Shown: one piece after another, positions 1-35,706 of the stretch
Position numbering within the stretch: the stretch's first letter is position 1
Layout of the letters: each line of letters opens with the position of its first letter
From: Candidatus Kuenenia stuttgartensis
GTDB taxonomy: Bacteria; Planctomycetota; Planctomycetia; Pirellulales; UBA1268
Assembly: GCA_945891385.1 (NCBI GenBank)
Contig: CAMDDJ010000032.1
Span: 1 to 35,706, forward strand
DNA: 35,706 nucleotides
Direction: 5' to 3'
Made by a program: the position numbers and the translations under genes
Notes under the pieces: generated by a model
The model's input: only the letters and a program-made list of their open reading frames with translations
Database searches by the model: none
What the model was told of the DNA's origin: nothing

Positions 1-142
1 ATCGGCCGCCCGGAGGGCGGCCGGCCGGGCGGAGGCCCGGCAAGGTCGCGGGGGCCAGGGATGGCCCCGCGACCGCTCAAGAAGGATGCCCCGGCCTGGG
101 CGAGCTAGGCGGAGTGCCCACCCAAGCCGTTGGGGCATCCTT
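1..142. other. array of four consecutive strong hairpins (possible structured RNA)
   Basis: Four inverted repeats follow one another with almost no spacing. Hairpin 1 has a perfect 8-bp stem (4-11 with 15-22) and a GGA loop. Hairpin 2 has a 7-bp stem (24-30 with 35-41) and a GGAG loop. Hairpin 3 has a 13-bp stem with one bulged G (44-57 with 62-74) and a GGGA loop. Hairpin 4 has a perfect 11-bp outer stem (82-92 with 132-142) and a further inner helix near 93-100 with 121-128. There is no U-run after any of them, so they are not classical terminators. No known RNA family was recognised. It could be a non-coding RNA, the 3' region of a gene left of the window, or a REP-like element. Confidence 0.4.
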
Positions 143-506
143 CCGGATCGTGGTATGCGGGTTGCGGACGACACACGTCCGATGAGGTGCCGGCCTTGCA
201 GCACCCGTTGATTTGTCGTGGTGAGCAAACGCTGTGCCATGCAGAGGCCCCGTTTCTGGTTCGCACCCGACACCCCGGCAAAAGTGCCTGATTTGCTGTT
301 CGTTCGGCGAGAAAAGTCGCGGCCTGCCGGAGCGTCAGCAGCCCGCCTGGAGGACTTGGCTGCGGAGCGACGCACGTTTTGAGGGCAGCGATCTGCCCGC
401 CGGCGCGGCATTGGGCTACCTTGCCGGGGGAGAAGATCGTCGTCGCTCAGGCGGACCATGCGGTGGTGAACCCGTGTGGCCTCAACCTTCGTGGGGCAAG
501 TTCTTG
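143..506. other. leader region before the photolyase-like gene, no gene recognised
   Basis: The photolyase-like frame stays open upstream to an ATG at 234, but those extra 91 codons give low-complexity Arg/Gly/Pro-rich sequence that does not resemble the family. Similarity to the family starts at about codon 92 (ATG at 507). No other convincing gene, tRNA or promoter was seen. Confidence 0.4.
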
Positions 507-1802
507 ATGGTCGTCGCAACGAACCTGCCGCGGGATCGACTCGTCGCCGAGTTGGCCGTGGCGTTTCCCGAGGCCGTGACAGAGGGCGAACCGGCGGCCG
601 CGGCAGCCCAGCCCTGTCGCGGCGGACGCCTGGCCGCGGAACAGCGTCTGGCCGCGGTCGCTCCTGCGGAGTATTCCCAGACGCGAAACTTCGTGACGGG
701 GGCGGTCTCGCGGTTGTCCCCTTGGATTCGACACGGCGTGGTGTCGCTTGCCGAGGTTCGGGACAGGGCGCTCGAGCAGGCTGGCCCTGACGCGGCGGAG
801 AAGTTCATCTCCGAGCTGGGCTGGCGAGACTATTGGCGGCGTGTGCACGCCGCCTCGGGCGATCGAATCGGTTTCGACCTGGAGGCCGCCTCCGCCCGTC
901 CGCGGGCGGCGCAGGTCGACCGCATGCCGGAGGACGTGCTCGCGGGCCGCACTGGGCTCGCCTGCATCGACGACTTCGTGCGGCGGCTCCATGCCGACGG
1001 CTGGCTGCACAACCACGAACGCATGTGGCTGGCCTCCTGGCTCGTGCATGTGCGGGGGGTTCATTGGCGGGCCGGAGCCGACTGGTTCCTGCGGCACCTG
1101 CTCGATGGCGACCCCGCCAGCAACCATCTCTCCTGGCAATGGGTCGCCGGGACCTTTTCGGCCAAGCCCTACATCTTTAACCGGGAAAACCTCGAGCGGT
1201 TCACCAACGGCGTGCATTGCCGCCACTGTGCGGTCGCAGGCCACTGCGACGTCGAGGGCGACTACGACAGCCTCGCGGCCCGGTTGTTCGTCGGCCAGGG
1301 CGGGGCCGACTTCGATGCGTCGCCGGCGGTGTCGCTGCGGCCCGCCGAACCCTGGCGACCGGCTGCAAGCCCCCGGAAGCCGCTGGTCTGGATCACGCTC
1401 GACTCGCTCTCGCCGCGGAGTCCCGCCGCGGCCGCCTGGCCCAGCGCGCCGCGGCTCTTCATCGTGGATCGGGCCTGGCTCGCCGCGGAACGGCCGGCGC
1501 TCAAGCGGCTCGTGTTCATCTGGGAATGCCTGGCCGACCTGCCGGAGGTCGAGATTCACGTCGGCGATCCGTGCCAACTCGTGCCGGCTCGGGCGGCGGC
1601 CCTGGGCTGCGATGGCATCGTGGTCGCCGACACCCCCTGCCCGCGCGTGCGCCAGGCTGCCACCGCGATCGGCGAGACGTTGCCGGTGCGGGTCGAGCCC
1701 TGGCCCAGATTCTGCGACGACTCGAAGGTTCGTGACCTCGGCCGCTTCTCCCGTTACTGGAACAAGGTCAAGCCGTCAGCCCTGCGGCCTACCGCGGAAT
1801 GA
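507..1802 (+). CDS. FAD-binding photolyase/cryptochrome-like protein with permuted domain order
   Basis: A 431-aa member of the DNA photolyase/cryptochrome superfamily. Residues 60-235 are the helical FAD-binding domain: SRLSPWIRHG at 68-77, LGWRDYWRRVH at 104-114, and a long Trp/Asn-rich stretch at 207-235 including SAKPYIFNRENLERF. Just after it comes a cysteine cluster, C238-x2-C241-x5-C247. Residues 290-405 form an alpha/beta segment (PLVWITLDSLSP, RLVFIWECL, GIVVADTPCPR) resembling the Rossmann domain that photolyases normally carry at the N-terminus. The tail at 410-425 has LGRFSRYWNKV. ATG 507 is preferred over ATG 234 because family similarity begins there. The likely role is FAD-dependent DNA repair or blue-light sensing, but activity cannot be judged from sequence alone. 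The last 22 codons and stop are duplicated at 8551-8622. Confidence 0.8.
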   Translation: MVVATNLPRDRLVAELAVAFPEAVTEGEPAAAAAQPCRGGRLAAEQRLAAVAPAEYSQTRNFVTGAVSRLSPWIRHGVVSLAEVRDRALEQAGPDAAEKFISELGWRDYWRRVHAASGDRIGFDLEAASARPRAAQVDRMPEDVLAGRTGLACIDDFVRRLHADGWLHNHERMWLASWLVHVRGVHWRAGADWFLRHLLDGDPASNHLSWQWVAGTFSAKPYIFNRENLERFTNGVHCRHCAVAGHCDVEGDYDSLAARLFVGQGGADFDASPAVSLRPAEPWRPAASPRKPLVWITLDSLSPRSPAAAAWPSAPRLFIVDRAWLAAERPALKRLVFIWECLADLPEVEIHVGDPCQLVPARAAALGCDGIVVADTPCPRVRQAATAIGETLPVRVEPWPRFCDDSKVRDLGRFSRYWNKVKPSALRPTAE

Positions 1803-1806
1803 AAGC
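1735..1806 (+). repeat. 72-nt direct repeat, left copy (3' end of the photolyase-like gene)
   Basis: This copy contains the last 22 codons and stop of the photolyase-like gene plus 4 nt. It matches 8551-8622 in the same orientation at 69 of 72 positions. Identity stops abruptly at both ends. The two copies bracket the sugar-gene block, as att-like repeats do around an integrated element. Confidence 0.85.
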
Positions 1807-1974
1807 GGCAGAAAACGGGTCGCTGCTCGTGAGCCTCGGGAGGAGCGGCCCGAGCGTCGGGAGCGGGTTTCTCGAAACGACCCGCACCCCCTTCGGTGGC
1901 GTTTCTCTCGCGTGTGCGCAGCCCGCGTCCCAGTTCGCAGTTTCCCGCCATGCGTGGGTCGCGTCCGGCACCGC

Positions 1975-2193
1975 TCAGAGCCTGTTGTGGATGTCGATCG
2001 CGGGCAGTTCGTCGGGCGAGGCTTGAACGACGTCGCGATCGTCATGGATCTGCACGAGCTCACCCCAGTCGGTGGGCGGTCCACGGGCGGGAGAGATGGG
2101 CGGAGGCTCGAGCGGTTCGCCACGATGCGTGGGGATTTTCCGGATCGGCCCCGGATCGCGGACAGGATGTCCGCAGCAACCGGAGGTTGCCAA
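1975..2193 (-). pseudogene. IS91-type transposase, C-terminal remnant A
   Basis: On the minus strand this encodes the end of an IS91-family-like transposase: GPIRKIPTHRGEPLEPPP, then SPARGPPTDW, LVQIHDDRDV, and the terminus DELPAIDIHNRL before a stop. The adjacent zinc-finger segment (CGGDIRLIAFITEP in copies B and C) is damaged here by a short deletion. Only about 70 codons remain of a protein normally several hundred residues long, with no start or catalytic domain, so it is a dead fragment. It is inverted relative to copies B and C. The family assignment rests on recall of the conserved C-terminal pattern (CxxCGGxxRxIAFI, then HLGxPxEPPP and SPARGPP), not on a search. Confidence 0.7.
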
Positions 2194-2258
2194 CAGTACG
2201 GAGGCCAGACGGATTGGGAAGCACCTGGTGCGGGCCGGGACATAGGAGCACCCGACTC

Positions 2259-2314
2259 ACGAGCCGCTCATCAGTCGGACGACGCTTGCGGAAGTGCCGT
2301 TGGCCGACCTATCC
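2259..2314 (+). repeat. short dispersed repeat, copy A
   Basis: This segment starts acgagccgctcat and ends with a core close to ttgcggaagtgcc and ctatcc. It aligns with 4639-4693 in the same orientation and, for the core, with the reverse complement of 8251-8280. It lies on the 5' side of transposase remnant A and reads antisense to it. It is probably a leftover of the mobile element's non-coding or terminal sequence. Confidence 0.6.
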
Positions 2315-2530
2315 ATCGGATCCGGGTGGCCGAGCCTCATTCGTCCATCATTCCTGCATCAGTCGTTACACTCTTCGCTGCGCGTTGGATTCGCCCCACT
2401 GCTCCAGCGCACTCGCCCATAATTTCAATCAGGGCGGCCTGCGGCACGGCGAGTGGCGTTTCCGCCCGCGAAGGCCAGCCGTCGATGCCCCGATCGACTG
2501 CCCAGTGGAGTGGGTCAAAGATCCGGAAAC

Positions 2531-3316
2531 ATGTCTGCGACGACGATACTCTGGAACGAGGCGGCGATCGGCTTCGAGCGGCTCTTCGGGGCAGCTGTCG
2601 GATTCAAGACGTGGCGGAGCCGGGGGGCGGTACTCGCCATGTCGGGCGCGCAGGCTCCTGACCTCAATTGCGGTGTCGTGACCGCTGGCGAGCACGCGCC
2701 GTCGGCGATCGGTGAAATGGCGGGCCGACTGCGGGATCGCGGACTGCCGGGGCTGGTCCTGGTCGCAGACGGTACCGGCGCGGCGGCCGACGAGGCTGCG
2801 ACCGCGGTCGGCCTCGTTCGTGCGGCCCGCATGCCGCTCATGAGCCTTCCGGCCGCAAACATTCCGGCAGAGACAGGTGCCTTCTGGGTGCGGCGGGCCA
2901 CGACCGCCGCCGACGTGACAGCGGCCAACAGGCTCATGGCGGCCGCATTTGACCTTTCCATCGAGCCCCTCCACGTGGCTTTTCCGCCGCGGCTGCTCGA
3001 GGAACCTGCCGTGGCGGTCAATATCGTGCTCGACGGCGACGAGCCGGTGGGGGCGGTGCAGACCACGATCCACGACGGCACCGTTGGGGTGTGGTCAATG
3101 GCGACGCTGCCCGCTCGACGTCGCCGGGGTGTCGCCCGTGCCGGCCTGACGTACGCGGTCGCTGAGCGGTGTCGCGCCGGCGGCCACTCCGTATTCCTGA
3201 TCGCGACCGATGCGGGCCGGCCGTTGTACGATGCCGTCGGTTTTCGCGTTGTCGACTGGTGCACCGTGTGGCTCACGCTTCCGCACGTCGCGAATAGCCC
3301 GGACGAATCAGCATGA
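2531..3316 (+). CDS. GNAT-family N-acetyltransferase
   Basis: A 261-aa protein with a C-terminal GNAT fold. About residues 116-255 carry FWVRRATTAADVTAANRLM (beta1/alpha1), GAVQTTIHDGTVGVWSMATLP (beta3/beta4), the acetyl-CoA pyrophosphate loop RRRRGVARA, and LYDAVGFRVV near the end. The N-terminal 110 residues have no domain I recognise; in some GNAT proteins such a region is a second, degenerate GNAT half. Start 2531 (MSATTILW) fits better than the in-frame ATG at 2453, whose extra residues look non-coding. The stop overlaps the next start by 4 nt (ATGA), so translational coupling with the methyltransferase is likely. The acceptor is unknown; its position suggests a sugar or small-molecule target. 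Confidence 0.75.
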   Translation: MSATTILWNEAAIGFERLFGAAVGFKTWRSRGAVLAMSGAQAPDLNCGVVTAGEHAPSAIGEMAGRLRDRGLPGLVLVADGTGAAADEAATAVGLVRAARMPLMSLPAANIPAETGAFWVRRATTAADVTAANRLMAAAFDLSIEPLHVAFPPRLLEEPAVAVNIVLDGDEPVGAVQTTIHDGTVGVWSMATLPARRRRGVARAGLTYAVAERCRAGGHSVFLIATDAGRPLYDAVGFRVVDWCTVWLTLPHVANSPDESA

Positions 3317-4119
3317 CGTCAACGAACTCCACCAAGGATTTCGGCCCGATCGCGAGCGACTACGCGTTCTTCGAGGACCACAGCACGGAGGCCCATCAGG
3401 ATCTGGCCGGCTATGCGGCGATTCTCGAAAGCATATGCGCCAGCCGCTCGAATCCTGGGCTCGTTCGCATGCTGGACTTCGGTTCCGGCCCGGGCAATTT
3501 CACGGCCAAATTCTTGAAGCTTCTCGCCTACTCGAAAAATTCTCTGTCGCTGGCGGTGGTCGAGCCCGTCGATGCGTATCGGGAGCAGGCTGTGAAATCG
3601 CTGTCACAGTACACGGCCCTGCCGATTCGGGCTTTTGCGCACGTGGAGACGTGCCCTGAGAGCCGCCTGAATGTGGTCTTGGCCAACCATGTTTTCTATT
3701 ACGTGCCGGACCTCGAGAACACGCTCTCTACGCTGCTTGCGAAACTCGCCCATGGCGGCGTGTTGATGACGAGCATCGCAGGGTTGGACAACACGCTGAT
3801 TCAGATCTGGCAGGCGTGTTTCACGATGCTCGGCAAACCCTTGCCCTACAACACCAGCGAAGACGTTCAGGAGGCCTTCGAAAAACTGGGCGTGGCAGCG
3901 ACCATGCAGAAGATTCATTACAGGCTCGAGTTCCCCGACACGGCTGAGAACAGGTTGAGCATCCTGCGATTTCTCTTGGCCGACTATCTTCGCGAGCTGC
4001 CGTCTGAGGACGTTGTCGCCTTGTTCGATCCATACGTGGCGAATTCCGGGCTGGTATCGATGCGTATCCAGCACGACCAGTTGTGCGTGGTGAAGCACGG
4101 CTATCCTGGTGCAGCGTGA
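3313..4119 (+). CDS. class I SAM-dependent methyltransferase
   Basis: A 268-aa protein with the Rossmann-type methyltransferase fold. Motif I is LDFGSGPGNF at residues 54-63, the acidic end of beta2 is VVEPVDAYREQA, and motif IV lies in LNVVLANHVFYYVPD, followed by the post-IV segment LAHGGVLMTSIAG. The N-terminus (DFGPIASDYAFFEDH) is typical of small-molecule or sugar methyltransferases. The start overlaps the GNAT stop by 4 nt. The sequence looks less GC-rich, with more A/T-ending codons than the minus-strand operon, which fits acquisition by transfer, though composition was not computed. The substrate is unknown; N- or O-methylation of a sugar made by the neighbouring genes is a guess. Confidence 0.8.
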   Translation: MTSTNSTKDFGPIASDYAFFEDHSTEAHQDLAGYAAILESICASRSNPGLVRMLDFGSGPGNFTAKFLKLLAYSKNSLSLAVVEPVDAYREQAVKSLSQYTALPIRAFAHVETCPESRLNVVLANHVFYYVPDLENTLSTLLAKLAHGGVLMTSIAGLDNTLIQIWQACFTMLGKPLPYNTSEDVQEAFEKLGVAATMQKIHYRLEFPDTAENRLSILRFLLADYLRELPSEDVVALFDPYVANSGLVSMRIQHDQLCVVKHGYPGAA

Positions 4120-4274
4120 ACTGGAATCGCAAGTGAACGGCGTCAAGGATTGCGAACCGCTCATGTGTCGATTCTCGTTCCCGGGGGGCGTTTCCTCGTC
4201 GGGTCGGAGCTCCATGGTTCCCCGAGCATGGCGAGCCGTGTGGCTGCCTGCCGGCTCGCGCTCGTGAGCAGTTC

Positions 4275-4335
4275 TGCGGCGGCGACATCCGGCTCATTGC
4301 ATTCATCACGGAACCAGGGCCGATCCGGAAAATCC
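4275..4335 (+). repeat. 61-nt perfect direct repeat, copy in B
   Basis: Positions 4275-4335 are identical base for base to 8490-8550 in the same orientation. The repeat covers the zinc-finger and following segment of the transposase tail, and the two sequences diverge immediately after it. Confidence 0.85.
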
Positions 4336-4491
4336 TCACGCACTTGGGCGAACCGCTCGAGCCACCACCCGTCTCGCCGGCCCGGGGCCCACCCGCTGAC
4401 TGGGTCGAGTTCGTGCAGATCCATGACGATCGCGACGTCTTTCAGGCGACGGATAGACGAACTGCCCGTGATCGACATTCGCAGCCTCTGA
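4275..4491 (+). pseudogene. IS91-type transposase, C-terminal remnant B
   Basis: The plus strand reads CGGDIRLIAFITEP, GPIRKILTHLGEPLEPPP, SPARGPPADW and VQIHDDRDVFQA. A single extra base near 4450, relative to copy A, then shifts the frame, and the terminus DELPVIDIRSL and stop appear in the next frame. Everything upstream of the zinc-finger CGG is missing. The first 61 nt are identical to 8490-8550. Read on the opposite strand, the segment gives a misleading open frame (DVAIVMDLHEL), a shadow of the transposase codons. Confidence 0.75.
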
Positions 4492-4638
4492 CCCGCGTCG
4501 GACACGAGGTGTCGAAGCCCCTGGAACGGCCGACGAAGACACGGTCTGCGCCGACGCGAGAAAAACGCCGTCGCTGAGGGGAAGCCGCGCGTTTCGGGAA
4601 CGCTTTGTGGGGGCCAGGAAGAACGGGCCAACTGGTTA

Positions 4639-4693
4639 CGAGCCGCTCATGAGCTCCGGCGTCGTTGCGGAAGTGCCATTGACCGGGCTATCC
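4639..4693 (+). repeat. short dispersed repeat, copy B
   Basis: This copy matches 2259-2314 along its length, with the core ttgcggaagtgccattgacc followed by gggctatcc. In this copy it lies 3' of the transposase tail and in the same orientation, unlike copies A and C. It sits 70 nt before the preferred WecD-like start, so it could also carry regulatory sequence. Confidence 0.6.
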
Positions 4694-4762
4694 TTCGCCG
4701 GGTCGTTGGCGATGAGGCAATGTTTCGGCACTCTCAGCTACAATCACGCCGACACATGGGCC

Positions 4763-5545
4763 ATGCACCGGAGAGTTCTTCGCCCCGTGGCTGATCGACG
4801 GCTCGGCACACCCGATGACGAAGCACTAGGCTTCCATGTGCTTCCCTGGGATTCGTCGCTGTTCGGGTTTCCGGTCGCGCACGTCTCGGCCGACGTCATC
4901 CACACTGGTCGCTTGCCGCGAGTTGTCGAATCGCTGCGGGCGGAGGAAGTTCGGCTCGGCTACATCTCCGTGCCGTGGAGCGATGCGGGCGCGGCCGCCG
5001 CGATCGCCCTGGTGGGCGGCAGGTGCGTGGACCGCAAGGTGCGTTTCCGGAAGGCGGTGATTGCGGGCCTGCCGAAACCCGCGGGGGTGGAGTCGGTGCT
5101 GGGCAAGCCCTGCACGGCGGACTTGGAATCGCTAGCGCTCGTGAGCGGAACCTATTCCCGGTTTCGGGCCGATCCAAGGATTCCGCCGGACTTGTTCGAG
5201 AGGCTGTATGTCGCCTGGATCCATCGAAGCATGAGCGGCGAGATCGCCGAGGATGTGCTGGTGGTTCGCGTGGAAGATCGTGTTTCGGGGATGGTCACGG
5301 TGGTGGGCGCACATGGTGACGCCATAGGCGTGATCGGGCTCATCGCGGTGCACGCCGGCCATCGCGGCAGAGGATACGGCAGGCGACTGATGCTGGCGGC
5401 GGAAGCGCGGTGCGCAGCGCACGGCGTGCCTGCGATCGAGGTGGCCACGCAACGGCGGAATGCGGCTGCCTGCGGACTGTATGCCGCCTGCGGCTACGAG
5501 GTCGTGCGTGATGAGGCCGTGTTCCATATCTGGCTCGAGCCATGA
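4763..5545 (+). CDS. wecD: dTDP-fucosamine (dTDP-Fuc4N) acetyltransferase-like protein, WecD/RffC type
   Basis: A 260-aa GNAT protein resembling E. coli WecD (RffC, about 224 aa), which acetylates dTDP-4-amino-4,6-dideoxygalactose to dTDP-Fuc4NAc. Landmarks are LPWDSSLFGFPVAHV (27-41), the YSRFRADPRIP block (131-141), GMVTV (176-180), IGLIAVHAGHRGRGYGRRL (191-209) holding the acetyl-CoA loop, and the end ATQRRNAAACGLYAACGY with Tyr240 where the family has its general acid. ATG 4763 is preferred; ATG 4712 is also possible. ATG 4607 would include the dispersed repeat and is unlikely. The stop overlaps the aminotransferase start (ATGA), and the partner enzyme identity strongly supports the assignment. 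Confidence 0.8.
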   Translation: MHRRVLRPVADRRLGTPDDEALGFHVLPWDSSLFGFPVAHVSADVIHTGRLPRVVESLRAEEVRLGYISVPWSDAGAAAAIALVGGRCVDRKVRFRKAVIAGLPKPAGVESVLGKPCTADLESLALVSGTYSRFRADPRIPPDLFERLYVAWIHRSMSGEIAEDVLVVRVEDRVSGMVTVVGAHGDAIGVIGLIAVHAGHRGRGYGRRLMLAAEARCAAHGVPAIEVATQRRNAAACGLYAACGYEVVRDEAVFHIWLEP

Positions 5546-6690
5546 CCATGATCCCGTTCAATCGTCCGTTTCTCCCGGACCGAGCGATCGGCTACATCGC
5601 GGAGGCCTATCGCTCTGGCAAGGTTTCTGGAGACGGGCTGTTCACGAAGCGATGCGAGGCGTTCCTCTCGGCCCGCTATGGCTCTCGCCGCATGCTCCTG
5701 ACCACATCGTGCACCACCGCACTCGAGCTGGCATCCCTGCTGTGCCGGATTCAACCGGGCGACGAAGTTATCCTGCCCAGCTTCACGTTCGTCTCCACGG
5801 CCAACGCCTTCGCCCTGCGCGGCGCGAAGCTCGTTTTCGTGGACTCCCTACCCGATCATCCCAACATGGATCCCGCCCGGGTCGCGGAGGTCGTGTCCCC
5901 GAAGACGCGAGCCATCGTGCCGGTCCACTATGCAGGCGTCGCCGTGGATATGAATCCCATCCTGCAGATGGCCCGGGAGGTCGGAGCGCTCGTGGTGGAG
6001 GACGCGGCACAGGCCATCGAGGCCCGCTACCAGGGCATGCCCCTGGGCACGCTCGGGGATTTCGGGGCGTTCTCGTTCCACGAAACCAAGAACATCCACT
6101 GCGGCGAGGGTGGGATGCTCGCCATCCGCGACGCGGAGCACGTCGGTCGGGCGGAGATTCTCTGGGAAAAGGGAACCAACCGCAGTGCGTTTTTTCGCGG
6201 CGAGACCGCCAAGTATGGCTGGGTGGATGTCGGATCGTCCTTCCTGCCGTCGGACATCCTGGCGGCCTTGCTGTGGTCGCAGTTGGAGGCTGTCCAGGCC
6301 ATCACCGCCCGGCGATTCAGGCTGTGGGAACGATACTTCGATGCCCTCGAGCCGTTGCGGCGGGCCGGCTGCCTCGAGCTGCCCACGGTCCCGCCGTTCG
6401 CGTCCCACAACAGCCACTGCTTCTATCTCGTCCTTCCCGATGAACGCGCGCGATCTCAGCTGATCGAGCACCTCAAGCGGCGCGACATCCTGGCAGTCTT
6501 TCACTATCAATCGCTGCACGCGAGCGCCTACTTCGCCGACAAGCACGACGGGCGCCTGATGCCCCACGCCGACCGCTTCAGCGACTGCCTCCTGCGGCTG
6601 CCACTGTTTCATGATTTTCGCGACGAGGAACAGGACCGGGTGATCGGCGCGATCCATGGCTTCTTTGGCATCGAGTCGCGGTCGGCGTAA
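5542..6690 (+). CDS. wecE: dTDP-4-amino-4,6-dideoxygalactose transaminase, WecE/RffA type
   Basis: A 382-aa PLP enzyme of the DegT/DnrJ/EryC1/StrS family, very close in pattern to E. coli WecE/RffA. That enzyme converts dTDP-4-keto-6-deoxyglucose and glutamate to dTDP-Fuc4N. Conserved stretches include MIPFNRPF, SGKVSGDGLFTKRCE, LLTTSCTTALELA, PGDEVILPSFTFVSTANAF, IVPVHYAGVA, VVEDAAQAIE (Asp154 and Gln157 at the cofactor), and SFHETKN with Lys183 as the Schiff-base lysine. KGTNRSAFFRG near the middle is highly characteristic of this subfamily. It starts at ATG 5542, overlapping the wecD stop, or at ATG 5548, which would give the MIPFN start seen in E. coli. RmlA and RmlB, which make the precursor, are not in this window. 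Confidence 0.9.
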   Translation: MTMIPFNRPFLPDRAIGYIAEAYRSGKVSGDGLFTKRCEAFLSARYGSRRMLLTTSCTTALELASLLCRIQPGDEVILPSFTFVSTANAFALRGAKLVFVDSLPDHPNMDPARVAEVVSPKTRAIVPVHYAGVAVDMNPILQMAREVGALVVEDAAQAIEARYQGMPLGTLGDFGAFSFHETKNIHCGEGGMLAIRDAEHVGRAEILWEKGTNRSAFFRGETAKYGWVDVGSSFLPSDILAALLWSQLEAVQAITARRFRLWERYFDALEPLRRAGCLELPTVPPFASHNSHCFYLVLPDERARSQLIEHLKRRDILAVFHYQSLHASAYFADKHDGRLMPHADRFSDCLLRLPLFHDFRDEEQDRVIGAIHGFFGIESRSA

Positions 6691-6716
6691 GGAACCTACC
6701 CGAGGATTGTCAGCAC

Positions 6717-8195
6717 ATGATGCAGCCCGAGACACGGATCACGCGAGCCCGGCGGCTCCTGGGCATTTTTCACAGGTGCGTGAGACGCCACATCCACGAT
6801 CCCGAACGAAGCCTTGCGCTCATCGAGACAACCGCCCAGGTCGCCTGGAGCTGCCATGCCGGCACGTTTGTGCTGCCGCAGGCCGAGAGGGCCCTCCGCG
6901 AACGTACAGACCTCGCCGATCTGGCGGCGGTGCCGGGGGATCTCGTGAGGGCGGTGGAGGGCCGGACGCTCCACGTGCTCACCGAGGCCTACGCGGTCGG
7001 CGGGCATACTCCGCTGGTAAAACGATGGATCGCTCTGCTCGACGACGAGCCGCATGCCGTCGTGCTCGTGCGACAACGCCAGCCGTTCGATCCATCCTGG
7101 GTGGTCCCGTTGAATCGGCAGGTCCCGTGGATCCATATCGAAGGCATGGGCTGCAGCCGGCGTGCAAAAGTGGCCTATCTCGCCGAGTTTTTCGGCGTTG
7201 CCAAGCGGGTGATTCTTCACATCCACCCCGATGATGCCTGCGCGGTGGCAGCCGCCTATCGCAGCCCCGGGGCTGAGATCCACTTCCTCAACCACGCCGA
7301 CCATGTCGCCTGGCTCGGCGCGGGCCTTCCGGCCGTGTGTCTCAATCTTCGGGACCGCGGCACCCGTCTTGCGGAAACCCGGCGCGGCATCGCGGCCGCC
7401 AGCTGTGGAGTGGTGCCCGTCCCGATCACCCTGCCGGCCGTGGCCGACCGCCAAGACGCCCGGCGACAGTTCGGGATCGGTAGTCACGAATGCCTCATTC
7501 TGACCATCGCGGCCAGCTACAAGTACAATCCCGTGGGAAGTCGTTCGTTGCTCGAACCGCTCGACGTCCTGCTCCGTCGACCGGACGTCAAGCTCATGGT
7601 TGTCGGAGTGGGGGCCGGACACCCCGTCTTTGGCCCGCTCGAGGAGCGGCATCCCGGCCGTGTGCTCTGTATGGGCATCGTCCCTTCGCCAGTTCTGCAC
7701 CGCGTGGCGGCCGACATCTACCTTGATAGCTATCCGTTCTGCTCGATCACGTCGATGCTGGAGAGTGCCGCGCTGGGCACGCCCGTCGTGGCCTATCAGC
7801 CTGACCTCGAGGAACTCCAGATCCTGTACAGCGAATGCCCGTGGCTACCGGCGGAGCGGTATGCAGCCCACGATGCCGAACGGCTCGTTGATATGTTGAA
7901 TGCACTCGTCGACGCTCCGTCCCTCCGGCAGGATCTGGCCGGGCACAACATCACGGGCATGCGCCGGCACCTTCCCGAGGCATGGCGAGCCGCCGTGCGG
8001 CAGCATCTGGCGCACCGATTCGCCCCCGCTCCGTGGCAAAAACCCGCCCCGCCTTTCCGTTGCGGCATGCTCGACGACATGCTTTCCGGCATCATGGGCG
8101 ATGTCCGCTGGTATGCCGATCAGGCGATGAATCTGGGCCTCGATGAGATCGGCGTCGATCAAGTCGTGCGGTGCCGAAACGCCGGTCGGCTGTGA
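6717..8195 (+). CDS. GT-B fold glycosyltransferase
   Basis: A 492-aa protein with the layout of a two-domain GT-B glycosyltransferase. The N-terminal domain includes LHVLTEAYAVGGHTPLVKRW around 86-105, with the GGHT loop typical of sugar-acceptor domains. The C-terminal nucleotide-sugar domain shows ILTIAASYKYNP, LMVVGVGAGHP, and the signature IYLDSYPFCSITSMLESAA followed by LGTPVVAY at about 338-361. There is no membrane segment. It starts 26 nt after the WecE-like stop, in the same orientation, so it is probably co-transcribed and may transfer the Fuc4NAc sugar; that substrate is inferred from context only. The sequence does not closely match WecF. Confidence 0.75.
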   Translation: MMQPETRITRARRLLGIFHRCVRRHIHDPERSLALIETTAQVAWSCHAGTFVLPQAERALRERTDLADLAAVPGDLVRAVEGRTLHVLTEAYAVGGHTPLVKRWIALLDDEPHAVVLVRQRQPFDPSWVVPLNRQVPWIHIEGMGCSRRAKVAYLAEFFGVAKRVILHIHPDDACAVAAAYRSPGAEIHFLNHADHVAWLGAGLPAVCLNLRDRGTRLAETRRGIAAASCGVVPVPITLPAVADRQDARRQFGIGSHECLILTIAASYKYNPVGSRSLLEPLDVLLRRPDVKLMVVGVGAGHPVFGPLEERHPGRVLCMGIVPSPVLHRVAADIYLDSYPFCSITSMLESAALGTPVVAYQPDLEELQILYSECPWLPAERYAAHDAERLVDMLNALVDAPSLRQDLAGHNITGMRRHLPEAWRAAVRQHLAHRFAPAPWQKPAPPFRCGMLDDMLSGIMGDVRWYADQAMNLGLDEIGVDQVVRCRNAGRL

Positions 8196-8250
8196 CGATC
8201 GAAGGACATGGCCGCAGCCGAGTTGGTATTCCACTAGCCCGGGACGGAAA

Positions 8251-8280
8251 GGATAGTCCGGTCAATGGCACCTCCGCACC
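8251..8280 (-). repeat. short dispersed repeat, copy C (inverted)
   Basis: Its reverse complement reads as the repeat core, with gcggaggtgccattgaccgg followed by actatcc, matching copies A and B. As in copy A, it lies 5' of and antisense to the neighbouring transposase tail, so A and C are mirror images. Confidence 0.55.
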
Positions 8281-8394
8281 GGTCGCTGTCACGGCGCTGG
8301 CGATCGGCAACGTCGGCATGCGGCAAGAGGCCGCCGCCGGCGGGCATGGGGGCGACGGGTACGCCACGGGAGGCTGCTGCGCCGCGAACCACGC

Positions 8395-8550
8395 GACGCT
8401 AAAGCCCCGGTCGCACGACACCTCCCGGATTGCCTGGGCGAAACTGATGGCCCGGGTGGGCGAGGAGTTTCCGCTCGAGTGCCCTTGGGTGCGGCGGCGA
8501 CATCCGGCTCATTGCATTCATCACGGAACCAGGGCCGATCCGGAAAATCC
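8395..8550 (+). pseudogene. IS91-type transposase, C-terminal remnant C
   Basis: The plus strand reads TSRIAWAKLMARVGEEFPL followed by ECP, which matches the segment just before the zinc finger of these transposases. One extra base near 8489 then shifts the frame into CGGDIRLIAFITEP and GPIRKI. The fragment is cut at 8550, exactly where the 72-nt photolyase repeat begins. It extends further toward the N-terminus than copies A and B. Confidence 0.7.
8490..8550 (+). repeat. 61-nt perfect direct repeat, copy in C
   Basis: This segment is identical to 4275-4335. Perfect identity in a dead gene fragment means either recent duplication or recombination between the copies. Confidence 0.85.
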
Positions 8551-8622
8551 ACCTCGGCCGCTTCTCCCGATACTGGAGCCAGGTCAAGCCGTCAGCCCTG
8601 CGGCCTACCGCGGAATGAAAGC
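8551..8622 (+). repeat. 72-nt direct repeat, right copy (photolyase 3' end)
   Basis: This copy encodes LGRFSRYWSQVKPSALRPTA plus E and stop in one frame, with three base changes from 1735-1806. Its right part also encodes, on the minus strand, the last codons (AFIPR, stop) of the RluA-type gene. It abuts the truncated transposase fragment on the left without a gap. Confidence 0.85.
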
Positions 8623-9303
8623 CCTTGGAAACCAGGTCCACGGAGCCCGCTGCGGCGGCGGTGCCTCGAGCGCGAGCCGATCTGCCGTGGCGGGATGCGC
8701 GAACGCGAGGGCCGCAGCGTGGAGGGCCAGCGGAACAGCCGGCGCCGGATCGCGACCGTACAGCCGGTCGCCAAGGATCGGACAGCCGAGCCAGGCGAGG
8801 TGCACCCGCAGTTGGTGCGAGCGACCGGTCAGGGGCTCGAGTTCGACGAGCGCCACCTCGCTCCCGTCGAGGATCGAGCGGGCCGTGGCCAGGATCGTCC
8901 ACCGCGTCGCCGCTCGCCGCCCAAGGACCGGATCGACGCGGTGCCGGGGCGGCCGATCGACGTCGGCGGCCAGCGGCAGATGGAGTTCGCCGGCGGGCTG
9001 CGGCGGCCGGCCCGCCACGATCGCCAGGTAGGTCTTGGCGACGTCGCCTCGCTCAAACGCCCGGCCGAGCGTGGCTCGCGCCTCGGGCGTGCGGGCGAGC
9101 GCGAGCAGCCCGGACGTGTCGCGGTCGAGTCGATGGACGGCCTCGAGCGGCCCGAAGTCGGCCGCCAGCCTGTGGGCGACGTCGGGCGGATCGAGCGGCG
9201 TCCGGGCCGGCACGCTCGGCATGCCCGAGGGCTTGTCACAGACGACGAGGTGCAGATCGGCGAAGACGACCCGCGGCGGCTCCAGGGTCGTGCCGTCGTT
9301 CAC
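8605..9303 (-). CDS. RluA-family RNA pseudouridine synthase
   Basis: A 232-aa protein of the RluA/RluC/RluD family, which isomerises uridine to pseudouridine in rRNA or tRNA. The catalytic motif is HRLDRDTSG at 57-65 (Asp60), preceded by VVCDKPSGM (20-28) and followed by AKTYLAIVAG (89-98) and LEPLTGRSHQLRVHLAWLG with GDRLYG. There is no N-terminal S4 domain, so it is a short RluA-like form. The GTG at 9303 is chosen because it overlaps the preceding stop (GTGA) and gives the normal N-terminus; the frame stays open to 9474 but that part lies inside the upstream gene. The C-terminus AFIPR is encoded inside the 72-nt repeat. It is the last gene of the operon and an unexpected housekeeping member; target RNA unknown. 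Confidence 0.85.
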   Translation of the reverse strand: MNDGTTLEPPRVVFADLHLVVCDKPSGMPSVPARTPLDPPDVAHRLAADFGPLEAVHRLDRDTSGLLALARTPEARATLGRAFERGDVAKTYLAIVAGRPPQPAGELHLPLAADVDRPPRHRVDPVLGRRAATRWTILATARSILDGSEVALVELEPLTGRSHQLRVHLAWLGCPILGDRLYGRDPAPAVPLALHAAALAFAHPATADRLALEAPPPQRAPWTWFPRAFIPR

Positions 9304-11285
9304 AGCATGCCCAAGAGCGAGACCCAGCGACAGAGCAGGTCGGACGGGATGTCGCCGAACGGCTCCGCTGGCAGGAGTCCGACCGCGTAGCCCGCTGCGG
9401 CGAGCCGGTCCCGATCGGCTTCGATCCGCTGCCGCGTGGCTTCGTCGCCGCCGGGGCCGAGCAGCAGCCACCAATCACGGTCGGGCGTCGCGTCGGCCAC
9501 CGTGGCCAGTCGGGGAAGCCCACCGCCGACGAGCGCTACGCCGCGGGCTCCGGTGCCGAGCCGCTCAGCGACCAGCCAGGCGAAGGCGGCTCCCGCGCCG
9601 CTGCCAGCCACGCCCACCCGACGCGGATCGACGGGTCGCCGGCCATGCAGAGCGGCCAGACTGCGCAGCACCGGATCGATGTCGCCGCGGCTCCAGGTGG
9701 CGGGATCGGCCGACCCCGGCACGAGCACGGCCACGCCCGATTCGGCGGCGGCCTGCTGCCAGGCCCGGGCTTCGGCCTCAGCGATCGGCCCCTGAGGCGG
9801 CCCCAGCCAGATGAGCACGCCCATCGGCGAGGTGCCGGCGGGGATCACGGCCAGCGTCGGCTCGGCCGCCTCGGCCGCCTGCAGTTTCACGACCGGCGCT
9901 GCCCTCAGCGGGCCAGCCAGTGGGTCGATGCCGCGAGCCGGCCGGGCCAAACCGGCGACCGGCAGATCGGCTGGTGGCGTCGTCGTCTCGATGCCCACGC
10001 TCGTCTCCCGACCGGCGCGGCGAAAGGTCATGCTGATCTTTCCACCCGGCAGGAGTCCGGCGAGCATGCCGGCCAGGTCGTCGGGAGCATGGGTCGGCGT
10101 GGCTGGGCCGTCTTCAAGGGCGACGGCGGTCACGATGTCGCCGGGCTCGAGGCCGGCCCGGTCGGCTGGACTTCCGGGCCAGATCCAATCGAGTTCGATG
10201 CCGCCGGGCTCCGGCGTCGGGCCGTCCACCGGCACAACGCCGATCACGGCGCGACGCCAGGGTGGCAGGCGGTCGACGAGCGTCGCCTCAACGGTCAACT
10301 CCTTCGGCGTTTCACCGGCTGTCTCGCGGGAGAGGGTGATCGAGATTCGATCCCCGGCATACCGAGGGGCGACGGCATGCTTGGCATCGGCAATTCGGGT
10401 GATCGGCCGATCATCGATGGAGACCAGGCGATCTCCGGGCTCGAGCCCGGCAGCCGCCGCCGGAGACCCGGGCCGCACGGAGCCGACGATGGGCTGCCCA
10501 TTGATCGGATCCTGGGAGCGGTAGGCGATGCCCAGCATCCCGGGAGCGAGCGTCTCACCCCGTTCGAGCCGGGGCAGGACGGCGAGCACATCTTCCAGCG
10601 GCACTGCGAAACCGATGCCCGCATCGTAGAGTTCCGTTCCCTCGGTCAGCCCGGCGGTGTCGGCCGGCAAGGGAGCGAGCACGCCGATCACCCGGCCGTC
10701 GAGATCGACGAGCGGCCCGCCGTAGTTCATGGGCGAGACCGCCGCGTCGGTCTGCACCGCCTTGCCCCAGGCTCGGTTCGTGGCCGAGACGATGCCCACC
10801 GCGACGCTCGGGGAGGTGGCTGTCCAGCCGCGGCCCACGGCGATCGCCCATTGGCCTGGGGCGAGGTCTGCGCGGGCCGCGGGTTCGAGGGGCGGTGTCG
10901 CCGGAAGATCGGTGACGGCCACGAGCACGAGGCCACGGGAGCGGTCGCGACCGAGCACGCGGGCGACCCGCCGGCCGCCGTCAGCGAGAACCACCAGGCT
11001 TTCTTCGACGTCGGCTGGAATCGCGAAGTCGGTCGTCAGCACCCGCTCAGGGGCGACGACGATCCCCGTCGAGGGGCCCTCGCCCGGTCGCAGCTCGCCG
11101 GAGGCCGCCACGGCCGACACCGCCAGCGGTTCGATCCGCACGACTGCCGGAGCAACCCTGGCCACCGCCGCCTGGAAGGCTCGCTCCTCGGACAGCGTGG
11201 GTTCCGCAGCCGACCCCAGGGCTGGCACGAGCGCGATGGCGAGCAGGCTGGTGACGGCTTGGAGGCAGGGGCTTCGCGGGATCAT
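9300..11285 (-). CDS. secreted HtrA-like pseudoprotease with two PDZ domains and an alpha/beta-hydrolase-like domain
   Basis: 661 aa. A signal peptide covers about 1-27. A trypsin-like HtrA fold spans about 35-240, a PDZ about 248-335 (LGIAYRSQD, VRPGSPAAAAGLEPGDRLV), and a second PDZ about 345-435 (WPGSPADRAGLEPGDIV). A C-terminal domain at 478-661 resembles an alpha/beta hydrolase (VLIWLGPPQ, RRVGVAGSGAGAAFAW, WWLLLGPGGD). By alignment with the neighbouring active HtrA the triad is gone: His becomes Phe87 (LTTDFAI), Asp becomes Gly118 (RSRGLVL), and Ser becomes Tyr188 (MNYGGPL). It is therefore likely a binding or scaffold protein. The hydrolase-like elbow around Ser562 lacks the classic GxSxG and may also be inactive. 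The start overlaps the previous stop (ATGA). Confidence 0.75.
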   Translation of the reverse strand: MIPRSPCLQAVTSLLAIALVPALGSAAEPTLSEERAFQAAVARVAPAVVRIEPLAVSAVAASGELRPGEGPSTGIVVAPERVLTTDFAIPADVEESLVVLADGGRRVARVLGRDRSRGLVLVAVTDLPATPPLEPAARADLAPGQWAIAVGRGWTATSPSVAVGIVSATNRAWGKAVQTDAAVSPMNYGGPLVDLDGRVIGVLAPLPADTAGLTEGTELYDAGIGFAVPLEDVLAVLPRLERGETLAPGMLGIAYRSQDPINGQPIVGSVRPGSPAAAAGLEPGDRLVSIDDRPITRIADAKHAVAPRYAGDRISITLSRETAGETPKELTVEATLVDRLPPWRRAVIGVVPVDGPTPEPGGIELDWIWPGSPADRAGLEPGDIVTAVALEDGPATPTHAPDDLAGMLAGLLPGGKISMTFRRAGRETSVGIETTTPPADLPVAGLARPARGIDPLAGPLRAAPVVKLQAAEAAEPTLAVIPAGTSPMGVLIWLGPPQGPIAEAEARAWQQAAAESGVAVLVPGSADPATWSRGDIDPVLRSLAALHGRRPVDPRRVGVAGSGAGAAFAWLVAERLGTGARGVALVGGGLPRLATVADATPDRDWWLLLGPGGDEATRQRIEADRDRLAAAGYAVGLLPAEPFGDIPSDLLCRWVSLLGML

Positions 11286-12316
11286 GGCCGCCCTCCTGCG
11301 GCTGGCTGGCGAACCGCCGCCGGAGGCCGCGGGCCGAGGTCGAGTTCCACCAGACCGCCCCCGCGGATGACGACGAATGTGAGTGGATCACCCACCGCGA
11401 GCCGCCCTACCGCCTGCTCCACGGCCGCCCGCGTCGTCACCGAGAGCGGACCGACCGCGATCAGGAGATCGTCTGCCCGGAGCCCGGCGCGTTCGGCGGG
11501 CGAACCGGGGTCGATCGACTCGACAAACGGTGGCGTGCGGTCGAGCAGGTCGGGCACGAGCACGGCTCCGAGCAGCCGCAGGTCGAAGGGTTCGACGGGC
11601 TGGGCCGGCCCGGCCGCGACGCCTCCGAGGATGGTGTCGCAGCCGCGGCAGAGTTCCGCGGCGGGGATCGCGTAGTTGAGCCAGATGCCCGCCGTCGTGC
11701 TGCGCAGTTCCTTGCCCAGCATGCCCACGAGCCGTCCGCCGGAGTCGATCAGGGCACCCCCGGGTGAGCCCGGATTGTTGGTGGTGCAGTCGAGCACATA
11801 GACCTCGCCTTGAAACGGCGCCTCGGCGGCTCCCCGTCGGGCCTGGAGCGGCACCACGGCGGCGATCACGCCCCGCTGGGCCGTGACCCGTTCGTCGCCG
11901 ACGGCCACGCCGAACATGTTCGATAGCGCGATCACCCGGGTGCCGGTGGCCGCCAGCGGCCCCGCGGGATCGAGCGTGAACGCGGGCAGATCCTCGGCGG
12001 TGATCTCGAGCAGGGCGAGTTCCCGCTGGGGGTCGATGCCCACGAGCCGGGCCGCGTACCGCCGGCCGTCGTCGAGCACGCAGTCGACCTCGCCGGCATC
12101 GAGGACCGTGCTGGCCACCGTGAGGATGCGGCCATTCGGCGCGATCAGCAGACCCGTCTGGTAGCCCTCGAGACCACGGAAGCCGCCCGACCCGTAGAGC
12201 TTCACCACCCTCCGGGCCGCGTCGGCGATCACCTGCTGCGGGCCGGACTCACCACCCTGGGTGATCGCGGCGACAAGCGTTGCCCAGGCGGCCACGCAGA
12301 GCAGGCGGTGATTCAT
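11282..12316 (-). CDS. secreted HtrA-like pseudoprotease with one PDZ domain
   Basis: 344 aa. A signal peptide covers about 1-20. A trypsin-like fold spans about 28-225, and a C-terminal PDZ about 235-325 (VESIDPGSPAERAGLRADDL). Compared with the adjacent intact HtrA, all three catalytic positions are changed: His to Ser69 (ILTVASTVL), Asp to Glu99 (DPQRELALL), and Ser to Pro185 (NNPGSPGGAL). The fold-defining glycines and the NPG turn are kept, so the domain is probably folded but not proteolytic. It is coupled by ATGA overlaps to both neighbours. An alternative chemistry cannot be excluded, since Ser184 lies next to the lost nucleophile position. Confidence 0.8.
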   Translation of the reverse strand: MNHRLLCVAAWATLVAAITQGGESGPQQVIADAARRVVKLYGSGGFRGLEGYQTGLLIAPNGRILTVASTVLDAGEVDCVLDDGRRYAARLVGIDPQRELALLEITAEDLPAFTLDPAGPLAATGTRVIALSNMFGVAVGDERVTAQRGVIAAVVPLQARRGAAEAPFQGEVYVLDCTTNNPGSPGGALIDSGGRLVGMLGKELRSTTAGIWLNYAIPAAELCRGCDTILGGVAAGPAQPVEPFDLRLLGAVLVPDLLDRTPPFVESIDPGSPAERAGLRADDLLIAVGPLSVTTRAAVEQAVGRLAVGDPLTFVVIRGGGLVELDLGPRPPAAVRQPAAGGRP

Positions 12317-14043
12317 GGCATCGCCCCCGCCGGCTCGACCGACTCGATGAGAAACCTGCCAAACAACTCGGGGCCGCGATGGACCGTCATCGCGCCCGGC
12401 TCGTTCTCGGTGGGATGCGCGAAGCGAATCTCGCAGGGATCGGCCTCGGGCGATGTCCAGAGATCGATCCAGCAGAGACGGCCGGCCGCATCGACGGCGA
12501 ATCGGGCTTCGACCCCGGCGACCGCCGTCTCGAGCACGTCCACACGTTCGCCGTCGGCCGGATCGATGTGCCAGGGATCGCGGGCCGCAGTGCCGAAGTA
12601 CGTCGTGCTGCCGACGGCGGCTGGGCCCTGCGTCACCAGCTGCCGCCAGACCGCGAGGGCCGCGAGCAGGCCGCCGCTGCCCGGAGGCACCGGGTTCGCA
12701 TCGAGCGGTCCGTCGGCGTCGAGCACCGATGTCCCGGTCGGCAGGTCGATGGTGGCCTGGGAGTCGGAAAGTTCGAGGCGAAACTCAGCGCCGTCGGCCA
12801 GGCGGCCGGCCAGCGTCCATGGGCCGCTGCTGCGGCTTGCGTGCCGGTCGGCGATCGTTCGGGCCACTCGGTCGCGCTGGAGTCGGTTGAAGTGGTAGTT
12901 CACAAAGCCCGGCCGCGGCTCATAGACGCCGCGGATCGGCTCCGGGAGCGGGGTTTCCCCGGGGTTGGGTCCCTGCTCTTCGCCCGGTGGTTCGGCCCCG
13001 CCGGCCACGAGCCGGGCGAGGTCGGCAGGCGCATGCACGCCCGCGAGCCGGACGAGCATCTGCTCCTGGCGGCCGTCCCGCCGGTAGACGAGCGGCACCT
13101 GCCAGCCTGCGGGAAGCGTACCCAGCACGTTTTTGAAGGCATTGACGGTGCGGACGGGACGGCCGGCGAGGGCCACGATCTCGTCGTCATACTGAAGCCC
13201 GCGCCGCCAGGCGTCGGAGGATTGAAGGATGTCAGACACCACCACGCGGCCGTCGGCGGCGGTGCCCACGGTGGCTCCGAGCGTGGCATGGTCGCAGAGC
13301 CGGCCGCCCATGAGGCAGCCGAGAAAATTGCGGAGCTGGTTGGCCGAGATCGCGTAGCCGGCCCCGACGTTCACCCGGCCGCGTTTCTCGAATGAGGCCC
13401 GGCCATTGACGCCGATCAGGCGACCCACCGCATCAAAAAGCCCGCCTCCGGAGTTGCCGGGATTGATCGCGGCATCGACCTGGATGCAGTCGGTGTATTC
13501 GAGCAGCGTGCCGGCCGGCTCCTGGTAGCGGTGCGTACCCGAGACGATCCCCGCGCTGATCGATGGCACGAGATCGGTGGCCAGGAGGAAGGGATTGCCG
13601 GCGGCGAAGCACCAGTCTCCCGGTTCGACGGCGTCGCTGTCGGCGAGTGGCACATGCGGAAAGTCGTTTCGGCCGAGCAGCTTGACGAGGGCCACGTCGC
13701 CGGTGGGGTCGAGGCCCACGAGGACGGCGTCATAGAGGCGGCCGTCGGCCAGACCGCAGGTCATCGCCACGCCGGCCGGCTGCACCACGTGGAAGTTGGT
13801 CAGGGCCCAGCCGTCTGGTGCAATGAGCACGCCCGAGCCGCCCCCCGCTTCCCCTGCAAAGATGGCAACGGCGGCGGCCGATGCCCGGCGGATCGCGGCA
13901 ATCCGCTCCGCCTCAGCGGCCCGGACCTCGAGGGGTACGGCCGCGGCTGCCTGGCCACCCATCGGCAGCCCGCCGACGAGCGCCGCCACAGCGGCCCAAG
14001 CCGGCCCTATCCGTCGCAGCCAGGATTGCACCGCGTCGCTCAT
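12313..14043 (-). CDS. HtrA/DegP-type serine protease with PDZ domain, triad intact
   Basis: 576 aa. The N-terminal export signal is about 1-36. The trypsin-like domain (about 50-240) carries a complete triad: His85 in LTNFHVVQ, Asp116 in DPTGDVALV, and Ser198 in AAINPGNSGGGLF. A PDZ-like domain follows at about 255-335 (VVVSDILQSSDAWRRGLQYDDEIV). The last 240 residues form a region I do not recognise, apart from a likely beta-rich segment with a DPWHIDPADGERV stretch. ATG 14043 overlaps the upstream stop (ATGA); the frame runs open much further upstream, but that part overlaps another gene. It probably performs proteolysis or chaperoning of envelope proteins, and the two downstream inactive homologues may be its partners or substrate adaptors. 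Confidence 0.85.
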   Translation of the reverse strand: MSDAVQSWLRRIGPAWAAVAALVGGLPMGGQAAAAVPLEVRAAEAERIAAIRRASAAAVAIFAGEAGGGSGVLIAPDGWALTNFHVVQPAGVAMTCGLADGRLYDAVLVGLDPTGDVALVKLLGRNDFPHVPLADSDAVEPGDWCFAAGNPFLLATDLVPSISAGIVSGTHRYQEPAGTLLEYTDCIQVDAAINPGNSGGGLFDAVGRLIGVNGRASFEKRGRVNVGAGYAISANQLRNFLGCLMGGRLCDHATLGATVGTAADGRVVVSDILQSSDAWRRGLQYDDEIVALAGRPVRTVNAFKNVLGTLPAGWQVPLVYRRDGRQEQMLVRLAGVHAPADLARLVAGGAEPPGEEQGPNPGETPLPEPIRGVYEPRPGFVNYHFNRLQRDRVARTIADRHASRSSGPWTLAGRLADGAEFRLELSDSQATIDLPTGTSVLDADGPLDANPVPPGSGGLLAALAVWRQLVTQGPAAVGSTTYFGTAARDPWHIDPADGERVDVLETAVAGVEARFAVDAAGRLCWIDLWTSPEADPCEIRFAHPTENEPGAMTVHRGPELFGRFLIESVEPAGAMP

Positions 14044-15269
14044 TGTTCGAACACCGGCTCGGTGAATCTCACGGGGCAGCCGAGCGAGCCGCCGACGAAG
14101 TCCACGGTGATAGTGAGGCGGCGGCCGGATGACACGTCGGCTTCGATCGGGCCGGGGCGTGGAGACTCGCCGGGATCGCCTCCGGGCGGGCCAAGTCCGA
14201 TCCGACAGGCTTCGCGGTCGTCGATGGCCACCGCGACTTCGACTGCCTCCGGGGACGTGTCTGGCACGTCGCGCGTGAGTTGAACGCGAAACACCCGGGC
14301 CTTGTCCGGCACACGCCAGCTGATCACAGTGCGGGGTCGGAGGATGAGTGCCCCCGGCTCGGCATCGCCTGCCGGCGGAACCGACCGCGGGGCGAAGAAG
14401 CCTTTGAGGCCCTCGACGTCCGCAAGTCCGCCGAAGGCCGGTTCGACGGCAACGGCCTCGGGCTCGAGGCTCGTCAGGAGCATCGTGCGTCCGGCAGCGT
14501 AGTCGATCGATTCCAGCAGCCCGGGTGGCAGGCGGGTGGAGTCGTCGAGCACGAAGGCGTCGGGCGACCAGTGAACCTCCGCGGCACCCAGCCTGCCGCC
14601 GGCGAGCGTCACGGCCGGTCCGGAGGGGATCGGCTCCGGCGGCCGCAGCCAGACGATCCCCGCCACCTTGGCTCGATTGACGGGAATCGTCTCGCCGTCG
14701 AGCACCACCGTGACGGCGTCGTCGGTGAGCCCTGTGACGGCACACTCGACGAAGGTATGCCCGCCATCCTTGCGGATGACGGCGAGGTCGGCCGCGGGCT
14801 TGGGTGGCGCTTGGTCGAGCCACGCCGGCTGCTGCTCATCGTCTGCGAGCCAGACCACCCGGGCCACGCGGTTCGCCGGCAGGCTGATCGGACCTTCAGC
14901 GCGGTCGATCACCAGCCGCTCTCCCTCCTGACGGCAGCCCGTGCCGGCGAGGCTCCCGCCGTCGCAGGTCGTGACCACGAGGGGCAGTCGCGGCGGCTCG
15001 TCGGGTCGCTCCCGGACGAGTCGCCGGACGGACGCCGTGGGGAACTCACGGGGTTGGCCCGCGATCGCGGCACGAATGGTGTCGGCTGTCACGGCCAGCA
15101 GGTCGCCGGTGATCGCCTCGCCCGTGGACAGTTCCAACCGTACGGCGACCGGCGGTGGAGCGGCTGCCTGCGTGAGGCCGAATGGCACGGCGACCGCGAT
15201 CGCCGCGCTGGCGCACCGCAGTCGGCACGCGACAGCGGCGCGTGTCACCAACCGCACAAGCCTGCTCAC
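14040..15269 (-). CDS. exported protein with possible NPCBM-like C-terminal domain
   Basis: 409 aa with an N-terminal signal (hydrophobic about 16-37, ending near AAA). Residues 40-230 contain repeated short beta-rich units around phrases such as LSTGEAITGDLLAV, TCDGGSLAGTGC and LDGETIPVNRAKVAGIVWL, resembling small SH3-like barrels found in planctomycete exported proteins. The C-terminal 150 residues, with VSWRVPDKARVF-type and AVEVAVAIDDREA strands and an end at VDFVGGSLGCPVRFTEPVF, resemble the NPCBM carbohydrate-binding domain. Neither assignment is certain. It starts with GTG at 15269, overlapping the upstream stop (GTGA), and its stop overlaps the HtrA start. A possible role is binding surface polysaccharide near the protease. 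Confidence 0.6.
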   Translation of the reverse strand: MSRLVRLVTRAAVACRLRCASAAIAVAVPFGLTQAAAPPPVAVRLELSTGEAITGDLLAVTADTIRAAIAGQPREFPTASVRRLVRERPDEPPRLPLVVTTCDGGSLAGTGCRQEGERLVIDRAEGPISLPANRVARVVWLADDEQQPAWLDQAPPKPAADLAVIRKDGGHTFVECAVTGLTDDAVTVVLDGETIPVNRAKVAGIVWLRPPEPIPSGPAVTLAGGRLGAAEVHWSPDAFVLDDSTRLPPGLLESIDYAAGRTMLLTSLEPEAVAVEPAFGGLADVEGLKGFFAPRSVPPAGDAEPGALILRPRTVISWRVPDKARVFRVQLTRDVPDTSPEAVEVAVAIDDREACRIGLGPPGGDPGESPRPGPIEADVSSGRRLTITVDFVGGSLGCPVRFTEPVFEQ

Positions 15270-16375
15270 CGGTCGGCCTCCCCTCCGGTCGCCAGCCGCT
15301 TGAAGTATTGCTCGATCGCTTCGCGGTAGTGCGGCGGGTATTCCCGGCCGATCTGCTGGAGGGCGGCCTCGCGTTCATGCGGTGGGAGATTGCCCCAACC
15401 CGCGCCGCTTCCGAGCTCCTTCTTCTGCACCTCGCCGGCGCCGCGGCCGCCGGCGATCCGGCTGTCTTCCATCGGAGTCCCAGACGCACCCCCCTCCCCT
15501 GCACTGCCGGCGCCCGACGAAGCCGATTGCCCCTGCTGCTGCTGATTTTCGAGCTCGTCGATCAGCTTGTCGAGCGACTCGACGACGCCCTGCTGCACGC
15601 CGCGAGTGAGCGGCCCAGCCTGCCCGAGATCGAGCCGGCGGCGAACGTCCCGCATCCGACGGGCGATGTGGTCGAGCGAATCCGCCTCGAGCGTTGCGAT
15701 GTCGGCCCGCAGCAGCCGGGCCAGGCGTGCGTACCGCACAGGAATCTCCGACTCTCGTTCGAGCAACCGATCGAACGACTCGGCCGCCGCCTCCGGGGCC
15801 AGCAGCCAATGCTCGCAGCAGCCGCGGAAGAAGAGCACCGCCGCGGGATCGATCGCTTGGTTGAGGTCGAGGTCGGCCAGGAGCGGCCGGGCTTCGTCGA
15901 ACCGGTTGCGGCGGACAAGTTCGCGGCCCAGCCAGAGCCGTACGGTAACGCGGGCAAACGGAACGGTGCTCGCATCGTCGAGCCAGGCCGTCGCGGCGGT
16001 CAGCCCGACTGGATGCTCGATCGCCCCACGGGTCGCGGCGGCCCGCGGATCGACGACGGCGACAGTGGCCATGCAGAGATCGATGAGATCTGGACCGCTT
16101 GCCGGTCCGGACGAGCCGCTCCTCTCGGCTTCGTCCCAGAGGTCGGCGACCCGGCGGGTCACCGGGCCGTCCGGAGCCTGCTCCCCGGCCGCCGCGGCGG
16201 CCCAGGTCAGGGCCCGGTCACGAATCTCGGCGCGGGAAGGGCTCGTCCAGGATGGCCGCCGGGCCAGCTCCGGATCATGGCCGCGAAGCGACCCGACAGC
16301 TTCGGTGTCTGCCGACGTCGGCGCCGGCCAACCGGCGACTGCGATGACGACCGCACAGGGCCAAAGCCAGGGCAT
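15266..16375 (-). CDS. exported helical protein of unknown function
   Basis: 369 aa with a signal peptide (MPWLWPCAVVIAVAGWPAP). The middle (about 60-240) is alpha-helical and TPR-like (RNRFDEARPLLADLDL, LLAPEAAAESFDRLL). A Gln-, Gly- and Ser-rich linker (ENQQQQGQSASSGAGSAG) leads to a short conserved-looking end, PPHYREAIEQYFKRLA. That ending is familiar from uncharacterised planctomycete proteins in MoxR/vWA operons, but no function is known to me. ATG 16375 is chosen because it gives a signal peptide; the frame stays open to 16675 inside the upstream gene. The 106-nt gap before it is the largest in the operon and contains a TATGAT box (16426-16421) without a clear -35, so an internal promoter is possible. 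Confidence 0.65.
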   Translation of the reverse strand: MPWLWPCAVVIAVAGWPAPTSADTEAVGSLRGHDPELARRPSWTSPSRAEIRDRALTWAAAAAGEQAPDGPVTRRVADLWDEAERSGSSGPASGPDLIDLCMATVAVVDPRAAATRGAIEHPVGLTAATAWLDDASTVPFARVTVRLWLGRELVRRNRFDEARPLLADLDLNQAIDPAAVLFFRGCCEHWLLAPEAAAESFDRLLERESEIPVRYARLARLLRADIATLEADSLDHIARRMRDVRRRLDLGQAGPLTRGVQQGVVESLDKLIDELENQQQQGQSASSGAGSAGEGGASGTPMEDSRIAGGRGAGEVQKKELGSGAGWGNLPPHEREAALQQIGREYPPHYREAIEQYFKRLATGGEADR

Positions 16376-16481
16376 AGGGACCACTCCATCGGACGAAGCC
16401 GCGACCGACCCCGCCCTCCAATCATACCGATCACACCGACCGAGCCGGTGCCGATCGGCGGTTTTTCCCGCCCAGCCTGCC

Positions 16482-18011
16482 TCACTCCGTGCGGCCGGCC
16501 ACGATGTCGCGGGCGGCCCGCTCAATGGCCTGCTGCCGCTCGGCGAGCCGCCGCAGGGCGTCGACGAGCGCCGGTTCCGCAGCCGCTTCGGCACCGCCAT
16601 CGAGCAGCCGCGCAAACCCGGCCGTGCGGGCGTTGACCCGCACCTGAAGGCTGCGAAGCATCTTGAGCTCCGCAAGTTTGTCCACCAGCGGCTGCTCGCC
16701 TGGCTCGGGCGGTCGGCCGCCGCCGGGGCCCGGATCCTCGGTGGCCTGCTCGCTCTTTCGGGACTTCTCGAGCGCCGTCACGAGTTCCTCGAGGCCCACG
16801 AGGATGTCGCCCACGATTGCCCGGGTCGTCTCGCCCACATCACCCCCCCCGATTCTGGTCGCCGCCTGCAGCGAGTCGTCTCGAATCTGGGAGAGGGCTT
16901 CGGGAATGGCTACGGCCGAGCCGTCGTCGCGGACGACCGCGAGCGTCTTGCCGAGTTCCGTCGTCACGGCCTCCTGCTCCCGCCCGATCCGGGCAGCCTC
17001 GATCTGCCGCTCTCGGGTCGCCATCGCCTCGGCGGTTGCCAGTGTCTCGGCCGCGGCTTGCACGCTGCGTTCCATCCGAATCAGGGTGCGGATCCGCGTC
17101 TCGAGTTGGACGAGCAGCCGCTCCACCTCCTCCTCCCGCAACTGGCGGAGGATCTCCTCGAGTTCGGCCCGTGCGGTCTCGAGTTCGGCGATCGCCTCTT
17201 CCTGTTCGGCCCGTGCGTCGCGGCGGCGGGCGTTTTCAATCGCCTCTCTCGCCTCCCGCATCCGCTGTTCAGCGGCGGTGATCCGGGCTTGCGTGCGTTG
17301 GGCTCGGGAGGCTTCGTCGTCATCGGTGGCTTCCGAGGCCGAGCCCTCCCCGTCCGGCTGGGTCGGCTCGCTCGGCTGCTCGCTCGGCTGATCGTCGATC
17401 CGCTTGGCGAAGGCTTCGAGGTCGTCTGCCAGACGGCTCGCTTCGTCGGCCGCCTCGCGCTGACGGGCGGCCAGCCGCGGCTCGTCGGCACCGGCCTCCG
17501 TCGAGCCTTCGATGTCTCGCTGACGGGCGATGAGCTTGCCGATCCGGCCGAGGAACTCGCGGACATCCTGCTTGGTGTCGGCGAGGTTTCGGTCGCTCCC
17601 GCCCTCTTCGAGGATCGCAAGCAGCCCGCGAAACTGTTCGATCGCGTCCGCCTGGCTGGCACCGGCTTCGAGCAGCCGACCCTGCTCCAGGAGCGACACA
17701 ATCGTGCCGAGCCGGTCGCCCACGGCTGCCTCGCGCGCCTGCCCGAAGGCATCTCGGAGCACGGCGGCGCGGCGGGGATCGGTGGCCGCGAGCAGATCGG
17801 CGAGCCGGAGAAAGGAGCGTTCGAGTTCCTCGTAGCGACGGAGCAGTTCGGCCTCGCGGGCCGCCAATGGTGGTGACGCGGTCGGGGCGACCACAGCTGC
17901 GTCCTCGGCCTCGCCCTTGCCGGCGAGCAGGAGCATGAATACCCAGCCGACGCGTCGCAGGTGGGTCGGCGGCAGCCTGAGGAGGCACGAGGCCTGGCGG
18001 CGTGACATCAT
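16482..18011 (-). CDS. exported coiled-coil protein of unknown function
   Basis: 509 aa. A hydrophobic segment near residues 22-35 acts as signal or anchor. Most of the protein is helical and highly charged, with long Glu/Arg/Ala-rich heptad-like stretches, strongest at about 235-345 (AEQRMREAREAIENARRR, ELETARAELEEILRQLREEE). Acidic Ser/Pro-rich linkers lie near 205-230 and 420-445 (DPGPGGGRPPEPGEQP). It is a structural or scaffolding type of protein and no enzymatic motif is visible. MMSRR at 18011 overlaps the upstream stop by 4 nt. Together with its upstream neighbour it could form an elongated periplasmic assembly, but this is inferred only from co-transcription. Confidence 0.65.
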   Translation of the reverse strand: MMSRRQASCLLRLPPTHLRRVGWVFMLLLAGKGEAEDAAVVAPTASPPLAAREAELLRRYEELERSFLRLADLLAATDPRRAAVLRDAFGQAREAAVGDRLGTIVSLLEQGRLLEAGASQADAIEQFRGLLAILEEGGSDRNLADTKQDVREFLGRIGKLIARQRDIEGSTEAGADEPRLAARQREAADEASRLADDLEAFAKRIDDQPSEQPSEPTQPDGEGSASEATDDDEASRAQRTQARITAAEQRMREAREAIENARRRDARAEQEEAIAELETARAELEEILRQLREEEVERLLVQLETRIRTLIRMERSVQAAAETLATAEAMATRERQIEAARIGREQEAVTTELGKTLAVVRDDGSAVAIPEALSQIRDDSLQAATRIGGGDVGETTRAIVGDILVGLEELVTALEKSRKSEQATEDPGPGGGRPPEPGEQPLVDKLAELKMLRSLQVRVNARTAGFARLLDGGAEAAAEPALVDALRRLAERQQAIERAARDIVAGRTE

Positions 18012-20137
18012 GGCCCCTCCAATGCCTCGCGGGCTCGTTGTCGCTGCCGCTCGAGCGTCGCGGCGCGAATCCGCTCCTGGCTTTCGAGCATCCCGCGAAG
18101 CTTCTCGATCACCTGATTGTACGACTCGAGTTCGAGCATGCGGCTGAGAATGGCCTTCATACGGTCCAGGCCGGCATCCGTCCGGCTCGCCAGGGCGGAG
18201 AAAACCAGGTGATCCGGCTCGGATCCGAAGGCCGCCTTGGCATCGATCGCGAGCCTGGCCAGGTCGTTCTGCGCGATCGCGGCGACGGGCTCGGCCACCT
18301 GTGCCACCAGCCGCGTCTCCACCTCCGGGGTCAAAATCGCGTTGTGATCGAGTTCATCCCGGATGCCGAGAAAGGCCGCCGCGATCTCGCCGCTTTCGCC
18401 GGCCGCCCGCGTGGCGGCTTCGCCGATCCGGCTGGCCGCATCGCCGGCGGAATGTTCGGCAAGGCTCCGGCGGGCCTGCGTCAGGTCGTCGATCGCGGCC
18501 TCGAAGCGGCGCCTGAGCAGGATCTCGCGGGCCTCGAGCGAGGCCCGCAGGGCTTCGGGCGTCACTACCTCGAGCGTCCAGGTTTCGCCGCGGCCGGTGT
18601 TGGGGCCGGTCGGGAGGCCGCAGGCGTCGGTGGCCGTCACCGTGACGTCGAGCCTGTCGCCGGGGGCGAGGGCGAGCGAGCCGAGCGACAGTGTGGCGGG
18701 TTGGGCGATCGGCCATTCGACGAGCGTCGTGCCGGCGGTCACCCGAGTCAGCGGCTGGCTGACCGAGTTGTCGCCGCAGAGCAGCCTGACCGTAGCCTCG
18801 GCCAGACCGTGATCGTCGGCAATCGAGCCCACCAGCGGCAGGCGGGCCTGGGGCGTGATCGCGGCCGAGATGCCGGCCAGTCGCAACGCCACCTCGGGCG
18901 GCTCGTCGGGCACGGCCGTGATCAAAAGCGAGAGCGGCTCCTGGTTGGTGATCCCATCGAGGTCCGTGACCGCGACTGCCAGCGCGACGTCGGCGGCAAG
19001 GGGCCCGAGGCTGGCGGCGATCGCCGTCGGGGGTTCGCCCGCAGCGTCAGGCTCGAGCGCGGCCAGTTCCCGCCCCGCGTCGTCGGCTGGCGAGTCGTCG
19101 GCGAACCGGGCCGTGATCGTCGCGGCCTGCAGGGGCTTGGTGGCTCGAAACTCGACATCGATCCTGGATCCCATCGGTGCCGGCACCACCCGGAGCGGCG
19201 GCGGCATGCGTTCTCCGCCGCCGAGGTAGTCGGGCAGCCTGATCCGCACCACCGCCTCGGCCAAGGCCGGAGGCTCGACCACCTCGAGCCGCAGCCCACG
19301 GAGCCGGCCGTCTCCACCGCGAACTTCGAGCGGCGTGTCTTCCGTCACCCGCTCGAGCACGTGGCCAAACGACTGGCTCTCTCCGGAGACGCCGCCCCTG
19401 GTTCCCATCCGCACGGTCTGCCAGCCTCCCGCACCACCGATCCGGAGCGAGACGCTCGCCGGCGGCGGGCCCTTGGCTCGGGCCCGCACGACCACGTCCA
19501 CGTTGCTGCCCCGGGCGACCTTCCGGATCCCGCCGGGAAAGCCCTCGGCCTCGAACGTCACCCGCCGCGGCCAGGGCGTGTCTTCGAGCAGGACCAACCG
19601 CCGCCCGCATGTCGCGGCGAGGTCGGGCCGCGCGGTCGCGCCGGCGGCGACGGCGGCGATCGCGGCCAGGCCGGTCGCGGCGACAGCCAGGAGTCGGCGG
19701 CGACGAAACACGGTCGCCGGTTGCACGGTGCCCGCGAGGGCCGCGGCCGCCGCTTTCGTCCGGTCGACGAGTTCCGGGTCGAGCTCCCCGCGGGGCCGGG
19801 CGGCGAGGTCCACGGCGGTGGAGAGCGTGTCGCCGAGTGCGGGGTTTCGCCGTTCCACGGCGAGGGCTAGCGAGGTATCCGAGAGCGGCGTGGACAGCCG
19901 GCCCACGAGTCGGGCGACCACCAGCCAGGCGAGCAGACCAGCCGCGCTGGCCGAGGCGATGCCGCGGGCCCAGGCCGGTGGCTCGAGCAGCCAGTCGATC
20001 AGAACGATGCCGCTCCCGACGATCGCGGTGGCGACCACCACCTCGGCCAGCGACTCGACCCAGATCCAGAGCCTCGCCTCCCTGCGCAGCTTGGCTAGCA
20101 ACCCGGAGAGTGCGGTCGATTCGGTTGCAGTTCCCAT
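18008..20137 (-). CDS. large membrane-anchored protein of the MoxR/vWA operon (DUF4175-like layout)
   Basis: 709 aa. Two membrane segments lie close together near the N-terminus (VVVATAIVGSGIVLIDWLL about 34-52, IASASAAGLLAWLVVARLVG about 60-79) and a third lies at about 147-167 (LLAVAATGLAAIAAVAAG). The rest is a large, probably periplasmic region. It has several immunoglobulin-like beta segments (VTFEAEGFPGG, ADVALAVAVTDLDG, LDVTVTATDACGLP) and a helical C-terminus (from about 545) ending in Arg/Glu-rich helices. The organisation recalls DUF4175-type proteins that accompany vWA/MoxR genes, but I cannot confirm the family. Start ATG 20137 (MGTATES) gives a sensible N-terminus. Confidence 0.65.
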   Translation of the reverse strand: MGTATESTALSGLLAKLRREARLWIWVESLAEVVVATAIVGSGIVLIDWLLEPPAWARGIASASAAGLLAWLVVARLVGRLSTPLSDTSLALAVERRNPALGDTLSTAVDLAARPRGELDPELVDRTKAAAAALAGTVQPATVFRRRRLLAVAATGLAAIAAVAAGATARPDLAATCGRRLVLLEDTPWPRRVTFEAEGFPGGIRKVARGSNVDVVVRARAKGPPPASVSLRIGGAGGWQTVRMGTRGGVSGESQSFGHVLERVTEDTPLEVRGGDGRLRGLRLEVVEPPALAEAVVRIRLPDYLGGGERMPPPLRVVPAPMGSRIDVEFRATKPLQAATITARFADDSPADDAGRELAALEPDAAGEPPTAIAASLGPLAADVALAVAVTDLDGITNQEPLSLLITAVPDEPPEVALRLAGISAAITPQARLPLVGSIADDHGLAEATVRLLCGDNSVSQPLTRVTAGTTLVEWPIAQPATLSLGSLALAPGDRLDVTVTATDACGLPTGPNTGRGETWTLEVVTPEALRASLEAREILLRRRFEAAIDDLTQARRSLAEHSAGDAASRIGEAATRAAGESGEIAAAFLGIRDELDHNAILTPEVETRLVAQVAEPVAAIAQNDLARLAIDAKAAFGSEPDHLVFSALASRTDAGLDRMKAILSRMLELESYNQVIEKLRGMLESQERIRAATLERQRQRAREALEGP

Positions 20138-20198
20138 CACGAGCACTTTCGCGTTTCGAGTCAGGTCCTGTCGGTCGGCGCCAGCCGGATTCCGTCTT

Positions 20199-22670
20199 TC
20201 AGGCCAACTTGGCGAACCGGCGGATGACCCACTCCAGGCAGAGGCAGCTCGAACCGACGGCCAGCAATATGGTGTTGAGTCGCTGCTTGAAGGTCGAGTC
20301 GGCGACGCCAGCCTCGTACTCCCGGCGAGACCGGTCGGGCAAGGCCGCTGCGAGAGCCGTCGAGTCGGCTGTGTGCCAGCCGCCCGGCTCGGGAAACCAG
20401 GCCCGCCCGCCGGTGCGAGCGGCAAGCTGCTCGAGGAGCGGACGGTCGAGCTTCGGCCGTGCAAGCTCCCGGTCGGGCAGTTCCGCCTGAATGCTCCGGC
20501 TCAGCCGCTCGGATTCACCGGGCAGCGGATCGAGTTCGATCCGCCAGGTGCCCTCGCGGCTGGCGACGAATCCACCGAAAAGCGTGTCGGGTCGATCGGC
20601 TGCTGCCGTGAGAGGTACGAGCACGGTCTCACCCGCTGGACCCGTCACGCGGCACACAGGCAGCCGGCCGGCGGGCGGAGCGTCGGCGAATACGACCCGG
20701 ACTTGAACCACACTCCCCACGGCATGGCGGTCGCGATCCACGAGCAACCGGGTTCTCCTGCTTCCCTGCGCGAGCCGTCCTTGCGAGACATGCCTCAGGA
20801 TCTGAGTCACGAGCCGTTCATACGCGGCGTCGTCGAGACCGCGGAGCCGCCAGAGTTCGTTGCTCCCGGCGTAGAAGACCCGGCCGGCACCGTAACTTTG
20901 TCCCGCCAGCCAGATCCGGCGGGGTTCTCCCGTCGGGCCGCCGGCTGGGGCGGCCTCGGCGTAGGACGTGCCGCCCGGCTTGAGTTCGTCGGCCGGATAA
21001 CAGGAATAGACACCCGGAAACTCCGACCAGACCGCGGCACTCGCGGCCCGGGAGTCGGCGAGCCAGAGAAATTCTGCTTCGAGACCGTCTCTGGTGAACG
21101 CGAGCGGGAGCGGAGTCTCCCGCCCCGACAGGCTTCCAAGGCCTATCTGCTCAGGCCGCCGGAGTTGGACCGGGAACAGGCCGCGGAGTGATTCGGCCCG
21201 CGGGTCGCCCAGCCACGACTCCATGTGGATGCCCCCGGCCATGAGCACGAGACCACCCGCCCCGTGCGACACCCAGCGTTCCAGTCGCGACCACCCCGCG
21301 GGACCGATTGCCGGCCAATCGACGTCGATCGCGACCACCGCGTCGTACGCGGCGAGCGGTTCATCGGCCGGGGGAAACGCAGCCAGGATCCGCCTGGCGT
21401 CCTGGGAGATTCCCTCGGCGGCCGTGCCGAGCAAGACGTCGACCGCGAAACTCGGATCACGGTCGAGCACGTTTCGCATGAACTGATAGTCACGGCCAGG
21501 GCCGCTCGCGATCAGGAGCACCTGCGTGACGCGATCGACCACCTCGATACCCGTGGACTGCGTGTCGTCTTCCGCCGCCCGGTCGCCCGCGGGCGACCGC
21601 ACCGTCACCGTGAGCATTCGGCTGCCCGGGATGACGAGTCCTGCCACGTCGAATCGCACCGCCACGAGGTCGCCGTCTGCGGCCAGCACCGCGTCGCGGG
21701 CGGCGATCAGCCGGTCAGCCTCGGTCGCCCCTCCCTGCCCGTCCGACCCGACGGCCTGTTCTCGGAGTTCCACCTCCACCCGCTCGCCCTCCAGCCCCTG
21801 CGACTGGAGGTGGGTGGTGACGGCGAATCCATCGCCGGGAAACACGCGGGCCGGCGCGATCAGATCCGCGACCCTGACGTTGGCGGGCAGGGTCGCGCTC
21901 CCGATTCCGACCAGGTCGAGCGTCACGCCCGCGCGGGTCGCTGCCGCAGCGGCGGCCAGCGGATCGAGCCCGGCGTTGTTGCCGCCGTCAGTGAGCACCA
22001 CGATGCCGGCCAGCGAGGCCGAAGGCTCGCGATCGAGGACCCGGAGCACTGCCTCGCCCAGCCTGGTCTCGGCGCCCCGGGCCGCCACGGCGGCCTGCCA
22101 TTCGTCGGAGGGCTCGGACTCCCGCGGAATCATGGCGAGCGGCTCGGCATCGGCGTCGAACCGCCAGAGCGACACGTCGTGGCGGCCGCGGAGTGCGGTG
22201 AGCAAGCCACCGGTGGCGAGGATCTCGCGGCCTCGCGCGGCGCGATCGAGCTGCGGAGTGTCCGGCGATGGCGGCGGATCATTCTGCCCTGGGGCCGTCG
22301 GCACCGGCTCGGCATCCACCGGGGCGGGATCCACGAGCGACATGCTGGCACTGGAATCGATGAGCACGGCTACTCGGGAAGGCAGAACAATCTCGTGTTC
22401 GGCGATTCGCTCCAGATCGAGGAGGGCGACGATCACCGTCGCCACAGCGGCGAGCCGCAGGAGCCCCAGCAGAATTGCCAGCGGCCGCGGGAGGTCACCT
22501 GTGTCGCGGCGGAAGAGCCAGAGCGTGATCGCCAGCAGCCCGGCCAGGGCTGCCAGAGCGACCGGCGGCTGCCACCAATCGCCGAGTCCGTCGAGCAGGC
22601 GGCTGATCACCTGATGCTGGGGCTCGGCAGCCATCGACGCAGGGCTCGGCAACGTCTGGGGTGACGGCAT
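20199..22670 (-). CDS. membrane vWA-domain protein (BatB-like region plus glutamine-amidotransferase-like region)
   Basis: 823 aa. Membrane segments lie at about 36-53 and 63-85. A von Willebrand A domain follows, with the metal-ion adhesion motif DSSASMS (Asp105, Ser107, Ser109) and a second conserved stretch IVVLTDGGNNAGLDP. The segment around VTQVLLIASGPGRDYQFMRNVL, with GGLVLMAGG and AVVAIDVDWPAIG, resembles the class I glutamine-amidotransferase-like fold seen in many planctomycete vWA proteins, but no catalytic Cys-His-Glu is evident. A C-terminal membrane segment lies near LNTILLAVGSSCLCLEWVI. ATG 22670 starts 10 nt after the BatA-like stop. It probably works with MoxR as an ATPase-dependent assembly chaperone. 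Confidence 0.75.
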   Translation of the reverse strand: MPSPQTLPSPASMAAEPQHQVISRLLDGLGDWWQPPVALAALAGLLAITLWLFRRDTGDLPRPLAILLGLLRLAAVATVIVALLDLERIAEHEIVLPSRVAVLIDSSASMSLVDPAPVDAEPVPTAPGQNDPPPSPDTPQLDRAARGREILATGGLLTALRGRHDVSLWRFDADAEPLAMIPRESEPSDEWQAAVAARGAETRLGEAVLRVLDREPSASLAGIVVLTDGGNNAGLDPLAAAAAATRAGVTLDLVGIGSATLPANVRVADLIAPARVFPGDGFAVTTHLQSQGLEGERVEVELREQAVGSDGQGGATEADRLIAARDAVLAADGDLVAVRFDVAGLVIPGSRMLTVTVRSPAGDRAAEDDTQSTGIEVVDRVTQVLLIASGPGRDYQFMRNVLDRDPSFAVDVLLGTAAEGISQDARRILAAFPPADEPLAAYDAVVAIDVDWPAIGPAGWSRLERWVSHGAGGLVLMAGGIHMESWLGDPRAESLRGLFPVQLRRPEQIGLGSLSGRETPLPLAFTRDGLEAEFLWLADSRAASAAVWSEFPGVYSCYPADELKPGGTSYAEAAPAGGPTGEPRRIWLAGQSYGAGRVFYAGSNELWRLRGLDDAAYERLVTQILRHVSQGRLAQGSRRTRLLVDRDRHAVGSVVQVRVVFADAPPAGRLPVCRVTGPAGETVLVPLTAAADRPDTLFGGFVASREGTWRIELDPLPGESERLSRSIQAELPDRELARPKLDRPLLEQLAARTGGRAWFPEPGGWHTADSTALAAALPDRSRREYEAGVADSTFKQRLNTILLAVGSSCLCLEWVIRRFAKLA

Positions 22671-22680
22671 GGTGGCCAGC

Positions 22681-24912
22681 TCATGCCCTTCGGCGGGCGA
22701 TGGGGGACGGATGGTAACTGGCGGAATACGCCACAGCCTGCTCCAGCAGCAGAACCGCCAGAAGGCCCAGGAGCACAGGCTTCGCCAACGGGACGCCGGC
22801 CAGAGAGTCGGACGCCGGCTGGAGGGCCTCGGCCGGATCGTACCGAAAAGGCACGCCCGCCAGCGTTTGTTCGAGGCCCGCGCGGCCGACGCGGTCGAGT
22901 TGGCCCTCGGTCGGATCAAGGCTGACCGCCGCGAGCCGCTCCCGCTCCGTGCCATCGAGTCGTTGCCAGCGGGCGGTGTAGGCACCAGGCGTGGTGAGTC
23001 TGAGCGACGCCCGGAGCCCGTCTGGTCCGGCCTCCGCACCCCGCCGAACCAACGCGCCGTCGCTGGGCAGTATGAAATCCACGGTGGGCTCATCGACGCC
23101 CGGCACCAGGGAAACCATGAACCGCTCCCCGACGCGGAGGCCTTCCGCCTGCCGCCGTCGGTGGCCGAGGCTGTTCTGCAGTTCGTGCATCACCACCACC
23201 CAGGCCGGGTTCCCCCTGGCCCAGTTGTTCCATTCCGGGGCTGCGGTCGTGAGCACCGCCGCCACCAGGCCCTCACCGTAGGGCCGTTCGACGAGCAGCG
23301 GTCCGCCCGTGCGAAGCGACAATAGCCGCCGCAGCCCCGGCGAGCCGGCTTCGTCGAAGCTGCGGTCCGCCGCCAGCACGCGATCGACCCGTACGGCGTC
23401 CAGCAGCGGGTTTCGCCGGCCGGCGAGCACCGCCACGACCGGGTGATCTTCCGCGACGAGGTCCGGCAGGTCGGGACTGGGCAGCACCTCGACCGATCCG
23501 GCCAGCGGCATGGGGAAGAGGCCCTCGCCACCGCGGTAGAGCGTCTGGTTGACGACTTCAGGTCGGGTCCGCGGCCCCATGAAGAACACGACGCCGCCGC
23601 CCGATCGGGCGTGAGCCTCGAGTGCAGCGATGACGGCCGGCTCGAGTCGCTGGATGTCCAGCAGCCAGATCACGTCGAACGGGGTGAGGTCGAGGCGGGC
23701 GAGCGTCGCCGGTGACTCCACCCGGGGCCGCAGCCCCGTCGGGGCGCCGGCCCCGGGCGCGAGTGCGGCCGACACATAGAGGGCGTCTCCGTGGTCGAGG
23801 CTGGCGGCCGGATCGTCGCAGACGAGGAGGACATCAACGGCCTGCACCACCTCCACCACCGCCCGCGAGACATCGTCGGCCGGCAGAATGTCGGCCGGGA
23901 GCCGCGCTTCGATGACATGGCCCCCCGGTTCCCCGAATCGCACCTCGAACCGCCTGGTGATGGAGCCTCCGGCTGGAATCTCGGCAATCCGCAGGCCCGA
24001 GCGGACCGCTCCATCTTCCCGCAGTTCGAGCGGCACGTCTCGTGCGGGAGCGGTTCCGTCGTTCCGGATCTCGACCTCGACCGGCAACACGACGCCGACC
24101 GCGGGCACGCCCCCGACCTGCTCGAGCCGCGTGATCGCGAGATTGCCCGCGGGGGGCGCGGGAAGGCCGCAATCGACGAGGCGAATTCCCCAGCCCGCTG
24201 CGGCGAGCTGCCGCACGGCCGTTGCGGTCTCGTCGGCCTGCCAGTCGCGGCTGCGAAAGTCGCTCACGATCCAGGCCGTGCGGGGAGCGTCGCCCTCCGC
24301 AGCGACCGCAGCCGCGAAGCCGAGCGGCTCCCTCGGCCCCGCTGCCGTCCACGAAGGCTGCGTCCGGCCCGCTGCCTCCCGCACCTGTTGCAGCTCGCCA
24401 GGACCGATCCTGAGCCACTCCAGGGCGAGTTGCGGCGGCCCGCTGCCACTGCTGAGTTCAGAGGAGAGCCCCACGGCGAGCTCGTCGCTCCCCCCTGCCC
24501 CGGCCAGGTCGGCGGCGATTCGCTCCACGACCCGACGACCACGATCGTAGGCCGACTCGACACCGGCGATGGCTCGGCCCGCGCCGGGCGAGAGGTCGCC
24601 CATGGAGTAGCTGTCGTCGAGCAGCACGAGGTGCCGTCCACCACCGCCGAACAGGCCTGCCCAGGAAGACCGCCAGCGGGGCTGGGCCAGGGCGAACACG
24701 AGTCCGGCGATGGCGAGCGTGCGGAGCGCAAGGAGCAGGAACTGCCTGAGCACGGCCCGGGTGCGGTACTTCTTCCGGCTGGCGAGCAGGAATTCCATCG
24801 CGGCCCATTCCACCCGCCGGTGGCGGAGGAGATTGATCAGGTGGATGAGAAGCGGAGCCGCCACGAGCGGCAGGCCCCACCAGAGCAGCGGAGGAAAACC
24901 GAACGATGGCAT
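22681..24912 (-). CDS. BatA-like membrane protein with vWA domain
   Basis: 743 aa. The N-terminus is the standard BatA domain: hydrophobic PPLLWWGLPLVAAPLLIHL (7-25), then LLRHRRVEWAAMEFLLASRK and a second membrane helix about 56-76. The vWA metal site follows as LLDDSYSMGD (Asp99, Ser101, Ser103). The middle has Ig-like and Rossmann-like stretches (VDVLLVCDDPAASLDHGDA, FDVIWLLDIQRL). A last membrane helix at about 706-730 (PVLLGLLAVLLLEQAVA) tethers the C-terminus. In BatA/MoxR systems such proteins act in envelope stress or in assembly of periplasmic complexes. Spacing to the DUF58 stop is 21 nt. Confidence 0.85.
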   Translation of the reverse strand: MPSFGFPPLLWWGLPLVAAPLLIHLINLLRHRRVEWAAMEFLLASRKKYRTRAVLRQFLLLALRTLAIAGLVFALAQPRWRSSWAGLFGGGGRHLVLLDDSYSMGDLSPGAGRAIAGVESAYDRGRRVVERIAADLAGAGGSDELAVGLSSELSSGSGPPQLALEWLRIGPGELQQVREAAGRTQPSWTAAGPREPLGFAAAVAAEGDAPRTAWIVSDFRSRDWQADETATAVRQLAAAGWGIRLVDCGLPAPPAGNLAITRLEQVGGVPAVGVVLPVEVEIRNDGTAPARDVPLELREDGAVRSGLRIAEIPAGGSITRRFEVRFGEPGGHVIEARLPADILPADDVSRAVVEVVQAVDVLLVCDDPAASLDHGDALYVSAALAPGAGAPTGLRPRVESPATLARLDLTPFDVIWLLDIQRLEPAVIAALEAHARSGGGVVFFMGPRTRPEVVNQTLYRGGEGLFPMPLAGSVEVLPSPDLPDLVAEDHPVVAVLAGRRNPLLDAVRVDRVLAADRSFDEAGSPGLRRLLSLRTGGPLLVERPYGEGLVAAVLTTAAPEWNNWARGNPAWVVVMHELQNSLGHRRRQAEGLRVGERFMVSLVPGVDEPTVDFILPSDGALVRRGAEAGPDGLRASLRLTTPGAYTARWQRLDGTERERLAAVSLDPTEGQLDRVGRAGLEQTLAGVPFRYDPAEALQPASDSLAGVPLAKPVLLGLLAVLLLEQAVAYSASYHPSPIARRRA

Positions 24913-24933
24913 CGGGCGATAGGTCCCCTCGCG

Positions 24934-25860
24934 TCAGGTTGCCTGGCGGCTGCGGCGGGCGAGAAATCGCACGAGTGCCACCTCCGGCGGCTCGCCCGTG
25001 CGGACGAGCGTGTAGTCAGCCTGAACCTCGGCTGCTCGCCGCCGGACTTCGGCCAGAAATGCCTCGAGCGCCTCGAGGTAACCGGCTCGGAGGCTTCGAG
25101 GGTTGCAGGTGAGTTCGGTGGGCAACTCCAGCCCCTCGAACCGGGTCGGCCCCTCGAACGGAAAATCGAGCTCGTCGTCGTCCATGACATGCAGGATGGC
25201 GAGGTCGTGCCCCCGCCTTCGCAGCAGCCGCAGCCCACGGAGGATGCCGTCGCGATCCCCGAGCAGGTCGGACACGAGGATCACCATGCCCCGTGTCGGC
25301 AGCGTGGAGGCCAGTCCGGTGAGCACCGGCTGGAAGTCGCTTGGGCCGGCATTCCGCGGGGCCTCGAGCAGGTCGCAGATCTCGGACAGGTGCGTCGCAC
25401 GGCTCCTTGGTGGCAGTCCACGACGGACGCGGTCATCGAACACGGCGCAGCCCGCAGCATCGCCGTGGGAAAGGGCGAGCCAGGCCAGGCTCGCCGCGAG
25501 CGTGGCGGCCGTCTCAAACTTGGAGGGGCGGACGGCACCGGCCGGAGGGGCTGCCCGGCCGCCCCGATAGTCCATGCTCGCCGACCCGTCTACCAGCAGC
25601 GTCAGCCGGAGGCTCGTCTCTTCTTCGAACTCCTTGACGGTGAGCCGATCCTGTCGCGCCCAGACCTTCCAATCGACCCGACGGAGGTCGTCGCCGGGGA
25701 TGTATTCGCGGTGCTGGAGAAACTCCACGCTCTGCCCCTTGTAGGGGCTCTTGTGAAGACCGGCCAGCACGCCCTCGACCACGCCCTTGGCGCGGAGTTC
25801 AAGCCGGGCGATCCGGGCGATCGCCTCAGGACGCAAAGATCGTCTGGAACCGCGGGTCAC
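24934..25860 (-). CDS. DUF58 domain protein
   Basis: About 308 aa. It has the DUF58 signature at about 46-69 ([19 protein letters not shown]) and an adjoining vWA-like fold with [11 protein letters not shown] (Asp91, Ser93, Ser95 as a metal site), [10 protein letters not shown] and [17 protein letters not shown]58 proteins accompany MoxR ATPases almost everywhere and are thought to link the ATPase to the vWA proteins. The start is uncertain: GTG 25860 and TTG 25836 are both in frame, and the frame is open to 25908. All options overlap the end of the MoxR gene, which indicates coupling. Confidence 0.85.
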
Positions 25861-26899
25861 GGGCGAGTTCGTCCTCTCGGGTGGGCGTGCCGTCCAGAAT
25901 CCGCTCAATGATGGCGTCGGGCGTCACCCCTTCGCTCTCGGCCACAAAGCCGACGACGATTCGATGGCGGAGCACGGGCGGAGCGAGCGCCCGGATGTCG
26001 TCGGCCGACACGTGGCTGCGGCCCTGCAAGAGCGCGCGGGCCTTCGACCCCACGATCAGAAACTGCACCGCCCGCGGGCCGGCGCCCCAGACGAGTTGGT
26101 CGGACACGAAATCGGGCACGCCCGGCTCGCCGGCGCGGGTCTGTCGAACCAGCGCGACCGCGTACCGCACGAGCTGGTCGCTGATTGGCACCTCCCGCAC
26201 GCTCCTCTGCAGGGCCAGGATGTCAGCCGCGGAGAGCACGGCCGCTGGCTCGCTCGTGGCCGCGCCCGTCGTCCGCCTGGCGATCTCGAACTCCTCGGCG
26301 AAGGAGGGGTAGCGGACGAAGACCTTGAACATGAATCGGTCTTGCTGCGCCTCGGGCAGCGGGTAGGTGCCCTCCTGCTCGATGGGATTCTGTGTGGCGA
26401 GCACGAAGAACGGATCGGGCAGGGCGTGCCGGACGCGGCCAACGCTCACCTGCCGCTCCTGCATCGCCTCGAGCAGGGCTGCCTGGGTCTTGGGGGGCGT
26501 CCGGTTGATCTCGTCGGCCAGCACGACGTGGGCAAACAGCGGCCCCTCGAGAAACCGCAGCTGCCGCTGCCCGGTGGCCCGGTCTTCCTCGAGCACATCG
26601 GTGCCGACGATGTCGGATGGCATCAGGTCGGGCGTGAATTGGATCCGGGAGAACGAGAGGTCGAGGCTGCGGGCCAGCGTGCTCACCAGGAGCGTCTTCG
26701 CGAGGCCCGGCACTCCTTCCAGCAGGCAGTGGCCGCGACTGAAGAGGCTGATCAGCAACTGCTCGATGACCGCCTCTTGACCCACGATCACGCCGGCCAG
26801 CTGATTCAGGATCGCATCACGGGCGGCATGGAGGCGGTCCACGGCCGAGGCCCCGTCGGTCGTCGCGGCCGGATGATCGAGTTCAGGCGTGTCGTTCAT
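25826..26899 (-). CDS. MoxR-family AAA+ ATPase
   Basis: 357 aa, usual length for MoxR. The Walker A motif is EGVPGLAKT (61-69), Walker B is HVVLADE (124-130) followed by [16 protein letters not shown], sensor 1 is FFVLATQNP, and QDRFMFKV follows. MoxR ATPases act as chaperones, together with DUF58 and vWA partners encoded next to them, to activate or assemble protein complexes. ATG 26899 (MNDTPEL) is preferred, 40 nt after the preceding stop; an earlier in-frame start at 26974 would run into the upstream gene. Confidence 0.95.
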
Positions 26900-26939
26900 G
26901 AGGTGCCTCGGGCGCCGTGGCCGACCGTGGTGCGGAGCA

Positions 26940-27983
26940 TCACCGCTGGTAGATCGGGAGGGTGCCCCGTTCAAGTTGGAGGATGGTCAGGTTGGTGGCC
27001 GTGGTGTACGCGGAGCCGATGTAGCCCTGGGGCCAGAATCGGCCGTCGCGATCCCGCTGGATCTCGCCGAGGAGTCGCTTTTCAATCTGGCTGCGGTAGG
27101 TTTCCCAGGCCTCGCCTCCCTCACGATACATCACCTGCGCGTAATAGTAATGCGCGTAATGCCAGTGCCCGAAACTGTTGTTGGCGATGTTCCCCAGGTG
27201 ACGCTCTGCGTAGGTGAGCATCCGGGGTACGTGGGTGTCGTCCTCCTCGCCGGCATTGAACAGGCTGGCGATCGCCGCCGCGGAGATCGCCGGTCGCCCG
27301 CCGCCCCCCTTGGAACTGTATTGCACGCCGCCGTCGTCCATCGTACAGCGGTGGATGTAGCCGATCGCCTTGTCCAGGATCTCGCGCGGCACCGGAATCC
27401 CTGCGTTGCGGCAGCCTCGTAGCCCCTGCACCTGGGTGATCGTGGTGGAGCCCTCGTCGAAGTCGTCGCCGTCCTTCGCGCTCACGTAGCCCCAGCCGCC
27501 ATCCTTTGTCTGCGCGCGGCCGGAGAACTCCACCGCGGCGGTGAGCACCCGCACCAGCTCCTCACGGCGGCGGAGATCGTCTTCCTCGCCGAGCACTTGC
27601 GAAAGGAACAGCATCGAGAATCCATGGCCGTAGGTGTAGCGATCGTCGCCCTTCGGATCGCCGATCAGGCCATTGGGTCTGGCCCGGGCCAGGAGATAAT
27701 CGACCGCTCGACGGATCGGTTCGGCCCGTGGTCCCTGACTGCTGGTCGAGCCTTCCATGAGAAGGGCCGTGCCGGCCAACGCGGTGATCGCGGTCGGATA
27801 GCGGCCCTCGTTGGCCGACCAGCTCCCGCGACGTGACTGCTTGGCGACCAGCCAATCGAGTGAGTCGTTGATGGCCTCGTCGAGCCGCGGGGCCGCACCG
27901 CAGGCTGGGGTCGACTCGCTGAAAGCGGCGAGGATCAGGAAGGCCGCGAGGCCGCAGGCATGTCGGCGGGAGAAGAGGTTCAC
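26940..27983 (-). CDS. exported prenyltransferase/squalene-oxidase-repeat-like protein
   Basis: 347 aa with a signal peptide ([18 protein letters not shown], about 5-22). The body has the repeated helical pattern of the alpha/alpha barrel of terpene cyclases and protein prenyltransferases: [58 protein letters not shown] and [16 protein letters not shown]. The Gly-Trp and Asp-Gly pairs are typical QW-like repeats. The DxDD acid motif of squalene-hopene cyclase is not seen, and an exported location argues against triterpene synthesis. Such proteins are common in planctomycetes with unknown function. It begins with GTG 27983, overlapping the upstream stop (GTGA). Confidence 0.75.
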
Positions 27984-30900
27984 CGCGACGACTCCCCAGC
28001 GGCTCGCGGCCCCGATCCCGCGCGGCGGAGGAAGCCGGCGATGCCGTCCGCACCCGACGGTCGACCCCCGGCCTGGTGCGGCGGCTGGGGTGGGAGTGGC
28101 CGGCCGGTGAACACCATCCGCAGCCGCTCGCCCCCCTGGGCCGGCTCGATCGTGACGGAATGGGTGGCGTCGTCGGCCTCGATCCGGCAGCCCGCCGCCT
28201 GATACGGCAGGACGGCCAGCCGCTCGTCTTCGGCCACGGCGTGCCCGGTTCGCTTGTCGAGACAGATGACGCTCAGGTGCGACTGTTTTTCATGGAACTC
28301 GGGTGGTAGGAGTCGGCCGAAGATCAGGACCGGCGCAGCGTCCGGCTGCGTGGTGAGCAGGTCGTGCCGCTCGATCGTGGCGGCGGCCGGCCACAGGAGT
28401 TCGCCCGCTCGGCGACCCACGGCCCAGATGGAAGCCGTGAGCGGCGGCCCGGCGACGGGGCCGCCCAGCAGAGGCTGCAACGGAGAAAGATCGTCCGGGT
28501 CATCGTCGGAATGGCCACCGGCGAGCACGAGATAGCGATCGTGCCAGGTCTGCACGATCAGTCGCTCGAAGTCTGCGGGTGGATCCGGAAGGCTGGTCTG
28601 AAACACCGTGCCGCCCTCGTGCAGGTCGAGGATGGTCAGCAGCCCGTCGGCCGCCAGCACCGCCAGCCGGCCATCGGTCATGGCGACCGCCCGGCTCTCG
28701 CCAGAGTATTCGCCCAGCGACACGACTCGACAGCGGAGCGGATCGACGAGATCGAGCCGCACTCGCCGGGCGGTCAGGCGGCCGGGTACCTCGTCGATCG
28801 TCCGCACGGCCACGATCTTTCGGCCCGGCACCGGGAGCCGCTGTCGGCGTTCCGGTAGGTCGCAGGTTTCACGGAGCCGACCGGTGTGGCTGTCCAGCAC
28901 GACCGATCCACGGCCGGTCGGAGTGCAGCCGCAGAGCACGTCGTCATCGGCCACCCAGTCGACCCCTTGGGCGATCCGATGCCGCTCCCACAGGACTGTG
29001 CCGGTGACCGGGTCGAGCATCGTGACCATGCCGCGGCCGGGCACGACCAATCCCTGCGGCAGCGGAACCATCCCCCGATTCCCGCCTCGCTGAGGATCGT
29101 CTGGCTCGATGATTCGCATGCCCAGGGGAATCGCCCCGTCGCGGGCCACTCGGGAACCGGTGCCGCCACCCCAGCGATCGCCGCCGCCTCCGCGCTCCCG
29201 GGCGTATTCGTCGCGTGACCACAGCACCCGAGCGGCCTCGCCATCCGACTCGAGGTCGTAGCAGACGAGCCCAGAGCCCGACCGGACGAAGAGCAGCCGG
29301 CCAATGACCGCGAGGTCGAGGTTGGCGAGGTCGCGGGTCCAGGGCATGGTCGGTCTGCCGAAGGAGCCGCCCACGGTCAAGGGTTCGCCGACCGCCCGCC
29401 CGAGTCGGTCTGTGACGAGCAGCTGCTGCTCGGCGAGCAAGAAGACCGCCTGGGCTGCGCGAGCCTCGATCTCGGTGCTCCCGGCGATCTCGAGCGGAAC
29501 GGCCTGCATGCCTCCGGGCTGCTGGTCGTCTGGCCGGTCGCGTTCCCTTCGGCTGCACTCGACCACTCCCAGCGGCCAGTGGGACTCGGCCCGACCGAGA
29601 GGCTCGTCAGCGTCCTGGGCGACCGACGAAACCGCTGCCATGGACGCCTCTGAGGCCCGCCCGGCCCGGGCGAGAAGCCCGAGCCGAATGGCGGCCTCGC
29701 GGTCGGTGGCTGGGTCGCGGGCGAGGGCTGCCCCCGCCGCCAGCGCGGCCGGATGGCGGCCGAGCCGCTCCATCAGCCGCTCGAGCCTGCGCTGCCGCGC
29801 CCGGGTTGGGTCAAGACGGGCCGCGGTGTCCACGGCGGCCGAACAGGCCCCCTCGATGGTTCGGCGGAGCTGAGGCGATGCCGCCGTCACGAGGGCGGCC
29901 AGCCGGCTTGCGAGCCATCGGTCCGAGGTCAGCGAGAGACCCGGTTCAGCCGGGTCTTGGATCAGATTGACCGGTTCCTCGGGTGCGGCCTCGAGCAGAT
30001 CCCGCCACACGTCCCACGCAGCCTCGGCGTTGCCTTCGGCCAGCCAGCCATCCACCATCATCCGTGCGACACCGGGCATGACGGACGCAGGCGTGGCGAG
30101 AGCCGCGGTCGACGCCGACCGGAGGGTTGGCCAGCGGGCGGCGACGGCGGCAAAGTCGCGGCTGGCCGCTCGCTCGACGGCTCCGGCGAGCGTGTTCGGC
30201 GGCAGACGAACCTGCGGCATCGCCAGCGCCTGGATCAGGCAGTCGAGCCCCTGTGCCACGTCGCCACGCTCGATGGCCAGATGGCCACGCCACGCCAGGG
30301 CCCAGGGGGCGTCTGGGTCGGACCGTGAGGCCGTCTCGATCCGCTCCTCGAGTGCTGCTTCCTGGTGGAAAACGTCGAGCGAGTCGATGCCACGGGAGAT
30401 GATTTCACCGCGATGCGGCACAAGGTGGCCGGGAATTGCTCCGCCTCGAGCCGGTGAGCGACCGCGGACACTGCCATCAGCAAGGCTGAGTTCGACGACT
30501 TCCGGTGAGTCGAGTGGCAGAAGCAGGGAATCGCCCGTGAGGACGCCACGTCCGCTCGGATGGATGCCGGCCGGGCAGGGCCATCGCCAGACTGCTCGCC
30601 CGGTCTCGAGGTCAACGGCTTCCACGGCCGTGGCGGTGGTCACGATCACGCGGCCGCCAACCACGCCCGCCACCCGCATCGGGCCCTTGGATGGAAGTTG
30701 CCAGTCGAGATCGCCCGTGTGCGGGTCGAGGCAGAGGAGGGCGTCGGCATCGTGGGGAGTGATCACGACGCGACCGGCACCGACGACGGGACAGGGGTCA
30801 CCTCGCTGGATCGGCGCACCGCTCAGTTCCCCGCCGGCGAGCAGCCCCTCGCCGCTGGGGGAGCGGGCATACGAAGTGGCCCAGGAGAGGGATCTGGTCG

Positions 30901-32671
30901 CCGCGTTCACCGCCACGATGCAGCCACCGCCGATCGGGCACACGACGAGTCCGTCAACGAAGGCAGGCGTCAGTCCAGCCAGCCTTCTGCCCCGGGCCGA
31001 GGGATGGACGATGGAATCGCTCTCGTCATAGGTGGCGAGCGGCTGGGACCAGCGGAGTCGACCGTCGGCGGCTCCGAGCACGTCCAAGGAAACCTCGGCC
31101 TGGCGTTCGACGAGCACGAAGAGCTCCTCGCCGAGCACGAGCGGTGGACCGAGATACCAGGCCGCCTGGGATGGCTCGGACTGCTGCTCGATCGGTGGCT
31201 CCTCGCGGCGCGGGATCCGCCACCGCGGCCTGCCACGCTCCTCGAGGTCGTAGGCAGAAAGAACGTTTCCGGCGTACCAGTCGGCCGGAGCCCGCAGGAA
31301 GCCGCGGCCGCCGAAGCCTCCCAGCGTCAATTCCGCAGCGAGTGCTTCCGGCGGACTTTCGACGGCAAAGACGAGTCTTCCATCGCTGGCGAGCGTGCCA
31401 CTGGTAGCGTCATCGAAGGTTCGATCACACCGGTCGTCGGCACTCGGACGAAGGTCTGCTCCCACATCCTCGGCTGACGCGGCCGGACCCGCTGCCGGCA
31501 CGGCCGACGACAGCCAGAGCCGCCGGCCCGAGTCGAAGTCGATCGCCAGGATCCCGAGCGGTGTGTGGGTGATCAGATAGTCGCCGACCGCTAGTGGGCT
31601 GGCGGCCGGAATCAGCGGACGGCCCGCATCGGCGGCGGTCCGCCGACACCGTTCGAGCCTCGTGGCCTCGTCGGGATGCCGTACCAGGGGCACGCGATAC
31701 CGTGGCACAAGCAGCGGCCGACTCGCGTTCACCACGGCATTGCGGCCTGGGTGCCCGCCCAACTGCCGCCAGTCTGCGGCGCCCGATCGACCGTCGGCGG
31801 TCGGTCCTCCGTGTTTCGCGAGCCAGGTTTCAGGCTTGGCTGCGATGGCCGAGAGTGACTCCTCCTGGCCGGCGAGTCGGAGGATGCCTCCCGACGTTCG
31901 GGCCGCTTCTTTCAACAGGGCGACGGCCGTCCGGGTGTCTCCGGCACGGTAGTGCGCCAGACTCCTCATCGCCGCCAGCGTCGGCCCACATTCGTCGCCC
32001 GCACTCGCAGCAACCCGATCGCACCACGAGGCCGCCGTCAGTGGCTCGCCCGCCTCCAACGCCCGCACGGCGGCAAGCAGACCCGCGCGGCTGCCGGCCG
32101 GGGAGTAGAACCAGCGGCGGGCCACCGCGAGGATTCCAGCGTCATCACCGGCTGCGATGGCGGCGGCGAGTTGCCGATCGGCCTGGCCGCGAGTGAGGAG
32201 GAGGTAGGAGTCGCGACCGGCCCGCGGCAATGCTGCGATGGTCTGCTCGGCCAGTGTGCGGATGCTGCTTCGAGGCAATGATGGATCGTCTGATTCGAGA
32301 AAGGCATCACGGTCGCCGGCCAGCAATTCGTCGAGGAGCACGACGGCATCCGACCAGCGGCCGTCAGCCGCAAGTCGCCGGGCTCGGTCGAGGGAGCGTT
32401 CGAGGCCGCGGTCGCCGGGAAGCAGCACGGCGGGCTCGACCTCCGCCCTGGAATCCGTGCCGTCATCGGCCTCGCGGTCGTGGCCGGGGGCGAAGACATT
32501 TGCATCCTCGGCCTCACCGCGGCTGCCCGAAATCGTGAGCAGGCTGGCGATGAGGAGGCTGGCGACGGCAGTCAGCAGTCGGCCAGCGCGTACCGAGGCG
32601 GCCCACCGCCTCGGTTGAACGAAGCGGCCCGCCATCTGGGCAACCCCCGCTGGACCGTGAATATCAGCCAT
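27980..32671 (-). CDS. giant exported protein with TPR-like regions and two PQQ-like beta-propellers
   Basis: About 1563 aa. A signal or anchor helix spans about 31-49 (LLTAVASLLIASLLTI). A helical, TPR-like region covers about 85-275 (RARRLAADGRWSDAVVLLDE). A first PQQ-like propeller runs from about 300 (WRQLGGHPGRNAVVNASRP) to about 770, with blade phrases such as LRWSQPLATYD and LDWQLPSKGPMRV. A second helical region follows, and a second propeller fills about 1050-1530 (MVTMLDPVTGTVLWERH, LTILDLHEGGTVFQT). Such propellers bind protein partners, as in BamB, rather than necessarily PQQ. ATG 32671 is preferred, with ATG 32635 as an alternative. It is the first gene of the operon. Confidence 0.8.
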   Translation of the reverse strand: MADIHGPAGVAQMAGRFVQPRRWAASVRAGRLLTAVASLLIASLLTISGSRGEAEDANVFAPGHDREADDGTDSRAEVEPAVLLPGDRGLERSLDRARRLAADGRWSDAVVLLDELLAGDRDAFLESDDPSLPRSSIRTLAEQTIAALPRAGRDSYLLLTRGQADRQLAAAIAAGDDAGILAVARRWFYSPAGSRAGLLAAVRALEAGEPLTAASWCDRVAASAGDECGPTLAAMRSLAHYRAGDTRTAVALLKEAARTSGGILRLAGQEESLSAIAAKPETWLAKHGGPTADGRSGAADWRQLGGHPGRNAVVNASRPLLVPRYRVPLVRHPDEATRLERCRRTAADAGRPLIPAASPLAVGDYLITHTPLGILAIDFDSGRRLWLSSAVPAAGPAASAEDVGADLRPSADDRCDRTFDDATSGTLASDGRLVFAVESPPEALAAELTLGGFGGRGFLRAPADWYAGNVLSAYDLEERGRPRWRIPRREEPPIEQQSEPSQAAWYLGPPLVLGEELFVLVERQAEVSLDVLGAADGRLRWSQPLATYDESDSIVHPSARGRRLAGLTPAFVDGLVVCPIGGGCIVAVNAATRSLSWATSYARSPSGEGLLAGGELSGAPIQRGDPCPVVGAGRVVITPHDADALLCLDPHTGDLDWQLPSKGPMRVAGVVGGRVIVTTATAVEAVDLETGRAVWRWPCPAGIHPSGRGVLTGDSLLLPLDSPEVVELSLADGSVRGRSPARGGAIPGHLVPHRGEIISRGIDSLDVFHQEAALEERIETASRSDPDAPWALAWRGHLAIERGDVAQGLDCLIQALAMPQVRLPPNTLAGAVERAASRDFAAVAARWPTLRSASTAALATPASVMPGVARMMVDGWLAEGNAEAAWDVWRDLLEAAPEEPVNLIQDPAEPGLSLTSDRWLASRLAALVTAASPQLRRTIEGACSAAVDTAARLDPTRARQRRLERLMERLGRHPAALAAGAALARDPATDREAAIRLGLLARAGRASEASMAAVSSVAQDADEPLGRAESHWPLGVVECSRRERDRPDDQQPGGMQAVPLEIAGSTEIEARAAQAVFLLAEQQLLVTDRLGRAVGEPLTVGGSFGRPTMPWTRDLANLDLAVIGRLLFVRSGSGLVCYDLESDGEAARVLWSRDEYARERGGGGDRWGGGTGSRVARDGAIPLGMRIIEPDDPQRGGNRGMVPLPQGLVVPGRGMVTMLDPVTGTVLWERHRIAQGVDWVADDDVLCGCTPTGRGSVVLDSHTGRLRETCDLPERRQRLPVPGRKIVAVRTIDEVPGRLTARRVRLDLVDPLRCRVVSLGEYSGESRAVAMTDGRLAVLAADGLLTILDLHEGGTVFQTSLPDPPADFERLIVQTWHDRYLVLAGGHSDDDPDDLSPLQPLLGGPVAGPPLTASIWAVGRRAGELLWPAAATIERHDLLTTQPDAAPVLIFGRLLPPEFHEKQSHLSVICLDKRTGHAVAEDERLAVLPYQAAGCRIEADDATHSVTIEPAQGGERLRMVFTGRPLPPQPPHQAGGRPSGADGIAGFLRRAGSGPRAAGESSR

Positions 32672-32937
32672 CGCGTGTGGTCCCGATGTCCCCGGGCAGG
32701 CCGCCTCGAAGGTTCGGTCCCGAACCGGTTGGGCCGTGGAGGTCGCCCAGGACTTCCGCGGTTCGATTTTACCAAGGGAGGCCGTTTTCCGTCGGGAAAA
32801 ACCAGGATTGCCCGTCGTCGAGGGGATGGATCGCCACGGGACCAGCCCAACTGGAACAGGGGCCAGGAGCCCTTCCTGGGGAGGGGTCGCCGCCGCGGAA
32901 ATACAGGTTTTTCTCGGGAAGGTATGCTCATTCCCGG

Positions 32938-32965
32938 TTGCAATTTCGCTTTGAGGCCGTCTAAT
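32938..32965 (+). promoter_or_regulatory. predicted sigma70-type promoter of the HU gene
   Basis: TTGCAA (32938-32943, four of six matching TTGACA) and TCTAAT (32960-32965, five of six matching TATAAT) are 16 nt apart. The predicted transcript would have a leader of about 100 nt. This is a consensus match only. Confidence 0.45.
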
Positions 32966-33058
32966 CACCGTCGCGTTCGGCGGAAACAAGGCCGAGTTTG
33001 CGGGTTACACCAACAGTTTGCGGTGGGAGTTCTGCCGCACCCCAGTCTGGCATTTCTT

Positions 33059-33063
33059 GGAGG
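33059..33063 (+). promoter_or_regulatory. ribosome binding site of the HU gene
   Basis: GGAGG, nine bases before ATG 33073. This is one of the few clear Shine-Dalgarno sites in the window and it fixes the start codon over the open frame from 32998. Confidence 0.7.
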
Positions 33064-33072
33064 TTTTGGCAC

Positions 33073-33402
33073 ATGGCGAAGAAGTCCGGTAACAAGCCGA
33101 TGACGAAGACGGAGATCATGCGGAGCATCTCGGAGACGACGAATCTTCCGAAGAAGGACGTCGTGGCGGTGCTCGAGGCGCTGTCCGACGAAATCCAAAA
33201 GGCCCTCAAGGGCTCGGGCATCGGCGTTTTCTCGATCCCCGGCCTCGTGAAGATCGAGCGGCGGAAGGTGCCGGCTCGGCCTGCTCAGAAGGGTGTGAAG
33301 AATCCCTTCACGGGTGAGCTGCAGGATCGCCCGGCCAAGCCGGCCAGCGTGAAGGTCCGCGTGCGGGCCCTCAAGAACCTCAAGGCGATGGTTTCGGGCT
33401 GA
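33073..33402 (+). CDS. HU-family nucleoid DNA-binding protein
   Basis: A 109-aa histone-like protein. The N-terminal helical dimerisation part is TKTEIMRSISETTNLPKKDV followed by VAVLEALSDEIQKAL (11-45), the beta-saddle begins at GIGVFSIPGLVKIERRKV, and the DNA-intercalating arm contains GVKNPFTGELQDRPAKPA with the NPFTG pattern of HU. The Lys/Arg-rich flanks and the N-terminal MAKKSGNKP extension are usual in planctomycete HU. It binds DNA as a dimer and bends and compacts it. It has its own promoter and terminator and looks monocistronic. Confidence 0.93.
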   Translation: MAKKSGNKPMTKTEIMRSISETTNLPKKDVVAVLEALSDEIQKALKGSGIGVFSIPGLVKIERRKVPARPAQKGVKNPFTGELQDRPAKPASVKVRVRALKNLKAMVSG

Positions 33403-33434
33403 GCCCTGAGCGGTCGCGCTGACCAACGCATAGC

Positions 33435-33478
33435 AACCGGGTGGCGCCGCAGCAGCGGCGTCGCCCGGTTTGTTTTTT
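33435..33478 (+). terminator. rho-independent terminator after the HU gene
   Basis: A 16-nt left arm (33435-33450) pairs with 33455-33470 with two mismatches around a 4-nt AGCA loop, and a T-rich run (tttgtttttt) follows to 33478. It lies 33 nt after the HU stop. Confidence 0.85.
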
Positions 33479-33541
33479 GGGGTGGAAAGCGGCGGAATTG
33501 GCCGATGGCGACGGGAACGACTTTTCCGTATCCTGCCTTCC

Positions 33542-34450
33542 ATGAAACCGACGCTTCTGGTTCTCGCCGCAGGCATGGGCAGTCGTTACGGCGGCCTGAA
33601 ACAGATCGATCCGATGGGGCCGTCGGGGGAGACGCTCCTCGACTATTCGGTCTTCGACGCCCTGCGGGCCGGCTTCGACCGGGCGGTGTTCGTGATCCGG
33701 CCCGACTTCGAGGCGGCCTTTCGCGAGCGGGTGCTGGCCCGGTTTGCGGGCCGGATCGAGACGGCGCTCGCGTTTCAGACGCTCGACCGGCTGCCGGAAG
33801 GGTTTGCGGTGCCAGCCGGACGGGAGAAGCCCTGGGGGACGACCCACGCGATTCTCTGTGCTCGCGAGGTGGTTGACGCCCCGTTCGCGATGATCAACGC
33901 CGACGACTTCTACGGCCGCGACTCGTTCGCCGTGCTCGGGCGGCAGCTCGCCGGCATCGCCGTCGATTCAACCGCCTACTGCATGGTCGGCTTTACGCTC
34001 GCCGGCACGCTCTCCGACCACGGCACAGTGGCCCGCGGGGTCTGCCGGACCGATGAGCGGGGCTTCCTGACCGACATCCAGGAGCTCACCGCCGTGGGCC
34101 GGGTCGCGGGCGGGAGTCTCGAGGGGACGGCGCTCGACGGCTCGGTGGTGGTCCTCACCGGACGCGAGCCTGTGTCGATGAACATGTGGGGCTTCACGCC
34201 TCGGGCATTTCCCCAACTCGAGGCCGATTTTCGCGAGTTCCTCACGGTCCGCGGCGGCGAGGCCAAGAGCGAGTGCTACATCCCGATGACGGTCGGCAGC
34301 CTCGTGAAGTCGGGCCAGGCCAGCTGCCAGGTCCTGCCGACGACGTCGCAGTGGTTCGGGGCGACGTATGCCGAGGACAAGGCGGCCGTGCAAGCCAACC
34401 TGCAAGCCTTGGTCGCGGCGGGCGACTATCCCGCGAGTCTCTGGGGCTGA
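33542..34450 (+). CDS. nucleotidyltransferase (NDP-sugar pyrophosphorylase-like)
   Basis: 302 aa with the NTP-transferase Rossmann fold. LLVLAAGMGSRYGGLKQIDP (5-24) is the nucleotide-binding loop with the signature Arg/Lys, followed by LLDYSVFDALRAGFDRAVFV. WGTTHAILCAREVVDAPFAM is followed by INADDFYG, where the DD pair is the metal-binding site. The middle SMNMWGFTPRAFPQLE and the end TTSQWFGATYAEDK match a widespread uncharacterised family of about 300 aa. The likely reaction joins a sugar phosphate to an NTP, but the substrate is not known. ATG 33542 follows the HU terminator by 63 nt. It is not RmlA: the length and N-terminal motif differ. Confidence 0.8.
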   Translation: MKPTLLVLAAGMGSRYGGLKQIDPMGPSGETLLDYSVFDALRAGFDRAVFVIRPDFEAAFRERVLARFAGRIETALAFQTLDRLPEGFAVPAGREKPWGTTHAILCAREVVDAPFAMINADDFYGRDSFAVLGRQLAGIAVDSTAYCMVGFTLAGTLSDHGTVARGVCRTDERGFLTDIQELTAVGRVAGGSLEGTALDGSVVVLTGREPVSMNMWGFTPRAFPQLEADFREFLTVRGGEAKSECYIPMTVGSLVKSGQASCQVLPTTSQWFGATYAEDKAAVQANLQALVAAGDYPASLWG

Positions 34451-34477
34451 GTCCCGGCTGTCCCTGCGCGCCGGCGG

Positions 34478-34939
34478 TCAGTGGGTGAGCTCGAGGTCGT
34501 AGCTGCCACCGTCGGCCGTGACCTCGACTTCCAGGGGCGTATCGACGACCGATCCGAAGGCTGCGCCGATCGGGCGGTTGGTGAGTTTCTTGCGAAATGC
34601 CTCGTAGGCCCGCTGCGAGGCCACGGATTGGTCGCGGGTGTCGTCCGGTGACGGCGCGTCGCTGACGGTCACTTTGTGCCGGCCGACACAGGCCCCAGTC
34701 CCGAGCGGGCACGAGAGGCGGTAGCGGCCCTCCTCGTCGCTGATCCCCTCGGCGATCACCTCGCCGCCAAAGCCCTCGAAGACCGGAACGAACGTCACGA
34801 GGGCCATCGGGACGGGCTTGCCGTCGATCGTCACGAGGCCCTCGACGGCCGCCAGCGGCGGCGGCTTCGGCTTCCCGCAGCCCACCAGTGCGACAGTGAG
34901 GAGGAGGATCGCCAGGGCTTGGCCGAACCGGATGATCAT
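34478..34939 (-). CDS. lipoprotein with carboxypeptidase-regulatory-like (transthyretin-like) domain
   Basis: 153 aa. A lipoprotein signal ends in LTVALVGCG, with the lipobox Cys at about position 21. After a Pro-rich spacer comes a beta-sandwich: LAAVEGLVTIDGKPVPMALV, the strand VIAEGISDEEGRYRLS and GRHKVTVSDAP. This matches small planctomycete lipoproteins that nearly always follow a DUF1559 gene, as here (142 nt downstream of it). It is probably anchored on the envelope side; function unknown. The ATG at 34939 (MIIRFGQ) gives a normal lipoprotein signal, so the longer open frame to 35119 is rejected. It converges with the nucleotidyltransferase, 27 nt apart. Confidence 0.85.
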   Translation of the reverse strand: MIIRFGQALAILLLTVALVGCGKPKPPPLAAVEGLVTIDGKPVPMALVTFVPVFEGFGGEVIAEGISDEEGRYRLSCPLGTGACVGRHKVTVSDAPSPDDTRDQSVASQRAYEAFRKKLTNRPIGAAFGSVVDTPLEVEVTADGGSYDLELTH

Positions 34940-35074
34940 CCGGCTCGGGGGCGGCAAAAGTCGCGTCGCGGGCGACGATACGCCTCGATGCTCCGCGAGC
35001 GTTCGCCGACCCCCTCGCCTTCCGTCAAGCGTCCTGTTCCGGCTCGGGGGCAGAACACGTCGCGTCGCAGGCGA
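34940..35074. repeat. pair of 36-nt direct repeats upstream of the lipoprotein gene
   Basis: Positions 34940-34975 and 35039-35074 match at 31 of 36 bases, starting with ccggctcgggggc and ending with gtcgcgtcgc then ggcga. They sit between the DUF1559 stop and the lipoprotein start, the first copy directly touching the start codon. This may be an intergenic processing or regulatory sequence, or a simple duplication. Confidence 0.6.
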
Positions 35075-35081
35075 GGGCCGA

Positions 35082-35706
35082 TCAGAAGTCATAGTCGGTG
35101 CCCGCCGGTGCGCCGTCACTGGGACGAGAGAGCCCTTGGAGGATCGGGAGTGTGGCCGTGCTCTCGAGCGTCAGCATCCGAACCGAGCCGTCACACCAAG
35201 CAAAATTCGCGCCCGACGGATGGCCGCTGCCGAAGGCGTTGAGCCGGCGATCCTTGTCGGTTTGGCTGGTGGACGACATCTCAAAGTTGATCGGCACCGA
35301 GGTGCTGCACAACAGGTCTTGCACAGCCATGTACCGCGACCAGGCCCAGCCGCGGCGATTTGGCAGGTCGTCCCACTTGGGGTCGAGCGAGTGCCGCTCC
35401 CCGATCAACAGCGTCTTGGAGGTGCCGTCGGGGATGTCCTTGATCCGGGTCTCCGAATTGATCTGGTAGACGCCGTCGAATCCCTTGCCCGTACGGACGT
35501 CGTTGATGAACCAGGCGAATGTCCCGGCATTGGCAAAGTAGCTATTCACGCCGTAGAGATAGTTCTGGTACTGGATCGGGTTTTGCGGGACGTGGTCGCT
35601 TGGGCAGACGAACTGGGGAATCGACTGCGAGGCCGGGCTTCCTGCGCCCTTGGAATTGGCGTAGCACCCCTGGTTGACGTCGCGCAGGTTCAGGCTCGCG
35701 TAGACG
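35082..35706 (-). CDS. DUF1559 (H-X9-DG) prepilin-like protein, C-terminal part
   Basis: The gene runs off the right edge of the window; the last 207 codons are visible. They contain NSETRIKDIPDGTSKTLLIG followed by ER, RGWAWSRYMA, and the defining end FGSGHPSGANFAWCDGSVRM, where His, nine residues and Asp-Gly form the H-X9-DG motif. DUF1559 proteins carry a type IV pilin-like N-terminal helix (outside this window) and are massively expanded in planctomycetes; their role is thought to be surface or extracellular. A GTG at 35549 is internal, not a start, because the frame continues through to position 35705. The lipoprotein lies directly downstream. Confidence 0.9.
   Translation of the reverse strand, partial: VYASLNLRDVNQGCYANSKGAGSPASQSIPQFVCPSDHVPQNPIQYQNYLYGVNSYFANAGTFAWFINDVRTGKGFDGVYQINSETRIKDIPDGTSKTLLIGERHSLDPKWDDLPNRRGWAWSRYMAVQDLLCSTSVPINFEMSSTSQTDKDRRLNAFGSGHPSGANFAWCDGSVRMLTLESTATLPILQGLSRPSDGAPAGTDYDF

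What the first reader, a model, noticed from the sequence alone, without database searches (positions are those of the whole stretch)
1735..8622. Sugar-gene block bracketed by 72-nt direct repeats made from the 3' end of the photolyase-like gene
The last 22 codons, stop and 4 nt of the photolyase-like gene (1735-1806) recur at 8551-8622 in the same orientation with 3 mismatches and sharp boundaries. Between them lie five sugar-related genes and three transposase remnants. The right copy also encodes the last codons of the RluA-type gene on the other strand. An ancestral locus with photolyase and RluA genes converging and overlapping by 14 nt would therefore explain both copies. This is what an integrated element at a gene 3' end looks like, but no integrase is present.
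Basis: partly seen in the sequence, partly recalled or inferred. Interest (0 to 1): 0.75.

Follow-up and report, generated by a model that had tools for sequence, protein, structure and literature searches.

The report
Sugar-gene island duplicating a gene end
A bacterium picked up a block of foreign sugar-modifying genes exactly where two neighbouring genes meet, and the insertion left a second copy of one gene's tail that keeps both neighbours intact; similar scars at a few other genes in the same genus hint at a repeated way of gaining DNA.

Summary
Confirmed: 1735-1806 recurs at 8551-8622 (69 of 72 identical), with no third copy in the held genome. Relatives indicate an insertion. Of 24 family genomes with the photolyase-like gene (PL) and RluA on one stretch, 20 have them converging with gaps of -83 to +25 nt, two about 220 nt, two about 1.75 kb; elsewhere they are often apart. 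The glycosyltransferase is in none of 21 other genus genomes. The block is compositionally foreign. It is probably a two-step accretion of IS91-family remnants, a GNAT-methyltransferase pair, and a WecD-like/WecE/glycosyltransferase operon found in that order elsewhere. No integrase appeared among the ORFs scanned. A like scar occurs at cytochrome/thiC in this genome, at yjbQ in a congener (native order seen in one genome only), and less clearly at a fourth gene. Four of five copy boundaries fall within 6 nt of a stop codon; the four repeats share no core. Best explanation: insertion anchored by homology in the gene end, joined illegitimately at the other side, displacing the resident tail. 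An integrase in trans is the main rival. No donor, island-free strain or reads were available.

The parts
519..1802 (+). Photolyase-like gene (FAD_binding_7); the ORF opens at 234, residues from 519 on were used as query
   Evidence: PF03441 87.3 bits; match in 21 of 22 genus genomes, own included
1735..1806 (+). Left 72-nt copy: last 22 codons, stop and 4 nt of the photolyase-like gene
1828..2157 (-). IS91-family remnant in minus orientation (transposase C-terminus and tail), its outer end missing; 21 nt from the left 72-nt copy
2256..2327 (+). Fragment like the outer end (oriIS-like) of the IS91 family
   Evidence: similar to 4638-4703, 80%
2453..3316 (+). GNAT acetyltransferase
   Evidence: PF00583 3.3e-7
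3313..4119 (+). SAM-dependent methyltransferase
   Evidence: PF13489 4.1e-13; in 2 of 72 family genomes at E <= 1e-30, own included
4275..4700 (+). IS91-family remnant: transposase C-terminus to outer end, truncated on its left; includes the 61-nt repeat 4275-4335
4607..5545 (+). WecD-like GNAT (ORF as listed; homology to relatives starts near residue 62)
   Evidence: NF008212 79.8 bits, below its cut-off of 219
5542..6690 (+). WecE, dTDP-4-amino-4,6-dideoxygalactose transaminase
   Evidence: NF008687 513.8 bits against cut-off 375; PDB 4piw E 2.6e-118
6717..8195 (+). Glycosyltransferase-like protein
   Evidence: weak PF13692, 15.1 bits against 27; 2 of 4 plasmid homologues annotated glycosyltransferase
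8249..8550 (+). IS91-family remnant: inverted outer end 8249-8281, then transposase C-terminal part cut off at 8550; includes the 61-nt repeat 8490-8550
8551..8622 (+). Right 72-nt copy, joined to the native RluA 3' end
8605..9474 (-). RluA-type pseudouridine synthase; its stop and last five codons lie in the right copy
   Evidence: PF00849 3.3e-29

Best explanation
Well supported: a 6.7-kb foreign block lies in what is, in many relatives, a convergent and overlapping PL-RluA junction, and PL is whole on the left and RluA whole on the right because 72 nt spanning the overlap are present twice. The block contains IS91-family remnants and two cargo modules. Inferred: DNA carrying a PL 3' end followed by cargo entered the cell, paired by homology with the resident PL gene, and was joined at its other end illegitimately (homology-facilitated illegitimate recombination), or came as a circle and integrated by a single crossover. 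The left copy is then wholly or partly incoming and the right copy is the displaced resident gene tail. Because the two genes overlap, only insertions that duplicate the overlap leave both usable, so selection keeps just these. The IS91 elements are the likely source of the cargo blocks and of one junction. The wecD-like/wecE/glycosyltransferase operon probably arrived second, since it lies between two truncated direct IS91 copies that share an exact 61-nt stretch. The cargo probably serves dTDP-Fuc4NAc synthesis and transfer for a surface glycan.
For: Junction in relatives: 19 of 19 genomes with both genes on the stretch held, gaps -83 to +25 nt, 14 overlapping; one search adds five congeners (+19, +221, +222, +1726, +1779). 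Glycosyltransferase in 1 of 22 genus genomes at E <= 1e-10; methyltransferase in 2 of 72 family genomes at E <= 1e-30; own genome counted in both. GC 64.9% against 70.2%; tetranucleotide distance 0.271 against 0.127-0.149 for seven backbone windows. Operon in the same order in another planctomycete MAG (65/80/73% identity) and in Geothrix rubra. Like geometry elsewhere: a cytochrome-like gene's tail three times between that gene and thiC, which are neighbours in 10 of 14 other genus loci held; a yjbQ tail in G064, with G068 showing the tail joined directly to what follows it. Repeat identities of 94.5-98% fit two alleles. Boundaries relative to stop codons are -1, 0, +4, +6 and +50 nt, as expected if homology ends where a donor gene ends. 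No common core. All three PL differences give residues seen in orthologues; by chance about 0.08 (0.42 cubed).
Against: No donor genome with PL followed by this cargo and no island-free sibling was found; the nearest PL orthologue is 70% identical, so a mosaic PL could not be tested. PL and RluA are not neighbours in all relatives: 17 of 38 other family genomes with PL lack a close RluA hit beside it. The native yjbQ order rests on one genome (G068), whose yjbQ is internally deleted; the six full-length yjbQ loci in other genomes (G059 twice, G069, G043, G003, G000) have other sequence downstream. In G050 neither copy is shown to belong to a whole gene. The right join shows no clear microhomology by eye. 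Such recombination is rare in experiments: 3x10^-10 per recipient in E. coli (PMC3240628 abstract). The comparison of IS91 stretches with controls is weak: 4 of 47, the window included, against 0 of 20. The differences between copies could be later mutations. All loci are draft assemblies.
Confidence: 0.5

Rival explanations
1. Site-specific integration at the gene 3' end by a tyrosine-type integrase supplied in trans or since lost; the 72-nt copies are attL and attR.
For: Repeats at a gene 3' end that restore the gene are the classic look (recalled); three successive copies at the cytochrome/thiC locus resemble tandem att sites. Precedent: GIsul2 and its ISCR-related CR2-sul2 unit move between att sites at the 3' end of guaA (PMC9376610, passages).
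Against: No integrase among the family hits for the ORFs scanned. Four unrelated gene tails share no core, so several integrases would be needed. Two modules with internal IS91 scars are not one unit.
Confidence: 0.23
2. Crossover between two IS91-type insertions at slightly different places in two alleles (one just after PL, one inside PL), which duplicates the interval between them.
For: IS91 pieces lie 21 nt from the left copy and directly at the right copy; Y2_Tnp matches occur in 21 of 22 genus genomes.
Against: The edge remnants in the window are in opposite orientations (minus at 1828-2157, plus at 8249-8550), so one simple crossover between direct copies does not give this.
Confidence: 0.1
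3. Transposition with an unusually long target duplication, as reported for IS1549 and IS1634.
For: Variable repeats of 8-514 bp are reported for these two elements (PMC2266710, passages); 72-206 nt falls in that range.
Against: No IS1634-type transposase among the family hits for the ORFs scanned; the remnants are IS91-family, which is not known for target duplication (recalled); most ends lie near stop codons; copies are 2-6% diverged.
Confidence: 0.05
4. Assembly artefact at short repeats.
For: Draft genome of 150 contigs; the exact 61-nt repeat ends at the right join, so the inner module could be a mis-threaded loop.
Against: The 72-nt copies differ at 3 positions and their longest identical run is 42 nt; both outer flanks match the gene order of relatives; analogous structures occur in other genomes.
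Confidence: 0.06

Closest known systems
Displaced ('orphan') gene 3' ends ascribed to homology-facilitated illegitimate recombination, as proposed for Vibrio cholerae T6SS immunity arrays and Rhs loci (PMC5361080, passages)
   Same: Incoming DNA anchored by a homologous stretch; resident 3' end pushed downstream; repeated events build arrays
   Different: Here the anchor gene looks like a housekeeping-type gene with nearly unchanged sequence, the cargo is sugar genes, and IS91 pieces sit at the joins
GIsul2 / CR2-sul2 (ISCR2) at the 3' end of guaA (PMC9376610, passages)
   Same: IS91-related unit bracketed by repeats at a gene 3' end, with three att sites
   Different: GIsul2 has an integrase and a 19-bp attB; here no integrase was found among the ORFs scanned and the repeats are 72-206 nt at unrelated genes
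IS91/ISCR rolling-circle elements with adjacent cargo
   Same: Transposase C-terminus and tail; cargo between truncated copies
   Different: Only remnants here; long direct repeats are not a known IS91 product (recalled)
wecD-wecE genes for dTDP-Fuc4NAc
   Same: WecE above its curated cut-off
   Different: WecD-like protein below its cut-off; the glycosyltransferase has no sequence match in the PDB at E <= 0.01

Membership tests
Integrase-type genomic island | Direct repeats at both ends, one at a gene 3' end | tested here: met
Integrase-type genomic island | Absent from relatives with an empty site | tested here: met
   only at the level of other species
Integrase-type genomic island | Integrase gene | tested here: not met
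   no integrase family hit among the island ORFs scanned; not every short reading frame was scanned
Integrase-type genomic island | Common att core among similar insertions | tested here: not met
   longest shared strings 6-9 nt, reached by 8-82% of shuffles
Integrase-type genomic island | Excised circular form | not testable with these tools
   needs reads or PCR
IS91/ISCR element | Transposase C-terminal sequence | tested here: met
   plasmid matches, covering 56-61% of the query, include genes annotated IS91 and ISPps1 family transposase (15 of 77 records listed); first part of the peptide lies in a G064 ORF with a Y2_Tnp match
IS91/ISCR element | Intact Y2 (PF04986) domain in the window | tested here: not met
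   the only own-genome match is a fragment on contig C10
IS91/ISCR element | Conserved oriIS end | tested here: inconclusive
   a repeated end found by alignment; the name oriIS is assigned from memory, from its place behind the transposase 3' end
Homology-facilitated illegitimate recombination | One homologous border and one non-homologous join | tested here: inconclusive
   the left side is contiguous with the PL gene and the right join links IS91 to the PL tail, but that the left side came in by homology is not shown
Homology-facilitated illegitimate recombination | Donor allele identified | tested here: not met
   no genome with PL followed by this cargo seen
WecE (NF008687) | Score above curated cut-off | tested here: met
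   513.8 against 375 bits

The most novel reading that the evidence does not exclude
In this genus IS91-type rolling-circle elements habitually capture a short tail of a neighbouring gene and deliver their cargo as a circle that lands by single crossover in the intact copy of that gene, so that islands accumulate at gene 3' ends, without an integrase and without harm to the gene, each marked by a 70-200-nt displaced tail.
Probability: 0.13. Interest if true: 0.7.

Novelty: new variant of a known kind. Interest (0 to 1): 0.42.

Why it matters
If right, it shows how foreign operons can be placed between tightly packed or overlapping genes without breaking them and without a dedicated integrase. 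It also gives a searchable scar: a displaced gene tail, with its homology ending near a stop codon, next to IS91 debris. That scar makes the route testable across genomes.

Tried and rejected
Long-target-duplication and integrase models were considered and kept as rivals. The inner 61-nt repeat was first read as a second target duplication; rejected, because the order is 61+right half ... left half+61, which suits two truncated direct copies or a circle, not a duplication around an insertion. A one-ended rolling-circle model putting oriIS at the right join was rejected: by comparison with the copy at 4275-4700, 8550 lies about 360 nt before the outer end. Direct repeats in L143 (IS91 itself), L144 (part of a gene, not its 3' end), L154 (intergenic hairpins), L196 (partly IS91) and L200 (no gene end seen) were dropped as not gene 3' ends; so were the five pairs in four control stretches (L206, L209, L210 twice, L211). 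These were judged from ORF lists and sequence, not from curated genes. One control stretch (L206) held 71 nt of IS91-like sequence. The repeat scan of other own-genome IS91 stretches found no gene-tail pair on C10, C55, C2, C12 or C88; C98 and C18 were not examined. In G064 and G065 another gene lies between PL and RluA, and in G053 it lies beside PL; no long second PL tail was found in G064, G065, G061, G066 or G068. PL loci L060, L082 and L084 were not used in the residue test. The GC3 value for WecD was taken in a wrong frame and is not used. Literature: photolyase with attB, integrase and genomic island found 0 papers; planctomycetes, IS91, transposase, horizontal gene transfer and genomic island (at least four of five) matched 114 papers, of which the 8 listed were seen as titles and abstract starts and none was on this.

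Full report
Observation. The 72-nt direct repeat is real, at the stated coordinates, with 69 of 72 positions identical, and a search of the held assembly gave these two places only. The left copy is the last 22 codons, stop and 4 nt of a photolyase-like gene (FAD_binding_7). The right copy carries the stop and last five codons of an RluA-type gene on the other strand.

Gene order in relatives. Of 59 other family genomes searched, 38 have PL at E <= 1e-90 and 36 RluA at E <= 1e-60; 21 have both. In 20 of these 21 the two are adjacent on one contig; in G053 they lie on different contigs. The other 17 genomes with PL have no RluA hit at that level, and weaker RluA hits seen there lie on other contigs. 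One search read the ends mechanically in the 19 genomes where both genes were then held on one stretch: all are convergent, with gaps from -83 to +25 nt, 14 overlapping. Five congeners fetched later have gaps of +19 (G066), +221 (G061), +222 (G068), +1726 (G064) and +1779 nt (G065); the last two hold another gene there. Two more congeners with both genes (G053, G063) have them on separate contigs, as does G030, whose RluA hit is weak. The bases after the right copy continue like the RluA end of G003. So the compact junction is common and both outer flanks look native.

The block. GC is 64.9% against 70.2% in the sequence to the right; tetranucleotide distance is 0.271, against 0.127-0.149 for seven equal-sized backbone windows. 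The glycosyltransferase is found in none of the other 21 genus genomes (E <= 1e-10) and the methyltransferase in 1 of 71 other family genomes (E <= 1e-30). WecE passes its curated cut-off (513.8 against 375 bits) and is close to solved WecE structures. A pattern scan of a public genome collection returned four loci with a related glycosyltransferase. In two of them, a MAG labelled Planctomicrobium piriforme (65, 80, 73% identity) and Geothrix rubra (47, 69, 51%), the WecD-like, WecE and glycosyltransferase genes occur in the same order; Geothrix campi has WecE and the glycosyltransferase; the fourth has only distant WecE relatives. The first GNAT and the methyltransferase gave no hit in these four stretches. 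This points to two modules acquired separately, probably for dTDP-Fuc4NAc on a surface glycan (inference).

Transposase remnants. The three remnants belong to one dispersed family in this genome. Its coding part is the C-terminus of IS91-family transposases: plasmid matches include genes annotated IS91 and ISPps1 family (15 of 77 records listed, 56-61% of the query covered), and the first part of the peptide lies in a 557-residue ORF of genome G064 that has a partial Y2_Tnp match and itself looks broken. Y2_Tnp occurs in 21 of 22 genus genomes; in this genome only a fragment was found. The copy at 4275-4700 lacks its left part and the copy at 8249-8550 lacks its right part; they overlap by an exact 61 nt, bracketing the wec operon, and the second ends exactly where the right 72-nt copy begins.

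Recurrence. On contig C5 the 3' end of a cytochrome-c-like gene recurs twice downstream in direct orientation (206 nt at 95%, 143 nt at 97%), and the outermost copy abuts an IS91 remnant and faces thiC. Nineteen other genus genomes have the gene; of the 14 for which a locus was returned, 10 have thiC directly downstream, one has about 1.3 kb between, and three held under 350 nt downstream. Tail fragments were found only in this genome; G056 has a second, 43% identical match. In G064 the yjbQ tail (146 nt, 94.5%) brackets 6.0 kb containing the broken IS91 ORF. In G068 a yjbQ with an internal deletion runs directly into the sequence that follows the second copy in G064, but six full-length yjbQ loci in other genomes, this one included, have other sequence downstream, so the native order there rests on one genome. 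In G050 two copies of a gene tail (102 nt, 98%) end exactly at a stop codon around what reads like a toxin-antitoxin pair; neither copy was shown to belong to a whole gene. Scanning 47 stretches with IS91-type sequence (581 kb, the window included) gave these four; 20 control stretches (369 kb) gave none, though they had five other direct-repeat pairs. That contrast is not strong by itself; the better link is the contact of IS91 with a copy (0-5 nt) in three of the four.

Mechanism. The copies end at -1, 0, +4, +6 and +50 nt from stop codons, they are 2-6% diverged, and the four tails share no core. This is what is expected if incoming DNA carried its own version of the gene followed by foreign DNA, paired by homology in the gene, and was joined illegitimately at the other end, leaving the resident tail displaced. 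The process is described for competent bacteria and proposed for Vibrio arrays (passages, passages, abstract). A circle integrating by single crossover gives the same product. All three differences between the PL tails give residues seen at those positions in 41 orthologue stretches; random changes do so with a chance of 0.42 each, so about 0.08 for three. This is weak support that both copies evolved as photolyase tails. It does not exclude mutation after a simple duplication.

Rivals. An integrase acting in trans remains possible, with GIsul2/CR2-sul2 as precedent (passages). Long target duplication (passages), IS91-IS91 crossover and misassembly are less likely.

Verdict. The insertion at a conserved convergent junction is well supported. 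The exact mechanism is inferred. The case is a variant of known recombination-made islands, made more interesting by like scars at a second locus of this genome and, less firmly, in two congeners.

Noticed in passing
L097 (own genome C5:6000-19000), 6523-6665, 7902-8107, 12330-12535: Three direct copies of a cytochrome-c-like gene's 3' end between that gene and thiC, with a giant ORF with Ig-like domains, a GNAT gene with a small upstream gene (toxin-antitoxin-like by eye) and an IS91 remnant between.
   Followed up: yes
L162 (G064 C144), 4286-4431 and 10445-10590: yjbQ 3' end duplicated around 6 kb that contains a broken IS91-type ORF.
   Followed up: yes
L197 (G050 C94), 2324-2425 and 3369-3470: A 102-nt gene tail ending exactly at a stop codon, present on both sides of what reads like a VapBC pair.
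   Followed up: partly
L078, L079, L058 (G065, G064, G053): Between PL and RluA, or next to PL in G053, lies what reads like a secreted phosphoesterase gene on the minus strand, without a long second PL tail in G064 and G065.
   Followed up: partly
L095 (own genome C55:1-12000), 117-699, 2121-2623, 8883-9297: Three internally deleted IS91 derivatives built from shared blocks 96-99% identical, suggesting recent movement of non-autonomous copies.
   Followed up: no
window 9300-14823 (-): Three consecutive large minus-strand ORFs; the first has trypsin-like and PDZ domains, and the next two read similarly but were not scanned.
   Followed up: no
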